Shown in pieces: positions 1-64,000 of a DNA stretch of 64,000 nt (position 1 is the stretch's first letter; every line of letters starts with the position of its first letter). The stretch is from Novosphingobium decolorationis (GTDB taxonomy: Bacteria; Pseudomonadota; Alphaproteobacteria; Sphingomonadales; Sphingomonadaceae), in the NCBI RefSeq assembly GCF_018417475.1, contig NZ_CP054856.1, positions 2,139,001 through 2,203,000 on the forward strand. Direction: 5' to 3'. The translations under genes and the position numbers were made by a program. Below the pieces are notes generated by a model. That model saw only the letters and a list, made by a program, of their open reading frames with translations, was not told the origin of the DNA and did not search any database.

Positions 1-131
1 CTGGCCGGTTTCGGGACAGATACGGCGCGCGAGGCGGGGGAATAGCGCGCGTTCCAATATTGTTTGCAGGGCCGGAATTGGGTAATTCGGAAGGCTCTCC
101 CTCCTCCAAGCTTTCCTCTCAGGAGTCCCCC

Positions 132-665
132 ATGGACGACACGTCCGAGCCCCAACTGCAGTACCTCGAATACTACGAGGACTTCCTTGCCAAGGTGCGC
201 GTTGTCTCGCGCAAGGTCGCCGACAGCGACTGGATGCCCGATTTCGTGATCGGGATCGGCCGCGGCGGCCTCGTTCCGGGGTGCTACGTCTCGCACCAGC
301 TCGACGTCCCCATGCTCTCGATCGACCACTCGGCCAAGCAGCCCGACTTCGCCGACGAGCTCCTCGCCAAGCTCGCGGTGATGAGCGGCGAGGGCAAGAA
401 GCTGCTGTTCATCGACGACATCAACGACAGCGGCGGCACCATCGAATTCCTGCGCGCGCGCCTTGCCGAACTGGGCGCGGACGCCAGCTTCGTGCGCTTT
501 GCGGTCATCATCACCAACACCAGCTCGCGCGCGAAGACCGACTACTGGGCCCAGACCATCGATCGCAGCCACGACAAGCGCTGGTTCGTCTTCCCCTGGG
601 AATCGGTCTCGACCCGGGAAACCATTACCGCCGAAGCGCTTTCGGTACCTGAAAGGCTTGCCTGA
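132..665 (+). CDS. Phosphoribosyltransferase (purine PRTase family)
   Basis: Cytoplasmic type I PRTase of 177 residues that should join a purine base to PRPP. The PRPP-binding loop is visible at residues 91-103 (LLFIDDINDSGGT), and an upstream GIGRGGLVPG segment (41-50) fits the family's PPi loop. An in-frame ATG at 60 would add 24 residues, but the ATG at 132 has an AGGAG ribosome site at 121-125 and begins where family similarity begins, so it is preferred. It lies 50 bases before a LOG-family gene on the same strand, and both sit beside the purine catabolic cluster. This suggests xanthine, hypoxanthine or guanine salvage; the exact base cannot be told from sequence. Confidence 0.82.
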   Translation: MDDTSEPQLQYLEYYEDFLAKVRVVSRKVADSDWMPDFVIGIGRGGLVPGCYVSHQLDVPMLSIDHSAKQPDFADELLAKLAVMSGEGKKLLFIDDINDSGGTIEFLRARLAELGADASFVRFAVIITNTSSRAKTDYWAQTIDRSHDKRWFVFPWESVSTRETITAEALSVPERLA

Positions 666-715
666 GGCCTTCGTGCCTGCCCCTCCCGTGCGATAGCAGA
701 AAGAAGATCCCGTTC

Positions 716-1294
716 ATGCGCATCTGTGTCTACCTCGGTTCCTCCCCCGGCCGTAACCCGATCTACCGCGAGACGGCCGAGCAGTTCGGCACGCTTCTCG
801 CCAAGCGGGGCATCGGCCTTGTCTATGGCGGGGGCGAAGTGGGCCTGATGGGCGTGATCGCGGACGCGGTCTGCGCGGCGGGCGGCGAGGTGATCGGCGT
901 GATCCCCGAGGCGCTTCGCGCGCGCGAGAAGGACCACCAGGGCATCACCGAGCTGCACGTGGTCAAGTCCATGCACGAACGCAAGGCACTGATGGCCAAG
1001 CTCTCCGACGGCTTCGTCACGCTTCCGGGCGGCATCGGCACGTTCGAGGAGATGTTCGAGGCCTGGTGCTGGTCGCAGCTGGGCTACCACGCCAAGCCCG
1101 TGGGCCTGCTCAACGTGGGCGATTTCTACAATGGCCTCATCCAGTTCGTCGACAAGATCGTTTCCGAGGGCTTCCTCCAGGACCGCCACCGCGACATGCT
1201 GCTGGTCGACGACAACCCCGAGCGCCTCCTCGACCGCATCATCGAGTTCATTCCGCCCCAGACCGAGCATTGGCTCCACGAAGGCGAGAACTGA
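716..1294 (+). CDS. LOG-family protein (TIGR00730, nucleoside-monophosphate phosphoribohydrolase type)
   Basis: Rossmann-fold protein of 192 residues. The diagnostic PGGIGTFEE motif is at 104-112, and the N-terminal YLGSSPG and VYGGG segments are typical of the Lonely-Guy/'lysine decarboxylase-like' family. Characterised members hydrolyse nucleoside 5'-monophosphates (cytokinin riboside monophosphate or AMP) to base plus ribose 5-phosphate. Length is normal for the family. It follows the PRTase on the same strand and is closed by a strong hairpin, so the two may form a small nucleotide-salvage unit. Physiological substrate is not known. Confidence 0.85.
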   Translation: MRICVYLGSSPGRNPIYRETAEQFGTLLAKRGIGLVYGGGEVGLMGVIADAVCAAGGEVIGVIPEALRAREKDHQGITELHVVKSMHERKALMAKLSDGFVTLPGGIGTFEEMFEAWCWSQLGYHAKPVGLLNVGDFYNGLIQFVDKIVSEGFLQDRHRDMLLVDDNPERLLDRIIEFIPPQTEHWLHEGEN

Positions 1295-1307
1295 GGCACA
1301 GCTAACG

Positions 1308-1343
1308 CGGGCCGGCGGAGAGACACCTTCCGCCGGCCCGTTT
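1308..1343. terminator. Bidirectional intrinsic terminator
   Basis: A 12-bp perfect stem (CGGGCCGGCGGA at 1308-1319 pairing with TCCGCCGGCCCG at 1329-1340), a 9-base loop and a short T run. It lies between the convergent LOG gene and the DUF4269 gene and can serve both. Confidence 0.8.
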
Positions 1344-1354
1344 CGCATGTGGCT

Positions 1355-1873
1355 CTAGGCAAAGCCCGCCTGCGCAAGAGTGCCGCGCAGTTGGCTATCG
1401 CGCGCCGAGGCCAGCTCGAACAGCCGCGCGTAAGGATCCCCTGCAAGTCCCAGAACCTGTGCGAAGGCCGGTTCGGTCTTGACCCCGCTGCGCCGCACTT
1501 CTCGCACCGCAGCGTGGAAGGCAACTCCACCCAGGGCCAGCAAGCGCCGTTCCACCTCGAAGTGGCGCCACCCCGCCTGCATCGCGACCGGCACTGGCGC
1601 GCCGAAGACTTCGAGGGGCAGATCGCAGATGGAAAACTGCGCGATCACCGCCCGCTCCCCCTGCGTCCACTGCCGCAGGGCGAAGTGCTCGCTCTGTGCG
1701 AAACGCGCCCAAAGCTCGTGCGCAAACGCCTTCGCATCGGGCGCATGGCAAACGATGTCCACATCGCTGCCCGCGACGTCCAGTCCGAGCGGGAAGGTGC
1801 CGACCACACGGGCATCATAGGCCGCCAGGACATCGGGCAATCCGCTCGACGCGAGGATACCGCGCCAATCCAT
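1355..1873 (-). CDS. DUF4269 nucleotidyltransferase-fold protein
   Basis: Protein of 172 residues. Near the N-terminus it has a nucleotidyltransferase-like GT-x9-SDVDIVC segment (residues about 25-42), and the rest matches what I recognise as DUF4269. Enzymatic function is not established. Its start is only 4 bases from the stop of the upstream nucleoside hydrolase gene, so it is probably the last gene of the long purine transcript. A terminator follows directly. Its link to purine breakdown is by position only. Confidence 0.72.
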   Translation of the reverse strand: MDWRGILASSGLPDVLAAYDARVVGTFPLGLDVAGSDVDIVCHAPDAKAFAHELWARFAQSEHFALRQWTQGERAVIAQFSICDLPLEVFGAPVPVAMQAGWRHFEVERRLLALGGVAFHAAVREVRRSGVKTEPAFAQVLGLAGDPYARLFELASARDSQLRGTLAQAGFA

Positions 1874-1877
1874 CCGA

Positions 1878-3011
1878 TCAGTTGCCCTGCCGCTGGGCCC
1901 CTTCGCGCATGGCCGTGACCATCAGGTCCTCCAGCCTCGCCGGGTCAATTGCCAGAACCACGTTCGCCTTGCGCTCGCCGAGACCGGGTTGGTAGTGTTC
2001 GTGCCAGCTCAGCGTGGCACCGTACTTGGGCCCGAAATCGGTGACGTAATCGACGTAGAGCTGGTCCGCCTTGGTGACGATACCCGGATCCAGCACATAG
2101 CCCGCCGCGATCTCGTCCCAGAGCGGGAAGCCCGGTTCAAGGCCTGCGATGAACGCCGCGACCTTGCTGGGCGCCGCCTTCTCCAGCCGCGCCAGAAGTC
2201 CGGGCGTGCGCTGGGTCGCGGTGGAGGGATCGACCGGGATCACCGTCAGCTTGCGCCAGGGGCTGCGCGAAACAATGCTCGCCGCCTCGGGATCGAAGGC
2301 GACGTTGAACTCGCGGCGCGGTGTGTTCTCAAACTCGCGCGCGAACTCCGCTGCGGACTGGTCCTTGAGCACCTGCTGCGGATTGAAGCTGCCACCCATG
2401 TAGACGAGTTCGCCCACCAGGCTTGCGAACTGGGGATCGAGACGCTGGGCGAGCGCGAGGTTGGTGAGTGGCCCACAGGCCACGATCGTGATCTCGCCCG
2501 GGTACTGGTGCACCATCCGGATCAGGAAATTCGCCGCGATCTCCTCCGACTTCTGCAAGTGCGAGTTGCCACCGGGCAGCTCCACCGGATCGAAGGGGCC
2601 ATGGTATTCGGGGGTCGACTGCACGGTGGGCTCGACCCAGTCGCGCATCCACGCGCCTTTCCAGACAAGCTTGCCGTAAAGCCCTTCCCAGCGCGCGGTC
2701 GCCGCCTCGGAGTTGAGAAGCGGAAAGGTCGCCCCTTGCGCGACGGGGATGTCCTCGCGGTCCGTCAGCTCCAGCCCGCGCAGCGCCAGCGCCGTCGCCC
2801 GGTTGGCCCAGACATCGCCCGAGACCGTGGTGATGCCCACGACGTTAATCTTGCGGCTTTCCAAAAGCATGAGGTGCATGAGCGCAAAGCCCTCATCCTC
2901 GATGATGACCTTGCGCGGTGCCCCTTCCTCGGCTTGCGCCGCAAGAGCCGCCACCGGCGCGAGGAACAGGGCCACAAGCAGCGCCAGTGCAGCGCAGGCA
3001 CGCCTGTGCAT
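1878..3011 (-). CDS. Secreted nucleoside hydrolase-like protein with altered active-site motif
   Basis: IUNH-superfamily protein of 377 residues, expected to split ribonucleosides into base and ribose. A signal peptide is clear (hydrophobic residues 6-26 ending ALAA), so it should work in the periplasm. Family landmarks remain: VYMGGSF, EFNVAFDPEAA. The calcium-binding DxDxGxDD box, however, reads EDEGFALM at 38-45, without the paired aspartates, and the usual catalytic HDP region reads LWDE. It may represent a divergent subgroup or a binding protein rather than a normal hydrolase. Its start overlaps the stop of the adenine deaminase gene by one base (TGATG). Confidence 0.78.
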   Translation of the reverse strand: MHRRACAALALLVALFLAPVAALAAQAEEGAPRKVIIEDEGFALMHLMLLESRKINVVGITTVSGDVWANRATALALRGLELTDREDIPVAQGATFPLLNSEAATARWEGLYGKLVWKGAWMRDWVEPTVQSTPEYHGPFDPVELPGGNSHLQKSEEIAANFLIRMVHQYPGEITIVACGPLTNLALAQRLDPQFASLVGELVYMGGSFNPQQVLKDQSAAEFAREFENTPRREFNVAFDPEAASIVSRSPWRKLTVIPVDPSTATQRTPGLLARLEKAAPSKVAAFIAGLEPGFPLWDEIAAGYVLDPGIVTKADQLYVDYVTDFGPKYGATLSWHEHYQPGLGERKANVVLAIDPARLEDLMVTAMREGAQRQGN

Positions 3012-4030
3012 CAGGCGACCTCGGCGACGAAGGCGTCGATCGCAGCCAGATGGCGCGCGATGTCCTCTTCCGGCAGGAACGATCCGGTGAAGCTGTTGCG
3101 CGCCAGCGTCACCAGGTCCTCGCGCCCCAGCCCGCGCGCCTCTGCAACGGCCCGATAGTTGTCCGCGATGTAGCCCCCGAAATAGGCCGGATCATCGGAA
3201 TTGAGCGTCGCCTTCAGGCCCGCCTTGAGCATGGCGTCGATGGGGTGCTGCACGATGTCGTCGATCACGCAGAGCTTGAGGTTCGAGAGCGGACAGACCG
3301 TCAGCGTCATGCCGCTGTCCGCCAGCCGCCTGGTCAGTACCGGATCCTCCAGCGCGCGGTTGCCGTGATCGATCCGGTCGACATCGATCAGGTCGAGCGC
3401 CTGGTAGACATATTCCGGCGGCCCCTCCTCGCCCGCGTGCGCGGTGAGCTTCAGGCCCTTTTCGCGCGCCGCAGCAAAGACCTGTGCGAACTTGATCGGG
3501 GGATGGCCGACCTCGCTGGAATCCAGCCCCACCGCCGCGATCCGGTCGAGCCAGGGCTCGGCCGCCGCAAGGGTCTCAAAGGCGGCCTCTTCGCTCAGAT
3601 GCCGCAGGAAGGAGAGGATGAGGCAGCTGGTCATGCCGTGCTTCGTACGCGCCTCCTCCATTGCCGAGAGCAGCCCCTCGATCACCTCGGCAAAGGGAAT
3701 GCCGCGATCGGTGTGGGTCTGGGGGTCGAACATCAGCTCGGCATGGACCACCCCGTCCCTCGCGGCCCGGTCGAAATAGGCCATGGCCATGTCGTGAAAA
3801 TCGCGCCGCGTGCGCAGCACATTGGCGCCTGCGTAGTAGATGTCGAGGAAGTCCTGAAGCCTGGTGAAGGCATAGGCCGCGCGCACCTCCTCCACGCTCG
3901 CATAGGGGATCTCGACCTGGTTGCGGCGGGCCAGCTCGAACATCAGCTCAGGCTCGAGGCTCCCCTCGATATGCAGGTGCAGTTCGGCCTTGGGAAGCCT
4001 TGCAATAAACGTGTCGAGATCGGTCATCAT
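3011..4030 (-). CDS. Adenine deaminase (AAH1-like, adenosine/adenine deaminase family)
   Basis: Amidohydrolase of 339 residues. Metal-binding HLHIEGSLEP is near the N-terminus, HAGEEGPPEY is central, and SDDP is near the C-terminus. The stretches GLDSSEVGHPP, GEEGPPEY and LTVCPLSNLKL are those I associate with bacterial and fungal adenine deaminases rather than true adenosine deaminases. It would turn adenine into hypoxanthine for the adjacent xanthine dehydrogenase. The ATG at 4030 makes an ATGA overlap with the stop of guaD and is preceded by AAAGGA; an ATG 7 codons upstream is less likely. Substrate choice (adenine over adenosine) is inferred from motifs and from the base-only logic of the cluster. 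Confidence 0.82.
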   Translation of the reverse strand: MMTDLDTFIARLPKAELHLHIEGSLEPELMFELARRNQVEIPYASVEEVRAAYAFTRLQDFLDIYYAGANVLRTRRDFHDMAMAYFDRAARDGVVHAELMFDPQTHTDRGIPFAEVIEGLLSAMEEARTKHGMTSCLILSFLRHLSEEAAFETLAAAEPWLDRIAAVGLDSSEVGHPPIKFAQVFAAAREKGLKLTAHAGEEGPPEYVYQALDLIDVDRIDHGNRALEDPVLTRRLADSGMTLTVCPLSNLKLCVIDDIVQHPIDAMLKAGLKATLNSDDPAYFGGYIADNYRAVAEARGLGREDLVTLARNSFTGSFLPEEDIARHLAAIDAFVAEVA

Positions 4031-5325
4031 GCTGTCCTTTCCCAGGCGCACCCGCCCAGAACGTAGGTGCGGGCCACGGCCCGGTCATCGCCCAGAACCT
4101 GAAGCGCAAACAGCCGCTGCGCAAGAGGAGCGTCCTGTGTACGGCGTGCAAGAAGCGGGGTCGCGGCAGGGTCCAGCACCACAAAGTCCGCCTCCTGCCC
4201 GACCTCCAGCGCCCCGACCTTGTCGGCAATGCCCAGAAGCTGCGCACTTCCCAGTGTTGCGAGGTACAGCGCACGGAAGGGAGAAAGCCGGTCCTCGCGC
4301 GCCAGCGCCGCCTGGTAGGCAAGGCCCGCCGTGTGCAGCAACGAGAAGGTCGTGCCCGCCCCGACGTCGCTGCCCAGCCCCAGCTTCACACCAAAACGGT
4401 CCGCCTGCCCGAAGTCGAAATGGCCCGACCCCAGGAACAGGTTGGAGCTGGGACAGACCGCGATGCCCGCCCCGCTTTCGTGCAGGCGCGCGCAGGACCG
4501 GTCGGGCAGATGGATACCATGCGCGAAGACCGAGCGCGGCCCGACGAGGCCGAAGCGGTCGTAAACATCAAGATAGTCCGCCGCATCGGGGAAACGCGAC
4601 GCGACGGCCGCGCACTCGTGGACATTCTCGGCCAGGTGCGTGTGCAGAAGAACCTCGGGATGCTCGGCCAGGAAGGCGCCCGCATCGGCGAGCTGCGCGT
4701 CGCTGGAGGTCAGCGCGAAACGCGGGGTCAGTGCATAGCCCAGCCGCCCACGTCCGCGCCAGCGCCGCAGCAGCGCCTCGCTCCCGGCCCGGCCCGAGGC
4801 GACACTGTCGCGCAGGCCCTCGGGGCCTTCGTCCATCAGCACCTTGCCCGAGATGACCCGCATGCGCCGCGCCAGCGCCGCCTCGAACAGCGCGTCGACC
4901 GAGTGTTCATGGACCGTTGCAAAGACCAGCGCGCTCGTCGTTCCGTTGCGCAGCATTTCGGTCAGGAATGCCTGCGCCAGCGCGTCAGCGTGGGCGCGCT
5001 CGGCAAAGGCCATCTCGGCCGGGAAGATGTGGCGCTCCAGCCAGTCGAGCAATTGCTCGCCATGCGCGGCCATGCTGTCCATCTGCGGATAGTGGACGTG
5101 GGCATCGATGAAGCCCGGCACGACAAGGCCGGGCAGCCTCTCGGTCGGCACCTGGGCGAAGCGCCCGGACAGGTCGGCATGGTGCCCGCGCGCCACGACG
5201 ATCCCGTCCTCGACCACAAGCAGACCATCCGCCTCGTAACGGATCGCCCTCTCACCGTCGGGCCCTGCATCGCGCGGATCACAGGTCAGCGACAGGAACT
5301 CCCCCCGGAACGCGCGCAAGGCCAT
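4027..5325 (-). CDS. guaD: Guanine deaminase
   Basis: Amidohydrolase of 432 residues converting guanine to xanthine. Visible zinc and active-site segments are GFIDAHVHYPQ, HTHLAEN, HGIHLP and GLGSDVGAG, in the order and spacing of bacterial GuaD. The segment after the first metal site (MDSMAAHGEQLLDWLERHIFPAE) is characteristic of guanine deaminase. The start overlaps the stop of xdhC (TAATG), and the stop overlaps the next start (ATGA). With the adenine deaminase it brings both purine bases to substrates of XdhAB. Confidence 0.93.
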   Translation of the reverse strand: MALRAFRGEFLSLTCDPRDAGPDGERAIRYEADGLLVVEDGIVVARGHHADLSGRFAQVPTERLPGLVVPGFIDAHVHYPQMDSMAAHGEQLLDWLERHIFPAEMAFAERAHADALAQAFLTEMLRNGTTSALVFATVHEHSVDALFEAALARRMRVISGKVLMDEGPEGLRDSVASGRAGSEALLRRWRGRGRLGYALTPRFALTSSDAQLADAGAFLAEHPEVLLHTHLAENVHECAAVASRFPDAADYLDVYDRFGLVGPRSVFAHGIHLPDRSCARLHESGAGIAVCPSSNLFLGSGHFDFGQADRFGVKLGLGSDVGAGTTFSLLHTAGLAYQAALAREDRLSPFRALYLATLGSAQLLGIADKVGALEVGQEADFVVLDPAATPLLARRTQDAPLAQRLFALQVLGDDRAVARTYVLGGCAWERTA

Positions 5326-6242
5326 TACTGCCCCCTCAGCTGGAGAAGCTGGGCGAGCACCGAAATCGCGATCACGTCGGGCTCCTTGCCTTTCACCCCC
5401 GGCACCCCGATGGGCGTTGTCAGGCGCGCGAGGGCCTCATCGGAGATACCATCGGCCTTGAGGCGCGAGCGGAAGCGGGCAATCTTGGTGGACGAGCCGA
5501 TCAGGCCCACGAAGGCGACCGGATCGCGTCGCAGCGCGGCCAGGGTCAGGTGGTAGTCGAGCGGATGGTCGTGCGTCAGGATCGCGATGGCCGCCTCGGG
5601 CGGCGCTTCCTCGATGCAGGTCGCAATGTCCTCGACATCGACGATGGTCACCCCGTCGAGATCGGCCAGTTCCGGGCGAATGTCGAACCAGGCCAGTTGA
5701 AGCGGAAGGCCCGTCGCATGCCACGCGATGGCCTGCCCGACATGCCCCGCCCCGAACAGGTAGACCGGACGCGGACGCTCCCCCACCGGCTCGATGATCC
5801 GCGCGCCCGCGACCGGCTTGTCTCCGCGCGCGGACTGGCGTGTCGCCGTCTCGCGGTCATGGATGCGCCGCCGCACCGCGCCGTCCTCGAAGCAGGTCTC
5901 CAGCATGCGACCGGGCTCGGCCTCGTGCAGCCAGTCGAGCCCTGCGGGATCCAGATGCTCAATGAGGAGACGCACACGCCCGCCGCAGCATTGGCCAAGG
6001 AGAGGCCCGAGCGGATAGTCCTGCACACGCCAGGTCCCGACCGGCCGGTCAAGGATCGCGCGCGCCTGTTCGACTGCGCGGTATTCCAGCTGACCGCCGC
6101 CGATGGTGCCCTGCTGGTCCCTCGCAGTCACCAGCATGCGCGTGCCGCCCCCGCGCGGTGCCGAGCCCTCGGTCGCGAGCACGGAAACCATGGCACAAGG
6201 GCCGGCCTCGAGACGCTGCAGCCAACCGATCCACTGGGTCAT
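5325..6242 (-). CDS. xdhC: Xanthine dehydrogenase accessory protein XdhC
   Basis: XdhC/CoxI-family protein of 305 residues that binds molybdenum cofactor, promotes its sulfuration and delivers it to XdhB. An N-terminal domain with EGSAPRGGGTRMLV and TIGGGQLE is followed by a Rossmann domain beginning LFGAGHVGQA. The ATG at 6242 was chosen because it gives an ATGA overlap with the stop of xdhB and starts where similarity starts; 28 further in-frame codons upstream have no family match. It is the third gene of an xdhABC set. Confidence 0.93.
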   Translation of the reverse strand: MTQWIGWLQRLEAGPCAMVSVLATEGSAPRGGGTRMLVTARDQQGTIGGGQLEYRAVEQARAILDRPVGTWRVQDYPLGPLLGQCCGGRVRLLIEHLDPAGLDWLHEAEPGRMLETCFEDGAVRRRIHDRETATRQSARGDKPVAGARIIEPVGERPRPVYLFGAGHVGQAIAWHATGLPLQLAWFDIRPELADLDGVTIVDVEDIATCIEEAPPEAAIAILTHDHPLDYHLTLAALRRDPVAFVGLIGSSTKIARFRSRLKADGISDEALARLTTPIGVPGVKGKEPDVIAISVLAQLLQLRGQ

Positions 6243-8566
6243 GCCGCCGTGCCCTCCTTGCGATGCCCCGCAATCGCGGCCAACACCTTTTCCGGCGTTG
6301 CCGGTGCATCGAGTGGGGGCAGGCACCGCGCCTCAGGCACACAGGCCCCGACCGCGCGGTTGAGCGCAGAAAAGACCGAGATTGCAAGCATGAAGGGAGG
6401 TTCGCCCACGGCCTTGGAGCGGTTGATCGTGGGCTCCACGTTCTGCCCGTCCCACAGTTCGATGGTCAGGCGTTTCGGGCGGTCCGAAGCGGTCGGGATC
6501 TTGTAGGTCGCCGGGCTGTGGGTGAGCAGGCGCCCCTTCGCATCCCAGACCAGTTCCTCGGTGGTGAGCCAGCCCTGCCCCTGTACGAACCCGCCCTCGA
6601 TCTGGCCCTTGTCGATGGCCGGGTTGAGTGAGGCGCCCACGTCGTGGAGGATGTCGACGGCCAGCACCTTGTGCTCGCCGGTCAGCGTGTCCACCGCGAC
6701 CTCGCTCACCGCCGCGCCATACGAGAAGTAGTAGAACGGACGGCCCTTGTGGGCAGCCCGGTCGTAGGCAATGTCCGGCGTCGCGTAGAAGCCGGTGGAA
6801 CTGAGCGATACGCGGCCGATCTGCGCGCGCCGCGCCACTTCGCCGAAGGTGAGCCTGGCCGCGCCTGCCTGCACACCATCGGCCCCGAACGTCACATCCT
6901 CGGGCGCACAAGCGTACGTGCGCGACAGGAAATCGACGAGGCGCGCCTTGATCGTGGAAGCCGCGTTGAAGGCGGCCATGCCGTTGAGGTCGGCCCCGGA
7001 ACTCGCCGCCGTCGCGGACGTGTTGGGTACCTTGTCGGTACGGGTCGCGGTGCAGCGAATGGTGTCGAGCGCTACGCCGAAGACATCGGCGACAACCTGC
7101 GCCACCTTGACGTAGACCCCCTGCCCCATCTCGGCCCCGCCATGGTTCACCTGGATCGAACCGTCCGCATAGACATGGACGAGAGCGCCCGCCTGGTTGA
7201 GGTGCGTCGTCGTGAAGCTGATGCCGAACTTGACCGGCGTCAGCGCAAGGCCGCGCTTGATCACAGGGCTTTGCGCATTGAACGCATCAATCGCCTTGCT
7301 GCGCGCATCGTAGCGCGCGGTTTCGCGCAGGCGCGCGATCATTTCGGGCGCGATGTTGTCCCTGATCTCCATGCCATAGGGCGTTTCGCTGCGTCCGGCC
7401 GCGTAGAGATTGGCAAGACGCACCTCGAGCGGATCACGGCCAAGGCGCGCGGCGACATCATCGAGGATACGCTCGATCGCGAGCATCCCCTGAGGACCGC
7501 CGAAGCCCCGGAAGGCGGTGGCCGAGACGGTGTTGGTCTTGAGCCGTTCCGAGACGATCTCCACGTCGGGCAGGTAGTAGCAGTTGTCCGCGTGGAACAT
7601 CGCGCGGTCGTTGATCGCGGGCGAGAGATCCACGCTTGCCCCGCACGGGCTCGACAGGAACAGCGACAGCGCCAGGAGATGCCCCTCCTCATCGTAGCCG
7701 ACCTCGTAGGCGACTTCGAAGGGGTGACGCTTGCCGGTCATCACCATGTCGTCGTCCCGGTCGCAGCGCAGCTTGGCAGGACGGCCGGTCCTCGCAGCCA
7801 CCAGCGCGGCCGCCGCAGCAAAAAGCGCGGCCTGCGTCTCCTTGCCGCCGAAGGCCCCGCCCATGCGCCGCACTTCCACCGTCACATCGGCCGAGGTCAG
7901 GCCAAGCATGTGCGCGACGAGATGCTGCACTTCGCTGGGGTGCTGGGTGGAGCTGACGATATGCACCGCGCCATCCTCGCCGGGAGTCGCCACCGCGATC
8001 TGGCCTTCCAGGTAGAAGTGGTCCTGGCCGCCCATCTCGAAGGCACCGCGGGCGCGGTGCGGAGCACGGGCCAGCGCGGCCCCGGCATCGCCGCGCACCA
8101 TGCGCTGCGTGGGCTCGATGAGGCTGTTTGCCGCGCGCGCCTGTGCCGGCGTGATTGCGGCGTCAAGCGGTTCGTATTCGACTTTCGCAAGGCGTGCCGC
8201 GCGCCGTGCGGCCTCGCGGCTGGTTGCCGCGACGAGGAACAGCGCCTGGCCGTGGCTTACCACTTCGTCTTCGGCCAGCAGCGGATCGTCGTGCGCGACG
8301 GGTGCGACATCGTTGGCGGCGGGAATGTCGGCGGCGGTGTAGACACTGTGAACACCGGGCGCCGTGCGCACCGCCTCGAGATCCATCGACACGATACGGG
8401 CGTGGGCCTCGCTGCTTTGGCCAAAGCACAAGTGCAGCATATCGCCCGGTTCGGCGAGGTCATCGGCATAGCGCGCTGCGCCCGTCACGTGCAGATGCGC
8501 GCTCTCGTGCGGGTGCGAGGGCCTGGCCAGAACGACCGCGCCCGGTTCGGGATCGCGCTCAGCCAT
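6239..8566 (-). CDS. xdhB: Xanthine dehydrogenase, molybdopterin-binding subunit
   Basis: Large subunit of 775 residues that oxidises hypoxanthine and xanthine to urate at the molybdenum centre. Family segments GGAFGGKE, FRGFGGPQG, GGAEMGQGVYVKVAQ and GEPPFMLAISVFSA (with the catalytic glutamate region) are all present. Length matches the Rhodobacter-type XdhB. The true start is taken as the ATG at 8566, inside the end of xdhA (8-base overlap); the open frame continues 80 codons upstream, but that part is only the overlapped reading of xdhA. Confidence 0.95.
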   Translation of the reverse strand: MAERDPEPGAVVLARPSHPHESAHLHVTGAARYADDLAEPGDMLHLCFGQSSEAHARIVSMDLEAVRTAPGVHSVYTAADIPAANDVAPVAHDDPLLAEDEVVSHGQALFLVAATSREAARRAARLAKVEYEPLDAAITPAQARAANSLIEPTQRMVRGDAGAALARAPHRARGAFEMGGQDHFYLEGQIAVATPGEDGAVHIVSSTQHPSEVQHLVAHMLGLTSADVTVEVRRMGGAFGGKETQAALFAAAAALVAARTGRPAKLRCDRDDDMVMTGKRHPFEVAYEVGYDEEGHLLALSLFLSSPCGASVDLSPAINDRAMFHADNCYYLPDVEIVSERLKTNTVSATAFRGFGGPQGMLAIERILDDVAARLGRDPLEVRLANLYAAGRSETPYGMEIRDNIAPEMIARLRETARYDARSKAIDAFNAQSPVIKRGLALTPVKFGISFTTTHLNQAGALVHVYADGSIQVNHGGAEMGQGVYVKVAQVVADVFGVALDTIRCTATRTDKVPNTSATAASSGADLNGMAAFNAASTIKARLVDFLSRTYACAPEDVTFGADGVQAGAARLTFGEVARRAQIGRVSLSSTGFYATPDIAYDRAAHKGRPFYYFSYGAAVSEVAVDTLTGEHKVLAVDILHDVGASLNPAIDKGQIEGGFVQGQGWLTTEELVWDAKGRLLTHSPATYKIPTASDRPKRLTIELWDGQNVEPTINRSKAVGEPPFMLAISVFSALNRAVGACVPEARCLPPLDAPATPEKVLAAIAGHRKEGTAA

Positions 8567-9986
8567 CAAGCGCCTCCATGTCCAGCACCGAAACCGCCCC
8601 GCCTTGTTCGCGCAGCCAGAGGCGACGCAGCAGATTGCCCGCCGCTTCGAGGCGGTAGGCGGATGAGCCACGCACGTCGTCGAGCGGCGTGAAATCCTCG
8701 CGCAGAGTCTCGGCTGCACGCTCCATCGTTTCCATCGTAAAGGGCGCGCCGACCAGCGCGGCCTCGCACGCCGCCGCGCGGCGCGGGGTCGCCGCCATAC
8801 CGCCAAAGGACACGCGGGCCGACGCGATCTGCTGGTCCTCCAGTGTCAGAGCAAAAGCCCCGCACACCGCCGAAATATCGCTGTCGAAACGGCGCGAGAG
8901 CTTGGCGATATGGATCACCGTACCGGGCGCGGGGCGCGGTATGCGCACCCCGGCCACGAACTCGCCGTCGCGCAGGTCCTGCTTGCCATATGCGAGAAAG
9001 AAGTCCTCGAGAGGCAGCGTGCGCGTACCTTCGATGCTGCGCAGCACAAGCTGCGCGCCAAGCGCGATCAGCGCCGGCGGGCCATCGCCGATGGGCGAGC
9101 CGTTGGCGATGTTGCCGCCGATGGTACCCGCGTTGCGAACCTGCAGCGCGGCAAAGCGGCGCCACAACTCGCCCAGGTCGGGATGAAGCTGCGCCAAGGC
9201 CGCATGAGCCTCGGCATGACGGACATTGGCCCCAAGAAACAACGCTTCATCGGTTGCTTCGATTGCGGCCAGCTCGGCGATATCCCCGATGAAGATCACC
9301 GTCTCGAGGACCTTCAGGCCCTTGGTCACCCACAGGCCCACGTCGGTCGCTCCGGCCACAAGCGTGGCATCGGGATGCTCGCGCAGGAGCCCAGCCAACT
9401 CATCCGAGCTGCGCGGGGCGAACCAGCGCCGCCCCTGCCACTCGCCCGAGGCCGGTGTTCCTGCGATCTCGGCAAGTTGCGGGATCAGGGCGGCATCGTC
9501 CTGCGCAAGAACCGGCACCTCCTGCGCGGCCTCCAGGATGGGGCCATAGCCGGTGCAGCGGCACAAGTTGCCCGCGATCACGTCCTCGACCGGGAGCTCG
9601 CAGCCGGTTGCGCCAATGGCGCGGCCATGGAGCGACATGACGAAACCCGGCGTGCAGAAGCCGCACTGCGAGGAACCGTTGGCCGCCATACAGGCCTGCA
9701 GCGGATTGGGAATACCGTCATGTGCGAGGCTCTCCACCGTCATCAGCGCCTTGCCGTGCAGCATGGGGAGGAACTGGATGCAGGAATTGAGCGCGCGCCA
9801 CTGAACCTTGGGTCCCGCTTCCAGAGTCCCGACCAGCACCGTGCAGGCACCGCAGTCGCCTTCCGCGCAGCCCTCCTTGGTGCCGCTGCGGCGAAGCTGC
9901 GTGCGCAACAAGTCGAGCACCGAAGCGGTCGGATCGAGCGTCTCGAGATCAATCCGCTCACCATCAAGAAGAAACGAGATGGCCAT
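8559..9986 (-). CDS. xdhA: Xanthine dehydrogenase, FAD and [2Fe-2S] subunit
   Basis: Small subunit of 475 residues. The N-terminal plant-type ferredoxin domain shows CAEGDCGAC, and the second [2Fe-2S] domain shows CGFCTPG and CRCTGY. The CO-dehydrogenase-type FAD domain contains GGNIANGSPIGD. It passes electrons from the molybdenum centre of XdhB to NAD. The ATG at 9986 fits the family N-terminus (MAISFLLDGE); the frame is open for 34 codons further upstream, within the uraH gene. Only one base separates it from the uraH stop. Confidence 0.95.
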   Translation of the reverse strand: MAISFLLDGERIDLETLDPTASVLDLLRTQLRRSGTKEGCAEGDCGACTVLVGTLEAGPKVQWRALNSCIQFLPMLHGKALMTVESLAHDGIPNPLQACMAANGSSQCGFCTPGFVMSLHGRAIGATGCELPVEDVIAGNLCRCTGYGPILEAAQEVPVLAQDDAALIPQLAEIAGTPASGEWQGRRWFAPRSSDELAGLLREHPDATLVAGATDVGLWVTKGLKVLETVIFIGDIAELAAIEATDEALFLGANVRHAEAHAALAQLHPDLGELWRRFAALQVRNAGTIGGNIANGSPIGDGPPALIALGAQLVLRSIEGTRTLPLEDFFLAYGKQDLRDGEFVAGVRIPRPAPGTVIHIAKLSRRFDSDISAVCGAFALTLEDQQIASARVSFGGMAATPRRAAACEAALVGAPFTMETMERAAETLREDFTPLDDVRGSSAYRLEAAGNLLRRLWLREQGGAVSVLDMEALDG

Positions 9987-9987
9987 G

Positions 9988-10320
9988 TCAGCTGCCCCGA
10001 TACGTCGAGTAGCCGTAGGGTGAGACGAGCAGCGGCACGTGGTAGTGCGCGCCCGTCTCGGCGATGCCGAAGTCGATCTGGACAACATCGAGAAACGGCG
10101 GTTCGGGCAGGTGCACGCCCTTGCCCCGAAAGTAGTCGGCGACGGCGAAGCGCAGGTGGTATCCGCCCGAGGGCACCTGCGGCAGGTCCGGGCAACGCCC
10201 GTCCGCGTTGGTCGTGCCTGTGAACAGCACCGAGCCGCCCTCGGCGATCAATTCTATGCCGACCCCGCTGGCGGGCGTGCCGTGGGCGGTGTCGAGAACG
10301 TGGGTCGAAAGTGTGTTCAT
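9988..10320 (-). CDS. uraH: 5-Hydroxyisourate hydrolase
   Basis: Transthyretin-like enzyme of 110 residues that hydrolyses 5-hydroxyisourate to OHCU. It begins LSTHVLDTAHGTPASG (the N-terminal TLP motif) and ends SPYGYSTYRGS, the C-terminal tetrapeptide YRGS being the signature of the enzyme as opposed to transthyretin. Its start forms ATGA with the stop of the FMO-like gene. No signal peptide, so cytoplasmic. Confidence 0.95.
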   Translation of the reverse strand: MNTLSTHVLDTAHGTPASGVGIELIAEGGSVLFTGTTNADGRCPDLPQVPSGGYHLRFAVADYFRGKGVHLPEPPFLDVVQIDFGIAETGAHYHVPLLVSPYGYSTYRGS

Positions 10321-11750
10321 GCCGCGTCTCCGGTTTCGGGAAGTGGCCATTCGCCGACGAATTCGGGATCATCGTAAGCGAGGAATTCCTCGACCAGCAC
10401 GTCCTTGTCATCGAGGAACAGCTGGTCGGCAATGCTGCGCAGCAAACGCGGCAGCGCAAGGTGCAGGCCCGAGAGCGCCGAGGCCGAGAGGCCCAGGCTG
10501 ATCAGCGCGGAATAGTTGAAGGCGAAGAGGCCATGGAGCGGTGCACCGTCAACGCCCTGGCGCGCGCAGAACTCGAAACCGTCACCCAGGTAAGGATGGG
10601 CATCGATCAGCGCGTTACGTGGCCCCTTGGGCGTCACGACCTCACCCCAGCGCGCGATGAGATCGGCAACTTCGGCTAGTTCCGGGCGCAGCGCCGGGTC
10701 ACTGATGAGCCCGGTCGAGATCACCACGAAGTCGAATTCGTGATGGCCATGCGGCGTGGTCACGCGCACCAGCCCGTTGTGCTCGGCAACGTCCAGCCAG
10801 GGCGCCCCGGTGTGGAGATGAAAGCCCGGCCAGGACGCAGCGCGCGCGAATGTATCATTCGTCGGGGGCTGGTTGTGCCCCAGGAAACAGTCCATCGCCG
10901 CGTACTTCGTCGCGTCATCGAGCGCAGGATAGCGCGCGGCAAAGCCCACCTTCTCCATGAACCGGATCGGATTGACGCGCGGAAGCTGGCTGCGGCGGAT
11001 GAAGACTTCGGCCGCCTCCACCCCTTGCGAAAGAGCGAAATGGGCGTTGTCGAAAGCGGAGGCTCCGCCGCCCAGGATGCCAATGCGCTTCCCGTGGAGC
11101 GCGGCAAAGTCGATGGGCTCGCTGGTGTGCGCCCAGAGCGCCTTGGGCAGGTTGTCGCGCACCATGGCAGGCGTGTGCCATTCCCCCCCGCCCTGGATGC
11201 CGGTGGCAAGAACCACCTTGCGCGCGAGTTCGCTCGTGCCGTCGGCAAAGTGCAGACGGTGGAGCGCTTCACCCGGCACAGGCTCGATGCGTACCAGCTT
11301 CGCCTCGTTGACCACGGGAAGGTCGAGAACATGGCGGTACCAGCGCAGATACTCCATCCAATCCCCGCGGACGATCTTGTCGAGAGCGGCCCAGCCCGCA
11401 GCGCCATGTTGCGCCTCCCACCAGGCCTGGTAGGTGAGCGAAGGCACACCGAAATCAAGCGGGGTGAGCGTCTTGGGCGTGCGCAGCGTGACCATGCGCG
11501 CATAGGTCTCCCACGGCCCCTCGAAGCCTGCCGGGCTTTCATCGAAGATCATGACGTTGGTCACGCCTTCGCGCCTGAGGCCAAAGGCCGTCGCAAGGCC
11601 GCACTGCCCGCCGCCGATCACGGCAACATCAAGCACATCCTCGCCCTCGAACTGGCGCGGGCGTACCCATTGCGGGCGGTTGAAGGCGACAAGCTCCAGC
11701 TCGCGTTCAAGGCGCTGTTCCAGCGCGCGCAGGCCCATCTGTTCGGTCAT
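10317..11750 (-). CDS. FMO-like flavoprotein, candidate urate hydroxylase
   Basis: Two-dinucleotide-fold flavoprotein of 477 residues: GGGQCG at 46-51 for FAD, LATGIQGG near 181 and GGGASA at 227-232 for NAD(P)H. It resembles flavin monooxygenases, but the usual FMO fingerprint FxGxxxHxxx is replaced by LWAHTSEPID. It is coupled by ATGA on both sides, between uraD and uraH, exactly where urate oxidase would be expected, and no Uox, PuuD or HpxO-type urate oxidase is seen elsewhere. A flavoprotein urate hydroxylase unrelated to HpxO (HpyO, Xanthomonas) has been described, and this could be of that type. Flavin oxidoreductase is certain from motifs; urate as substrate is inferred from context. 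Confidence 0.7.
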   Translation of the reverse strand: MTEQMGLRALEQRLERELELVAFNRPQWVRPRQFEGEDVLDVAVIGGGQCGLATAFGLRREGVTNVMIFDESPAGFEGPWETYARMVTLRTPKTLTPLDFGVPSLTYQAWWEAQHGAAGWAALDKIVRGDWMEYLRWYRHVLDLPVVNEAKLVRIEPVPGEALHRLHFADGTSELARKVVLATGIQGGGEWHTPAMVRDNLPKALWAHTSEPIDFAALHGKRIGILGGGASAFDNAHFALSQGVEAAEVFIRRSQLPRVNPIRFMEKVGFAARYPALDDATKYAAMDCFLGHNQPPTNDTFARAASWPGFHLHTGAPWLDVAEHNGLVRVTTPHGHHEFDFVVISTGLISDPALRPELAEVADLIARWGEVVTPKGPRNALIDAHPYLGDGFEFCARQGVDGAPLHGLFAFNYSALISLGLSASALSGLHLALPRLLRSIADQLFLDDKDVLVEEFLAYDDPEFVGEWPLPETGDAA

Positions 11751-12187
11751 GCGAGGTCTTCCAGGCGCAGGCGGACGATCTCGCCGATCTGCGCGAGGGC
11801 AGTGGCGATCTCGGTCTCGCGGTCGTTGGCGAGGCGCGCGCGCATGGCGGCAAGGATCCCGGCCTTGTCGGTCAGGCGCACGCAGATGATGAAGGGGAAG
11901 TCGAAGCGCTCGCGGTAGGCCGCATTGAGCGCGTGGAACTCCTCGTATTCGGCCGGCGAAAGGCGGTCGAGCCCGGCGCTCGCCTGCTCCGACGCGCTCG
12001 CCTGCGTCAAGGTGCGGTCGATGGCGGCCTTGCCGGCAAGTTCGGGGTGCGCGCGGATGAGCGCGAGTTGCTCCTCGCGGCTCGCGGCGTGGACCACGGC
12101 CATGAGATCGGCGTGCCGGTTTCCGTGAGACGGTGCGGCATCGGCGCGCGCCTCGACCCAGGGGCTGTGTTCGAAAAGCGCCGCCAT
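11747..12187 (-). CDS. uraD: OHCU decarboxylase
   Basis: Enzyme of 146 residues converting 2-oxo-4-hydroxy-4-carboxy-5-ureidoimidazoline to (S)-allantoin. FEHSPWV, IRAHPELAGK, LTQASASEQASAGLDRL and FPFIICV are family segments, including the catalytic histidine of the HPEL motif. It is about 15-20 residues shorter at the N-terminus than most homologues, but the start is fixed by overlap with the hpxZ stop (TGATG). Upstream extension would run into hpxZ. Confidence 0.92.
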   Translation of the reverse strand: MAALFEHSPWVEARADAAPSHGNRHADLMAVVHAASREEQLALIRAHPELAGKAAIDRTLTQASASEQASAGLDRLSPAEYEEFHALNAAYRERFDFPFIICVRLTDKAGILAAMRARLANDRETEIATALAQIGEIVRLRLEDLA

Positions 12188-12579
12188 CAGTGGGTGTTTC
12201 CTTCGAGGCTTACGTGCGCGGAGACGACCTTCCAGCCGCCGAAATCGCCGTCATCGAACTTCACCCAGCTCTGCGTCTGGCGCCCGCGCCGCTCCGATCC
12301 CTCGCGAAAGAACTCGGCATCCGCGGTCGCGAAGGCATCGCCGTAAGTCACGATCGAGATCTTGCCGAGCGTGCGCTGGGGCGAGCCGCCGCGTCCCTTG
12401 CGAAACGCCCGGATTTCCTCGATGCCGTAGAGCACTTCGCCCACCCCATAGCGGTTGGTGGTTTCAGCCTCGTGGAAGAGCGCGTCCATCGCCGCAATGT
12501 CATCCTCCATCAGCGCGCGTTCGTATTCGTGGAACGCGGCGGTGACTTCGGCGAGGAGAACGGGATCGTTGATCTTCAT
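12187..12579 (-). CDS. hpxZ: Oxalurate catabolism protein HpxZ (AtzH-like)
   Basis: Small NTF2/SnoaL-fold protein of 130 residues, DUF3225 family. The segment NRYGVGEVLYGIEEIRAFRKGRG and the end QTQSWVKF are typical. Klebsiella HpxZ belongs to the oxalurate operon hpxWXYZ; the homologue AtzH works beside AtzE/AtzG in cyanuric acid breakdown. Partners HpxW, HpxX and HpxY are all in this cluster, but here hpxZ has moved between uraD and puuE. Start and stop overlap both neighbours (ATGA, TGATG). Its exact reaction in oxalurate breakdown is unsettled. Confidence 0.85.
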   Translation of the reverse strand: MKINDPVLLAEVTAAFHEYERALMEDDIAAMDALFHEAETTNRYGVGEVLYGIEEIRAFRKGRGGSPQRTLGKISIVTYGDAFATADAEFFREGSERRGRQTQSWVKFDDGDFGGWKVVSAHVSLEGNTH

Positions 12580-13481
12580 GTCGTCTCTCCGGCGTAAGGA
12601 TGCGTGGTCTGCCAGTGGCGGGCGATGTCGATGCGGCGCGCGATCCAGGCCTCGCCGCTTTGTGCAACATGATCGAGGAAGCGGCCGACCCAGCGCGCGC
12701 GGCCGGGCTTTCCGGCGATGCGCGCATGCAGGCCCACCGACATCATCCGCCCGCCTTCCTCGACCAGTTGGTCATACGTGTCGCGCATGTGGCGGAAGAA
12801 CTGCTCGCCTTCGGTAAAGCCGTTGTAGGCGACGATCTTCATGTCGTTGACGTCGAGCGTATAAGGCACGACCAGCTGCGCGCGGCCATGCTTGTCATCC
12901 CAGTAGGGCACGTCGTCGGCGTAGCTGTCGGCATCGTACACGAAACCGCCTTCCTCGGCCACGAGACGTGCGGTGTTGGGCGACGTCCGCCCCTGGTACC
13001 AGCCGAGCGGGCGGGTGCCGGTTACCGTTTCGTGGAGCGCGATGGCCTCGGCGATGTGCGCGCGTTCGACCTCTTCGGGGACATTCTGATAGTCGATCCA
13101 GCGCAGGCCGTGGCTGGCGATCTCCCAGTCGGCCGCCCGCATCGCGGCAACTGCCTCGGGGTTGGCTTCGAGCGCTTTCGCCACGCCGAACACCGTCACC
13201 GGAAGGCCGCGCGATGCAAACAGGCGGTGAAGACGCCAGAACCCGGCGCGACTGCCGTATTCGTAAAGGCTTTCCATCGCCATAGCGCGGTCCGGGTGGC
13301 TGGCTGCGCCGACCATTTCGGAGAGGAAGGCCTCGGAACCCTTGTCGCCGTTGAGGACGTTGTTCTCCGCGCCTTCCTCGTAGTTGATGACGAACTGGAG
13401 GGCGACGCGCTTGCCGCCCGGCCAGTGCGCCTCGGGCGGGCTGGCACCGTAGCCGACAAGGTCGCGCGGCGTCGTGTTCAT
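12576..13481 (-). CDS. puuE: Allantoinase PuuE (polysaccharide deacetylase fold)
   Basis: Metal-independent allantoinase of 301 residues, related to NodB deacetylases, opening (S)-allantoin to allantoate. Begins RDLVGYGASPPEAHWPGGKR; other matches are YEEGAENNVL, ASHGLRWIDYQ, GWYQGRTSPNT and VYDADSYADDVPYW. It is the usual partner of UraD/UraH in proteobacteria. Coupled by ATGA at both ends. Differs in family from the cyclic-amidohydrolase allantoinase AllB. Confidence 0.94.
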   Translation of the reverse strand: MNTTPRDLVGYGASPPEAHWPGGKRVALQFVINYEEGAENNVLNGDKGSEAFLSEMVGAASHPDRAMAMESLYEYGSRAGFWRLHRLFASRGLPVTVFGVAKALEANPEAVAAMRAADWEIASHGLRWIDYQNVPEEVERAHIAEAIALHETVTGTRPLGWYQGRTSPNTARLVAEEGGFVYDADSYADDVPYWDDKHGRAQLVVPYTLDVNDMKIVAYNGFTEGEQFFRHMRDTYDQLVEEGGRMMSVGLHARIAGKPGRARWVGRFLDHVAQSGEAWIARRIDIARHWQTTHPYAGETT

Positions 13482-14740
13482 GCGGTTTCTCCCACTCCGG
13501 CACTGTCCCAGGCCTCGATCGCAGCGGGCACTGCCTCGCCCAGCGGCAGCACGAACCCATGGGCACGCAGGCTCGCCTCGAGTGCACCGAGCGTGATCAG
13601 CACCTTGTGCTTCATCGCGTTGTAGCCCATCGCGCCCAGCCGCCAGATCCGCCCCTGCAAGGGGCCGAAGGCCGTGCCGATCTCGATCTCGAAGGTATCG
13701 CGCATCATCGCGCGCACCGCCTCGCCATCGACGCTGTCCGGGATGTGGACGCCCGTGACGTTGGACATGCGGTGCGCGTCATCGCCAAAGACGGTGAGGC
13801 CCATCGCGCGCAGACCCGCCGCCATCGCGCGGCCCGAACGGGTGTGGCGATCATAGCGCGCGGCCAGTCCCTCGCCCAGCGCCACACGAGCGCATTCGCG
13901 CGCGGCGTAGAGCATCGAGGTCGCCTCGGTGTGGTGGTTGAGGCGCTTTTCCGACCAGTAGTCCATGATCATGGCGAGGTCGAAATAGTTGGAGGAAATG
14001 CGCGGTCCCTGCCCGTCCTCAAGCCCCTTCATGCGGATGCCCGCCTCAGTGTGCCGGCGCGCGAAGATGTGCTCTGCCGCTGTGTCCGAGATGGTGATCG
14101 GGGCCGAGCCCGAAGGCCCTCCCAGGCACTTCTGCAGGCCGCCCGTCACGACATCGACATCCCAGCGGTCGGCGGCGAGCTCCATGCCGCCGATGGTCGC
14201 GGTCGCATCGACGTAGGAGAGCGCGCCCGCCGCACGGCACAGCGCGCCGAAACCCTCAAGCGGCTGCGCCATCGTGGTCGAGGTATCGCCGTGGATCGTC
14301 GCCACCAGCCTGGGCGAGGTGCGCGCGATGGCCTCCTCGATTGCCGCGAGCGGGACAACTTCGCCCCAGGACGCCTCGACCGTCTCGATGCGCGCGCCGA
14401 TGCGGGTGAGAATCTCGGTCAGGAGCAGGCCGAAGCGGCCAAAATTGACGACAAGCACGGTCTCGCCCGGCGCGACAAGGCTGACGAGCGCGGCCTCGAT
14501 CCCTGCGCGCGCGGTGCCATCGACCAGCATCGTCCAGCGGTTCTTCGTGCCGAAGATCGGGCGGTAGAGCGCCATGACCTGCTCCATGTAGCCGGTCATC
14601 TCGGGGTCGAACTGGCCGAGCAGGTCGGCCGACATCGCGCGCAGCACGCGCGGGTGCGCGTTGACGGGGCCAGGCCCCATGAGCAGGCGCTGGGGCGGGT
14701 CGATCTCCCCGAAGAGAAGGGGATCGAGTTCAACGGGCAT
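13478..14740 (-). CDS. pucG: (S)-Ureidoglycine--glyoxylate aminotransferase
   Basis: PLP class V transaminase of 420 residues. Family segments: LLMGPGPVNAHPRVLRAM near the start, FGTKNRWTMLVDGTARAG, and TGGLQKCLGGPSG with the PLP lysine. PucG moves the amino group of ureidoglycine to glyoxylate, giving oxalurate and glycine, which fits the presence of HpxW, X, Y and Z for oxalurate disposal. An alanine- or serine-glyoxylate aminotransferase would look similar, but position between allC and puuE favours PucG. The ATG at 14740 overlaps the end of allC by 11 bases; the frame is open 25 codons further. Confidence 0.9.
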   Translation of the reverse strand: MPVELDPLLFGEIDPPQRLLMGPGPVNAHPRVLRAMSADLLGQFDPEMTGYMEQVMALYRPIFGTKNRWTMLVDGTARAGIEAALVSLVAPGETVLVVNFGRFGLLLTEILTRIGARIETVEASWGEVVPLAAIEEAIARTSPRLVATIHGDTSTTMAQPLEGFGALCRAAGALSYVDATATIGGMELAADRWDVDVVTGGLQKCLGGPSGSAPITISDTAAEHIFARRHTEAGIRMKGLEDGQGPRISSNYFDLAMIMDYWSEKRLNHHTEATSMLYAARECARVALGEGLAARYDRHTRSGRAMAAGLRAMGLTVFGDDAHRMSNVTGVHIPDSVDGEAVRAMMRDTFEIEIGTAFGPLQGRIWRLGAMGYNAMKHKVLITLGALEASLRAHGFVLPLGEAVPAAIEAWDSAGVGETA

Positions 14741-15980
14741 GGTGGCGCTCTCCGAGACGGTCGAGGAAACCGAGCATGACGGCGAGCGCGACTTGCGCGT
14801 CCGCAGGCTCCACATGTTCGGCCGGGTTGTGGCTGATGCCGCCCCTGCAGCGCAGGAACAGCATGGCGGTGGGGCACAGCGCGCCCATGTTCATGGCATC
14901 GTGGCCCGCGCCCGAAACGAGGCGAAAGACCCGCTGGCCTGCGCTTTCGTGGGCGGCGTCGAGCAATTCCATCAGACCCTCATCGCAGGGGCTGGGCGGC
15001 AGGTCGTGGATGCACGCGACGTCCAGGTCGAGCGCGCGCGCCGCAGCAATCGCCTGGCAGCGCGTCAGGATTGCCTCGGCCACGCGGTTGCGGCGGCGTA
15101 CATCGCCCGCGCGCACGTCGAGAGTGAAGCGCACTTCGCCCGGAATGACGTTGGGCGCGCCGGGCAGTGCCTCGATCCGGCCAACGGTGGCGACGGCATC
15201 GGACATGTCGGCGGCGGCCAGTTCCTCGGCGGCAAGCACCATCTGCGCGGCACCGGGAAGCGGATCGCGGCGCAGCGGCATCGCGCTCGTCCCCGCGTGT
15301 CCGGCAAGACCCTTGAGAGTAATCGCATAGCGCAGCTGCGCGGCAATGCCGGTGACTGTCCCCACCGCAAGACCATTGGCTTCGAGCACCGGGCCCTGTT
15401 CGATATGGGCTTCCAGATAGGCAAAGATCTCGCCCCGCGCGCGCCGGGCGGTGAGGTATGCACCCAAGTCCACTCCGGCCTCGGCCAGCGTCACCCCATC
15501 GCCATCGGCAATGTCGAGCGCGCCGCGCTCCAGCGTGCCGGCCACCGCACGGCTGGTCAGCATCGCGGCGGGAAAGCGCGAACCTTCCTCATCGCCAAAG
15601 GCATAGACCTCGATTGCGAAGGGAAAGCGACGCCCCTTTGTGTTCAGCGCGGCCACGCACTCGATCCCCAGCATGATGCCGAGCGGTCCGTCGTAGGCAC
15701 CGCCATCGCGCACCGAATCGAGATGGCTGGCGATCATCAGCGCGGGCGCATCGGGGCGGCTCGCCTCGTAACGACCGATAAGGTTCGCGGCGGCATCGCG
15801 GCGCACCTTCATCCCGGCCTCTTCCATCCAGCCGGTCAATGCCTCCTGCGCGGCGGCATAGGCCGGCGTCAGGTAGCCGCGGTAGAGCCCCCCTTCGATG
15901 TCGGAATAGGGAGCCTCGCGCAGCACATCGCAGCGCGCGACAGCGCGCGCGCCGCCCGGCATGGAGAGCGCGCTCACCAT
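14730..15980 (-). CDS. allC: Allantoate amidohydrolase
   Basis: M20-family zinc amidohydrolase of 416 residues, producing ureidoglycine with release of ammonia and CO2. Metal ligands are seen in SHLDSV, GAYDGPLG, GDEEGSRFP and HIEQGPVLE, with the dimerisation region GLAGHAGTSAMPLRRDP. N-carbamoyl amino acid hydrolases are close relatives, but neighbours PuuE and PucG fix the role. The start lies 6 bases inside hpxW. Because nitrogen leaves as ammonia, this route makes no free urea at this step. Confidence 0.92.
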   Translation of the reverse strand: MVSALSMPGGARAVARCDVLREAPYSDIEGGLYRGYLTPAYAAAQEALTGWMEEAGMKVRRDAAANLIGRYEASRPDAPALMIASHLDSVRDGGAYDGPLGIMLGIECVAALNTKGRRFPFAIEVYAFGDEEGSRFPAAMLTSRAVAGTLERGALDIADGDGVTLAEAGVDLGAYLTARRARGEIFAYLEAHIEQGPVLEANGLAVGTVTGIAAQLRYAITLKGLAGHAGTSAMPLRRDPLPGAAQMVLAAEELAAADMSDAVATVGRIEALPGAPNVIPGEVRFTLDVRAGDVRRRNRVAEAILTRCQAIAAARALDLDVACIHDLPPSPCDEGLMELLDAAHESAGQRVFRLVSGAGHDAMNMGALCPTAMLFLRCRGGISHNPAEHVEPADAQVALAVMLGFLDRLGERHHAR

Positions 15981-17551
15981 CCCAGGGCCGCCCCGTCGCT
16001 GCGCGGATCGCTCGCGCCTGCAAAGCCGCCTTCGGGCGGGCGCACCAGCGCGCCCGCATGCCCCATCATGGCGCTGGGTGGGCCGACCCGCTCGACATCA
16101 TGCCCCGCCGCTTCGAGCGCCGTGTAAAGCGCAGGATCGAAGCCGTCCTCCAGCTTGAGCGAGGTCGTGACATCGCCCCAGGTTCGCCCGAGCAGCCAGC
16201 GCGGTGCCGAAATCGCCTCCTGCAGGTCCACGCCGTAGCGCGCGTAGCGGGTAAAGAGCGCGGCCTGCGTCTGGGGCTGCCCCTCGCCGCCCATCGTGCC
16301 GTAGGCCATGATCCGGCCATCGTCGAAGAGCGCCATGGCGGGATTGAGTGTGTGGAAGGGCTTGCGCCCGGGCTTGAGGGCATTCCAGCCCTCTTCGGCG
16401 AGACGGAAGGAGGAGCCCCGGTTCTGCCAGGTAATCCCGGTCTGCGGCAGCACCAGCCCCGAGCCGAACTCGAAGTAGGTCGACTGGATGCACGAGACCA
16501 CCCGGCCCTCTCCGTCGGCGGCGGCAAACCAGCAGGTATCGCCCCACTGCGGGGGCTGCGGCCAAGTGAGAGCCTTCGCGGGATCGATGCGCGCAGCCAG
16601 GGCGTCGAGCGCATCGGGATCGGCGAGCAGGCCCTGAAAATCGAAATCGGTGAAGGACAGATCGCCCACGTGCGCATCGCGGAGCAGAAATGCCTGCTTG
16701 GTCGCTTCGACGAGGCCGTGGACGTGATCGAAACCGTCCGGCGCGTCGGCCTGTAGGCGGTCGAACAGCGCGAGGATCAGGAGCGAGGCGAACCCTTGCG
16801 TGGGGGGCGCGGTGTTGAAGAGCCGCGCGCCCGTGATCGGCACCGAGAGGGGCGCGGGGCGGCTCACCGCATGCGCGGCGAGGTCAGCCGCCGAGACCGG
16901 ACTGCCCAGCGCCGTGAGGTCTTCGGCCAGGCGCGCGGCCAGCGAACCTGTGTAGAAACTCGCCAGGCCCTCCCGCGCGAGCGTGCGCAACGTTTCGGCG
17001 AGCGCAGGCTGGCGCAGCACGTCGCCTTCGGCAAGCGGGCGGCCTTCGGGTTCGAAGATGTCGGCATAGGCGCCGGGCTGGCTGCGCAGTTCCTCGCCTT
17101 TGGCCTGTGCAATCCCGGCCCCGCCTGCGGTCACGGCAACGCCGGTCTCGGCATGGACGATGGCATCGCGCAGCAGTCGGTCGAGCGGGAGGGTGCAGGC
17201 CGGGTCGGCCAGTGCCGCCTCCCAGGCCGAGACCGTGCCCGCCACCGTGTTGGCGGCCAGAGGACCGCGCTGGGGCACCGCATCGAGGCCTGCATAGAGG
17301 GAGAGGTCCGCGCTCGCCGCCGCCCCGCCCACGCCGTGGATCGCGTGGAGGCGCCCATCGGGCTCGCGGATCAGCCAGAAGCCATCCCCGCCGATCCCGG
17401 TCATGTGCGGATAGACCGCGCTCAGGGTGGCCGCGATGGCAACGCAGGCCTCCAGGGCCGTTCCGCCCTCGGCCAGCACGTCGCGGCCCGCCTGCGCGGC
17501 GAGGTGGTGTGGAGCGGTGGCGATGCCATTTTGCGCGGTGACGGTCTGCAT
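15974..17551 (-). CDS. hpxW: Oxamate amidohydrolase HpxW (gamma-glutamyltransferase-like)
   Basis: Ntn-hydrolase of 525 residues, matured by self-cleavage before a threonine. The cleavage site is probably T339 in the GDTCWF motif, giving chains of about 338 and 187 residues. Segments GGTALEACVAIAA and ANTVAGTVSAW match gamma-glutamyltransferases, but there is no signal peptide. HpxW from Klebsiella hydrolyses oxamate to oxalate and ammonia. It lies with hpxX, hpxY and hpxZ in one transcription unit, supporting HpxW over a generic GGT. Confidence 0.86.
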   Translation of the reverse strand: MQTVTAQNGIATAPHHLAAQAGRDVLAEGGTALEACVAIAATLSAVYPHMTGIGGDGFWLIREPDGRLHAIHGVGGAAASADLSLYAGLDAVPQRGPLAANTVAGTVSAWEAALADPACTLPLDRLLRDAIVHAETGVAVTAGGAGIAQAKGEELRSQPGAYADIFEPEGRPLAEGDVLRQPALAETLRTLAREGLASFYTGSLAARLAEDLTALGSPVSAADLAAHAVSRPAPLSVPITGARLFNTAPPTQGFASLLILALFDRLQADAPDGFDHVHGLVEATKQAFLLRDAHVGDLSFTDFDFQGLLADPDALDALAARIDPAKALTWPQPPQWGDTCWFAAADGEGRVVSCIQSTYFEFGSGLVLPQTGITWQNRGSSFRLAEEGWNALKPGRKPFHTLNPAMALFDDGRIMAYGTMGGEGQPQTQAALFTRYARYGVDLQEAISAPRWLLGRTWGDVTTSLKLEDGFDPALYTALEAAGHDVERVGPPSAMMGHAGALVRPPEGGFAGASDPRSDGAALGW

Positions 17552-17568
17552 GGGTCTGGGCCTTCTGT

Positions 17569-18495
17569 TCAGTCCGGAAGCGCGGCGAGGAACGCGCGCA
17601 CGACATGCGCGGAATTGACAGACGCAAGCGCCATGAAGGTGTTCATCTGGTTCTCGCCATCGTCGCCGCCGGCGAGGTCCGACAGGCTGCGAAAGACGAT
17701 GGCAGGCACCTCGTTGGCGTAGGCGACCTGCACCACGGCGGCGCTTTCCATATCGACGACGCGCGCGCCCCAGGCGGCCTGAAGGTACTCGCGAAACTCC
17801 TTGTTGTCGGCAAAGACGCCCGCGCTCACGCCCGTGCCGCCGACCACCACCTTGGGCTCCTCGACCAGGCAGTGCGTACCGCTTGCCGTGCCCGAAGGCC
17901 CGGTGCAGCGCTGCAGGCTGATGCGGGCGGTCACATCCTCGGCCAGCTGGAGCAGCGCGGGGTCTGCACCGAGCGTGTAGTGGCGCACCGGGGCCTCGCT
18001 CGCGTTGCCCACGCGCACGCCGCGCGGGAACATCATCTCCCAGTTGGCGGGGGCACCTTCGTCGACCGGCTCGGGTGTCACCCAGCCCTCGCCGGTGCGG
18101 CGCGCGAAGGAGACTTCAAGGTACTGCGCCCAGTCCCTAGCCACCACCACATCGCCGATCGAAAGCGCCGGATCGACCCCGCCCGCGATCCCGGAGAAGA
18201 CAATGCGCTTCACCTTGAAACGGTCGAGCACGAGCTGGGTGTTCATCGCCGCGTTGACCATGCTCACCCCGCTCTGCATCAGCACCACGGGCTTTCCTTC
18301 CAGCGTTCCGGCCAGGAAGGTGAGGCCATTGGCGCTGTATTCGTGCGGCTCGGCAATGGCTGGGGCCAGCGCATCCCATTCGGGCGCAAAGGCGGTCATC
18401 ACCACCGTGCGCGGGGTCGTGTCGAAGGGCTCGGCCAACGCGGGGGCAGAAACAAGCGCGAGCGCGGTGGCAAGAAGAGACATGGCACGACGCAT
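17569..18495 (-). CDS. Secreted 5'-methylthioadenosine/SAH-nucleosidase-like phosphorylase-fold protein
   Basis: PNP/UDP-phosphorylase-superfamily protein of 308 residues with a clear signal peptide (hydrophobic 5-20, ending ALAEP). MQSGVSMVNAAMNTQ, VFSGIAGGVDP and VVDMESAAVVQVA (nucleoside-binding MEXXA region) fit the MTA/SAH nucleosidase branch. A periplasmic location is unusual for this enzyme; here it would release bases from imported nucleosides for the permease encoded just upstream, whose stop overlaps its start by one base (TGATG). The ATG at 18495 was preferred over that at 18483 for this coupling. Confidence 0.82.
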   Translation of the reverse strand: MRRAMSLLATALALVSAPALAEPFDTTPRTVVMTAFAPEWDALAPAIAEPHEYSANGLTFLAGTLEGKPVVLMQSGVSMVNAAMNTQLVLDRFKVKRIVFSGIAGGVDPALSIGDVVVARDWAQYLEVSFARRTGEGWVTPEPVDEGAPANWEMMFPRGVRVGNASEAPVRHYTLGADPALLQLAEDVTARISLQRCTGPSGTASGTHCLVEEPKVVVGGTGVSAGVFADNKEFREYLQAAWGARVVDMESAAVVQVAYANEVPAIVFRSLSDLAGGDDGENQMNTFMALASVNSAHVVRAFLAALPD

Positions 18496-19859
18496 CAGGC
18501 AGCTCCCATCCAGATGAAGCGGGCAACGAAGAGAGAGGCAAGGACCAGCAGGAAAAGGTCGCTCTTGCCGAAGGTTCCGCGCACGATCTTGAGCACCGCG
18601 TGGGCGGTAATCCCGAAGGCAAGGCCATTGGCGATCGAGAAGGTGAAGGGGATCATCGCGACAGTCAGGAAGGCGGGGATCGCGCAGAGCGGATCCTCCC
18701 ACTCCACCTCGGTCAGCGGCAGGCACATCATGCCGCCCACGATGATCAGCGCAGGTGCGGTCGCGGCAAGCGGAATGAGCTGCGCGTAAGGCGCCACGAA
18801 CATCATCGCGAAGAACAGGAGGCCGGTGACAATGGCGGTAAGCCCCGTGCGTCCGCCCACCTGCACGCCCGAGGCGCTCTCGACGTAGCTTGTCACCGTG
18901 CTCGTGCCCGCCATCGAGCCGACCATGGTCGCCACCGCATCGGTGACCAGGATGCGGTTGAGACGCGGGATCTTTCCGTCCGAACCGATCAGCCCCGCGC
19001 GCTTGGTCACGGCGACAAGCGTGCCGATGTTGTCGAACAGGTCGACGAAGAGAAAGACGAAGAGCACTTCGAGAAGGCCGAGGCCATGCTGGCCTTCGGA
19101 GCCGAACACACCGCCCAGGTCCAGCTGGAACAGCGTGCCGGTCATCGCCTCGAGCGAATAGGGTTCGGGCGTGAAGCTGACGAGGCCGAACAGCCAGCCC
19201 AGAACCGTCGTCGCGACAATCCCGATCAGCATGGCTCCGCGCACGTTCCAGGCGCTGAGCCCGCCGATCAGGATCAGCCCGAAGAGCGCAAGCGCGGGGG
19301 CAGGCTGGCGCAGGTCGCCCAGCGCAACGAACGTCGCCGGGTTGGCGACGACAATGCCGGAATCGCGAAGACCGATGAAGCCGATGAACAGGCCGATACC
19401 GCCCGCGACTGCGGCAAAGAGGTACTGCGGGATCGAGTGGACGATCAGCTGGCGGATGCCGGTCAGCGTCAGGAGCAGGAAGGCCACGCCCGAAATGAAC
19501 ACGCAGCCCAGCGCCACCTGCCAGGGCACGCCCATCTGCTGCACCACGGTAAAGCTGAAGTAGGCGTTGAGCCCCATGCCCGGCGCCAGCGCAAGCGGAG
19601 TATTGGAGGTAAAGCCCATCAGGATCGAGGCAAAGGCTGCGGCAAAACATGTCGCCGCCGCGACCGCCGCGACAGGCATGCCCGCCGTTCCCAGGATCGC
19701 GGGATTGACGAGGACGATGTAGGCCATCGTCAGGAAGGTGGTGAACCCGGCCAGCACCTCGGTGCGCGGCGTGGTGCCGCGCGCGCGCAGTTCGAAGCGG
19801 CGTTCCAGCCGCGCGTCCCAGGCGCTGCCCTGCCCGGCCAGCGTCTCTGTGTCACTCAT
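18495..19859 (-). CDS. NCS2 / AzgA-type purine base permease
   Basis: Inner-membrane protein of 454 residues with about 12 to 14 hydrophobic segments. LERRFELRARGTTPRTEVLAGFTTFLTMAYI at the N-terminus, NPLALAPGMG-like (NTPLALAPGMGLNAYF) and FVDLFDNIGTLVAV are hallmarks of the AzgA branch, whose members import adenine, guanine and hypoxanthine by proton symport. It is coupled to atzE-like hpxY (ATGA) and to the secreted nucleosidase. Expected to feed bases to the deaminases and XdhAB. Confidence 0.92.
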   Translation of the reverse strand: MSDTETLAGQGSAWDARLERRFELRARGTTPRTEVLAGFTTFLTMAYIVLVNPAILGTAGMPVAAVAAATCFAAAFASILMGFTSNTPLALAPGMGLNAYFSFTVVQQMGVPWQVALGCVFISGVAFLLLTLTGIRQLIVHSIPQYLFAAVAGGIGLFIGFIGLRDSGIVVANPATFVALGDLRQPAPALALFGLILIGGLSAWNVRGAMLIGIVATTVLGWLFGLVSFTPEPYSLEAMTGTLFQLDLGGVFGSEGQHGLGLLEVLFVFLFVDLFDNIGTLVAVTKRAGLIGSDGKIPRLNRILVTDAVATMVGSMAGTSTVTSYVESASGVQVGGRTGLTAIVTGLLFFAMMFVAPYAQLIPLAATAPALIIVGGMMCLPLTEVEWEDPLCAIPAFLTVAMIPFTFSIANGLAFGITAHAVLKIVRGTFGKSDLFLLVLASLFVARFIWMGAA

Positions 19860-21226
19860 TGCGTAGTCCCCTCTTCGCGTGTCTCGGCCATGCAGGCCGG
19901 CGCGCTCACCCCCGTGAACCCGCGCATTTCCAGCTGGCGTGCCAGCGCGAACAATTTGTCCTCCTCACCCGGCTTGCCGATCAGCTGCAGGCCGAGCGGC
20001 AAGGCGCCTGGTCGCTTCAGAGGCACGGCCAGCGAGGGAAAGCCCAGGAACGTGATCGCCTGGGTGTGAATACCAAGGTCCGCGCGCGCGGGCCGCATCC
20101 CGCCATCGATCGCGATACGAGGATCCTCGATGCGCGGGGCGGTACAGGGCGTGGCCGGTGCCAGGACCACATCGGTGTCCGCCAGCATCGCCGTGACCCT
20201 GGCGATATAGTCCGCCCGGAACGCGCGCGCCTCGTCCACGATGGTCTCGGGCAGGAGGGCGCCTGCGATCAGGCGGTCGCGCACTTGCGGATCGTAGTCC
20301 ATGGCCCGCTCCGCCAACATGGCGCGGTGGAGCATGCCGCCCTCGTGCGCGGTGATCAGAAACGCCGCCGAGCGCGCCCGGCCAATCTCGGGGATCTCCA
20401 GCAAGGGCCCCTCGCCCGCAATGGCGTCCATCGCGGCGAGCTGGTCGGGATCGGCGTTCACCCGGAAGCGCCCGCCCAGCCGCGCAACGCGCAGGTCCGC
20501 AGCCGTGAGCGGGACGTTCGGCTCCCCACGCAGCACCGCCCAGACCCGCTCCATGTCTTCCACCGACCTCGTGAAAGGCCCGACATCATCGAAGCTTTCG
20601 GCAAACGGAAAGACCCCGTCCAGCGGCAGCGCGGTATGCGTGGGCTTCAGGCCATAGAGCCCGGTGAGGCTGGCGGGCACGCGCACCGAGCCGTTGGTGT
20701 CCGATCCCAGCGCCAGCGGCAGGAGCCCGGCCGCCACGACGGCCGCCGAGCCGCCCGATGACCCGCCCGCAAGACGCGCCAGGTCGTGCGGGTTGCGCGT
20801 GGTGCCATAGGCCGCGTTGATGGTCGCAAAACCATAGGCGAACTCATCCATGTTGAGCGTGGCGACCAGCACCGCGCCTGCCGCCTTCAGCCGCGCCACG
20901 GCCTTGGCATCGCACGGCGCAGGCGGCGCATCGGCATAGACGCGCGAGCCTGCCGTAGTGGGCCGTCCGGCGACGTCGAAAAGGTCCTTTACCCCGTAGG
21001 GCACACCCGCCAGCGGCCCCGGATCCTCGCCCACCGCGATCCGGGCATCGACGGCGTCCGCTTCAGCGCGCGCGCGCTCGGCCAGAAGCTGCGTCACCGC
21101 GACCAGCGGCGCGGCCCGTGCCTCGATATCGGCAAGACAGCCTTCAAGGACCGCGCGGGCCGTGACCTCGCGCCCCCGTACCGCCCGAGCGATGTCGCAG
21201 GCCGTCGTGCGGTGCCAGGAGATCAT
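19856..21226 (-). CDS. hpxY: AtzE-family amidohydrolase HpxY
   Basis: Amidase-signature enzyme of 456 residues. The Ser-cisSer-Lys triad regions are visible: GVPYGVKDLFDVAG (lysine), GGSSGGSAAVVAAG (serines) and LGSDTNGSVRVPA. With the preceding small HpxX subunit it forms the pair related to AtzE/AtzG, which hydrolyses 1-carboxybiuret; in hpx operons the pair is tied to oxalurate breakdown. The ATG at 21226 makes ATGA with hpxX. The frame remains open far upstream, but that part has no amidase similarity. Confidence 0.87.
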   Translation of the reverse strand: MISWHRTTACDIARAVRGREVTARAVLEGCLADIEARAAPLVAVTQLLAERARAEADAVDARIAVGEDPGPLAGVPYGVKDLFDVAGRPTTAGSRVYADAPPAPCDAKAVARLKAAGAVLVATLNMDEFAYGFATINAAYGTTRNPHDLARLAGGSSGGSAAVVAAGLLPLALGSDTNGSVRVPASLTGLYGLKPTHTALPLDGVFPFAESFDDVGPFTRSVEDMERVWAVLRGEPNVPLTAADLRVARLGGRFRVNADPDQLAAMDAIAGEGPLLEIPEIGRARSAAFLITAHEGGMLHRAMLAERAMDYDPQVRDRLIAGALLPETIVDEARAFRADYIARVTAMLADTDVVLAPATPCTAPRIEDPRIAIDGGMRPARADLGIHTQAITFLGFPSLAVPLKRPGALPLGLQLIGKPGEEDKLFALARQLEMRGFTGVSAPACMAETREEGTTQ

Positions 21227-21405
21227 TCCCCGTCCTCTGCGCGCATGCGGCGCACATGGCTTTCGAGCAGCTCCAGGTTGGCTTCGACGCCGGGACGGCA
21301 TGCCTGCGGGATCGGCAGTCCGACAGCGGCGGCGGCGGCATCGATGGCCGCGTGCGAGCGCGGGACGGCAGCGCCGCCGGACCGGGGCGGTGTGGACGTG
21401 GTCAT
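21223..21405 (-). CDS. hpxX: HpxX, AtzG-like small subunit (DUF4089)
   Basis: Short protein of 60 residues. The C-terminal part (AAAAAVGLPIPQACRPGVEANLELLESHV, written here by its parts: GLPIP, PGVEANLELL) is what DUF4089/AtzG proteins look like, and position just ahead of an AtzE-like amidase is diagnostic. It is the first gene of the minus-strand purine transcript. GAGG lies 6 bases before the ATG and AGGAG a little further. AtzG stabilises AtzE; the same role is expected here. Confidence 0.8.
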   Translation of the reverse strand: MTTSTPPRSGGAAVPRSHAAIDAAAAAVGLPIPQACRPGVEANLELLESHVRRMRAEDGE

Positions 21406-21935
21406 GCGGCCTCATCTCCTGGCTGGAGGACGCGCACAGCGCGCGCCAGCACGGGAAGGCATGCGCCAAGCCCCTGTGCAACCACGCGATCATGCCCCGT
21501 TGCAGCCCTGCGGGCAACGGGCCAATTGCCCCCTCCCACGCAAGGTTGGCGCAAGACGGAGCGCGGATCGAGTCCGATCCGGGAGAAAGGCAAGGCGCGG
21601 CGCATGCCCCTCTCCTGCCTGCCGCCACCCTATCCAGCAAACGCAATGATCTGGACAGATCGTTGCAAAAAAGAGAGCGCCCCTGTCGGGGGCACTGCAG
21701 GCGCTCTAATTTTCGCAACACCTTGTAAAATTCATTGCATTTGCTTGCACATCAATGCGCCACTAGCCCTACGCACCAAGAATAGGGAACAACAGTCCGA
21801 GACCGTGCAGAAATGCATGACAATAGAGGACGTAACGACCACCAAGACAGGGCGAGGACAACTGAAAGGGAGAGCAGAACTGTTCGGCCGCGTCAGACAG
21901 GGACGACGCGCCGGGGCATTCATGAGGGGGTTAAA
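21406..21935. other. Divergent intergenic region between hpxX and TonB receptor
   Basis: 530 bases without a convincing gene. It must hold the promoters for the 20-kb purine transcript and for the receptor. It has an AT-rich core from about 21640 to 21780, a large imperfect dyad (21662-21719) and a TTGCA-rich stretch around 21734-21760. No recognisable riboswitch was found, and no local regulator gene is present. Confidence 0.6.
21662..21719. promoter_or_regulatory. Large dyad with nested hairpin upstream of purine genes
   Basis: Twenty bases at 21662-21681 (GTTGC...AGAGCGCC) pair with 21700-21719 (GGCGCTCT...GCAAC) at 17 of 20 positions, and a GCCCC-TGTC-GGGGGC hairpin (79-93) sits partly inside. 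It may be an operator for an unlinked purine regulator or a leader structure. No protein partner is visible in the window. Confidence 0.5.
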
Positions 21936-24413
21936 ATGCGGATTTCACGTTATTTTACAGGCAGGTCGCGCAGATCTGCAGCGCGCGGTCATGCGCTTGT
22001 TGCAGGCCTTCTGGGCTGCACCGCGCTGAGCACGCCCGCGCTCGCGCAGGAACCGGCGGAGCGCGATCCGGCCTCCGAGATCGTCGTCACCGGCTCGCTG
22101 GACGCATTGCCTGTCGCCGACGTCGGCTCGGTCTTCGGCTTCGACAAGACCATCGTCGAAACGCCGCGTTCCGCCTCTACCGTCAGCGCCGAGCAGATGG
22201 AACGCTTCGGCATCACCGAGATCTATGACCTCGTCGCGCAGTCGCCGGGCACCTTCACCAACTCGTTCTTCGGCGTGGGCGGTGCGCTCGACATTCGCGG
22301 TACGCCCGGAGAAGTCTACTTCCGCGGCGTGCGTCGCCTCGACAACCCGGGCAACTATCCCACCCCGATTGCAGCTGCGGACCGGGTCGACATCGTGCGC
22401 GGCCCCGCCTCGCCGATCTACGGCCCCTCCAAGACCGGCGGCTACATCAACTTCGTGCCGCGTTCCGCGCGCGCGCAGGGCGGCGCCTTCATGGCCAGCC
22501 CGGAAGGCAAGATCGGCCTTACGCTGGGCAGCTGGAACAAGACCGACCTCACCGCCCAGATCCGCGGCCCGGGCCACATCGGCACGCAGGAATTCGGGTA
22601 CAGCCTCTACGCCGAGGTCGAGGATTCGGGCAGCTACTGGGACAACATGTCCACCAACCAGACGATCCTGCAGGCTGCCTTCGACACCGACCTGACACCC
22701 GATCTGCGGCTGGAATTCGGTGGCATGTACCACCGCTTCCGCGGCCAGCAGAACGGCGGCTGGAACCGCCTGACGCAGGACCTGGTCGATGATGGCACCT
22801 ACATCACCGGCAACGCCATCTCGCTCGACACCGATGGCGACGGGCAGATGTCGGTGGAAGAGATCAACGCGGCGGTGCCCGGCGGGCTTTCGATCTTCGG
22901 CGGCTTTGCCTGCGGGGGCGGCGTGTTCGCGGATTCGATCACCGATGCGTGCTACACCTCCAGCCCCAACAACCTGCTCAATCTGCAGAACACCGGCACA
23001 ACCACGCTCAGCCGCCGCAAGACGCTGACCGGCAAGGACGACCGGCTCGACAACAACGCGACCACGCTCTACGCCGACCTCATCTGGACGGGTCCCGGCG
23101 ACATCGAGATCAAGAACCAGGCCTTCTACGACAGCTACGAGAACATCAACGAGAACGCTTACGGCTTCTCGCAGCTGCACGATTCCTGGGTCTTCGAGGA
23201 CAAGATCGTCGTCTCCAAGACCTTCGAATCGAGCGCGGGCACCTTCGCCTTCCAGTTCTCTCCCTCGATCCGCTACACCAGCTTCGAGCATGGGGAAGAC
23301 TTCAACTACGAGTACTTCCACCGCGTCGACCTGACGCAGGGCTACGACCCGGCCAGCGATCGCCTGCTCTCGACCGAGTGCGACTGCAACTACACCTCCT
23401 ACGTCGATGGCCACTATACCGACGTCGCCTTTGCCGCGCTGACCGACCTCGACTTTGCCTTCGGCCTCGATGTCACACTGGGCGCGCGCTACGACCACGT
23501 GAAGGCCAAGTCGACCTCGGACATCGGCCGCATGGAGGCCGCCCAGGTCGCCTCCGACCGCGCCGATGGCATCCCGGACAGCGCTTCGGGCAGCAAGGGC
23601 GCCTGGTCGTGGTCGGCGAGCGCCAACTACAAGCTCCCGCTCGGCCTCGTCCCCTACGCCACGATCGCGCGCCAGTCGGTCGTGATCGCGGGACAGGGCG
23701 CGGAAATCGCGGTCTCGAACATCGCGGGTGATACCTTCATCACCGCTTCCAAGCTCTATGAAGGCGGTATCAAGGGATCGTGGCTCGACGACACGCTCTA
23801 CGCCGCGATCTCGGTCTACAAGCAGGAGCGTACCGACTACAACGCGCAGTCGAGCACGGTGAACCAGGCCGTCGAGACCAAGGGCCTGGAGGCCGAACTG
23901 CGCTGGGCGGTGGACGAGCACCTGCTCATCACCGGCGCCTATACCCGCACCAAGGTCTATAACCTCACCTTCTACGAGGCGGGCAGCACCTTCAGCTTCC
24001 TGGGCATGGAGGACCTCGTCAACGTCACCGACCAGACCCTGCACCTGGGCGGCCAGCCCGGCGGCCTGATCCCCATCACGTCCAAGAGCGATTCGCGGCG
24101 CGCGGGCATTCCCACCAACCTCTATGCGCTGACGGCGACCTACGCCTTCGACAATGGCCTGGCCTTTGCGGGCAGCATGGTGGCGGTGGATTCGGTCTAT
24201 TCGGGCCAGTCGCAGGCGGTGCGCCTGCCCGCCTACACGCTGTTTGATGCCAGCGCGTCGTACAGCACGGGCCCTTGGGATCTTCGCGTCGTGGTCAAGA
24301 ACGTGACCAACGAGAAGTACTTCCGCGCCAACTTCACCGAACTGTTCGGCTCGACCATCGCACTGCCCGAACGTCCGCGCAGCGTCCAGGCCACGCTGTC
24401 CTACAACTTCTGA
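21936..24413 (+). CDS. TonB-dependent receptor with EF-hand loop (probable nucleoside uptake)
   Basis: Outer-membrane receptor of 825 residues. Signal peptide of about 40 residues ending ALAQEP, a plug domain from EIVVTG with the FRGVRRLDNPGNY and IYGPSKTGGYINF blocks, then a beta-barrel ending in YNF. A perfect 12-residue EF-hand loop, DTDGDGQMSVEE, lies at 298-309 in the barrel part, followed by a cysteine-containing loop. Start: ATG 21936 with GAGGGG 7 bases upstream; the frame is open 41 codons further but without signal. The gene is divergent from the purine operon and followed by a NUP-family gene, so purine nucleosides are the likely ligand; this is inference. Confidence 0.88.
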   Translation: MRISRYFTGRSRRSAARGHALVAGLLGCTALSTPALAQEPAERDPASEIVVTGSLDALPVADVGSVFGFDKTIVETPRSASTVSAEQMERFGITEIYDLVAQSPGTFTNSFFGVGGALDIRGTPGEVYFRGVRRLDNPGNYPTPIAAADRVDIVRGPASPIYGPSKTGGYINFVPRSARAQGGAFMASPEGKIGLTLGSWNKTDLTAQIRGPGHIGTQEFGYSLYAEVEDSGSYWDNMSTNQTILQAAFDTDLTPDLRLEFGGMYHRFRGQQNGGWNRLTQDLVDDGTYITGNAISLDTDGDGQMSVEEINAAVPGGLSIFGGFACGGGVFADSITDACYTSSPNNLLNLQNTGTTTLSRRKTLTGKDDRLDNNATTLYADLIWTGPGDIEIKNQAFYDSYENINENAYGFSQLHDSWVFEDKIVVSKTFESSAGTFAFQFSPSIRYTSFEHGEDFNYEYFHRVDLTQGYDPASDRLLSTECDCNYTSYVDGHYTDVAFAALTDLDFAFGLDVTLGARYDHVKAKSTSDIGRMEAAQVASDRADGIPDSASGSKGAWSWSASANYKLPLGLVPYATIARQSVVIAGQGAEIAVSNIAGDTFITASKLYEGGIKGSWLDDTLYAAISVYKQERTDYNAQSSTVNQAVETKGLEAELRWAVDEHLLITGAYTRTKVYNLTFYEAGSTFSFLGMEDLVNVTDQTLHLGGQPGGLIPITSKSDSRRAGIPTNLYALTATYAFDNGLAFAGSMVAVDSVYSGQSQAVRLPAYTLFDASASYSTGPWDLRVVVKNVTNEKYFRANFTELFGSTIALPERPRSVQATLSYNF

Positions 24414-24425
24414 CGCTCCCCCAGG

Positions 24426-24463
24426 CGCAGGGACAAAGCTCCCCCCACGGCACCGTCCCTGCG
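24426..24463 (+). terminator. Hairpin between TonB receptor and NUP gene
   Basis: A 9-bp stem (CGCAGGGAC / GTCCCTGCG) with a 20-base loop and no T run. It may attenuate or protect the receptor message and set a lower level for the downstream gene, rather than stop transcription fully. Confidence 0.45.
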
Positions 24464-24493
24464 TCGCACCTTCTCACACAGACGAGACCTAGC

Positions 24494-25636
24494 ATGCGCC
24501 TTTCCCCGCTCCGTTCGCGGCGCCCATTCCGGCTGCGTTTCCTCGCCGCACCCCTTCTGGCAAGCTGCTCGCTTGCTCCGGCAGCCCAGGCGCAGGACGC
24601 CGCCGCCCGTGCAGCCCGCACGCTCGCCACCTGCAAGCCCGCCGCCCCGTGCGACAGCCCGCTGCCCGTCAAGGTCGTCGTCGTCTCGCTCTTCGAGATC
24701 GGCGAGGACGAGGGCGACACCGCGGGCGAATTCCAGCTCTGGAAAGAACGGCGCGGCCTCACCACCCGAATTCCCTTTCCGCAAGGCTTCCACGACCTTT
24801 ACTACAACCCCGACACGCAGGTTCTGGGCGTGGTGACCGGGATCGGCACCGCACGCTCGACGGCCGCCACGATGGCGCTCGGCCTCGATGATCGCCTTGA
24901 CCTCACCCAGGCCTACTGGCTGGTCGCGGGGATTGCCGGCATCGATCCGCAGGACGCTTCGATCGGTTCGGTCGCGCTCGCGCGCTATGTCGTCGATGGC
25001 GACCTCGCCCACGAAATCGACGCGCGCGAGATCCCGGTGGACTGGGACTTCGGCTACTTCGCACGCGGCACGCAAGGCCCCCACGACGCGCAGACACCGC
25101 TCGATCCCTCGGGCGGTGAGGTGTTCCAGATCAATCCCTCGCTCGAACAATGGGCCTTTGCGCTCACCCGGGACATTGCCCTGCCCGACACGCCCGAGAT
25201 CGCACGCGAACGCGCCAGCTTTACCGGCTTTCCCAAGGCGCTGGAGCCCCCGCGCGTGCTCGAAGGCGAGCAGCTCTCAGCGATGACCTTCTGGCACGGC
25301 GCGCGCATGACCGACTGGGCCAACCACTGGGTACGGCAATGGACCGGCGGCAAGGGCGAATTCGTGACCTCCGCGATGGAGGACACCGGCATCCTCCAGG
25401 CCATGACCTACCTCGATGCGGCCGGCCGCGCGGACCGCGACCGGGTGCTGGTGCTGCGCGCGGGCTCCAACTTCACGATGCCGCCGCCCGGCACCGATGC
25501 CGCGAGCTACCTCCTTCGCGAGAACGAGGGCTACGCCGGGCTCGAGGCGGCGGTGGAGAACCTCTACACGGTGGGTTCGGTACTGGTCGATGAACTGCTG
25601 GGGAACTGGGAGCGGTATTCCCAGACAACACCCTGA
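24494..25636 (+). CDS. Secreted purine nucleoside permease-like protein (NUP family)
   Basis: Protein of 380 residues with a signal peptide (residues about 10-34, ending AAQAQD), matching the NUP family: VVVVSLFEIGEDEGDTAGEF, GFHDLYYNP, VTGIGTARSTAATMALG, VAGIAGIDP and MEDTGILQAM. The yeast-type founder was named nucleoside permease, but the fold relates to nucleoside phosphorylases and there are no membrane segments. In the periplasm it could bind or cleave nucleosides delivered by the receptor encoded 80 bases upstream. Confidence 0.85.
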   Translation: MRLSPLRSRRPFRLRFLAAPLLASCSLAPAAQAQDAAARAARTLATCKPAAPCDSPLPVKVVVVSLFEIGEDEGDTAGEFQLWKERRGLTTRIPFPQGFHDLYYNPDTQVLGVVTGIGTARSTAATMALGLDDRLDLTQAYWLVAGIAGIDPQDASIGSVALARYVVDGDLAHEIDAREIPVDWDFGYFARGTQGPHDAQTPLDPSGGEVFQINPSLEQWAFALTRDIALPDTPEIARERASFTGFPKALEPPRVLEGEQLSAMTFWHGARMTDWANHWVRQWTGGKGEFVTSAMEDTGILQAMTYLDAAGRADRDRVLVLRAGSNFTMPPPGTDAASYLLRENEGYAGLEAAVENLYTVGSVLVDELLGNWERYSQTTP

Positions 25637-25653
25637 TGAAAGTAAAAGAGATT

Positions 25654-25766
25654 CAAGGGGTCATCACCCCTTGACCCCATACCCGTCGACCTCACCTTTC
25701 CCAGCCAACGTAGCTGAGACCGGTGAGGTCGACTGGTAATGGGAGCCCGAGGGCGATGGCCCTCGG
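25654..25766. repeat. Intergenic repeat, copy A
   Basis: 113-bp element shared with 30621-30734. It contains an outer hairpin (CAAGGGGT-CATC-ACCCCTTG, 25654-25673), an inner dyad (GTCGACCTCACC with GGTGAGGTCGAC) and an end hairpin CCGAGGGC-GATG-GCCCTCGG (25747-25766). It lies between convergent genes, 20 bases past the pobA stop. Probably a REP-type or terminator-associated repeat. Confidence 0.75.
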
Positions 25767-25786
25767 AAACCCTCTTCTTCTATCCT

Positions 25787-27085
<1,299 letters not shown>

Positions 27086-27116
27086 TCACACTTCAGGTAC
27101 TATTCGGACACAGGAC

Positions 27117-27980
27117 ATGGCACCCGGCACGATTCCCACCTTCCTCCTCTATGGTGAGGACCTTGGCGAAATTCCCGCCCAATTCGCGCATATTGAGACC
27201 ATTGCTGCGCGAAGTTCGTTGCTCGACTGGGAAATTGGCGCACACCGGCACCTTCACAGCGTGCAGATTCTCTTGGTATCCAAAGGACAGGTCACCTTCC
27301 GCTGCGACGGCCGGGTGGAGACGCTGCAAGGCCCCTGTTTCATGGCGGTCCCGATCGGCAGCGTACACGGTTTCCAGTTCCAGCCCGACACCCGCGGTTA
27401 CGTGCTTTCCCTCTCCGCGGCCTTCGTGGCGCGCGGCGTGGACGCGCATGACCCGCTGCTCCACATGCTCACCCATGGGGCGAGCGGCGAGGTCGCGCCC
27501 GGCGCTGTCGCGCGGGTCGACTGGCTGTGCCGCGAAATGCTGGCGATCCAGGCCGACTGGCGGCTCCCTTCCGCGCTGTTCCTGACGCTCGCAGAGGCGC
27601 TCGTGCGCAGCCTGGAGGCCCCTCAGAACGAAGCCCCGCCCGCCCAGTCGGACGAAGCGCGCCTCTCCGCCTTTCGCCAGCTGATCGAGCTGCACCTCAC
27701 CGAACACCGCGGGGTCGAATGGTACGCGGCGCAGATGCGCGTCAGTGGCAAGACGCTCACCCGCATCTGCCAGCGTGCGGCAGGCTGCACGCCGACCGAA
27801 ATGCTGCACGCGCGCCTGCTATTGGAGGCGCAGCGATTGCTCTGCTTCACCAACGCCAGCGTGGTCCAGGTCGCCAATGACCTGGGCTTTTCCGATCCCT
27901 CGTACTTCTCGCGCTTCTACCAGCGGCTGAGTGGCCGCCGGCCGCAGCAGGACAAGTCGAGCGCCACCGGGCGCAGCTGA
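27117..27980 (+). CDS. pobR: AraC-family transcriptional regulator (PobR type)
   Basis: Regulator of 287 residues. An N-terminal cupin-like sensing domain (HRHLHSVQILLVSKGQ, GSVHGFQF) is followed by an AraC double helix-turn-helix from about residue 190 (VSGKTLTRICQRAAG, VQVANDLGFSDPSYFSRFYQRLSG). PobR of the AraC family activates pobA in several proteobacteria, and the divergent layout with 160 bases between starts fits. The ATG at 27117 has AGGAC just upstream. Its stop lies 7 bases from the convergent gene's stop. Confidence 0.9.
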   Translation: MAPGTIPTFLLYGEDLGEIPAQFAHIETIAARSSLLDWEIGAHRHLHSVQILLVSKGQVTFRCDGRVETLQGPCFMAVPIGSVHGFQFQPDTRGYVLSLSAAFVARGVDAHDPLLHMLTHGASGEVAPGAVARVDWLCREMLAIQADWRLPSALFLTLAEALVRSLEAPQNEAPPAQSDEARLSAFRQLIELHLTEHRGVEWYAAQMRVSGKTLTRICQRAAGCTPTEMLHARLLLEAQRLLCFTNASVVQVANDLGFSDPSYFSRFYQRLSGRRPQQDKSSATGRS

Positions 27981-27987
27981 GGCGCGG

Positions 27988-30480
27988 TCACGCGCCGTCC
28001 GGCCGGAGCCGCGCCACCGCCTCGCCGTCATCGCGCAGGCGCAGATAGAGGCCCTCCGCACCGGGAGCGGGCACCTCCAGGCGCTCTCCCGTGAAGCCGG
28101 GCGGAACGGAACGCGCACCGGCGAAGTCCGCGCCCTGCGCCACGGCAGCGACAAGGAACAGGTTGCGCCCCTCCAGCGTGCACGTGGCGTCCTTGCCCTT
28201 GGCGCAGGCCACCTCGTCAATCGCCGGAAGACGCACCAGCCGCGCGAGATCCTGCCAGCGCCCCGCCACGCCGTTCGCGACGAGCCGAAAGCGCAGCGGT
28301 CCGAAACTGCCGGGCGCAAGCGCGCCGGTATCGAGCCGCGCGATCAGCACGCCCGGGCTGGAGGGCATAAGCCCCGATCCGACGCCAAGGCGCACCGTCT
28401 CGGCCGTTCCCGCAAGCGCAACCTCGACCACGGTATCGCGGCCCAGATTCTGCCCCCCCGCCGCCTGGAGCGAGAAGACAAGCTCGCCGCCCGCCGGAAG
28501 CAGCTCGTCGGAGGTCAGTTCCAAGGGACGCGTGCCCTGCGCCGGTTCGGGCATGCGCACCGAGCGCGACAGAACCTGCGCATCGGGGCGCGGCGGCGCG
28601 ACTGTCACCGGCAGGGTCTGCACACGCCCGTCGGCCAGCGCGATGCGGGCCTCCAGCGTGGAGCCCGCCTTGGGCATCCCGGCCGAATCCAGCGCGAAGG
28701 TCAGCACATCACGCCCATCACGGCGCTGCAATTCGCCGGGTTCGAGCGTCAGGTCCCCGAGAGCCAGCGCCCGGACCTGGTCGAGCCGCTGCCCGCTCAG
28801 CCGCGCCTCACTGTCGCCTTCGTGCACCAGGAGCGTATCGATCCGGCTTGCCTCCGCACGGCTCTCCAGCGTCAGAGCGACCGGATCGGCCTCCCCCTGA
28901 AGGTGCAGTGCCAGCTGCACCGGCCCCGGCCGTGCGCCTTCCAGCGGGACAGTCACGGCAAGGCGTTCTGTATCCTTCACCTCCCACTCCAGGCTACGGC
29001 GCGAGCCCCCTCCGGTCAGCGTGATCGCGCTGACGCAGGCGGGAGCGGAGCCCGCCAGCACCGCCACACTGTCGCGCCCGACGACGAGCGTGCCGTTGTC
29101 GCCCACCGAGTGCCAGGCCCCGGGACCGGGGCGCTGGAGCGTGAAGTCGGGCCCCTCGAACGGGGCGAAGCCCCAGTTGCCATGAAGGTGCGCGCGCAAC
29201 GATCCCGAGAAGGTCGCAGGGATCGCGCGGGCATCGAAGACATAGCCGCCCCGGTCGGCGCGCGCGGAGACCGGCACGTCCACCGTGCGCCCGTCCGAGG
29301 CCGTGATGCGCAGCGCCATCGCGTGCGCGAAGTCACTTGCGTAGACCAGCGGCGCGCCTTCCACCGGCAGCAGGACGTGGCCCTGCGCGGCACAGATCGG
29401 CGCCGTGTGCGTGCTGCGCAGACGCGGCAGGACATCAGCCTCGACAGAGGGCATGCCCACGACCAGCACCGACTTGGGCTTGGTGAAGGAGGGGGCGGTG
29501 TTGAGCCGCAGAGCCAGACGGTCCGCCCGCCGCTCGGTCAGCGCGGGGAGATAGTCGAACTGCGGGTTGTTGAACGCGCCGAACAGGCGCGCGATGTCAC
29601 GTGCAACGCCGATATAGGCGCTGTAGGAGCCCGAGCCGGCCTGCGGTGTCGCGCTCAGCTGCAGGGCCAGGTCGGTCGGTGCGCCTGCCAGCGTATCGGC
29701 CAGCGAACTGGTGTGGACATCGCTCAGGACCAGCGCGCCGCGTCCCTCGATCAGGCAGGCGGCCTGCTCCTCCAGCACCTTGTCGAGGCAGTCGGCCTGA
29801 AGGCGCATGCCCAGACTGGAGGCGAGCACCGGGGCGACCTTGCGCAGGGCTTCGGGGTTGCGATCCCCCTGCGCGCGGATCGAGGCCATGAAGGTTTCCA
29901 GCCGCGCATGGTCGAGCGAGGCCTCGTAAAGCTCACCGCCCGCGCGCACGAACTCGCCGGGCTTTCCCTGTACCGCATCCTCCAGAACGCCTTGCGCGCC
30001 CTGGGTACGCGGGACCATGAGCACCACCATCTGCTGCGCGCCCTCTGGCACGGTCAGCTGCAGGGTGTTGTCCTTTTCCTTGTCCTTCCAGCCCTGTCCG
30101 GTGGCGATCCAGTCGTCCGGCGGCGGGTTGACCGCGCCGCGCAGGAACGCTGCAACGAACAGGAAATCGCGCAGCTTGTCGTCAGGGTCCTCGCTTTTCG
30201 GCAGATGCAGGCTCACCTTGTCCCCGGCCAGAAGGCTAGGCACCTGCGCGGCGGGCAAGGTCGTGTCCCCGCGCGTCACCTCCATCACGAGCTCCGGCCC
30301 GCGCAGCTCGAAACCGGAGCCACCACTGCTGGCCGCATTCGCGCAGGCGCCCCAGGACAAGGCAAGCGCAGAGGCCACGCAAAGCGCGCGCGGCAGACGT
30401 CGGGAACGGAACAAGGTCAACACGGGCAAAGTCAACACAGGCAGGGGCGATCCGAAAGGGCACCGGCGCAATCTGCGCAT
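27988..30480 (-). CDS. Large secreted protein of unknown function
   Basis: Protein of 830 residues that I do not recognise. An N-terminal stretch of about 30 basic or mixed residues precedes a signal-like segment (RALCVASALALSWGACANA). The rest is rich in beta-strand-like, repetitive sequence, with several cysteine pairs (for example CAKGKDATC near the C-terminus and DCLDKVLEEQAAC in the first third). No catalytic motif, no CxPxR sulfatase motif and no membrane anchor were seen. It could be a cell-surface or periplasmic multi-domain protein with Ig-like folds. The radical SAM gene lies upstream on the same strand, with copy B of the intergenic repeat between. Confidence 0.7.
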   Translation of the reverse strand: MRRLRRCPFGSPLPVLTLPVLTLFRSRRLPRALCVASALALSWGACANAASSGGSGFELRGPELVMEVTRGDTTLPAAQVPSLLAGDKVSLHLPKSEDPDDKLRDFLFVAAFLRGAVNPPPDDWIATGQGWKDKEKDNTLQLTVPEGAQQMVVLMVPRTQGAQGVLEDAVQGKPGEFVRAGGELYEASLDHARLETFMASIRAQGDRNPEALRKVAPVLASSLGMRLQADCLDKVLEEQAACLIEGRGALVLSDVHTSSLADTLAGAPTDLALQLSATPQAGSGSYSAYIGVARDIARLFGAFNNPQFDYLPALTERRADRLALRLNTAPSFTKPKSVLVVGMPSVEADVLPRLRSTHTAPICAAQGHVLLPVEGAPLVYASDFAHAMALRITASDGRTVDVPVSARADRGGYVFDARAIPATFSGSLRAHLHGNWGFAPFEGPDFTLQRPGPGAWHSVGDNGTLVVGRDSVAVLAGSAPACVSAITLTGGGSRRSLEWEVKDTERLAVTVPLEGARPGPVQLALHLQGEADPVALTLESRAEASRIDTLLVHEGDSEARLSGQRLDQVRALALGDLTLEPGELQRRDGRDVLTFALDSAGMPKAGSTLEARIALADGRVQTLPVTVAPPRPDAQVLSRSVRMPEPAQGTRPLELTSDELLPAGGELVFSLQAAGGQNLGRDTVVEVALAGTAETVRLGVGSGLMPSSPGVLIARLDTGALAPGSFGPLRFRLVANGVAGRWQDLARLVRLPAIDEVACAKGKDATCTLEGRNLFLVAAVAQGADFAGARSVPPGFTGERLEVPAPGAEGLYLRLRDDGEAVARLRPDGA

Positions 30481-30620
30481 CGGGGCCGCAGCCACGACGC
30501 CCAAGGCGCGGAAGTACAGGGAATGTCTCACACCTAGAAAGCCATATGCGGGCCCGTCAAGATGCGTGGCGATCCGCCCGTCGCGGGGGGCACCCCGCCG
30601 GGCGCAGGCGCAAGTAGGCT

Positions 30621-30734
30621 GCAAGGGGTCATCCCCCCTTGCCCCCAGAACGGGCGAGCTTGCCTCTCTCAGCCAGCGCGGCGCGCGAAAGGTGAGGTGG
30701 ATAGTTCGGGGAGCCCGAGGGCGATGGCCCTCGG
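30621..30734. repeat. Intergenic repeat, copy B
   Basis: 114-bp relative of 25654-25766. It keeps the opening hairpin (GCAAGGGG...CCCCTTGC, 30621-30642), the GGTGAGGT segment and the identical end hairpin CCGAGGGC-GATG-GCCCTCGG (30715-30734). As in copy A, the end hairpin lies about 18-20 bases beyond the stop of a minus-strand gene, here the radical SAM gene. Confidence 0.75.
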
Positions 30735-30751
30735 ATCTGACCTTCTACCTT

Positions 30752-32038
30752 CTATGCCTGCGCGCGTACCTGTGCCGGGCTCATGGCCATAACCGGATCG
30801 AGCGACTGGCCTGCCATAACCCGCTGGGCGATCACGTTCAGCCAGGGGGTGATGTGGCGGAAATAGCGCTCGTACCCCCGGCACAGGTAATTGAGCCCCG
30901 CCTCCCCGTCGCGCGTGCGGGTGAAGCGATGCTTGGGGCAACCTCCCCAGCACAGGGTCAGCTGCGCGCAGGAATGGCACTTGCCCGGTAGATCGCGCCA
31001 CTTGGCCTCCCCGAACGCCTGCTGGCGCGGGGAAAGGACCATGTCGGCAATGCTGTCCTTGGCAAGGTTGCCCAGGCGATAGTCGGGATAGACGTAGTGG
31101 TCGCAGGAATAGACATCGCCGTTGTATTCGCTCGCCAGGGCGTGCCCGCATTGCTTCTGGTGCAGGCACACCGCGCCCGGCTGCCCCATGTACGAGGCCA
31201 GCGCCCACTCGATGTTCATGACGAAGACGCGCCCGATATCGGCCTTGCGCCAGCGGTTGAACACGCCGACGAGAAAGTCACCCCAGGCCTCGGGCAGAAC
31301 CGCGAAGGGCGCGACCTGCGGGGACTTGCCCTGCGCGGGCAACGCACCGGGACCTTCAAGGTCGAAGCCCTGCGCCGCGTAATCCCGCCCGGCCACCCGC
31401 TCGACCACAGGGGTGAACTGGATGAACTCGACACCTGCGGCCTTCAGGAAATCGTAGATCGCCTGGGGCTGGCGCGTGGAATGGCGGTCCACACAGGTCA
31501 GCACGTTGTAGTCGACACCGTGGCGCTGCAGCCGTTCCAGCGCAGCCATCACCAGATGGTGCGAAGGCGCACCCGAACGGTAACGACGGTAGCGGTCGTG
31601 GACCTCGGCCGGCCCGTCGAGGCTGAGGCCAACGAGGAAACGCTCCTCGGCCAGGAAGCGCGCCCAGTCCTCGTCGATCAGGACGCCGTTGGTCTGGAGC
31701 GTGTTGGTGACGGGTCGACCGGCGGCGTAGAGCTTCTGCAGGCGGACCGCCTCGCGGAAGAAGGGCAGGCCCTGCAAGGTGGGCTCTCCCCCCTGCCAGG
31801 CGAAGAGCGGCGTGGCCTCGGGCGGTGTCGATGCGAGCACGTTGCGTACGTAGGCGTCGAGCACGTCGGGCGCCATGCGGCGCTTGGCGGGCCGCTCGTA
31901 AAGCGCTTCCTTCTCCAGATAGAAGCAGTAGTCGCAGTCGAGATTGCAGGCCGGGCCGCTCGGCTTGGCCAGAAGGTGGAATTGCGCAGTCCGTGCCGCG
32001 CCGGTGCCCGCGCTCGTGGTTGCCTCGACCCTCGCCAT
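30752..32038 (-). CDS. Radical SAM/SPASM protein, anaerobic sulfatase-maturase-like
   Basis: Protein of 428 residues. The radical SAM cluster motif CNLDCDYC has C31, C35 and C38. WQGGEPTLQG and the C-terminal SPASM cysteines (CLHQKQCGH, CDHYVYPDYRLGNL, CHSCAQLTLCWGGCPKHR) are those of anSME/AslB enzymes, which make formylglycine in sulfatases. No sulfatase gene with a C/SxPxR motif was seen in the window, so either the client is elsewhere or the enzyme modifies another protein. The ATG at 32038 is used; a 22-codon in-frame extension lacks similarity. Confidence 0.87.
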   Translation of the reverse strand: MARVEATTSAGTGAARTAQFHLLAKPSGPACNLDCDYCFYLEKEALYERPAKRRMAPDVLDAYVRNVLASTPPEATPLFAWQGGEPTLQGLPFFREAVRLQKLYAAGRPVTNTLQTNGVLIDEDWARFLAEERFLVGLSLDGPAEVHDRYRRYRSGAPSHHLVMAALERLQRHGVDYNVLTCVDRHSTRQPQAIYDFLKAAGVEFIQFTPVVERVAGRDYAAQGFDLEGPGALPAQGKSPQVAPFAVLPEAWGDFLVGVFNRWRKADIGRVFVMNIEWALASYMGQPGAVCLHQKQCGHALASEYNGDVYSCDHYVYPDYRLGNLAKDSIADMVLSPRQQAFGEAKWRDLPGKCHSCAQLTLCWGGCPKHRFTRTRDGEAGLNYLCRGYERYFRHITPWLNVIAQRVMAGQSLDPVMAMSPAQVRAQA

Positions 32039-32149
32039 GCTGCGTATTCTCCCTCGCTCCTCGCGGCGAAGACTAGCATGGCGGCGGGCCGGCAAACCCG
32101 ACATGGATCAAGAAACCGCGCTTTTCCGGGAAAGCGCGCGACGCTCCGA

Positions 32150-32662
32150 TCAGGAGTGGGCGGGAGCGCCCATATCGCCGTTCACCTCGCCCGCGATGCG
32201 GCGGCGCAGCTCGGCGCGGAACAGGCGTGGTTCGAGAATGCGCCCCACCACGTAGAGGAACGCGAAGATCCCGGTGAAGACGAAGCTGGGCGTGCGCGAT
32301 TCCTCCAGCAGCCAGGCAACGCCGAGGAAGAAGAAGGGTAGGCAGAAGCAGAACATCAGCGCCGGGCTGTGCATGTCCCAGGCGATCGAACGGCCCTCGC
32401 CTTCGTGGCGCACGTTCAAGGTGCCGCTCTTGTAGATCGACATCTTGTCCTGCGAGAGCGGATCCTTCTTGTGGAAGGTCAGAGCATCGTTCTCGACCTC
32501 GTAGTTTGTGCCCGCCACCTGAAACAGGCTTTCAAGGCGCGCGAAGATCTCCGAGGCGGGCGCGGCGGTGTCGAGCGGGAGCGACCCGCGCACGCGCCAG
32601 AGGGTGTCGATAAGGGGCAAGTTCACGCGAAGGGTACTCCCGCAATGGCGTACGGCGGACAT
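32150..32662 (-). CDS. Small membrane protein of unknown function
   Basis: Protein of 170 residues with an N-terminal soluble part of about 90 residues and two adjacent hydrophobic segments (ALMFCFCLPFFFLGVAWLL and PSFVFTGIFAFLYVVGRIL), followed by a short charged tail. I do not recognise the family. It lies 82 bases downstream of the di-iron hydroxylase gene on the same strand and could be co-transcribed from the same operator-controlled promoter. Confidence 0.65.
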   Translation of the reverse strand: MSAVRHCGSTLRVNLPLIDTLWRVRGSLPLDTAAPASEIFARLESLFQVAGTNYEVENDALTFHKKDPLSQDKMSIYKSGTLNVRHEGEGRSIAWDMHSPALMFCFCLPFFFLGVAWLLEESRTPSFVFTGIFAFLYVVGRILEPRLFRAELRRRIAGEVNGDMGAPAHS

Positions 32663-32744
32663 GGCTGTCCTGCGGACCGGCGCACCGGTCCCGAAAAGCG
32701 ATAGGGGCGCAGGCGGGCGCCCCGCAAAGGGCGCCCGGCCGGCA

Positions 32745-33746
32745 TCATTCGGCAGGTACGGTCGAACCCGAGGCGCCCGGATGCAGGCGACGCTGGACGA
32801 ACGCCTTGCTGGTCTTCCAGGCCTCGGTGAAGGGATAGTGCATCTGCTCCCAGACCGACATGCGGCGGCCGCCTTCCATGCCCAGCACTTCCGCCTCGCC
32901 ATCGACGCAGGTGCCGAAGATACGATCAAGGAAGATGTAAGTGTTGCAGTAATTGCTGCGGCTGCCCTCGAAATCCTGCGAGTGGTGCACGCTGTGGTGT
33001 TCGGTGGTGTTGAACACATAGCCCCACCAGCGCGGCGTGTTGAAGCGGATGTTGGCGTGCTGGTAGATGCTGATCGCCATACCCAGCGAACCTGCGAGCA
33101 GCGCGGCGCGCGGCAGGAAGTCGAAGAAGCCACCGATGCCAAGGCCGATCAGGAAGATCTCGATCGGGCTGCCGATCGATCCCTTGTTGATGTTGAGCTG
33201 GGTAATGTAGTGGTGCACCGAGTGGGTCAGCCACAGCGGGTACCAGTTGTGCATGCCGCGGTGCATCCAGTAGTAGCAGATGTCCGCGAAGAGCGTGATC
33301 AGGAAGGCCTGCAGCAGGAGCGGCATGTCCGTGAACCAGGCGAACTTTTCCCAGTTGAAGGCCGCCAGGATGTGTTCGGCCCAGACATCGCTGCCAAAGT
33401 GCTTACCCACCGCGCGGATCAGCGTGTAGGCGATGGCGACGTAGAACAGGTCGACGACCAGTTCCTTCCAGGTAAGACGCCAGCTCTGGTAGCGCGGGCT
33501 CACCCATTCCAGCACGTAGAGCAGCGCCTTGAAGCCGATGCCGATGCCGATTGCGGTCGAGGTCTTGGCAATGGAATCGGGCGCGTACATCCAGAACAGC
33601 ACGAGCGCGACAAGCACCGCGGGCTGAAACCAGGTGAAGATGAAACGCTTTACCGGGCCACCCTCGACCCGGCCGAGGTTTTCCCAGCCGATAGTGACGG
33701 GAGAGTCAGCCCCGATGATACGTTTTCCTACGCGAACTCCGTCCAT
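32745..33746 (-). CDS. Sterol desaturase / fatty acid hydroxylase family protein 1
   Basis: Integral-membrane di-iron hydroxylase of 333 residues. The histidine clusters are complete: H162-x3-H166, H175-x2-HH, H230 and HH251-x2-HH255. Several hydrophobic segments surround them. Family members hydroxylate or desaturate sterols, fatty acids, ceramides, carotenoids and alkylglycerols; the substrate here is not readable. It has a paralogue at 39578-40576, and both are preceded by the dyad proposed to bind the NikR-like regulators, so a role linked to the nitrogen operon is suggested. One half-site touches its start codon. Confidence 0.88.
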   Translation of the reverse strand: MDGVRVGKRIIGADSPVTIGWENLGRVEGGPVKRFIFTWFQPAVLVALVLFWMYAPDSIAKTSTAIGIGIGFKALLYVLEWVSPRYQSWRLTWKELVVDLFYVAIAYTLIRAVGKHFGSDVWAEHILAAFNWEKFAWFTDMPLLLQAFLITLFADICYYWMHRGMHNWYPLWLTHSVHHYITQLNINKGSIGSPIEIFLIGLGIGGFFDFLPRAALLAGSLGMAISIYQHANIRFNTPRWWGYVFNTTEHHSVHHSQDFEGSRSNYCNTYIFLDRIFGTCVDGEAEVLGMEGGRRMSVWEQMHYPFTEAWKTSKAFVQRRLHPGASGSTVPAE

Positions 33747-34256
33747 ATTACCTACCCCCGTAATACGCAGCCAATCGTTCTAGTAATACTGAATACAGGT
33801 ATCGTAATAATCGATTCCGCAGCTGTCCATGCCCAATTGGGCCTGGAGCGCATATTATTGCCGCAGCACTGTTTTTTCCGGTTTTCTTGGTGCGCCGAAA
33901 GGCACCTGCAGGCACAAAATGCGCAGAATCCCGAAGTTTGCGCCCGACCGCTTTGCCGGCCGGATCGCCCGCTCCCTAAACGCCAAGCGTCTCACGAAGG
34001 CCCTTTGCGCGCAAGGCCGGGCCGACAAGCCCTTGGACCGCCGTGCAAACCCGACCGTTCGGGCACCTCCACACAGAGCTGATTCGCGCGCGCCCGCGCG
34101 TGAGGGTCCCGCGCGCGGCGTGTTCGGGCGCATGGCCCCGGCCCGGCATGCGCAAAGGCAATTGCCGCCCCCCGCCTGCCCGGTTAGGCTCGGATAAACC
34201 GGCGCCGCGCCGTCGCGCGGGACCGGAGCGCCCCCGCGACAGCGAGCAAGGATGCC
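33747..34256. other. Divergent intergenic region with half-site array
   Basis: 510 bases between hydroxylase 1 and the sulfotransferase. The hydroxylase side holds four TATTAC/GTAATA half-sites, at 33746-33751, 33760-33766, 33783-33789 and 33804-33810. The rest (about 33830-34240) is GC-rich; I see no supported gene there. Confidence 0.6.
33783..33810. promoter_or_regulatory. NikR-type operator, site 1
   Basis: GTAATAC-N14-GTAATAA, one mismatch from the dyad consensus GTATTAC-N14-GTAATAC, and 28 bases long. It lies 37 bases upstream of the hydroxylase 1 start codon. Further half-sites at 33760-33766 and 33746-33751 give a 21-23 base periodicity. Confidence 0.65.
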
Positions 34257-35828
34257 ATGACACTCGAAGACCAGGCCCGCACGGCCCTGCGACGCGGCGA
34301 CATCGCCGGAGCCGCCACGGCCGCGCAGACTCTCTGCCAGAGCGAACCCAGCCATCCCGCAGGCCCGTTCCTGGCCGGAATGGCCGCGGCGGAAAGCGGG
34401 CAATTCGGCAAGGCGCTTCCCCTGCTTCAGCGCGCCGCGCAGATGGCACCCGGGAACGCCGAGTATCTCGCCCAGCTGGCCAAGACGCTGATCCTGCTGC
34501 GACGCGACGGCGAGGCCGGCGAAGTGGCCGCGCGCGCGCTGGCGCTCCCCTGCACGGATCCGCTCGCGCTCGACACGCTGGGCTGCGTGCTGGCGCGGCT
34601 GGGCGACCACGAAGCCTCGCTTGCCCCTTTCACCCGCGCGGTGGACGGCGCGCCCGACAACTTCGACTACCGCTACAACCTTGCCGCAGCGCTGGGCTTT
34701 ACGGGAAAAGTCGAGGAGGCCCGTACGCATTACGAGACGATCCTCGCCGCCGATCCCGGCAATGCGCGGGTGCATTACGCCCTCTCGATCGTGGCGCGCC
34801 AGACGCGCGAGGCCAACAATGTGGCGCGCCTTGAAAACGTGCTCGCCAGCGACCCGCCGCCCGGCGACACGCTGCGCCTGCGCTACGCGCTGGCCAAGGA
34901 ACTGGAGGATATCGGCGCCCCGGCCGAGGCCTTTGCCCAGCTTCACGCCGCAAACACCGCGCACAAGCGCGCGACGGGCTATGACTTTGCGCAGGACGCG
35001 GCCATCTTCGAGGCGCTCGAAACGCTCTTCCAGCGCACCGACACCGCGCTCGCCACCCAGCCGGGCTGCCCCGATGCCGCTCCGATCTTCGTGGTCGGCA
35101 TGCCGCGCACGGGCACCACGCTGGTCGACCGTATCCTCTCCTCGCACCGCGACGTGGAGGCGACCGGCGAGCTGCAGGCAATGCCGCTGGCGGTAAAGCA
35201 GATGGCCCGCACGCCCTCGCGCCAGGTCATCGATGCCCCGACGATCGCGGCAAGCGCGAACTGCGCGCCCGCCGCCATCGGTGAGGCCTACCTTGTCCGC
35301 GCGCGCCATCATCGGCGCAGCAAGACGCCCCGCTTCACCGACAAGCTGCCCGCCAATTTCCTTTATATCGGCCACATCCTGCAAGCGCTGCCGAATGCCA
35401 GGATCGTGTGCCTGCGCCGCGGCGCTATGGACACGGTCTGGAGCAACCTGCGCAATCTGTTCGCCACGACGTCGGCCTACTACGCCTATTCCTATGACCT
35501 CATGGACACCGCCCGCTACTACGCGCGTTTCGATGCGCTGATGGCGTTCTGGGAGACGCGTTTTCCGGGACGGGTACTCCAGTTCGGCTACGAGGCGCTG
35601 GTCGATAACCAGGAGGAGGAAACCCGCCGTCTCCTGGCCCATTGCGAGCTCGACTGGGATGCGGCCTGCCTCGACTTTCATCGCAACACCGCCGCCGTCG
35701 CAACGCCCAGCGCCGCACAGGTGCGCCGCACGCTCAACCGCGACGGGATCGGGCGCTGGAAGACCCACGCCGCCGACATGGAGAAGGTTGCCGCCTTCTT
35801 CCACGCGCGCGGCATAGCGCTCAACTGA
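34257..35828 (+). CDS. TPR-repeat sulfotransferase
   Basis: Protein of 523 residues. The first about 260 residues are tetratricopeptide-type helical repeats; the C-terminal half is a PAPS-dependent sulfotransferase with the 5'-phosphosulfate loop FVVGMPRTGTTLVDRILSSH near residue 280. LPANFLYIGHI and IVCLRRGAMDTVWSN (3'-phosphate region) follow. Such fusions are common in Alphaproteobacteria; acceptors are mostly unknown. AAGGA lies 7 bases before the ATG. A hairpin terminator follows. Confidence 0.88.
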   Translation: MTLEDQARTALRRGDIAGAATAAQTLCQSEPSHPAGPFLAGMAAAESGQFGKALPLLQRAAQMAPGNAEYLAQLAKTLILLRRDGEAGEVAARALALPCTDPLALDTLGCVLARLGDHEASLAPFTRAVDGAPDNFDYRYNLAAALGFTGKVEEARTHYETILAADPGNARVHYALSIVARQTREANNVARLENVLASDPPPGDTLRLRYALAKELEDIGAPAEAFAQLHAANTAHKRATGYDFAQDAAIFEALETLFQRTDTALATQPGCPDAAPIFVVGMPRTGTTLVDRILSSHRDVEATGELQAMPLAVKQMARTPSRQVIDAPTIAASANCAPAAIGEAYLVRARHHRRSKTPRFTDKLPANFLYIGHILQALPNARIVCLRRGAMDTVWSNLRNLFATTSAYYAYSYDLMDTARYYARFDALMAFWETRFPGRVLQFGYEALVDNQEEETRRLLAHCELDWDAACLDFHRNTAAVATPSAAQVRRTLNRDGIGRWKTHAADMEKVAAFFHARGIALN

Positions 35829-35855
35829 ACATCCTTACCCAGCCGGCACACGAAA

Positions 35856-35885
35856 AGGGCGCGGAGACTGAAGTCCCCGCGCCCT
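35856..35885 (+). terminator. Hairpin downstream of sulfotransferase
   Basis: AGGGCGCGG (35856-35864) pairs with CCGCGCCCT (35877-35885); the loop can form a further GACT/AGTC stem. Only a short T-containing tail follows. Confidence 0.6.
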
Positions 35886-35922
35886 CTCGTTCCAGGAGCC
35901 GTCAGCCCGGCCCTGCGCTTTA

Positions 35923-36968
35923 GAGCGGTTTTCGACCGTTCTGAATCGGTCTGGGATTCCCTTCGGGCGCGATTTCTGATTCAGAATCCGTGCTGGTGAA
36001 GGAGGCCGGCATGGATGGCTCTTTCGATGGATTTGCGCACTCGGCTGTTGGCAGCGGTGGACAGTGGATCGAGTTGCCGTGCTGCGGCGGCCCGGTTCGG
36101 TGTTGCACCATCAACGGCGGTCCGTTGGCGGGCACAGCAGCGCGAGACGGGTGACATAGCCCCAAAGCCGCGCGGCGGGGATATGCGCTCGCGGCGGGTG
36201 GAAGAGCGGGCAGCGGACATTCTGGCCATTTGGGAGGAGCGCAGGGACATCACCCTCGAAGAACTACGTCTGGCGCTTGCGGACAAGGGAATGGCCGTTT
36301 CCGTAGCCGGGCTACATCGCTTTTTTGTTCGCCGTGGCCTGACGCGCAAAAAAAGACAGGCCATGCGATAGAGCAAGATCGACCAGACGTCCTGAAACAG
36401 CGTCAGGACTGGTTCGAGGGTCAACTCGATCTCGAACCGGAGCGCCTGGTCTTCATCGACGAAACCTGGACCGCGACCAATATGACCCGCAGCCACGGAC
36501 GTTGCCCGAAAGGCGAGCGACTGCGGATGGGCTTCCCGCACGGGCACCGCAAAACCACCACTCTCGTCGCTGGCCTGCGCATGACTGGCATGGTCGCGCC
36601 CATGGTGCTCGATGGACCGATTAACGGTGACTGGTTCGAAGCCTACGTCGCTCAGGTCCTCGTCCCGGAACTGCGGCCCGGCGACGTCGTCATCATGGAC
36701 AACCTGTCGAGCCACAAGCGCGCATCGGTGCAGGTGCTCATCGAGGCTGCAGGCGCAACCCTGCGCTTTCTCCCGCCCTACAGCCCAGACTTCAACCCGA
36801 TCGAGAAAGCGTTCTCCCGCTTGAAGGCCATGCTCCGTAAAGCGGGCGAGCGAACGGTCAGCGGCCTGTGGAGCTTGATCGGCAAACTCGTCGATATCTT
36901 CCAGCCTCAGGAATGCGCCAACTACTTCAGATCGTGCGGCTATGAACCAGAATGATCGAAAACTGCTC
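35923..36968 (+). mobile_element. IS630-family insertion sequence
   Basis: Element of about 1046 bp with inverted ends (GAGCGGTTTTCGACCGTTCTG at left, GAGCAGTTTTCGATCATTCTG at right, 17 of 21 identical), flanked on both sides by TA, the IS630 target dinucleotide (35921-35922 and 36969-36970). The right TA is part of the TAG stop codon of the TonB receptor gene on the other strand, so insertion occurred at that stop without changing the protein. Confidence 0.88.
36015..36955 (+). CDS. IS630 transposase, made by -1 frameshift
   Basis: Two overlapping frames. The first (36015-36371, 118 residues) has the helix-turn-helix part with CRAAAARFGVAPSTAVRW. The second, in the -1 frame and ending at 36955, carries the DDE catalytic core: FIDETWTATNM, VVIMDNLSSHK and LPPYSPDFNPIEKAFSRLK. 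A run of seven A at 36348-36354 lies in the overlap and is a credible slippery site for -1 frameshifting, as known for this family. Fused product about 312 residues. GGAGG lies before the 36015 ATG. Confidence 0.85.
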
Positions 36969-39442
36969 TAGAAGCGCACGGTGCCCTGTACGCCGATAGT
37001 GCGCGGCTGGGCCACCGAGCGCGCGTAGTAGCGCGAGATCACCCCGTCGTTGACCAGGTTGCGGCGGGTCAGGTCGTTGCTGACGCCGGTTACCGCGTAG
37101 GTGTCGAAGATGTTGGTCGCGAAGACACCCACGTCGAAACGGTCGGTCTTGTAGGTGATGTTGGCCTGGTGCATCCAGTAATCCGGCAGCTTCTCGCCGC
37201 CGCCACGGCTGCCCACGCGGGTCAGGATGTTCCCGGTATAGGTCGCAGTCCAGCCGAAGTTGAGCGCGTTGTCGCCCACCGGCAGCTCGTAGGTCGCCCC
37301 GATCGCGCCCTTGTTCTTGGCCGAGCCGGGCAGACGGTCGCCCGAGAAGGCACCGACAAGATCGCCACCGGCAATCGAGAGCAGATCGGGCACGTCCTCG
37401 GTCAGGTGCGCATCAAGGTAGGAGTAGTTGCCGCGGATCGAGAGGCCGGGCAGCGGCTGCGCCTGGAACGAGACGTCGATGCCCTTCGACACCGCCTTCC
37501 CGCCGTTCGACGTGATGCCGATGGCGCCGTAGGTGGTCTGACCATCAAGCTGGATGCCATCCCAAGAAACATGGAAGGCCGCCAGCGTGAGCATCAGCTT
37601 GTTGTCGAACAGCTGAGCGCGCATGCCGATTTCGGCGTTCTTGGTTTCGTCCGGACCGAAGTCGAGTTCGTTGGGCAGGGCGCACAGCGTCTGGCCGTTC
37701 TGCTGCCCGCCAGCCTCGTGGATGTCGATGACTTCCTGGCTGCACGGCGCCACGCGGTTCACGCCGCCAATGCGGTAGCCGGTCGACCAGGTGCCGTAGA
37801 CCATGAACTCGGGCGCGATGTTCCACGAGGCGTTGATCTTGTAGACAAGGCCGTCCTTCGACGTGCTGCCCGAGCGCGAGCTGTAGTCATCGTCCCAGAG
37901 CGGCAGGTAGGAGCCCCCGTTCACCCAGGCATCGTACTTGTAGTAGCGCAAGCCCCCGGTGACCTGCAGGTCATCGGTGAAGTGGACGCTCGCCTCGCCG
38001 TAGAGGCCCTTCTCATCGTTGGTCGAGCGCACGAACGAGGAGTACTCATGCGCGTAGCCGTCCACCGAGGGGTCGGTCTCGAGGTCAGTGCCCCAATTCT
38101 CGTTCGCCCAAGCCGGGAAGCCGGGCACGTATTCGTCGTAGTTCGAGCGGTACGACTGGCGGTTCCAGAAGGCACCGGCCACAAAGCTGAACGGTCCGTC
38201 GAAGGTCGAGACGAAGCGCAACTCGTTGGTGAAGGCGTGCTCCTTCTGGTTCGACTGGTTGTAGCTCGAGAACCCGGGAAAATGTTCGTAGTCGTAGTCG
38301 AGGTCGATCAGGAGGTCGGTGTTGTCGCCCTGATACTCGGCCTTGCGCTGGGTATAGGCCGAGACGAACACCACGTTGACCGCGTCCGCGACGTTGCCCT
38401 CGACCTCGAGCGAGAGGAGGTCGCCGCTGCGCTTGGCGGGCTCCATGTAGCGCCACGGGCCCTCGTAGCGGCCCTCACCCACGACACCGCCGCCATTGGC
38501 CGAACGGCCGTCGGTCTTGGTCTCCTGATGCGCGTAGGTCACGTAGACCTTGAGATCGTCGGCGTAGAAGCCGAGCTGGTTGCGCGTGGTGAAGGTGCGC
38601 TCGAAGTTGAGATCCTTGCCGCGCGTGAAGTTCGCGTCCTGGTCCGCCTCACTGCCCAGCGGATTGTCGACACCGCCCGGCTGCGGAAGCGACGTGCCCG
38701 GCTCCTGCAGCAGGTAGGGATAGTCGATGAAGCCCGGGGTGAAGTAGTAGCCGGTCGCCGAGCGGAACGCGATCGTGTCCTCCACGAGCGGCACGTTGAC
38801 GACGCCGTAGCCGTTGTAGCCGGTATCGCCCGAGTGGGCCATGTCGAAGACGCGGCCGCTGCCCTCGAACGAGAATTCGCCGGCGTCGGGGCGGTTGGGC
38901 ATGTTGCGCATCGCGCCCGCCAGCGTGCCCAGACCATAGAGCGTACCCTGGGGGCCAAGGAGCGTCTCGACGCGGTTGATGTCGATCAGCTTGAAGTCGT
39001 AGTACATGGGCACTTCGCCCAGGTACATGCCGACGGCCGAGTTCGAGTTGTCACCGGCGGTGGCCGACGTGTCGCTGGCCGAAAGGCCGCGCATGACAAT
39101 CGTGCCCGCGCCGCGCGGACCGTTGTCGAGGATCGTCACACCCGGCGTGAAGGCGCCCAGGTTGCGCATGTCGTCGATGTGCTGTTCCTGCAGATCATCG
39201 CCGCTGATCGCGCTGATGTTGATCGGCGTTTCCATGATCGTGGTGTCGCGGCGGGTGGCCGAGACGACGATCGCCGAGCCGACCAGTGCAGGCGCATCGG
39301 CAGCCGCCGCAGCGCTAGCCGGAGCCGCGACATCCGCCGGTACGTCGGCCGCCTCATCGGCCAGCGCGGGCGAAGCGAGCGCCGCGCAGGTAATGCCGGT
39401 CGCGCACAAGAGTCCGGCCTTGAATTGTCCCCGAATTGACAT
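36968..39442 (-). CDS. TonB-dependent receptor 2
   Basis: Outer-membrane receptor of 824 residues. Signal peptide ending ALASPALADE, an alanine-rich linker, then a plug domain (IVVSATRRDTTIMETPINISAIS, IVMRGLS, GPQGTLYGLGTLAGAM) and a barrel with terminal phenylalanine (VQGTVRF). The substrate is unknown. The gene starts 135 bases after hydroxylase 2 on the same strand, so both may be transcribed from the operator-bearing promoter at about 40.68 kb; no dyad was seen directly in front of the receptor. This would tie it to the ABC importer regulon. Its stop codon is shared with the IS630 target site. Confidence 0.9.
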   Translation of the reverse strand: MSIRGQFKAGLLCATGITCAALASPALADEAADVPADVAAPASAAAAADAPALVGSAIVVSATRRDTTIMETPINISAISGDDLQEQHIDDMRNLGAFTPGVTILDNGPRGAGTIVMRGLSASDTSATAGDNSNSAVGMYLGEVPMYYDFKLIDINRVETLLGPQGTLYGLGTLAGAMRNMPNRPDAGEFSFEGSGRVFDMAHSGDTGYNGYGVVNVPLVEDTIAFRSATGYYFTPGFIDYPYLLQEPGTSLPQPGGVDNPLGSEADQDANFTRGKDLNFERTFTTRNQLGFYADDLKVYVTYAHQETKTDGRSANGGGVVGEGRYEGPWRYMEPAKRSGDLLSLEVEGNVADAVNVVFVSAYTQRKAEYQGDNTDLLIDLDYDYEHFPGFSSYNQSNQKEHAFTNELRFVSTFDGPFSFVAGAFWNRQSYRSNYDEYVPGFPAWANENWGTDLETDPSVDGYAHEYSSFVRSTNDEKGLYGEASVHFTDDLQVTGGLRYYKYDAWVNGGSYLPLWDDDYSSRSGSTSKDGLVYKINASWNIAPEFMVYGTWSTGYRIGGVNRVAPCSQEVIDIHEAGGQQNGQTLCALPNELDFGPDETKNAEIGMRAQLFDNKLMLTLAAFHVSWDGIQLDGQTTYGAIGITSNGGKAVSKGIDVSFQAQPLPGLSIRGNYSYLDAHLTEDVPDLLSIAGGDLVGAFSGDRLPGSAKNKGAIGATYELPVGDNALNFGWTATYTGNILTRVGSRGGGEKLPDYWMHQANITYKTDRFDVGVFATNIFDTYAVTGVSNDLTRRNLVNDGVISRYYARSVAQPRTIGVQGTVRF

Positions 39443-39577
39443 GCAAACCCCCTGTAGATTTTAGTTAAAGCTTGCCCGTTCCCTGACAGCACACCGCCAG
39501 GGCCGGATCCGATTGGTTGGTGGAATGAAGACCCCGGCGCACACGGGATGCTGCGCGCGCCGGATGCTCCCGGTGCG

Positions 39578-40576
39578 TTACGGCTGGCCGGTCGACGCCT
39601 TCGTGGTCTTGGTCGTGCTGCGCAGGCGATCGATCACCGGCTGGAAGGGAAACAGGAACTGCTCCCGGATCGTGAGGCGCCGCAGGTCGTCCTGGCCGAC
39701 CACCCTCGCCTCACCCTCGCGGTAGGTGCCCATCAGGCGGTCGAGCAGGATCAGCGAATTGGCATAGTTGCAGCGCGTGCTCTCGTAGTCGGTCGAGTGA
39801 TGCAGGCTGTGGTGGCGGATGGTGGTGAAGAAGAAGGCGTAGAACGCCGGCGGGTTCGCGCGCACATTGGCATGGGCGTAGGTCGAGACGACGCCGAGCA
39901 CGTTGAAGGCGCAGAACACCGGAACCATATCGAAATCGAAGAAGGCAAGAACGCTTAGACCGATCAGGAACAGCTCGATCGGGTTGCCGACATAGCCCTT
40001 CATCGCGTTGAGCTGGGTGACGTGATGGTGCGGCGCGTGGGTCAGCCAGAACGGCGTCGAATTGTGCATCAGGCGGTGCATCCAGTACTGCCCGAACTCG
40101 AACAGGACCATGACCATCACGACCTGCACGAGGAACGGCAGTTCACCCGCCCAGGGCGTCGCGATGCCGAGCGTTTCCTTGAGCGCGAACAGCGGTCCAT
40201 CGCCCGCCACCTCGACCAGCCAGCCAATGGCGGTGTAGCCCAGCGCAACGTAGAAGACGTCGGTCGCGAATTCGCGGCCGTTCATGCGCCAACCTTCGTG
40301 GCGCTCGAACGCCCACTCGAGAAGTTGCACGAACGTCGTCACCACAAGTCCGGCAACAACCAGCGACCAGGGGCTCTGCGTCAGCGAGGCGGGCGCGAAC
40401 ATCCAGAAGAGAACGACGGCCAGAACCGTGAAGGGCGGAAGAAGATCGACGAACAGCGCCTTGAGTCCTGCCGCACGCGGCGCCGGAGCAAAGTCAATTC
40501 CGACAGCCGAAGCGTTGGAAGACACAGGTTCGTGCTCCTCGTGGTAATCCGGACTGAAGGTCGGCGTTCGAGCCAT
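39578..40576 (-). CDS. Sterol desaturase / fatty acid hydroxylase family protein 2
   Basis: Paralogue of the protein at 32745-33746, with 332 residues. Histidine clusters H167-x3-H171, H180-x2-HH, H235 and HH256-x2-HH260 are complete, between hydrophobic segments. The N-terminal about 35 residues are polar and specific to this copy. AGGGAGA precedes the ATG at 40576. Upstream is a dyad for the NikR-like regulators, and downstream lies TonB receptor 2. Substrate unknown; membrane lipid or an imported compound are both possible. Confidence 0.88.
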   Translation of the reverse strand: MARTPTFSPDYHEEHEPVSSNASAVGIDFAPAPRAAGLKALFVDLLPPFTVLAVVLFWMFAPASLTQSPWSLVVAGLVVTTFVQLLEWAFERHEGWRMNGREFATDVFYVALGYTAIGWLVEVAGDGPLFALKETLGIATPWAGELPFLVQVVMVMVLFEFGQYWMHRLMHNSTPFWLTHAPHHHVTQLNAMKGYVGNPIELFLIGLSVLAFFDFDMVPVFCAFNVLGVVSTYAHANVRANPPAFYAFFFTTIRHHSLHHSTDYESTRCNYANSLILLDRLMGTYREGEARVVGQDDLRRLTIREQFLFPFQPVIDRLRSTTKTTKASTGQP

Positions 40577-40674
40577 TACGAATCTCCCTCATCGCGCCGA
40601 AATACGGCGCAACCCTTGCGTTCTCCTCCCCGTGTCCAAGCTCGCTCTCAGTGGCGAATACGGACACGGTATTG

Positions 40675-40702
40675 ATATTACAGTTTGCGTCAAGAGTATT
40701 AA
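40675..40702. promoter_or_regulatory. NikR-type operator, site 2
   Basis: ATATTAC-N14-GTATTAA, 98 bases upstream of hydroxylase 2. Read on the minus strand the spacer contains TTGACG, a good -35 hexamer, at the same offset as in site 5, so bound protein would cover the promoter. Confidence 0.6.
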
Positions 40703-40923
40703 TTCGCGACCGCAACATTGCGCATTGAAAAGTCGTAACTCGCGGAAATGCTTACCCTTGCCTCCTTATCCGCGTGTGCAAATCGCTCCGGGACGCTGGC
40801 GTTTTGCAGTGCGAAAGCGTGATTCGCCGCACTCTGGCCTCGTGCTGTACCCCTTATGCCACACCCGGATGCGAGCGGACTTTCGGGCACCACACCCCGG
40901 ACATGACCTCCCACCCCGCCTTG

Positions 40924-40952
40924 ATATTACCGAAGAGCGAACGTGGTAATAT
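40924..40952. promoter_or_regulatory. NikR-type operator, site 3
   Basis: Perfect 8-base inverted repeat ATATTACC-N13-GGTAATAT, 29 bases in all (spacer one longer than the other sites when measured between TATTAC and GTAATA). It lies 112 bases before regulator gene 1, suggesting autoregulation. Confidence 0.7.
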
Positions 40953-41064
40953 TGCCGATGGACAAGCCGAATACTTTTCGCGATTGAGGAGAGACAGCGC
41001 GCCCGATCCTTCAAGGATGCCTTGCCCCGGCGCGGGCCCCAAGACGAGACGAGTTGAGAGACCG

Positions 41065-41562
41065 ATGAGCACCGAACTTGCCCGCCTCAGCATGAGCCTG
41101 CCCGCCGACCTGTTCCGCCAGCTCGACATCATGGTCGAGGAACGCGGCCTGCCTTCGCGCTCGCAGCTGATCGCCGAACTGATCCGCCACTCGCTTGCCA
41201 AGCATGAGGCGCGCACCCGTCCCGACGAGATGCTCGCGGGCACGATCACCATTGTCTATCGCGGCGACCGGGGCCGTGTGCGCCAGCAGCTTGCCGAGCG
41301 CCAGACCGAGTTCCTCAAGGAAGTGATCTCCTCGCAACATGTCTTTCTCGAGGATGACCAGTCGCTCGAGGTGCTGCTGGTCCAGGGCCCGGCCGTGCGT
41401 CTGGCCGACCTGGCCGACGCGCTGCGCGGCATTCGCGGCGTCAGCCAGCTCGAACTCGTCACGACCACCGCACTGCTCCCCCCGCTGCACGAGCAGGACG
41501 GCCTGGACGCCGCAACCTCGGCGGTGACCGGGAAAGCGGCGCGCGGCGCCGAAGCGGCCTGA
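41065..41562 (+). CDS. NikR-like ribbon-helix-helix regulator 1 lacking nickel ligands
   Basis: Regulator of 165 residues with NikR architecture: N-terminal ribbon-helix-helix (RLSMSLPADLFRQLDIMVEERG, SRSQLIAELIRHSL) and a C-terminal ACT-like domain (GTITIVYRGDRG to LELVTTTALLP). Aligning by the H-x-H...C block, the E. coli nickel ligands H76, H87, H89 and C95 become T81, H92, F94 and S100: three of four are lost. It therefore should not sense nickel in the usual way and may bind a small organic ligand. Probably autoregulated through site 3. It is a paralogue of the gene at 44548. Confidence 0.85.
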   Translation: MSTELARLSMSLPADLFRQLDIMVEERGLPSRSQLIAELIRHSLAKHEARTRPDEMLAGTITIVYRGDRGRVRQQLAERQTEFLKEVISSQHVFLEDDQSLEVLLVQGPAVRLADLADALRGIRGVSQLELVTTTALLPPLHEQDGLDAATSAVTGKAARGAEAA

Positions 41563-41567
41563 ATGCG

Positions 41568-41618
41568 CTTCTTCGCGCACGGATAGCGATCGCGCGCGAA
41601 GAGAAGCCCCGCGGGGCT
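41568..41618 (+). terminator. Terminator-like structures after regulator 1
   Basis: CTTCTTCGCGC pairs with GCGCGAAGAGAAG with a bulge, followed by the palindrome AGCCCCGCGGGGCT at 41605-41618. No T run. They lie just downstream of the regulator stop codon. Confidence 0.4.
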
Positions 41619-41712
41619 GAACAGGGGCGCAAAGCCGCAGAAATGCGACCCTGAAGCCGTGTCCTGCGCGCGGCATCCCAGGTGACGACCTGTCAGCACT
41701 GCGCCCGCGTCG

Positions 41713-41740
41713 GTATTACACAATCTTCACGAAGTAATAC
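41713..41740. promoter_or_regulatory. NikR-type operator, site 4
   Basis: Perfect dyad GTATTAC-N14-GTAATAC, 28 bases, 60 bases upstream of the importer's binding-protein gene. It is followed at 41747-41758 by GATGGACAAGCC, shared with the region past site 3. This is the best match and defines the consensus. Confidence 0.75.
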
Positions 41741-41800
41741 ATTTTGGATGGACAAGCCCTTCCAGACGCGCAATGTTGCGCTGCGAAAGGGGACTGATTC

Positions 41801-42883
41801 ATGCTCGCATCCATCCGCAAGGCCGCCGCCCTCGCCGTGACCGCCGGAGCACTCTTCACCGCGTCGTGCTCCGGGCCTGCGGACGCGCCCGAGACCCCGC
41901 GCACCGAGTTCAACATCGGCTGGTCGATCTACGCCGGCTGGATGCCCTGGCCCTATGCCCAGCAGGCCGGCATCGTGAAGAAGTGGGCCGACAAGTACGG
42001 CATCACGATCAACATCGTGCAGGTGAACGACTACGTCGAATCGGTGAACCAGTACACCGCGGGCAAGCTCGACGGCGTAACGGTCGCCAACATGGACGCG
42101 CTCACCATCCCGGCCGCGGGCGGCAAGGACACCAGCGCGATCATCGTGGGCGACTACTCGAACGGCAACGACGGCGTCCTCCTCAAGAACGCATCGGATC
42201 TCAAGGCGATCAAGGGCCAGCCGGTCAACCTGGTCGAGCTTTCGGTCTCGCACTACCTGCTCGCCCGAGCGCTCGAATCGGTGAACATGACCTTGCGCGA
42301 CGTGAACACCATCAACACCGCCGATGCCGACATCGTGGGCGCCTTTGCCAGCCCCGACGTCAAGGCCGCGGTGGCCTGGAACCCGCAGCTCTCCTCGATG
42401 AAGGCGCAGGACGGCGCCCACGAGGTCTTCAGCTCGGCCGATATTCCCGGCGAAATCCTCGACCTTCTCGTCGTCGACACCAAGACGCTGAAGGCCAACC
42501 CCAAGCTCGGCAAGGCGCTGACCGGCATCTGGTACGAAACGGTCGCGCTGATGCAGCAGCAGAATGAACAGGGCAAGGAGGCGCGCGCGGCGATGGCCAA
42601 GCTCGCCGGCGCCAGCCCCGCGCAGTTCGACAGCCAGCTTGCCACCACTCACCTCTACGCCGACCCGGCCGAGGCGGTGAAGGCGACCGACGATGCTGCG
42701 CTTGTCACCACCATGACCCGCGTGCGCGACTTCAGCTTCGCGCAGGGGCTCTTCGGCGGTGCGCCTTCGGCCGACACCGTGGGCATGTCCTTCCCCGGCG
42801 GCAAGACGCTGGGCAATGCGCAGAACGTCACGCTGCGTTTCGACGACAGCTTCATGAAGATGGCGGCCGACAAGAAGCTCTGA
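41801..42883 (+). CDS. ABC transporter substrate-binding protein (urea carboxylase-region type)
   Basis: Periplasmic binding protein of 360 residues. A signal peptide ending near TASC suggests a lipoprotein or simple secretion. FNIGWSIYAGWMPWPYAQQAGIVKKWADKYGI is typical of the NMT1/TauA-like family found beside urea/guanidine carboxylase genes. It heads an operon with permease, ATPase, regulator 2, UAAP1, UAAP2, carboxylase and allophanate hydrolase. The likely ligand is urea, guanidine or a related guanidino compound; sequence alone does not decide. Confidence 0.87.
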   Translation: MLASIRKAAALAVTAGALFTASCSGPADAPETPRTEFNIGWSIYAGWMPWPYAQQAGIVKKWADKYGITINIVQVNDYVESVNQYTAGKLDGVTVANMDALTIPAAGGKDTSAIIVGDYSNGNDGVLLKNASDLKAIKGQPVNLVELSVSHYLLARALESVNMTLRDVNTINTADADIVGAFASPDVKAAVAWNPQLSSMKAQDGAHEVFSSADIPGEILDLLVVDTKTLKANPKLGKALTGIWYETVALMQQQNEQGKEARAAMAKLAGASPAQFDSQLATTHLYADPAEAVKATDDAALVTTMTRVRDFSFAQGLFGGAPSADTVGMSFPGGKTLGNAQNVTLRFDDSFMKMAADKKL

Positions 42884-42940
42884 GCGGCCGCTTCCCTTCT
42901 CTTCCCCCCGAAATATCGAACCTGAGGTGAGGCGCCGCTT

Positions 42941-43756
42941 ATGCGTTGGGTGAATCGCCAGGTCGGCCGGAGCAACCGGATTTTCCTCGGATCGCTGCCG
43001 ATCCTGCTCCTCGTGCTGACCTACCTGTTCCTGGCCGTCCAGCGGCACGAGGCCAACCCGGCCGACAAGATCCTACCGCTTCCCTCGGCCATGGTCTCGA
43101 GCATGTCCGCGCTCATCATGGAGCCGGACAAGCTCTCCGGGCAGTTCATCTTCTGGGCCGACACGCTGGCCAGCCTCCAGCGCCTGGGCATCGGCCTTGG
43201 CATCTCGACGCTGATGGCGCTCGCGGTCGGCCTCGTGCTCGGCATCCTGCCGCCTGTGCGCGCTACCTTCGGGCCGCTGGTGACGGGCATCGCGGTGATC
43301 CCCCCGATTGCCCTTCTTCCCATCCTCTTCATCGCGCTCGGCCTTGGCGAGACGGCCAAGGTAGCGCTGATCGTGGTGGGCATTGCGCCGGTCATGATCC
43401 GCGACGTTGCCGCCCACGTCCAGGCGCTCCCACGCGAACTCATCATCAAGGCCCAGACGCTGGGCGCAAGCAGCTGGCAGGTGATGATCCGCGTCGCGCT
43501 GCCCCAGGCCATGCCCCGCCTGATCCAGGCGATCCGCCTCGCGCTGGGCCCGGCCTGGGTGTTCCTGATCTCGGCCGAGGCAATCGCGTCGGATGTCGGG
43601 CTTGGCTACCGTATCTTCCTGGTCCGCCGCTATCTCTCGATGGACGTGATCCTGCCCTACGTCGCCTGGATCGCGCTCCTCGCCATCGCCATCGACTTCG
43701 TCCTCGTCACGATCAGCAAGCGCGGCTTTGCCTGGGCCCATGGAGACGACCATTGA
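42941..43756 (+). CDS. ABC transporter permease
   Basis: Inner-membrane permease of 271 residues with about six hydrophobic segments and the cytoplasmic EAA loop AQTLGASSWQVMIRVALPQA. It matches the SsuC/TauC-like permeases that partner NMT1-type binding proteins. GAGGTGAGG precedes the ATG. Its stop codon overlaps the TTG start of the ATPase gene (TTGA). Confidence 0.9.
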   Translation: MRWVNRQVGRSNRIFLGSLPILLLVLTYLFLAVQRHEANPADKILPLPSAMVSSMSALIMEPDKLSGQFIFWADTLASLQRLGIGLGISTLMALAVGLVLGILPPVRATFGPLVTGIAVIPPIALLPILFIALGLGETAKVALIVVGIAPVMIRDVAAHVQALPRELIIKAQTLGASSWQVMIRVALPQAMPRLIQAIRLALGPAWVFLISAEAIASDVGLGYRIFLVRRYLSMDVILPYVAWIALLAIAIDFVLVTISKRGFAWAHGDDH

Positions 43757-44535
43757 GCAGCCTTCTCAGCCTCCGCAACGTCTGGGTCGAGTATGGGGAC
43801 AAGGTCATCATCGAGAACCTCAGCCTCGACATCGAGGAAGGGTCCTTCGTTTCGGTGGTCGGCCCCTCGGGCGCAGGCAAGAGCAGTTTCCTGCGCCTGA
43901 TCCTGGGCCAGGAAGGCCCGAGCCGCGGGAAGATCCTGCTCGACGGCACCCCGCTGCCGCCCGAATGCGGGCCCGACCGCGGTGTCGTCTTCCAGCGCTA
44001 TTCCACCTTCCCGCACCTGACCGCCCTGCGCAACGTCATGTTCGGGCACGAATGCGACGGCGCGCCCTTTTCCGCCCGCCTGTTCGGTTCGGCCAAACGC
44101 AAGGCCCGCGAGGAAGCCGCCGAGATGCTGAGCGCGGTGGGGCTGGGCGCCAATCTCGACAGCTACCCGGCCGAGATGTCGGGCGGCATGCAACAGCGTC
44201 TGGCGATTGCCCAGGCGCTCATCAAGCGCCCGCGCATCCTGCTTCTAGATGAGCCGCTCGGCGCGCTCGATCCGGGCATCCGCGCGGACATGCACGAGCT
44301 CATCTCGCGGCTGTGGCGCGACTATGCGCTGACCATCGTCATGGTCACCCACGACATCCGCGAGGCCTTCACCCTGGGGACCCGTGTGCTCACGCTCGAC
44401 AAGCGCCGCCACGACCCCCAGGCGCCGCACCGTTACGGCGCGACGGTGGTCTACGACCTGCCGCTCGACAAGGAGAATGCGCAGGTCACCTACCACGCCG
44501 AGCGTATTACTATTGACGAAATTCGTAATAACTGA
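43753..44535 (+). CDS. ABC transporter ATP-binding protein
   Basis: ATPase of 260 residues: Walker A GPSGAGKS, signature MSGGMQQR, Walker B ILLLDEPLG, and H-loop VTHD. Start is inferred as TTG at 43753, which overlaps the permease stop and gives the right N-terminus (LSLRNVWVEYG); no ATG is suitably placed. The last codons (RITIDEIRNN) coincide with operator site 5, so the protein tail and a regulatory DNA site are encoded together. Confidence 0.9.
   Translation: MSSLLSLRNVWVEYGDKVIIENLSLDIEEGSFVSVVGPSGAGKSSFLRLILGQEGPSRGKILLDGTPLPPECGPDRGVVFQRYSTFPHLTALRNVMFGHECDGAPFSARLFGSAKRKAREEAAEMLSAVGLGANLDSYPAEMSGGMQQRLAIAQALIKRPRILLLDEPLGALDPGIRADMHELISRLWRDYALTIVMVTHDIREAFTLGTRVLTLDKRRHDPQAPHRYGATVVYDLPLDKENAQVTYHAERITIDEIRNN
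44504..44531. promoter_or_regulatory. NikR-type operator, site 5, inside the ATPase gene end
   Basis: GTATTAC-N14-GTAATAA, one base from the perfect dyad. It ends 16 bases before the start of regulator gene 2. The spacer contains TTGACG two bases after the first half-site, the same offset as in site 2. This suggests an internal promoter for regulator 2 and the catabolic genes. Confidence 0.7.
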
Positions 44536-44547
44536 GAGACCAGAGGC

Positions 44548-45039
44548 ATGAGCTCCGAATCCGCTTCCCTTGCCCGTCTCAGCATGAGCTTGCCCGCCGA
44601 ACTGTTCCGGCAGCTCGACGTGATGGTGGCGGAACGGGCCCTGCCCTCGCGCTCGCAGCTGATCGCCGAACTGATCCGCCAGGCCCTGGCCGAGCACGAA
44701 TCGCTGTTCCGTCCCGACGAGATGCTCGCGGGCACGATCACCATGGTCTACCGCGGCGAGCGCGGGCGCATGCGCCACCAGCTCTTCCGCACCCAGTCCG
44801 GCTTCCTGAAGGAGATCATCTCCTCGCAGCACATCTTCCTTGAGCACGACCGCTCGCTGGAAGTGCTCCTGGTGCAGGGCCCCTACGCCCGCCTCAAGGA
44901 GTTGTGCGACGCGATCCGCCGCCTGCGCGGCCTTCAGCAGCTCGAACTGGTGACCACCACCTCGCTTCTGCCGCCGCTCCACAAGCAGGACCGCGGCGCC
45001 CCCGACACGCCCCCTCACATTCCCGGAGCGCATCCATGA
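44548..45039 (+). CDS. NikR-like ribbon-helix-helix regulator 2 lacking nickel ligands
   Basis: Paralogue of regulator 1, 163 residues, with the same ribbon-helix-helix (RLSMSLPAELFRQLDVMV, SRSQLIAELIRQ) and ACT-like domain. NikR ligands H76, H87, H89 and C95 correspond to S84, H95, F97 and S103, so the same three are lost. The near-identical DNA-reading strand (LARLSMSLP) of the two proteins predicts that both read the same operator. Its stop overlaps the UAAP1 start (ATGA), so it is translated with the catabolic genes. Confidence 0.86.
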   Translation: MSSESASLARLSMSLPAELFRQLDVMVAERALPSRSQLIAELIRQALAEHESLFRPDEMLAGTITMVYRGERGRMRHQLFRTQSGFLKEIISSQHIFLEHDRSLEVLLVQGPYARLKELCDAIRRLRGLQQLELVTTTSLLPPLHKQDRGAPDTPPHIPGAHP

Positions 45040-45863
45040 CACAGACCCTGGAAAATCCCCTGGCCGCGCGCGACCATGCCCGCAGCATGGAAGGCACCGT
45101 GGTGGAAAGCATGCCCGTGCTGCCGCCGGTGGCCGACGATCTTCCCGCCGGCATTTCGCCCAGCGACCTTGTCTGGGAAGAGACCATCGCGGCGGGCGGC
45201 TATGCCACGCGGCGCCTGGCGCGCGGCGCGCGCCTGCGCCTCATCGATCTCAAGGGCGATGCCTGCGCCTCGCTCCTGATCTTCAACGCCGAGATGCCCA
45301 GCGAACGCCTCAACGTCGCGGACACGGTGAAGGTCCAGTGGAATGCCTATCTGGAGAAGGGCCGCCTGCTCCTCTCCGACATGGGCCGCGTGCTGATGAG
45401 CCTGGTCGAGGACGAGGCCGAGACGCACGACTGCTTCTGCGGTGTCTCCAACGCGAAGCTGAGCGCGGCGAAGTACGGCAAGGGCCAGGAGCCCGCCCCC
45501 TACTTCTCCAACGGCCGCGACCGCTTCCTGAACGGGGTGGCCAAGCATGGCCTGGGCCCGCGCGACGTGCACCCGTGCGTCAACCTGTTCAAGGGCGTGC
45601 GGGTTGAGGACGACGGGGTCATCACCCCCCTCACCGGCCCCTTCGATGCCGGGCGCAGCGTGATCCTGCGCGCGGAAATGGACGTGATCGTGGTGATCGC
45701 CAACTGCCCCCACGTGATGGACCCGCGCGAGGAATGGTCGTGCACCCCCCTTCGCGCGACCGCCTGGCGCGGGCCCATCACCCCCGAGGACGATGCGGTG
45801 CGCAACGCCACGCCCGAAGGCCGCCGCGCCTTCCTCAATGTCGAAGACTACTTCCGTCGCTGA
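45036..45863 (+). CDS. DUF1989 protein UAAP1 (carboxyguanidine deiminase subunit type)
   Basis: Urea amidolyase-associated protein 1, of 275 residues. DUF1989 core: LIDLKGDACASLLIFNA, ETHDCFCGVSNAK, DVHPCVNLFKGV and AEMDVIVVIANCPHVMDPR. In guanidine-assimilating bacteria, UAAP1 and UAAP2 have been shown to form the deiminase that turns carboxyguanidine into allophanate. The adjacent carboxylase and allophanate hydrolase complete that route. The start makes ATGA with regulator 2. An open frame upstream to 44904 is only the overlap with that gene. Confidence 0.88.
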   Translation: MTQTLENPLAARDHARSMEGTVVESMPVLPPVADDLPAGISPSDLVWEETIAAGGYATRRLARGARLRLIDLKGDACASLLIFNAEMPSERLNVADTVKVQWNAYLEKGRLLLSDMGRVLMSLVEDEAETHDCFCGVSNAKLSAAKYGKGQEPAPYFSNGRDRFLNGVAKHGLGPRDVHPCVNLFKGVRVEDDGVITPLTGPFDAGRSVILRAEMDVIVVIANCPHVMDPREEWSCTPLRATAWRGPITPEDDAVRNATPEGRRAFLNVEDYFRR

Positions 45864-45877
45864 AAGGACCAAGTGCC

Positions 45878-46513
45878 ATGACCGCTGATCCCTACCTGGC
45901 CGATCTTTCCGGCGCCGTTGTCCACGACGAGACCGTTCCCGCGCGCGGCCCCTGGCTGCACCACATCAAGGCGGGCGAAACGCTGCGCATCGTGGACCTG
46001 GAGGGCAACCAGGCCGTCGACTTCCTGCTCTATTCCGAGGCCGACGACGCCGAGCGCTACAGCGCGCAGGACACCGTTTCGGCGCAGGGCAACCTGTTCC
46101 TGCGCGAGGGCACCGTGCTGCGCTCGAACGAGGGCAACCCGATGATGACCATCGCGGGCACCTCGGTCGCCTACCACGACACCATCGGCGGCGCGTGCTC
46201 GTGCGAATCGAACACGCTGCGCTACGGCCACCACACCAAGGCCCAGCACGCCTGCGTCGAGAACTTCCTCAACGCCAACCTCACCGAGGGGCGCACCAAG
46301 CGCGACATCGTCTCGAACATCAACTTCTTCATGAATGTTCCGGTCGAGGCGGACGGGTCGCTGGGCATCGTCGATGGCATTTCGGCACCGGGCCTCACCG
46401 TCGATCTCAAGGCCGAGATGGACGTCATCGTCGTCGTCTCGAACTGCCCGCAGATCAACAACCCCTGCAACGGCTTCAACCCGAGCCCCGTCCGGATGAT
46501 CGTGACCGCATGA
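45878..46513 (+). CDS. DUF1989 protein UAAP2 (carboxyguanidine deiminase subunit type)
   Basis: Second DUF1989 protein, 211 residues, distantly related to its neighbour: IVDLEGNQAVDFLLY, GACSCESNTLRYG, CVENFLNANL, AEMDVIVVVSNCPQINNPCNGFNPSPVR. It is the expected partner subunit of UAAP1. AAAGGA lies ahead of the ATG, 14 bases after the UAAP1 stop; its stop overlaps the carboxylase start (ATGA), consistent with fixed stoichiometry. Confidence 0.88.
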   Translation: MTADPYLADLSGAVVHDETVPARGPWLHHIKAGETLRIVDLEGNQAVDFLLYSEADDAERYSAQDTVSAQGNLFLREGTVLRSNEGNPMMTIAGTSVAYHDTIGGACSCESNTLRYGHHTKAQHACVENFLNANLTEGRTKRDIVSNINFFMNVPVEADGSLGIVDGISAPGLTVDLKAEMDVIVVVSNCPQINNPCNGFNPSPVRMIVTA

Positions 46514-49500
46514 CCTTCGACACCGTCCTGATCGCCAACAGGGGCGCGATCGCAACCCGCATCATCCGTACCCTGCGCCGCATGGGCCTGCGCTCGGTGG
46601 CGGTCTACTCCAAGGCCGACGAGGGCTCGCTCCACGTCTCCGAGGCCGACGTCGCGGTCTGCATCGGCGAAGCCAAGCCTTCCGAGAGCTACCTCGACAT
46701 CGCAGCGATCATTGCGGCGGCGAGGGAAACCGGCGCGGGGGCGATCCACCCGGGCTACGGCTTCCTTTCCGAGAACCTCGAATTCGCGCAGGCCTGCGCC
46801 GATGCGGGAATCGTCTTCGTGGGCCCGACGCCCGAGAACATCTCGACCTTCGGCCTCAAGCACTCTGCCCGCGCGCTCGCCGCCGCGCACGACGTGCCCC
46901 TGGCGCCCGGCACCGACCTCCTCACCGACGAGGAAGAGGCCGTCGCGGCCGCCGCCAGGATCGGCTACCCGATCATGCTCAAGGCCACCGCGGGCGGCGG
47001 CGGCATCGGCATGCGCGTGTGCGAGAACGAAGGTGACGTGCGCGAGGGCTTCGCCTCGGTCAAGCGCCAGGGCCAGGCGAGCTTTGGCGATGCGGGCGTG
47101 TTCCTTGAAAGCTACATTCGCCGCGCGCGCCACATCGAGGTCCAGCTCTTCGGCGATGGCGAAGGCAAGGTCGTGGCGCTCGGCGAACGCGACTGCTCGC
47201 TCCAGCGCCGCAACCAGAAGGTGGTCGAGGAAAGCCCCGCCTCCTGCCTTCCCCAAGCCGTGCGCGAGGAACTCATCGCCTCGGCCATTCGCCTGGGCGA
47301 AGCGGCGAACTACCGCTCGGCCGGCACCGTGGAATTCCTCTACGATGCCGACAAGGAGCAGTTCTTCTTCCTGGAAATGAACACGCGTCTCCAGGTCGAA
47401 CATGGCGTGACCGAGGAAGTCTTCGGCATCGACCTTGTCGAGTGGATGATCCGCGGCGGCGCGGGCGACTACGCCTTCCTGTCCGAAGATCACGGCGCGC
47501 CCCGGGGCCACGCGGTCCAGCTGCGCATCTACGCCGAGGACCCCTCGCTCGACTACCGCCCGACCACGGGCATCCTCACCAACGTGGAATTCCCGGACGA
47601 CATCCGCGTCGAGACCTGGGTCGCGGGCGGCAGCGAGATCACCGCCTGGTACGATCCCATGCTCGCCAAGCTGATCGTTCACGCGCCCACCCGCGAGGAC
47701 GCGGTCGCGGCCGTGCAGAAGGTCGCCGACACGGCCCGCATCGACGGTATCGAGACCAACCTGCGCTGGCTGCGCGACGTTACCCGCTGCGAGGAATTCA
47801 CCAGCGGCGCGGTCTCCACCCGCGTCCTCGACACCATTTCCTACCAGCCCACCGGCTTTCGCGTGGTTGCAGGCGGCACGGCGACGACCGTGCAGGACTG
47901 GCCGGGCCGCCAGAAGTACTGGGCGGTCGGCGTGCCCCCTTCGGGCCCGATGGACGACCAGTCGTTCCGCCTCGGCAACCGTCTGCTCGGCAATCCCGAA
48001 GGCACCGAGGGCCTGGAGATCACCGTCACCGGCCCGACGCTTGCCTTCACGGCCCCTGCCCGCATCTGCCTGATGGGCGCGGACTTCGGCGCGCGGCTCG
48101 ACGACCAGCCGGTCGCGCGCGGCACCGTGCTTGAGATTGCAGCCGGCCAGACTCTCTCGATGGGCCGGGCGACCGGCGGCGGCATGCGCGGCTACATCCT
48201 CTTTGCGGGCGGCCTCGATGTCGCGCCGTACCTGGGCAGCTGCTCGACCTTCGAGCTCGGCCAGTTCGGCGGCCCCGCCGCGCGCCGCCTGCTGGCAGGT
48301 GACACCCTGCACCTGGGCGGCAAGCCCACGGGGACGGCGCTCCCCACGCCCGAGATCCCCGAAGTTTCGACCGAGTGGACGCTGCGCGTCCTCTACGGCC
48401 CCCACGGCGCGCCCGACTTCTTCACCGACGATGACATCGGCACGCTCGTCTCGGCGAGCTGGCAGGTCCACTACAACTCCAACCGCACCGGCGTGCGCCT
48501 GGTCGGCCCCAAGCCGCAATGGGCGCGTACCGACGGCGGCGAGGCGGGCCTGCACCCCTCCAACATCCACGACAACGCCTACGCCATCGGCGCGGTGGAT
48601 TTCACCGGCGACATGCCGATCATCCTGGGCCCCGATGGCCCGTCGCTGGGCGGCTTCGTGTGCCCCTTCGTCGTGATCGCGGCGGACTTGTGGAAGGTCG
48701 GCCAGCTCACCGCAGGCGACAAGGTACGCTTCGTGCCGGTGACCATGGACGACGCCGACGCGGCCCACGCCGCGCAGCGCGCCTTCCTCGAAAGCGGCAC
48801 GCCCGTACCGGCCACGCCCCTGCGCGACGTCGCGGACCTCGACCCGATCCTCGCCCAGCTTCCCGAAGGCCCGGGCCGTCCGCGCACGGTCTACCGCCAG
48901 CAGGGCGACCGCAACATCCTCATCGAGTACGGCGACATCGTCCTCGACGTGGAGCTGCGCATCCGCGTCCACGCGCTGATGGCCGAACTGGAGAAGATGG
49001 CGCTGCCCGGCGTGATCGACATCGTGCCCGGCATCCGCTCGCTCCAGTTCCACTTCGATGGCGAAGTGCTGCGCCAGAAGGACGCGCTGGACGCCCTCAT
49101 CTCCGCCGAGGAGCGTCTGGGCGACCTGGAGGACTTCACCGTCCCCTCGCGCGTTGTCCACCTGCCCTTGAGCTGGCGCGATCCGGCCACTCTCGAGACA
49201 ATCGAGAAGTACATGTCGATCGTGCGCGACGATGCGCCCTGGTGCCCCGACAACATCGAGTTCATCCGCCGCGTCAATGGGCTTCCCAATGCCGATGCGG
49301 TCAACAACATCGTGTTCGACGCCAACTACATCGTGCTGGGTCTGGGCGACGTCTACCTCGGCGCACCGGTGGCGACCCCGATGGACCCGCGCCACCGCCT
49401 CGTCACCACCAAGTACAATCCGGCGCGCACCTGGACACCGCCCAACGTCGTGGGCATCGGTGGCGCCTACATGTGCATCTACGGCATGGAAGGTCCGGGC

Positions 49501-50106
49501 GGCTACCAGCTCTTCGGGCGCACGATCCAGGTCTGGAACACCTACCGCCAGACCGACGCCTTCACAGACGGCAAGCCCTGGCTGCTGCGCTTCTTCGACC
49601 AGATCCGCTTCTATCCGGTAAGCCCGGACGAGCTGATGGAATGGCGCCGCGAGTTTCCCAACGGGCGCCGCTCGATCCAGATTGAGGAGAGCGAGTTCCG
49701 CCTTGCCGACTACCGCAAGTTCCTGGCCGACAATGCGGAATCGATCGGGGAATTCCAGGCCACCCGCCAGGCCGCGTTCGACGAGGAACGCGCCGAATGG
49801 CGCCGCAACGGCGAATTCGACCGTGTGGCTGAGGCCGAGGACGTCGAAGACCTCGAACCCGTCGCCGTCGACGTGCCCGAAGGCGCCGACCTCATCGAGG
49901 CGCCCTATGGCGGCGTTGTCGCCCAGCTTCTCGTTTCGCCCGGCGACATCGTGAAGGCGGGCGACCGTATCGCGGTGGTCGAGGCGATGAAGATGGAAGC
50001 CCCTGTCGAGAGCCCGGGATCGGGCACAATCTCGGCGATCTACATGGAAGAGGGCAAGTCGTTGCAGCCTGGCTCGCCGATGCTCGCCCTGTCGAGGACC
50101 GCATGA
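46510..50106 (+). CDS. uca: Urea/guanidine carboxylase (biotin-dependent)
   Basis: Multidomain enzyme of 1198 residues. Biotin carboxylase occupies about 1-450 (IHPGYGFLSEN, KATAGGGGIGM, LEMNTRLQVEHGVTE). The KipA- and KipI-like carboxyltransferase halves follow (about 455-1060: GTATTVQDWPGRQKYWAVGVPPSGPMDD... and DPRHRLVTTKYNPARTW). The biotinyl domain ends the protein with EAMKMEAP, biotin on K1161. Allophanate hydrolase is a separate gene, unlike yeast urea amidolyase. Companion UAAP1/2 genes favour guanidine over urea as substrate; the diagnostic residue of the carboxyltransferase site was not assigned here. Confidence 0.92.
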   Translation: MTFDTVLIANRGAIATRIIRTLRRMGLRSVAVYSKADEGSLHVSEADVAVCIGEAKPSESYLDIAAIIAAARETGAGAIHPGYGFLSENLEFAQACADAGIVFVGPTPENISTFGLKHSARALAAAHDVPLAPGTDLLTDEEEAVAAAARIGYPIMLKATAGGGGIGMRVCENEGDVREGFASVKRQGQASFGDAGVFLESYIRRARHIEVQLFGDGEGKVVALGERDCSLQRRNQKVVEESPASCLPQAVREELIASAIRLGEAANYRSAGTVEFLYDADKEQFFFLEMNTRLQVEHGVTEEVFGIDLVEWMIRGGAGDYAFLSEDHGAPRGHAVQLRIYAEDPSLDYRPTTGILTNVEFPDDIRVETWVAGGSEITAWYDPMLAKLIVHAPTREDAVAAVQKVADTARIDGIETNLRWLRDVTRCEEFTSGAVSTRVLDTISYQPTGFRVVAGGTATTVQDWPGRQKYWAVGVPPSGPMDDQSFRLGNRLLGNPEGTEGLEITVTGPTLAFTAPARICLMGADFGARLDDQPVARGTVLEIAAGQTLSMGRATGGGMRGYILFAGGLDVAPYLGSCSTFELGQFGGPAARRLLAGDTLHLGGKPTGTALPTPEIPEVSTEWTLRVLYGPHGAPDFFTDDDIGTLVSASWQVHYNSNRTGVRLVGPKPQWARTDGGEAGLHPSNIHDNAYAIGAVDFTGDMPIILGPDGPSLGGFVCPFVVIAADLWKVGQLTAGDKVRFVPVTMDDADAAHAAQRAFLESGTPVPATPLRDVADLDPILAQLPEGPGRPRTVYRQQGDRNILIEYGDIVLDVELRIRVHALMAELEKMALPGVIDIVPGIRSLQFHFDGEVLRQKDALDALISAEERLGDLEDFTVPSRVVHLPLSWRDPATLETIEKYMSIVRDDAPWCPDNIEFIRRVNGLPNADAVNNIVFDANYIVLGLGDVYLGAPVATPMDPRHRLVTTKYNPARTWTPPNVVGIGGAYMCIYGMEGPGGYQLFGRTIQVWNTYRQTDAFTDGKPWLLRFFDQIRFYPVSPDELMEWRREFPNGRRSIQIEESEFRLADYRKFLADNAESIGEFQATRQAAFDEERAEWRRNGEFDRVAEAEDVEDLEPVAVDVPEGADLIEAPYGGVVAQLLVSPGDIVKAGDRIAVVEAMKMEAPVESPGSGTISAIYMEEGKSLQPGSPMLALSRTA

Positions 50107-51872
50107 TGGACCTGAGCCGCCGCAGCGCTGCGGACATTGCCGCCCGTGTCAACGCGGGCACCCTCACCGCCCTTGCCGTTGCCGAGGAAACCCTCGCGCG
50201 GGCCGAGAGCTACGACGCGATCCAGCCCCAGATCTGGATCAGCCGCGCCGCGCCCGAGGCCGTACTGGCGCAGGCCCGCGCGGTGGACGCGCGCGTGGCG
50301 GCGGGCGAGAGCCTGCCACTTGCGGGCGTGCCCTTCGCGGTGAAGGACAACATCGATGCGGCCGGGCTCCAGACCACCGCCGCCTGCCCCGCCTTCGCCT
50401 ATGCCCCGGACGAGGACGCCACCGTGGTCGCGCGGCTGCGCGAGGCGGGCGCCATCCTCATCGGCAAGACCAACCTCGACCAGTTCGCCACCGGCCTTGT
50501 CGGCACACGCAGCCCCTACGGCATCCCGCGCAACGCCTATAACCAGGCTTACGTCAGCGGCGGGTCCAGTTCGGGCTCCTCGGTCGTGGTCGCGGCGGGC
50601 ATCGTGCCCTTTGCGCTGGGCACCGATACGGCGGGGTCGGGCCGCGTTCCCGCCGCCTTCAACCACCTCATCGGCTTCAAGCCCACCAAGGGCCGCTGGA
50701 GCACGAAGGGGCTGGTCCCGGCCTGCCGCACCATCGACTGCATCACCGTCTTCACCGACGACACCGCCGACGCGCGCCTTGTCGACGGCGTGATTGCGGG
50801 CTTCGATGTCGCCGATCCCTACTCCAAGCCGCTGGCCGACGCACCGCTTGCGCCCAGGGTCATCGGCGTGCCGCGCAAGGATCAGCGCCAGTTCTTCGGC
50901 GATGCCGCAGCCGAAACCTTCTACGAGCAGGCGCTCGAGGTGCTGGGCCGCGAGGCCAGGATCGTCGAGATCGACTACGCCCCGCTTCAGGAAGCTGCGC
51001 TCCTCCTCTACGGCGGGCCGTGGGTTGCCGAGCGTACTGCGGCCATCGAAAGCCTGCTGACGAGCGATCCCGAGGCGATCGACCCGGTCGTGCGCGAGGT
51101 CGTGGAACCGGGCCTCAAGATCGGCGCGGTCGAGCTCTTCAACGGCATCTACCGCATGGCTGAGCTGAAGCGCCACGCCGACCTTCTCTGGGAGGAGGTC
51201 GACATGCTCGCCTTCCCCACCACCGGCACCACCTACCGTGTGGCCGAGCTGGCCAAAGCGCCCGTCGCGCTCAATTCCAACCTTGGCTACTACACCAACT
51301 TCGTGAACCTGCTCGACATGGCCGCGCTCGCGGTCCCGGCCGGAATCCGCGACAACGGCACCGGCTTTGGCGTGACACTGATCGGGCCTGCCGACACCGA
51401 CCGCGCGCTGCTTGACGTCGCCGATGGCTACCTTGCCGCGCGCACATCTTCTCCTTTGCCACCGCTTGATCTTGAGGGACGTATGGAAGCCGTGAAACTG
51501 GCCGTTGTCGGCGCCCACCTGAAGGACATGCCGCTCCACTGGCAGCTGACCTCGCGCGACGCCACATTCATCGGCGCCTTCGACACCGCGCCCAGCTACC
51601 GCCTCTACGCGCTGGCCAACAGCACGCCCCCCAAGCCCGCGCTCGTCTTCGAGGAAGGCGGCACCAGCCTGCCGGTCGAAGTCTACGAGTTGGGCGCGGC
51701 CGAATTCGGCAGCTTCGTCGCCGAAGTGCCCGCCCCGCTTGCCATCGGCACGGTCACGCTGGCCGATGGCTCCAGCGTCAAGGGCTTCGTGTCCGAACCG
51801 CGCGCGACGATCGGTGCCACCGACATCACCGCTCTTGGCGGTTGGCGCAACTATATCGCCAGCCTCGGCTGA
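50103..51872 (+). CDS. atzF: Allophanate hydrolase
   Basis: Amidase-signature enzyme of 589 residues, splitting allophanate to ammonia and CO2. Amidase domain 1 to about 440: GVPFAVKDNID (lysine), VSGGSSSGSSVVVAAG (serines), LGTDTAGSGRVPAA. The C-terminal domain (about 455-589: AVVGAHLKDMPLHWQLTSR, YRLYALANSTPPKPALV, GFVSEP) is the AtzF/DUR-type domain that decarboxylates the intermediate. Overlaps the carboxylase stop by ATGA. Confidence 0.94.
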   Translation: MMDLSRRSAADIAARVNAGTLTALAVAEETLARAESYDAIQPQIWISRAAPEAVLAQARAVDARVAAGESLPLAGVPFAVKDNIDAAGLQTTAACPAFAYAPDEDATVVARLREAGAILIGKTNLDQFATGLVGTRSPYGIPRNAYNQAYVSGGSSSGSSVVVAAGIVPFALGTDTAGSGRVPAAFNHLIGFKPTKGRWSTKGLVPACRTIDCITVFTDDTADARLVDGVIAGFDVADPYSKPLADAPLAPRVIGVPRKDQRQFFGDAAAETFYEQALEVLGREARIVEIDYAPLQEAALLLYGGPWVAERTAAIESLLTSDPEAIDPVVREVVEPGLKIGAVELFNGIYRMAELKRHADLLWEEVDMLAFPTTGTTYRVAELAKAPVALNSNLGYYTNFVNLLDMAALAVPAGIRDNGTGFGVTLIGPADTDRALLDVADGYLAARTSSPLPPLDLEGRMEAVKLAVVGAHLKDMPLHWQLTSRDATFIGAFDTAPSYRLYALANSTPPKPALVFEEGGTSLPVEVYELGAAEFGSFVAEVPAPLAIGTVTLADGSSVKGFVSEPRATIGATDITALGGWRNYIASLG

Positions 51873-51939
51873 GACGAAAGCCACGCTTCGGGTCGCACCG
51901 GGCACTCTTGCGCACACTACGTTGAATGGGGGACATCGG

Positions 51940-52869
51940 ATGAACAGGTACACGCGCACTCTGGCGGCAGGCGCTGTCGCCGCCATGGTTTCGCTCGCCA
52001 GCCCTGCGCTGGCGCAGGATGAGACTGTCGTCCATGTCCCCGACTTCGCCGACTTCCTGGCCGTCGATGGCGACAGCGTCTGGGCCACCAACCGGGGCCG
52101 GGTCGAAAAATGGTCGCGCGCGGGCAAGCAGGCGCAGGTCCCGCTCGGGCGCCCGTGTGGCACCATGAGCATCGCGGCCGGTTCGCTGTGGGTGGCCGAC
52201 TGCGGCGCGGGCACGATCAACCGCATCGATCTTGCCAGCGGCAAGCTCGTCGCCGCGATCTACACCGGCATCGCCAACCAGGCGGGCGAGCTGAACGTCG
52301 CCTTCGGCGCAGGCTCGATCTGGGTCGCGAGCAATCCCAACGGACAGGTCGCGCGCATCGACCCCGCCACCAACGCGGTAACCGCGCAAGTCACCGTCGA
52401 TCCGGGCACCTGGTACCTGGCTTATGGCTTTGATGCCGTGTGGGCCGTCAGCGCCGAGAAGCAGACGCTCCAGCGCATCGATCCGGCCACCAACGAAGTG
52501 ACCGGAAGCACGCCTCTTGGCACCACCCCCGGCTTCCTCGCTGCGGGCGAAGGCGCGGTCTGGGTCCAGGAGCAGGGCGACGGCACGCTGGCGCGCGTCG
52601 ATCCGGCCAGCGTCGAGGTGACCGGCCGGATCAAGGTGGGCGACAACCTCAAGTGGGGCGACATCGACACCGGCGCGGGCAAGGTCTGGCTGCGCACCAC
52701 CGACGACCAGCGCTTCGTCGTCATCGACGCGGCGAAGTCGGAAATCATCGCCCGCATGGGCAAGCCCGCGGGCAGCGGGGCGCTGCGCTACACCCCCGAG
52801 GGCGTGTGGACCTCCGCCCACGACGAGCACATCATCACCTGGTGGCCCACCGCCATGCTGCCCGACTGA
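51940..52869 (+). CDS. Secreted beta-propeller protein (Vgb/YncE-like)
   Basis: Protein of 309 residues with a signal peptide (ending PALAQDE). It has six to seven repeats of about 40 residues with GSIWVA, GAVWVQE and RIDPATNEV-type cores, the pattern of Vgb/NHL/YncE beta-propellers. No catalytic residues are evident. It is 67 bases after atzF on the same strand and could be the last gene of that operon, but its role there is unknown. Confidence 0.8.
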   Translation: MNRYTRTLAAGAVAAMVSLASPALAQDETVVHVPDFADFLAVDGDSVWATNRGRVEKWSRAGKQAQVPLGRPCGTMSIAAGSLWVADCGAGTINRIDLASGKLVAAIYTGIANQAGELNVAFGAGSIWVASNPNGQVARIDPATNAVTAQVTVDPGTWYLAYGFDAVWAVSAEKQTLQRIDPATNEVTGSTPLGTTPGFLAAGEGAVWVQEQGDGTLARVDPASVEVTGRIKVGDNLKWGDIDTGAGKVWLRTTDDQRFVVIDAAKSEIIARMGKPAGSGALRYTPEGVWTSAHDEHIITWWPTAMLPD

Positions 52870-53298
52870 CCAGCGAGACGCGCGCGGATCGATCTGGTCT
52901 GCGTACTGCCCCCCGCGCCGCGACATAATCCTGCCCATCCACCAACGGGCTCGCCGCGATCTTTCCGCGTCGGGCCCGTTCGGGCATGTTCGGCAAGGAA
53001 TTCGCACGGATGGTCGACGTCGCCGTTGTCGCAGGGGTCGAGTTCGACTACGGGCTCTCGCATAGGTCCGGACCCGCCTTCCGTGACACGGCGCCAAGAA
53101 AGGCCCGGCGCCACGAAAGGCCCGATGCCACGAAAAGGAAGCCCGCTCGATGTCCGCGCCTTACGCCAGGCAGCCCAGATGGCTTACCACTCTTCGAAAC
53201 GTGACATTCCCCGGCCAAGTTCGCAGTATGAGGCGACAGGTCTGATCGTTCGCGAACGTTCCGGCACCACCGCACTACCACCGCAAGAGTACTCGTAG
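52870..53298. other. Intergenic region with hairpin before ugd
   Basis: 429 bases without a supported gene. AACGGGC (52944-52950) pairs with GCCCGTT (52974-52980), a plausible terminator for the preceding gene though the T run is missing. Short open frames around 52986-53298 show no domain and sit in GC-biased shadow. Confidence 0.5.
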
Positions 53299-54465
53299 AT
53301 GAAAATTGCTGTCTTTGGCCTCGGTTATGTCGGCCTGTCCAATGCCGTCCTGCTCGCGCAGCACAACACGGTCGTGGCCGTCGATATTTCGGCCGAGCGC
53401 GTGGAGATGCTCAACGCACGCCAGTCTCCGATCGTGGATGCGGAACTGGAAGAGTTCCTGCACGAGCGCAAGCTCGACCTGCGCGGCACGACCTCTGCCG
53501 AGGAGGCGCTCGCCGATGCCGACTATGTCATCATCGCAACACCAACCAACTACGATGTCGAGACCGACAAATTCGACACCTCCTCGGTGGAAGCCGTCAT
53601 AGGGCTGGCAACCACCCACGCGCCTGCGGCCACGATCGTCATCAAGTCCACGGTTCCGGTCGGGTATGTACGGGACGTGCGCCAGCGCATGGACACACAG
53701 CAGGTCATCTTCAGCCCGGAATTCCTGCGCGAGGGCCGCGCCCTCTACGACAACCTGAACCCGTCGCGGATCATCGTGGGCGAACGCTCAGAGCGCGCCC
53801 GGATCTTTGCCGACCTGCTGGTGCAAGGTGCCGAGAAGGACGATATCACGGTCCTGTTCACCGACGCCGACGAGGCCGAGGCGATCAAGCTATTCGCGAA
53901 CACCTATCTTGCAATGCGCGTGGCCTTCTTCAACGAGCTCGACAGCTACGCCATTTCCAGGGGCATCAACACCCGCCAGATCATCGAAGGGGTTGGCCTC
54001 GACCCGCGGATCGGCACGCACTACAACAACCCGAGTTTCGGCTACGGCGGCTACTGCCTCCCCAAGGACACCAAGCAGCTGCTCGCGAACTACTCCGAAG
54101 TCCCCCAGAACCTGATCCGTGCGATCGTCGATGCCAATCGGACCCGAAAGGACTTTCTGGCCGACCAGATCATCGCCCGCAGCCCGAAGAAAGTCGGCGT
54201 CTACCGGCTCGTGATGAAGGCCGGTTCCGACAATTTCCGCCAGTCCTCGATCCAGGGGATCATGAAGCGGATCAAGGCCAAGGGTATCGAGGTGGTCATC
54301 TACGAACCGGCGATGAGCGAGGAGACTTTCTTCGGCTCGAAGATCATGCGCGATCTCGACGCGTTCAAGCAGGACTGCGACATCATCATCGCCAACCGCC
54401 AGACCGATGCCATCCGCGATGTCGCGGACAAGGTCTACACCCGCGACCTGTTCGGCTCCGACTGA
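53299..54465 (+). CDS. ugd: UDP-glucose 6-dehydrogenase
   Basis: Nucleotide-sugar dehydrogenase of 388 residues, oxidising UDP-glucose to UDP-glucuronate for surface polysaccharide. NAD-binding [10 protein letters not shown] at the N-terminus, [15 protein letters not shown], and catalytic C253 in [11 protein letters not shown]. Length and motifs match the short bacterial Ugd. No polysaccharide genes neighbour it, and it sits alone between intergenic regions. Confidence 0.92.
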
Positions 54466-54749
54466 ACCCGCGCGGGGGAGCCTGTCTCGTCAACGCCGCT
54501 CTGGCGCGGACACGGCCCGATCCGTTGGCGATGCGCTCGTTGCCCCATGGCGTCCCGATCCGCGCCACGTGCGCGGCGAAAAGCCGTTCCATGGTTGCCT
54601 TGTGCAAAACCCGATGGTGAACTGCGCTTCACACGGCATGGAGCGATACGGCACTGAACAGCCGCGCTTCCCGCCTCTATGGTGCTGGCACACGATCAAC
54701 CGAGCCCCGTTCCGATACTTTCGGGCACGACAAGAGCAGGGAAACCAGA

Positions 54750-55483
54750 ATGAAATACCGGTTCATGGGTACGGCCGCAGCGGCCGCCATCGCCTTTTCG
54801 GCCTCGCCCGCCATGGCGCGCGATTGTTCGGACCTTCTCACGCTTGAACTTCCCGGCGTCACCTTCACCAAGGCCGAGGCCCAGGGCAGCGCGCCGATCC
54901 CGGCCGACCCGATGAGCGCCATGACCGGAGGCTCGCCGCGCCCCGTGCCCGCAGGCCCGCACTGCCTTGTCGAAGGCCGCATCGGCGACCGTGAGGGCGT
55001 GGGCGGGCACTACGCCATCCGCTTCCAGATGCGCCTGCCCGAAAAGTGGAACGGACGCTTCCTGTTCCAGGGCGGTGGCGGCACCGACGGCTTCATTGCG
55101 CCCGCCATCGGCGCCATCCCGAGCACCGGCTCAACCGCAACGCCCGCGCTGCAGCGCGGCTATGCCGTCGTCAGCATGGACAGCGGCCACGACAAGCCCA
55201 ACCTCGATTTCGCGGTCGACCAGCAGGCCGTGCTCGACCTGGCCTACGCCTCGATCGGCAAGGTGAGCGACACCGCCAAGGCGCTTATCCGCGCGCGCTA
55301 TGGCCGCGCGGCGCAAACCTCCTACTTCATGGGCTGCTCGAACGGCGGGCGCGAGGCAATGCAGGCAGCCATGCGCTTTCCTACCGAATTCGACGGCGTG
55401 GTCGCAGGCAATCCCGGCTTCCACCTCAGCCGCGCGGCGCTGGGCTCGGTCTGGGATGTGCGCCAGTTCCAGGCGCTGGCCGG
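54750..55483 (+). pseudogene. Tannase/feruloyl esterase-family gene cut by IS21
   Basis: The first about 244 codons of a secreted tannase-family esterase. Signal peptide to about residue 23 (AMARDC), then LPEKWNGRFLFQGGGG, MDSGHD and the nucleophile motif GCSNGGREAM with C196 and S197. The usual length is above 500 residues; the acid and histidine of the triad and the cysteine that pairs with C196 lie in the missing part. The frame runs a further 12 codons into IS21 DNA. No remaining 3' part was found to the right of the IS, so material was also lost. Confidence 0.85.
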
Positions 55484-55544
55484 TGTCAACGGCGGAGCAA
55501 AAGTCGGCCATGGGGCGGCGTAAAACCAGGCCATCGTGTTACAC

Positions 55545-55593
55545 GCCGGGGGGAGTGGCGTGAGGGCGTAGCCCGAGGGCCACTCCCCCCGGC
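55545..55593. terminator. Strong hairpin downstream of istB
   Basis: A 15-bp perfect stem, GCCGGGGGGAGTGGC with GCCACTCCCCCCGGC, whose loop holds a small GGGC-GTA-GCCC hairpin. It begins 14 bases beyond the istB stop codon. No T run. May block read-through in or out of the element. Confidence 0.6.
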
Positions 55594-55606
55594 ATTGGCT
55601 TGCTTT

Positions 55607-56374
55607 TCAGGGTCTGATTTTGGCCTTGCGGGCCCGGCTGTGAGCGAGGCGATAGCTTTCGCCGTTCATCTCGAGGATGCTGACGTGATGGGTCAGGCGA
55701 TCGAGGAGCGCGCCTGTGAGACGCTCGGATCCGAAGGTTTCGGTCCATTCGTCGAAGGGCAGGTTGCTGGTGATCAAGGTGGAGCCGCGTTCGTAACGCT
55801 GGGAGATCAGCTCGAACAGCAGTTCGGCGCCGGTCTTGGAGAGCGGTACGAAGCCCAGTTCGTCGATGATGAGCAGTTTGTATCCGACCATCTGCTTCTG
55901 GAAGCGCAGGAGACGCCGCTCGTCGCGCGCCTCCATCATTTCGCTGACCAGCGCCGCCGCAGTGGTGAAGCCCACCGACAGCCCTTTCTGGCATGCTGCC
56001 AGTCCGAGCCCCAACGCTACGTGCGTCTTTCCGGTGCCCGATGGCCCCAGAGCGATGGCGTTCTCACGCCGCTCGATCCACTCGCAGCGCGCCATCTCGA
56101 GCACCTGCATCTTGTTGAGCCTCGGGATGACGGTGAAGTCGAAGCTGTCGAGGCTTTTGACGGCGGGGAAGCGCGCGGCCTTGATGCGCCGCTCGACCAT
56201 ACGACGCTCCCTGTCGATCATCTCCATCTCGACAAGGCGGGCGAGGAAGCGGATATGATCGACGCCTTCAGCGGCACATTGCCGGGCGAGCTTGTGGTGC
56301 TCTCGCAGGCACGTAGGCAGCTTGAGTGCCTTGAGATTGTGAGCGAGAAGAAGCTCCGGGGTCTGATCGCTCAT
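55607..56374 (-). CDS. istB: IS21 transposition helper ATPase IstB
   Basis: AAA+ ATPase of 255 residues that assists the IstA transposase. Walker A GPSGTGKTHVALGLG near residue 110, Walker B LLIIDELGFV, sensor-like LITSNLPFDEW. The ATG at 56374 overlaps the istA stop (ATGA), the normal arrangement for IS21. Appears intact. Confidence 0.93.
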   Translation of the reverse strand: MSDQTPELLLAHNLKALKLPTCLREHHKLARQCAAEGVDHIRFLARLVEMEMIDRERRMVERRIKAARFPAVKSLDSFDFTVIPRLNKMQVLEMARCEWIERRENAIALGPSGTGKTHVALGLGLAACQKGLSVGFTTAAALVSEMMEARDERRLLRFQKQMVGYKLLIIDELGFVPLSKTGAELLFELISQRYERGSTLITSNLPFDEWTETFGSERLTGALLDRLTHHVSILEMNGESYRLAHSRARKAKIRP

Positions 56375-57877
56375 GCGGCCTCCTGCTGGTCGGAGAGCAG
56401 GCTCAGATAGGCTCTGGCAAAGGTCTTCTCGACCGTTGTGCGTGGCAGGAAGGGATAGACGTCCAGGTCCAGCCTGGGCGGTACGCGTTCGACCCGGCAC
56501 AGGGCGAGGTGCTTGACGGCATCGAAGCCGATGGCGCCAAGATCAATGGCCTGTTCCACCGCCGCACGGAGATCGGCGAGGGTGAACGTTTCCAACAGGC
56601 GCAGCACCTGTACATATTCACGCCTGCCATGCTTGTGCATGCGGCCTTCCATCAACCGCTGCAGTGTCGTGAACGCTTCGGGCAAATCCCAGCCCTGCAA
56701 AGGCGCGGCCTGGTCGAATGCGTTGATCTTCTGCTCGATCAGCGGGAGATAGTGGAGCGGGTCGAAGATAACCTCCTCGCGGGCATAACAACGAGGATGA
56801 CGGGCGATGACTTCGCTGCGGCAGCCGACCACCACCTCATCGACATAGGCCCTGATCCAGACCTCCTGATGGCCCCGTGCCACCGGAACCGAATAATCGT
56901 TGGTCCTGTAGCGCACCAGGGATTGCGAGGAGACCCGCCCGCTCGTCTGATCGCAGGCCTCGAAGGGTGTAGCGGGCAGAGGCTGCATGGCTGCCAGATC
57001 GCGTTGCAAGCGCTCACCGATCGTCTCGCTCTGTCCGCGCACCTTGTCCTGCTGGCGCTTGCGGCATTGCTCCTCCAGCCATAGGTTGAAGGCCTCCCAG
57101 GTCGGGAACTTCGGGATCGGCACCATGAAATTGCGGCGGCAGTAACCAACCAGCCCTTCCACATTGCCTTTCTCGTTCCCCTTGCCCGGGCGGGCATAGC
57201 GGTCGCGGATCACGTAATGCGACAGGAAAGCGCTGAACAGCGTGGCACGCTTACGCGTGCCGTCTGGCAGGATCTTCGCCACAAGGCAGCGATCGTTGTC
57301 ATAGACGATCGAGCGCGGCACCGCGCCGAAGAACGCGAAGGCATGAACGTGTCCGTCCACCCGGCCTCCGCCACCGCCGCCGGATAGGCCGCACATAGCA
57401 GGCATCACTGTGCGGCAGATCGAGTGCGAAGAAGTAGGCCTTCTGCTGCACCCCGCCGATCTCCACCAGCGCTTCCCCGAAATCGGCCTGCGCATCCCCC
57501 GCCGGGTGGGCCAGCGGCACGAACATCTCCCGGCTGCGTTGCTCACGCTCGCGGATGTAATCCTTGATGATCGTATAGCCGCCGGTGAAACCATGCTCGG
57601 CGCGCAAGCGGTCGAATACCCGCTTCGCCGTATGGCGCTGTTTGCGCGGGACGCAGCGGTCCCCTTCAAGCCATCCATCAATGATCGCCACAAACCCGTC
57701 CAGCTTCGGACGCTGCGGGACAGATTGACGCCGGTAACCCGGTGGCGATGAAAACGACAGCATCTTGCGCACCGTGTCGCGCGACACATTGAAACGCTTC
57801 GCCGCCGCCCGCTGGCTCATGCCATCCGCGCAAGCCAAACGGACCTGAAGATAAAGTTCCACGCTGTAGATCCCCAC
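56371..57877 (-). pseudogene. istA: IS21 transposase IstA, frameshifted
   Basis: The N-terminal part (from 57877) has the HTH (MSQRAAAKRFNVSRDTVRKML) and the beginning of the integrase core (AQADFGEA). The C-terminal part in another frame continues from GRVDGHVHAFAFFGAVPRSIVYDN to the stop at 56371. Between them, near 57390 and 57361, the sequence is consistent with loss of two single bases (one G in a GCGGGCC context, one T in GCCTGGG). Together the parts cover a normal IstA of about 500 residues. Either the gene is dead or these are sequencing errors. Confidence 0.82.
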
Positions 57878-57982
57878 ACCTCCCTGACTTGGCAGAAAGG
57901 CTTCAAGGTGGACGACTTTTACGCCGCCCGCAGCAGGACTATCCCGCCGCTAGCGTGGTCGAATATTGCTCCGCCGTTCTCA

Positions 57983-58160
57983 CCGAGCCGAACACGCCGG
58001 CTGCCCCTTCAAGCAACTGCGTGCGCCACGTCGTGATCTGGTTAGGATGCAGATCATAGTCGTGCGCCAGCTCTGCCAACGTCTTCTCACCCTTGATCGC
58101 GGCAAGCGCCACCTTCGCCTTAAATGCTGGGCTGTGGTTGCGCCGAGGTCGTCTGCTCAT
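57983..58160 (-). pseudogene. IS3-family orfA fragment
   Basis: Start of an IS3-type OrfA: RRPRRNHSPAFKAKVALAAIKGEKTLAEL and LHPNQITTWRTQLLEGA, a helix-turn-helix of the first transposase protein. It breaks after GVFGS, where the IS21 end begins. orfB and the far end are absent, so only about 59 codons are genuine. Confidence 0.8.
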
Positions 58161-58300
58161 TCTCTGCTCCTGTCTCGCAGCCCATCTGGCTGCTCTCAGG
58201 CAGAAAATCCAATTATCTCAGTGTGCAGATTCTCCAGGCCACCTCTCTATGCGATGGCCGGGGAAGCCGAGGAAATCTCTGAACCCGCGCTCTTGAAATC

Positions 58301-58331
58301 TTGACCTAACGCTGGCCTAGTCAGTATATAC
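58301..58331 (+). promoter_or_regulatory. Promoter of the toxin-antitoxin pair
   Basis: TTGACC at 58301-58306, 18 bases, then TATATA at 58325-58330. The -10 box lies in the palindrome GTATATAC (58324-58331), a likely operator for the antitoxin's own ribbon-helix-helix domain. Confidence 0.55.
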
Positions 58332-58359
58332 AACGTCAGTACCTTGTGGAGATATCCCG

Positions 58360-58626
58360 TTGAAAGCCGCTGTGTTCACGATGAAGCTGGAAGCTGACCT
58401 GCGGGCCGAGTTCATGGCCGAGGCCGAGGCCAGCCACCGCTCGGCTTCGCAGGTGGTTCGCGAATTCATGCGCGCATTCGTCCAGCAGCAACGCGCGCAG
58501 CGCGAGCATGACGCCTTCCTGCAACGCAAGGTTGAAGTCGCCCGCGCCTCGATGCGGGACGGACTTGGCCGGTCGAACGAAGAGGTCGAAGCCGCCTTTG
58601 CCGCATTGCGCGCCGCCCATTCGTGA
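58360..58626 (+). CDS. Ribbon-helix-helix antitoxin (ParD-like)
   Basis: Antitoxin of 88 residues. The first about 45 residues form a ribbon-helix-helix (FTMKLEADLRAEFMAEAEASHRSASQVVREFMRAFV); the charged C-terminal half would wrap the toxin. Start taken as TTG at 58360 because GGAG lies 8 bases upstream; the in-frame ATG at 58381 has no ribosome site. Its stop overlaps the GTG start of the toxin (GTGA). Located beside IS remnants, a common place for such modules. Confidence 0.8.
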   Translation: MKAAVFTMKLEADLRAEFMAEAEASHRSASQVVREFMRAFVQQQRAQREHDAFLQRKVEVARASMRDGLGRSNEEVEAAFAALRAAHS

Positions 58627-58907
58627 AAATCATCTGGACGCCGCAGGCGCAGCACGATCGCATCGCGATCTGGGATTATCTCGTGGGGCACGATCCTGCT
58701 GCGGCACTTCGGATCGATCAGCTATTCAGTGATGCCGTTGCCAGGCTGGCCGACTTCCCCTTGCTTGGCCATGTCGGCACAGTCGCAGGGACGCGAGAAC
58801 TGACGCCGCACCGAAGCTATCGCATCGTTTACGAGGTTGCAGGTGATACGATTTGGATATTGGTTGTGATCCACACCGCACGGCAATGGCCGCCGCTACA
58901 GGATTGA
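58623..58907 (+). CDS. RelE/ParE-family toxin
   Basis: Toxin of 94 residues: IIWTPQAQHDRIAIWDYLVGHDPAAALRI at the N-terminus, GHVGTVAGTRELTPHRSYRIVYEV, and IWILVVIHTARQWP at the end, the typical ParE/RelE layout. Starts with GTG overlapping the antitoxin stop. ParE members poison gyrase and RelE members cut mRNA; the partner's ParD-like type favours ParE, without proof. Confidence 0.85.
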   Translation: MKIIWTPQAQHDRIAIWDYLVGHDPAAALRIDQLFSDAVARLADFPLLGHVGTVAGTRELTPHRSYRIVYEVAGDTIWILVVIHTARQWPPLQD

Positions 58908-58981
58908 AACATCCGATTTATCGCTGAAGTGACGTTCCCCTGACCTTAACGTACGATTCCACACTCAGCCGGAACTGACCC

Positions 58982-59353
58982 TTGCTGCCAAAGCGTCCCG
59001 TCTGGCAACTGGGCCTGTTCGGCGCAGCGATCGCGCTGATCGCGGCGTGGTTCCGCGTCTCGCAGCACTTCGTGCCATTTCTGGAAATCCTGGGCGTGGC
59101 GGCCTCGCCGATCGCGGCGGTCTGGTGCTGCGGCTACTTCCTTGCGCAAGACCGGGCCGCCGACGATGTTACGAGACTTACGTCCCGCAACAAGGAGCTG
59201 AATACGCTGGCGTGGTTTCTGGGCGCAGTGGCGGGCTATGCCAGCCAGTCGCAAGGCGGCTTCTTGCTGCCCGCCCCCGCGATCGAGGGCTACCTCGTGA
59301 CGGTGGTGATCTGGTTCGCGATCTTCAAGGGGCCCTGGAAGGCTGCGGCATAA
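58982..59353 (+). CDS. Small membrane protein, hypothetical
   Basis: About 123 residues with four hydrophobic segments (QLGLFGAAIALIAAWF, IAAVWCCGYFLA, LAWFLGAVAGYA, YLVTVVIWFAIF). No family recognised. Start uncertain: a TTG at 58982 or a CTG at 58976 would be used, since no ATG precedes the first hydrophobic segment. It ends 13 bases before the stop of the convergent hutC. Confidence 0.5.
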   Translation: MLPKRPVWQLGLFGAAIALIAAWFRVSQHFVPFLEILGVAASPIAAVWCCGYFLAQDRAADDVTRLTSRNKELNTLAWFLGAVAGYASQSQGGFLLPAPAIEGYLVTVVIWFAIFKGPWKAAA

Positions 59354-59366
59354 GGCCTCGCCTCGA

Positions 59367-60086
59367 TCAGGATGGCGAGGGCTGCGAAGTCGGTCCGAAG
59401 CGCGCCACCAGGTCATAGGCATCGCCGAGGAATATCTGGCGCACGGAAGTGATCCGCTCCGGGCCGCGCCAGGTCCGGCGTTCCACGCACAGGCATGGCG
59501 TCCCCACCGCGACGCCAAGCCAGTCCGCTGCCTCGCCCAGAGCAGCGACGGCGGAGATGCGCGTCTCGGCCTCGGTCCAGGGCACATGCTGCAAGAGCCA
59601 CGTTCCCGGCGGTACGTCGTCGAGTTCGGCGTCGACGAAATCGGGCACCGCGCTCGCACTCACCCGACGAAACTCGACGGCCAGCGGGGCACCGTCTACC
59701 AGATGAAGTCCGTCGATCTGCACCAGCGCACCACCGCCGGCGAGGAGGATTTCCTCCTCGTCATTTCCGGCGGGACGATGCCGACGGCGGATCGGCCTGA
59801 AGGCGTAATCCTGCCCACGTTCGCGCACTTGCGCTGCGATGTCGGGTACGTCGAGCACCATGGAATGAACCTTGGGCCGCATCACGAACGTCCCCGCCTT
59901 CTTGCGCCGCTCGATCAACCCCGCCCCGACGAGCGCGGAGAGCGCCTTGTTCACGGTCATGCGCGAACAGCCATATTCCTGCATCAGGTCCTGCTCGATG
60001 GGCAGGCGATCGCCGGGAGCCAGTTCGCCACCGAGGATGCGGCGCTCGAAATCCGATCGAATGCGTTCGTGCAGGGGCGTTTTCAC
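59367..60086 (-). CDS. hutC: Histidine utilisation repressor
   Basis: GntR-family regulator of 239 residues. N-terminal winged helix (LAPGDRLPIEQDLMQEYGCSRMTVNKALSALVGAGLIERRKKAGTFV) and C-terminal UTRA ligand domain (from about residue 95). HutC represses hut genes until urocanate binds. Translationally coupled to hutF (ATGA) and next to a matching operator at 61487-61496. Confidence 0.92.
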   Translation of the reverse strand: MKTPLHERIRSDFERRILGGELAPGDRLPIEQDLMQEYGCSRMTVNKALSALVGAGLIERRKKAGTFVMRPKVHSMVLDVPDIAAQVRERGQDYAFRPIRRRHRPAGNDEEEILLAGGGALVQIDGLHLVDGAPLAVEFRRVSASAVPDFVDAELDDVPPGTWLLQHVPWTEAETRISAVAALGEAADWLGVAVGTPCLCVERRTWRGPERITSVRQIFLGDAYDLVARFGPTSQPSPS

Positions 60087-61435
60087 GCGATCAATGTCTC
60101 CAGTACCTTGGTGTAGTCACGCGCAACGCGGTCGCGCGCGCGGTGCCGCCCTTCGCTGACGAACTTCTCGCCATGGCGCCACACGCAGTCAATGGCCGAG
60201 CGTCCGGCAGCGAACAGGAAGCTGTCGGTTATCGCATCGCCCTGTCGGTGCGCCATCGCCGGATGATCGAGGCGGAGGGTCACGATGTCGGCAGGAAGGC
60301 CCACCGCGATCCCCGCCTCGACGCCAAGCGCCGCAGCCCCGCCCGCGAGCGCACCGGAATACAGGTCCGCGCCAGTCGAACGCCCCGCGCCCCGCGCCAT
60401 CACGTTTCGCGCGCGGCGGGTCAGGCGTTGGCCATATTCAAGCAGCCGCAGTTCCTCGCTCGCATCGATCAGGACGTTGGAATCGCTGCCGATGCCATAG
60501 CGCCCACCGGCAGCGAGGAACGCCTCGACGGGGAACAGCCCGTCACCCAGGTTCGCCTCGGTGATCGGACATAGCCCCGCCACCGCGCGGCTGCGAGCCA
60601 TGGCCAGCGTCTCCGCCTCGGTCAGGTGCGTGGCGTGGACGAGGCACCACCGGCCATCCACGTCGGCATTGTCCAGCAACCATTCGACGGGGCGCTGGCC
60701 ACTCCATGCCAGGCAGTCGTCCACTTCCTTCACCTGCTCGGCGATGTGGATGTGGACTGGCCGATCCTTGGCCAACGGGGCAAGATCGCGCAGTTGCGCA
60801 GGCGAGACCGCACGCAGGCTGTGCGGCGCGACGCCGACCACTGCATCGGGCAAGGCGCTGGCATGGGCCTGCGCGCCTTCGAGCAAGCGGGCATAACCGT
60901 CCAGATCGTTGATGAAGCGCGCCTGCGCCGGGCTCGGCGACTGGGCACCGAACCCGGCATAGCTGTAAAGCACCGGCAGCAACGTTATCCCGATCCCGCT
61001 ATCCGTGGCCGCTGCCAGCACCGCCGCGCTCATCTGCGCGGGATCGGCGAAGGGGCGGCCAGCGTGGTCGTGATGGAGGTAATGGAACTCGCCGACGCGG
61101 GTGAAGCCCCCCTCCAGCATCTCGACATAGGCGAGCGCGGCGATCGCCTGCACATCGTCCGGCGTCATGCGATCGACGAAGCGGTACATGATCTCGCGCC
61201 AGGTCCAGAAACTGTCGTTCGCAGGGCCACTCTGCTCGGCAAGACCGGCCATGCCGCGCTGGAAGGCGTGACTGTGCAGGTTGGGCATTCCGGCAAGCGC
61301 GCAGGCGTGGCGCTCATCCGCTGCGCAAGGCTCGGCATTCGCCTCCACTGCGGTGATCAGGCCATCCGCAACCGTGACACGGACGTTGCGCCCCCAGCCA
61401 TCGGGCAGAAGGCAATGATTGAAAAACAATGACAT
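60083..61435 (-). CDS. hutF: Formimidoylglutamate deiminase
   Basis: Amidohydrolase of 450 residues that deaminates N-formimino-glutamate to N-formyl-glutamate, the five-step histidine route. [17 protein letters not shown] holds the first zinc ligands; [17 protein letters not shown] and [11 protein letters not shown] follow. The ATG at 61435 has AAGGGTG just upstream; the ATG at 61462 in frame is less likely. HutF implies that HutG (formylglutamate deformylase) is needed; it was not seen in the window. Confidence 0.93.
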
Positions 61436-61486
61436 GGTCACCCTTCCCGATCCTTTCGGCATGAATCTTCTCCGTGCTGCAATTAT

Positions 61487-61496
61487 TGTCTATACA
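61487..61496. promoter_or_regulatory. HutC-type operator
   Basis: TGTCTATACA, matching the GntR/HutC-subfamily consensus GTMTAKAC. It lies in the 115-base divergent gap between hutF and hutI, placed to control both hutFC and hutIH. Confidence 0.75.
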
Positions 61497-61550
61497 TTAT
61501 TTCAGAACAGTGCAATCACAATGGGCGAGGCCAACACAGGACCGCGAGCC

Positions 61551-62762
61551 ATGCTTTACGACACCATCTGGAAGGACGCCCGGCTTGCGACCATGGCGGG
61601 CGCCACGGCCGCGAGCGCAGATGTCGGCGCGATCGAGCATGGGGTGATCGCGGCAAAGGATGGCATGATCGCCTACGCCGGCCCTGCCGCCGAAGCGCCC
61701 TCGCTCGACGCGAAGCGGGTTGTCGATTGCGAAGGCCGCTGGATCACGCCGGGCCTGATCGACTGCCACACCCACCTTATTCATGGCGGCAACCGTGCCG
61801 CAGAATTCGAAATGCGGCTCGATGGTGCGACTTACGAAGACATCGCAAGAGCGGGGGGCGGCATCGTCTCCACCATGCGCGCGACCCGCGCGGCCAGCGA
61901 GGACGAACTCGTCGCCGATGCCCTGCCGCGCCTCGATGCGCTGATCGCCGAAGGCGCCACCACGGTCGAGGTGAAATCCGGCTATGGCCTCGGCCGCGAC
62001 AGCGAGATCCGCATGCTGCGCGCGGCACGCCGCCTTGGCGAGGAGCGCGCGGTGTCCATCGCCACGACCTTCCTTGGCGCGCACGCCCTGCCGCCGGAAT
62101 TTGCGAGTGATGCGGACGGTTACATCGCCCTGCTGTGCGACGAAGTCCTGCCGGAAATCGCCGCGCTTGGTCTTGCCGACGCGGTGGATGCCTTCTGCGA
62201 GGGCATCGGCTTCAGCGTCAGTCAGACCGAACGCATGTTCGATGCGGCGGTTCGCCACGGCCTGCCGGTGAAGCTGCATGCAGAGCAGCTTTCCAATCTC
62301 CATGGCGCGGCGCTAGCGGCCCGTCATGGTGCGCTTTCCGCCGATCATCTCGAATATCTCGACGAGGCCGGGATCGCCGCGATGGCAGCCTCGGGCACTG
62401 TCGCCACGCTGCTGCCGGGCGCCTACTACTTCGTACGCGAGACGAAGCTGCCGCCTATCGCGGCCCTGCGCACCGCAGGCGTGCCCATCGCGCTGGCGAC
62501 CGACTGCAATCCAGGCACGTCGCCGCTCACCTCACTGCTGCTGACGATGAACATGGGCGCGACGCTGTTCCGCCTGACCGTTGCCGAATGCCTTGCCGGC
62601 GTCACCCGCAACGCCGCGCGCGCCCTCGGGCTTGCGAACCGGGGCACGCTGGAGGCGGGCAAGCGCTGTGACCTTGCCATCTGGAACGTCGAACGTCCCG
62701 CCGAACTTGTCTATCGCATGGGGTTCAATCCGCTCCATGCCCGCATCTGGAGTGGTCAATGA
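61551..62762 (+). CDS. hutI: Imidazolonepropionase
   Basis: Amidohydrolase of 403 residues converting imidazolone propionate to formiminoglutamate. Zinc and active-site blocks: [49 protein letters not shown]. Length matches the family when started at the ATG 61551, with AGGA 9 bases upstream; two in-frame ATGs further upstream (61521, 61419) would reach through the operator region. Stop overlaps the hutH start (ATGA). Confidence 0.94.
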
Positions 62763-64000
62763 ATCCTGTCCTGCTCACGCCTGGAAGTGTCCCGCTGACG
62801 GACTGGCGCGCGGTCTATCGCGGCGCTGCCGTCACGCTCGACCCGGCCTGCGCGCCCCGCGTTGCGGCAAGTGCCGCCGCCGTGTCGCGCATTCTGGCAA
62901 AGGGCGCGCCAGTCTACGGCATCAACACCGGTTTCGGTAAGCTGGCAAGCGTTCGGATCGGCGACGAAGATCTCGCGACGCTCCAGCGCAACATCGTGCT
63001 GAGCCACGCGGCGGGCACGGGCGCGCCTTCGCCGGTGCCGGTGATCCGGCTGATGATGGCGCTGAAACTCGCCAGCCTGGCGCAGGGTGCCTCGGGCGTG
63101 CGGCCGGAGACGGTGGCGCTGCTGGAGGCGATGCTGGTCAAGGGCCTGACCCCGGTGGTGCCGAGCCAGGGCTCGGTCGGCGCGAGCGGCGACCTTGCCC
63201 CGCTGTCGCACATGGCCGCAACAATGATCGGCGTGGGCGAGATATTCGTCGACGATGAACGCCTCCCCGCCGCCGAGGCACTGCGCGATGCAGGTCTTGA
63301 CCCCACCGAGCTTGGCCCCAAAGAAGGCCTCGCCCTGCTCAACGGCACCCAGTTCTCCACCGCCAATGCCTTGGCCGGGCTGTTCGAGGCCGAACTGCTG
63401 TTCCGCTCCGCGCTTGTCACCGGCGCACTCTCGACCGAGGCGGCCAAGGGTTCCGATACGCCGTTCGATCCCCGCATCCACACCCTGCGCCGCCATCGCG
63501 GCCAGATCGAGGTGGCCGATGCCCTGCGCGACCTGATGACCGGCAGCGCCATCCGCGCCAGCCATCTGGAAAACGACGCGCGCGTGCAGGATCCCTATTG
63601 CCTGCGCTGCCAGCCACAGGTCATGGGCGCAGCGCTCGACATTCTGCGCCAGGCCGCAACCACGCTGGAGATCGAGGCCAACGGCGTCTCCGATAACCCG
63701 CTGATCTTCCCCGAAACGGACGAGGCGCTGTCAGGCGGCAACTTCCATGCCGAGCCGGTCGCCTTCGCCGCCGACATGATCGCCATGGCCATCTGCGAGA
63801 TCGGCTCGATCGCCGAGCGCCGCATCGCCATGCTGGTGGACCCGGCTCTGTCCGGCCTGCCCGCGTTCCTGACGCCGCGCCCCGGTCTCAATTCGGGGTT
63901 CATGATCCCGCAGGTGACCGCCGCCGCGCTCGTCAGCGAGAACAAGCAGCGCGCCTACCCGGCCAGCGTCGATTCGATCCCGACCTCTGCCAACCAGGAA
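62759..64000 (+). CDS. hutH: Histidine ammonia-lyase (3' end beyond window)
   Basis: First 414 residues of an enzyme that is normally about 510 long, deaminating histidine to urocanate. The MIO prosthetic group forms from A142-S143-G144 in [33 protein letters not shown] and [10 protein letters not shown] are canonical. The gene runs off the end of the window in frame with no stop. Urocanase (hutU) is not seen and may lie beyond. Confidence 0.94.

Follow-up and report, generated by a model that had tools for sequence, protein, structure and literature searches.

The two NikR-like proteins encoded in the window (the whole 64-kb stretch of DNA analysed here) are probably a nickel-independent sensor of the NikR fold that governs a dedicated guanidine-utilisation regulon. 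The sites, their conservation and co-inheritance with the regulators, the loss of the nickel site, the guanidine-type sequence of the carboxylase and the equivalence of positions were all obtained by computation.

Dyad sites and the units behind them

A first-pass annotation had reported a dyad that was perfect at 41713-41740 and present as variants at four other positions, and all five sites were found as described when the positions were re-read in the window. Mismatches were counted against the consensus GTATTAC-N14-GTAATAC.

33783-33810, minus strand: putative operator site 1, GTAATACTGAATACAGGTATCGTAATAA, 2 mismatches, 37 bp before hydroxylase 1
40675-40702, minus strand: putative operator site 2, ATATTACAGTTTGCGTCAAGAGTATTAA, 3 mismatches, before hydroxylase 2
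40924-40952, plus strand: putative operator site 3, ATATTAC-N15-GTAATAT, spacer one longer, before regulator 1
41713-41740, plus strand: putative operator site 4, GTATTACACAATCTTCACGAAGTAATAC, 0 mismatches, before the importer operon
44504-44531, plus strand: putative operator site 5, GTATTACTATTGACGAAATTCGTAATAA, 1 mismatch, 17 bp before regulator 2

Site 5 falls within the 3'-terminal part of the ATPase gene, and an equivalent of site 1 occurs at the same place in close relatives. Family models applied to the window genes also bore out the five units that had been placed behind the sites, namely hydroxylase 1; hydroxylase 2, with a TonB receptor gene behind it; regulator 1; the substrate-binding protein (SBP), permease and ATPase of an importer; and regulator 2 with catabolic genes, that is, a DUF1989 pair, a carboxylase and an allophanate hydrolase.

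32745..33746, minus strand: hydroxylase 1, PF04116 fatty-acid hydroxylase superfamily (family models)
36968..39442, minus strand: TonB-dependent receptor, co-directional with hydroxylase 2 and downstream of it
39578..40576, minus strand: hydroxylase 2, PF04116 (family models)
40574..40666, minus strand: structured RNA leader that runs up to the start codon of hydroxylase 2 (model R1, 63.3 bits)
41065..41562, plus strand: regulator 1, NikR-like, 165 aa (RHH_1 and NikR_C)
41801..42883, plus strand: importer SBP (TIGR03427, 530 bits, cut-off 334)
42941..43756, plus strand: importer permease (family models)
43753..44535, plus strand: importer ATPase, start codon approximate (family models)
44548..45039, plus strand: regulator 2, NikR-like, 163 aa (NikR-like domains)
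45036..45863, plus strand: UAAP1 (DUF1989), likely carboxyguanidine deiminase subunit (TIGR03425, 312.6 bits, cut-off 206)
45878..46513, plus strand: UAAP2 (DUF1989), likely carboxyguanidine deiminase subunit (TIGR03424, 331 bits, cut-off 285)
46510..50106, plus strand: urea/guanidine carboxylase (TIGR02712, 1767 bits, cut-off 1304; Asp697)
50103..51872, plus strand: allophanate hydrolase (TIGR02713, 738 bits, cut-off 511)
51940..52869, plus strand: beta-propeller-type protein, matched in 55 of 80 loci (best 80 of 237)

The beta-propeller-type gene is a frequent companion of the locus and has no operator of its own here. An identity of the hydroxylases as the ornithine lipid hydroxylase OlsE was rejected, with scores of 69.7 bits (hydroxylase 1) and 78.4 bits (hydroxylase 2) against a cut-off of 475 for NF052566. 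The RNA leader of hydroxylase 2 is conserved, with covariation, and has no Rfam match, none being found at E<=1 in 40400-41900; the importer leader contains a conserved box and no supported fold. The hydroxylase 2 leader was absent from the first-pass annotation, as were the guanidine-type carboxylase, the nickel-site loss and the operators at riboswitch places.

Guanidine genes and riboswitches

The window carboxylase has Asp697 at the substrate position, versus Asn737 of 3va7. By offset, we take this Asn to correspond to residue 1330 in the complete enzyme, where it would touch the substrate. A passage of PMC12186494 that names no position gives the rule that Asp corresponds to guanidine and Asn to urea. 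Judged by its sequence, the window enzyme is of the guanidine type. Asp is present in 97 of the 98 carboxylases found, and the sole carboxylase with Asn has neither a riboswitch nor UAAP genes beside it. The DUF1989 pair and the allophanate hydrolase gene are located in the same operon as the carboxylase gene.

In all six other alphaproteobacterial genomes with a carboxylase over the cut-off, a Guanidine-I riboswitch precedes the importer (ABC) genes, and a Guanidine-II riboswitch is located between the ATPase and UAAP1 genes of the same 6/6 loci. In the window, dyads are found at both of these places. Guanidine-I was detected in 0/198 family genomes, no guanidine riboswitch of any class was detected in the 14 loci searched out of the best 80 of 237, and the window has no Rfam match, including to guanidine riboswitches. 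Furthermore, the dyad and a NikR-like regulator recur in three non-sphingomonad loci, on an Asticcacaulis plasmid, in alphaproteobacterium G407 and on an Acinetobacter plasmid, and in the latter two they stand beside a guanidine riboswitch. In the hybrid locus of G407 the ABC genes are preceded by the dyad and UAAP1 by Guanidine-II, and the Acinetobacter plasmid has three dyads (0.06 expected), one of them just before a Guanidine-I riboswitch.

The same regulators and operators could respond to another ligand, such as a substituted guanidine, urea, allophanate or a nitrogen-status signal, and we consider this rather unlikely. The presence of a TonB receptor and of two membrane hydroxylases hints at a substrate of larger size than guanidine, and the regulator of the Acinetobacter locus has as neighbours an annotated 2OG-Fe(II) oxygenase and SMR transporter, which recall, by annotation only, the methylguanidine genes in the available part of PMC12508155; neither the oxygenase nor its neighbour matched an NCBIfam family. 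However, in relatives the same units are under the control of guanidine riboswitches, which also occur together with the dyad in some loci, and this indicates guanidine or a closely similar compound as the ligand.

The NikR-like regulators

Both regulators scored over the cut-offs of PF01402 and PF08753 (a ribbon-helix-helix domain and the ACT-like NikR_C domain), and the best Foldseek matches of a structure model (pLDDT 73), which draws the N-terminal ribbon as a helix with low confidence, were NikR structures, in agreement with the earlier description of the two proteins as NikR-like. The curated NikR cut-offs were not reached (best 95.8 and 82.5 bits versus 105), the window regulators being below the cut-off of all five NikR models that matched. 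The nickel ligands of NikR are His76, His87, His89 and Cys95 in E. coli numbering, as given in the available part of PMC7055735. At these four positions the window regulators have T/S, H, F and S, respectively, and among 113 regulators His was found in 1 at the H76 position, in 113 at H87 and in 0 at H89, and Cys in 0 at C95; in every linked regulator examined, two or more of the four ligands are missing. The beta-strand Arg is retained in 113/113. In a tree of 17 rows, with 8 of its 14 internal branches open and a long Acinetobacter row of uncertain placement, the regulators are separate from the canonical NikRs (support 97/94). The E. coli NikR operator is GTATGA-N16-TCATAC (PMC7055735, same part), and the dyad, when read as GTATTA-N16-TAATAC, has the same spacing and layout; the 28-base total noted at first pass holds.

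It is very improbable that this is an ordinary nickel-responsive NikR regulon. The fold and the operator geometry would fit such a regulon, as would the regulator of G407, which is located at a guanidine locus, has kept two of the four ligands and scores above two of the NikR cut-offs. Against this stand the loss of most ligands in the 113 regulators and the scores of the window proteins below the NikR cut-offs. In addition, no urease was found over the cut-off in the genome, where the only match was a partial one of 25 bits, and no known nickel gene is among the genes identified behind the sites.

Co-inheritance of the dyad and the regulators

A close regulator (E<1e-60) is present in 26 of 198 family genomes, and all 26 are among the 31 genomes with TIGR03424 over the cut-off (counted manually from listings). 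In 5/5 regulator-less loci of the family the gene order is kept, a LysR-type gene is found instead, and the dyad is absent at up to 3 mismatches. In 8/8 divergent regulator-bearing loci that were fetched, the dyad is present. The presence of the dyad follows that of the regulator within the family.

The proposal that some other factor binds the dyad, with the NikR-like genes as passengers, is hardly credible in view of this pattern within one family and its recurrence in the three non-sphingomonad loci, and the dyad has the geometry of a NikR operator, even though a plain -35 box could also account for the TTG in the spacer and binding of the regulators to the dyad is something that we infer. 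A coherent regulon with NikR-like regulators, as first suggested from the window sequence, is supported by the co-inheritance, by the loci of another order and another class, and by the operator geometry.

Conservation and frequency of the dyad

Conservation was assessed in the best 80 of 237 sphingomonad loci, which are related to one another, and a dyad was assigned to a gene when it was within 350 bp upstream. In these best 80 of 237 loci the dyad precedes the importer SBP gene in 79/79 copies, hydroxylase 2 in 42/44 and the regulators in 40/55 and 32/47 (15/55 and 15/47 being without it), compared with only 10/36 copies of hydroxylase 1 and 3/65 TonB genes. Conservation therefore differs among the five units originally proposed, and the case for including hydroxylase 1 is weaker than was first stated. 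Pairs with an exact N15 spacer were seen in L045-L047, three of the best 80 of 237 loci, always before regulator 1. As a control, the downstream sides of the same best 80 of 237 loci gave zero for the importer SBP, the hydroxylases and TonB, and nonzero counts for the regulators (19/55 and 4/47), the propeller (23/55), the ATPase (6/79) and allophanate hydrolase (4/76), all of them genes whose neighbours have operators.

The window contains four N14 sites versus 0.08 expected, a number that was reached in 0 of 100 shuffles of the sequence. In the 4.75-Mb genome there are four matches at up to 2 mismatches, three of them within this locus; the fourth (L003), between sigma-factor-like and TPR-type genes (named by eye), was set aside after its surroundings were read, since it looks like chance. 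The reversed-pattern control gave 4 versus 4 matches in the genome at up to 2 mismatches and 45 versus 14 at up to 3, and some match at up to 2 mismatches is found in 119/199 family genomes. The genome count is not above that of the control; the signal of the dyad lies in its clustering at the locus and its conservation in relatives and not in its count. Chance or mere promoter conservation, which that count would allow, can be dismissed, as a spacing of d=14 is shared by 147 of the 154 TATTAC-Nd-GTAATA pairs with d from 0 to 40 in the best 80 of 237 loci, versus about 0.06 expected per spacing from the half-site frequency, and the dyad is within 350 bp upstream of 0/79 permease and 0/80 carboxylase copies.

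Promoter context and proposed mechanism

On the minus strand of site 2, a -35-like CTTGACG is found inside the spacer. When all assigned dyads at up to 3 mismatches in the best 80 of 237 loci were counted, TTGAC was at spacer position 10 in 40/42 dyads of hydroxylase 2, 56/74 of the regulators, 4/11 of hydroxylase 1, 2/2 of TonB genes and 0/95 of the SBP gene. The -10 boxes were judged by eye, and by this judgement no convincing -10 follows the TTGAC box at the regulator 2 site.

The scheme that we infer concerns direct binding, a tetramer, the ligand, the sign of control and the role of the hydroxylases. A NikR-type tetramer would bind the dyad, with TAWTAC-N14-GTAWTA as the core. Where the dyad is over a TTGAC -35-like box, as at hydroxylase 2 and most regulator sites, binding would most likely block transcription, and activation may be possible at the importer promoter, because there the dyad is just upstream of a TGGACAA box. 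The C-terminal ACT-like domain, with its nickel ligands lost, would most likely bind guanidine or a close guanidino compound, and the resulting change in operator affinity would turn on the regulon, that is, the importer, the putative carboxyguanidine deiminase pair, the carboxylase, the allophanate hydrolase, hydroxylase 2 together with the TonB receptor and, in the present lineage, hydroxylase 1 as well. Under this scheme the protein regulators would replace the two guanidine riboswitches of relatives at the same two transcription units.

We give even chances to a broader proposal, in which the nickel-stripped clade of the NikR fold would be a class of guanidine sensors found in both Alpha- and Gammaproteobacteria, occurring in the same loci as guanidine riboswitches in some bacteria and replacing both riboswitches, unit for unit, in sphingomonads. 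There it would also govern a TonB receptor and membrane hydroxylases whose action releases guanidine from a bulkier guanidino compound, and the new RNA leader would act as a second control of the hydroxylase.

Comparison with known systems

In a 2025 review, a protein sensor for guanidine is listed as unknown, and our literature search, which was mostly without subscription papers, found no published description of the dyad or of a NikR-like guanidine regulon, consistent with the initial impression that the regulon is undescribed. The locus supplies concrete candidate proteins and a likely operator for guanidine sensing by protein. It also offers a testable case in which a protein may have taken over from RNA sensors at identical transcription units, hybrid loci holding both, and it suggests that a metal-sensor fold has been re-used for an organic cation and that membrane hydroxylases are linked to guanidine nutrition.

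In Vreelandella boliviensis, mgdH/mgdL encode methylguanidine demethylation by a 2OG/Fe(II) enzyme and a lyase, according to the available part of PMC12508155. As there, where an alkylguanidine is made usable, a hydroxylase gene in the window is beside carboxylase genes, whereas the window hydroxylases are of the PF04116 membrane type. The known guanidine carboxylase pathway is present in full, with importer, carboxylase (Asp at the specificity position), carboxyguanidine deiminase and allophanate hydrolase, and in contrast to that pathway the window adds a TonB receptor, two PF04116 hydroxylases with the dyad and NikR-like regulators. NikR of E. coli, H. pylori and Pyrococcus horikoshii is a nickel-responsive ribbon-helix-helix repressor, with which the window regulators share the RHH and NikR_C architecture, the best structure match, the kept beta-strand Arg and the 28-bp operator layout; unlike NikR, they are without most nickel ligands, form a separate tree group, score under the cut-offs and have guanidine genes as predicted targets. 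Finally, like the Guanidine-I and -II riboswitches (RF00442 and RF01068), the window dyads precede the same importer and deiminase-carboxylase units and would respond to the same signal, but by means of a protein and a DNA operator instead of RNA.

Conservation of the dyad in the window and in related loci

The five positions proposed in the first-pass annotation for the dyad GTATTAC-N14-GTAATAC were all re-found exactly. Four of these sites match with 0-3 mismatches; 0.08 such matches were expected in the window, and 0 of 100 shuffles of it reached four. The fifth site has an N15 spacer. An extra half-site pair, ATATTAC-N8-GTAATAC, lies at the start of hydroxylase 1 (window about 33745-33766), and N8 pairs were also seen in the related loci L045 and L046. 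In the host genome (4.75 Mb, two contigs), the dyad was matched four times at up to two mismatches, three of them within the guanidine locus, which was not more than for a reversed-pattern control (also four), and 14 times at up to three mismatches versus 45 for the control. Because the control was equally high and some dyad with up to two mismatches occurs in 119 of 199 Sphingomonadaceae genomes, nothing was rested on such counts. What marks the dyad is its clustering and conservation rather than its frequency.

This conservation was analyzed in the best 80 of 237 related loci, which are mutually related rather than independent. The ATPase and UAAP1 were present in all 80, SBP, permease, UAAP2, and carboxylase in 79, and the allophanate hydrolase in 76. 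When TATTAC-Nd-GTAATA pairs were collected for d from 0 to 40, 147 of the 154 found had d = 14 (3 had d = 15, 2 d = 8, and 2 d = 31), with about 0.06 pairs expected per spacing from the half-site frequency. Nearly all dyads with up to two mismatches (171 of 174; not the other 3) are followed within 450 bp by a hydroxylase, SBP, regulator, or TonB gene. In the operator rows shown, the half-sites are constant while the spacers differ. For 133 distinct operators, a set picked for TTG in the spacer, the oriented consensus has the core TAWTAC-N14-GTAWTA. The nonzero downstream controls in the table were attributed to operators of the next gene.

Dyads (up to three mismatches) within 350 bp upstream of each gene, with the downstream side as control
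Gene; upstream; downstream
SBP; 79/79; 0
Hydroxylase 2; 42/44; 0
Regulator (two query labels); 40/55 and 32/47; 19/55 and 4/47
Hydroxylase 1; 10/36; 0
Propeller; 11/55; 23/55
TonB; 3/65; 0
TPR gene; 1/23; 0
Permease; 0/79; 0
ATPase; 0/79; 6/79
UAAP1; 0/80; 0
UAAP2; 0/79; 0
Carboxylase; 0/80; 0
Allophanate hydrolase; 0/76; 4/76

Co-inheritance of regulator and dyad

A close regulator (E < 1e-60) was found in 26 of 198 family genomes, all of which, as counted from the listings, fall within the 31 genomes with UAAP2 (TIGR03424 over cut-off). The 27th genome of the regulator search (G134) gave two weak matches resembling canonical NikR, one of them without two ligands. In the other five UAAP2 genomes, which have no such regulator, the loci (L133-L137) retain the SBP-to-allophanate hydrolase gene order and contain no dyad at up to three mismatches; a LysR-type gene, recognized by eye from its translation, lies upstream of their importer and would represent a third way of control. 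The dyad was present in all eight divergent regulator-bearing loci fetched (L138-L145, eight of the 26), in three only with 3 mismatches. The closest named regulator matches (99%) were from Novosphingobium sp. BW1 and N. profundi. Two regulator copies were found in 24 of 89 locus sets, and one in 65 (window included, within the stretch covered), so that the pair seems to be a lineage feature.

The regulator proteins

That the window encodes two NikR-like proteins was borne out by their RHH_1 and NikR_C domains and by a predicted structure (pLDDT 73) whose best matches are NikR structures, with TM by query length of 0.36-0.65 among the 50 matches listed and the N-terminal ribbon modelled as a low-confidence helix. 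Both proteins score below the cut-off of all five NikR models that match. Among 113 regulators, the position of His87 is always His, that of His76 is His in one, that of His89 is Phe in 99 and Val in 14 and never His, and that of Cys95 is Ser in all; Glu86, Gln91, and Ser100 are invariant. The comparison NikRs have HHHC in six of seven and HHVS in one. In a 17-row tree, the ten guanidine-locus regulators fall on one side of a branch with support of 97/94. Eight of the 14 inner branches of this tree are open, and its Acinetobacter row is long. Regulators 1 and 2 have the beta-strand LARLSMSLP in common, and the same sites should be bound by both.

Loci outside the sphingomonads and probable exchange with riboswitches

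A plasmid of Asticcacaulis excentricus (Caulobacterales) encodes the regulator (61% identity), which is separated from SBP by a dyad with 2 mismatches (0.00 expected); no riboswitch was found in this locus. In G407, an alphaproteobacterium of another family, a divergent regulator is separated from SBP by a 1-mismatch dyad, and a Guanidine-II riboswitch precedes UAAP1. This regulator keeps two nickel ligands and passes two NikR cut-offs, and is perhaps an intermediate. The same locus contains a creatininase-like gene (below cut-off) and a type III glutamine synthetase gene (over cut-off) at L183:12594-14836. A plasmid locus of Acinetobacter sp. NCu2D-2 (Gammaproteobacteria; L191) encodes UAAP1/2, carboxylase, allophanate hydrolase, ABC proteins, a NikR-like regulator and, as annotated, an SMR transporter and a 2OG-Fe(II) oxygenase. 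Of its three dyads (0.06 expected), one precedes the regulator unit, one the ABC-oxygenase unit, and one lies directly ahead of a Guanidine-I riboswitch leading UAAP1. Dyad and guanidine riboswitch thus occur together in the G407 and Acinetobacter loci, and in the latter both precede the same gene. In the phylum sample, the regulator search matched 17 of 299 genomes, weakly (E 4.9e-16 or above) except for three family members and G407; five other stretches were fetched, and the regulator, readable in four, had all four nickel ligands in each. Further, more distant NikR-like relatives from Acinetobacter baumannii records were among the matches listed.

Within the class, the carboxylase was over cut-off in 7 of 190 genomes, namely the window's own and six others. 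Under stricter filters, by which weak matches are lost, Guanidine-I was matched in all six others and was absent from the window's own genome; it was over cut-off in 10 of the 190 class genomes (four without a carboxylase over cut-off) and in 0 of 198 family genomes. In all six loci, Guanidine-I precedes the ABC genes and Guanidine-II lies between ATPase and UAAP1, and it is these two places that window sites 4 and 5 occupy. When all Rfam families were searched, no guanidine riboswitch was found in the window, L133-L138, L142, L144, or 14 of the 80 loci.

The carboxylase

Asp697 of the window carboxylase aligns with Asn737 of the Kluyveromyces lactis urea carboxylase structure 3va7, which we take to be residue 1330 of the full enzyme (by offset) and a substrate contact. 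A review assigns Asp to guanidine carboxylase and Asn to urea carboxylase, the position not being named there (PMC12186494). The motif was present in 98 of 101 sources scanned (none in 3), with Asp in 97 and Asn in one; the enzymes of G407, Asticcacaulis, and Acinetobacter also have Asp. The Asn enzyme (L168, a second copy in G371) has an allophanate hydrolase alongside, and neither UAAP genes nor a riboswitch in its stretch, a setting that appears as expected of a urea enzyme. Judged from this residue, the substrate of the window carboxylase would be guanidine, not urea. A urease over cut-off was absent from the window's own genome, where a 25-bit partial match was the sole trace.

Hydroxylases, leader RNA, and neighboring genes

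Both hydroxylases belong to PF04116, and their best NCBIfam match, OlsE, is far below cut-off. Methylguanidine hydroxylation beside guanidine carboxylase is described in PMC12508155; by analogy, we conjecture that the TonB receptor may import a larger guanidino compound from which the hydroxylases release guanidine. A conserved leader of about 92 nt precedes hydroxylase 2 and extends to its start codon:

40574-40666, minus strand, hydroxylase 2 leader RNA (leader model match in the window)

Helix 3 is paired in 99.5% of cells, with both-side changes in five of seven pairs. The whole structure beats slid controls, and 0-1 of 500 shuffles do as well as it, in a test inflated by related sequences; the support of helix 2 itself is biased by its choice on the same alignment. 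A model built from 30 leaders gave a single match in each of 15 genomes out of the 198 of the family. All 15 belong to the 26 genomes that have the regulator, and the match lies on the same contig as the regulator. No Rfam family matches the leader, which is possibly a new cis-regulatory RNA.

Elsewhere in the window, transposase-like reading frames (36015-36955, two frames), presumably IS630-like, lie between the TPR and TonB genes, a gap of about 1.1 kb compared with about 0.1 kb in L045. The stretch 25787-27980 encodes a 4-hydroxybenzoate 3-monooxygenase (over cut-off) and a divergent HpaA-like AraC-type regulator (below cut-off), and 30752-32104 (minus strand) an anaerobic sulfatase maturase-like radical SAM protein over the TIGR03942 cut-off.

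Proposed control and comparison with NikR

TTGAC occurs in the operator spacer of 40 of 42 hydroxylase 2 sites, 56 of 74 regulator sites, and 0 of 95 importer sites. At hydroxylase 2, a TAnnnT hexamer is seen by eye about 16 bp after TTGAC; a bound protein would thus cover the -35 region, making repression likely. No good -10 was seen by eye after TTGAC at the regulator sites. At the importer, most of the rows shown have a TGGACAA box shortly after the end of the dyad, and the regulator could act there by either activation or repression. In relatives, the importer leader (window 41741-41800) keeps the TGGACAA box and, ahead of the start codon, a GCAATGCTGCA...GAAAGGGG stretch; it has no supported fold. 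A putative tetramer would leave the operator once the former nickel domain is occupied by guanidine or a similar compound; at the importer, it might instead activate from the operator on ligand binding.

No account joining NikR with guanidine carboxylase was found in the literature searched, and the literature found there on NikR and urea carboxylase describes no such system. Both the fold and the pathway are known; what would be new is the sensor role. The first-pass annotation had matched the dyad's total of 28 bases to that of the E. coli NikR operator; the two also have the same layout, and the beta-strand Arg of NikR is kept in all 113 regulators.
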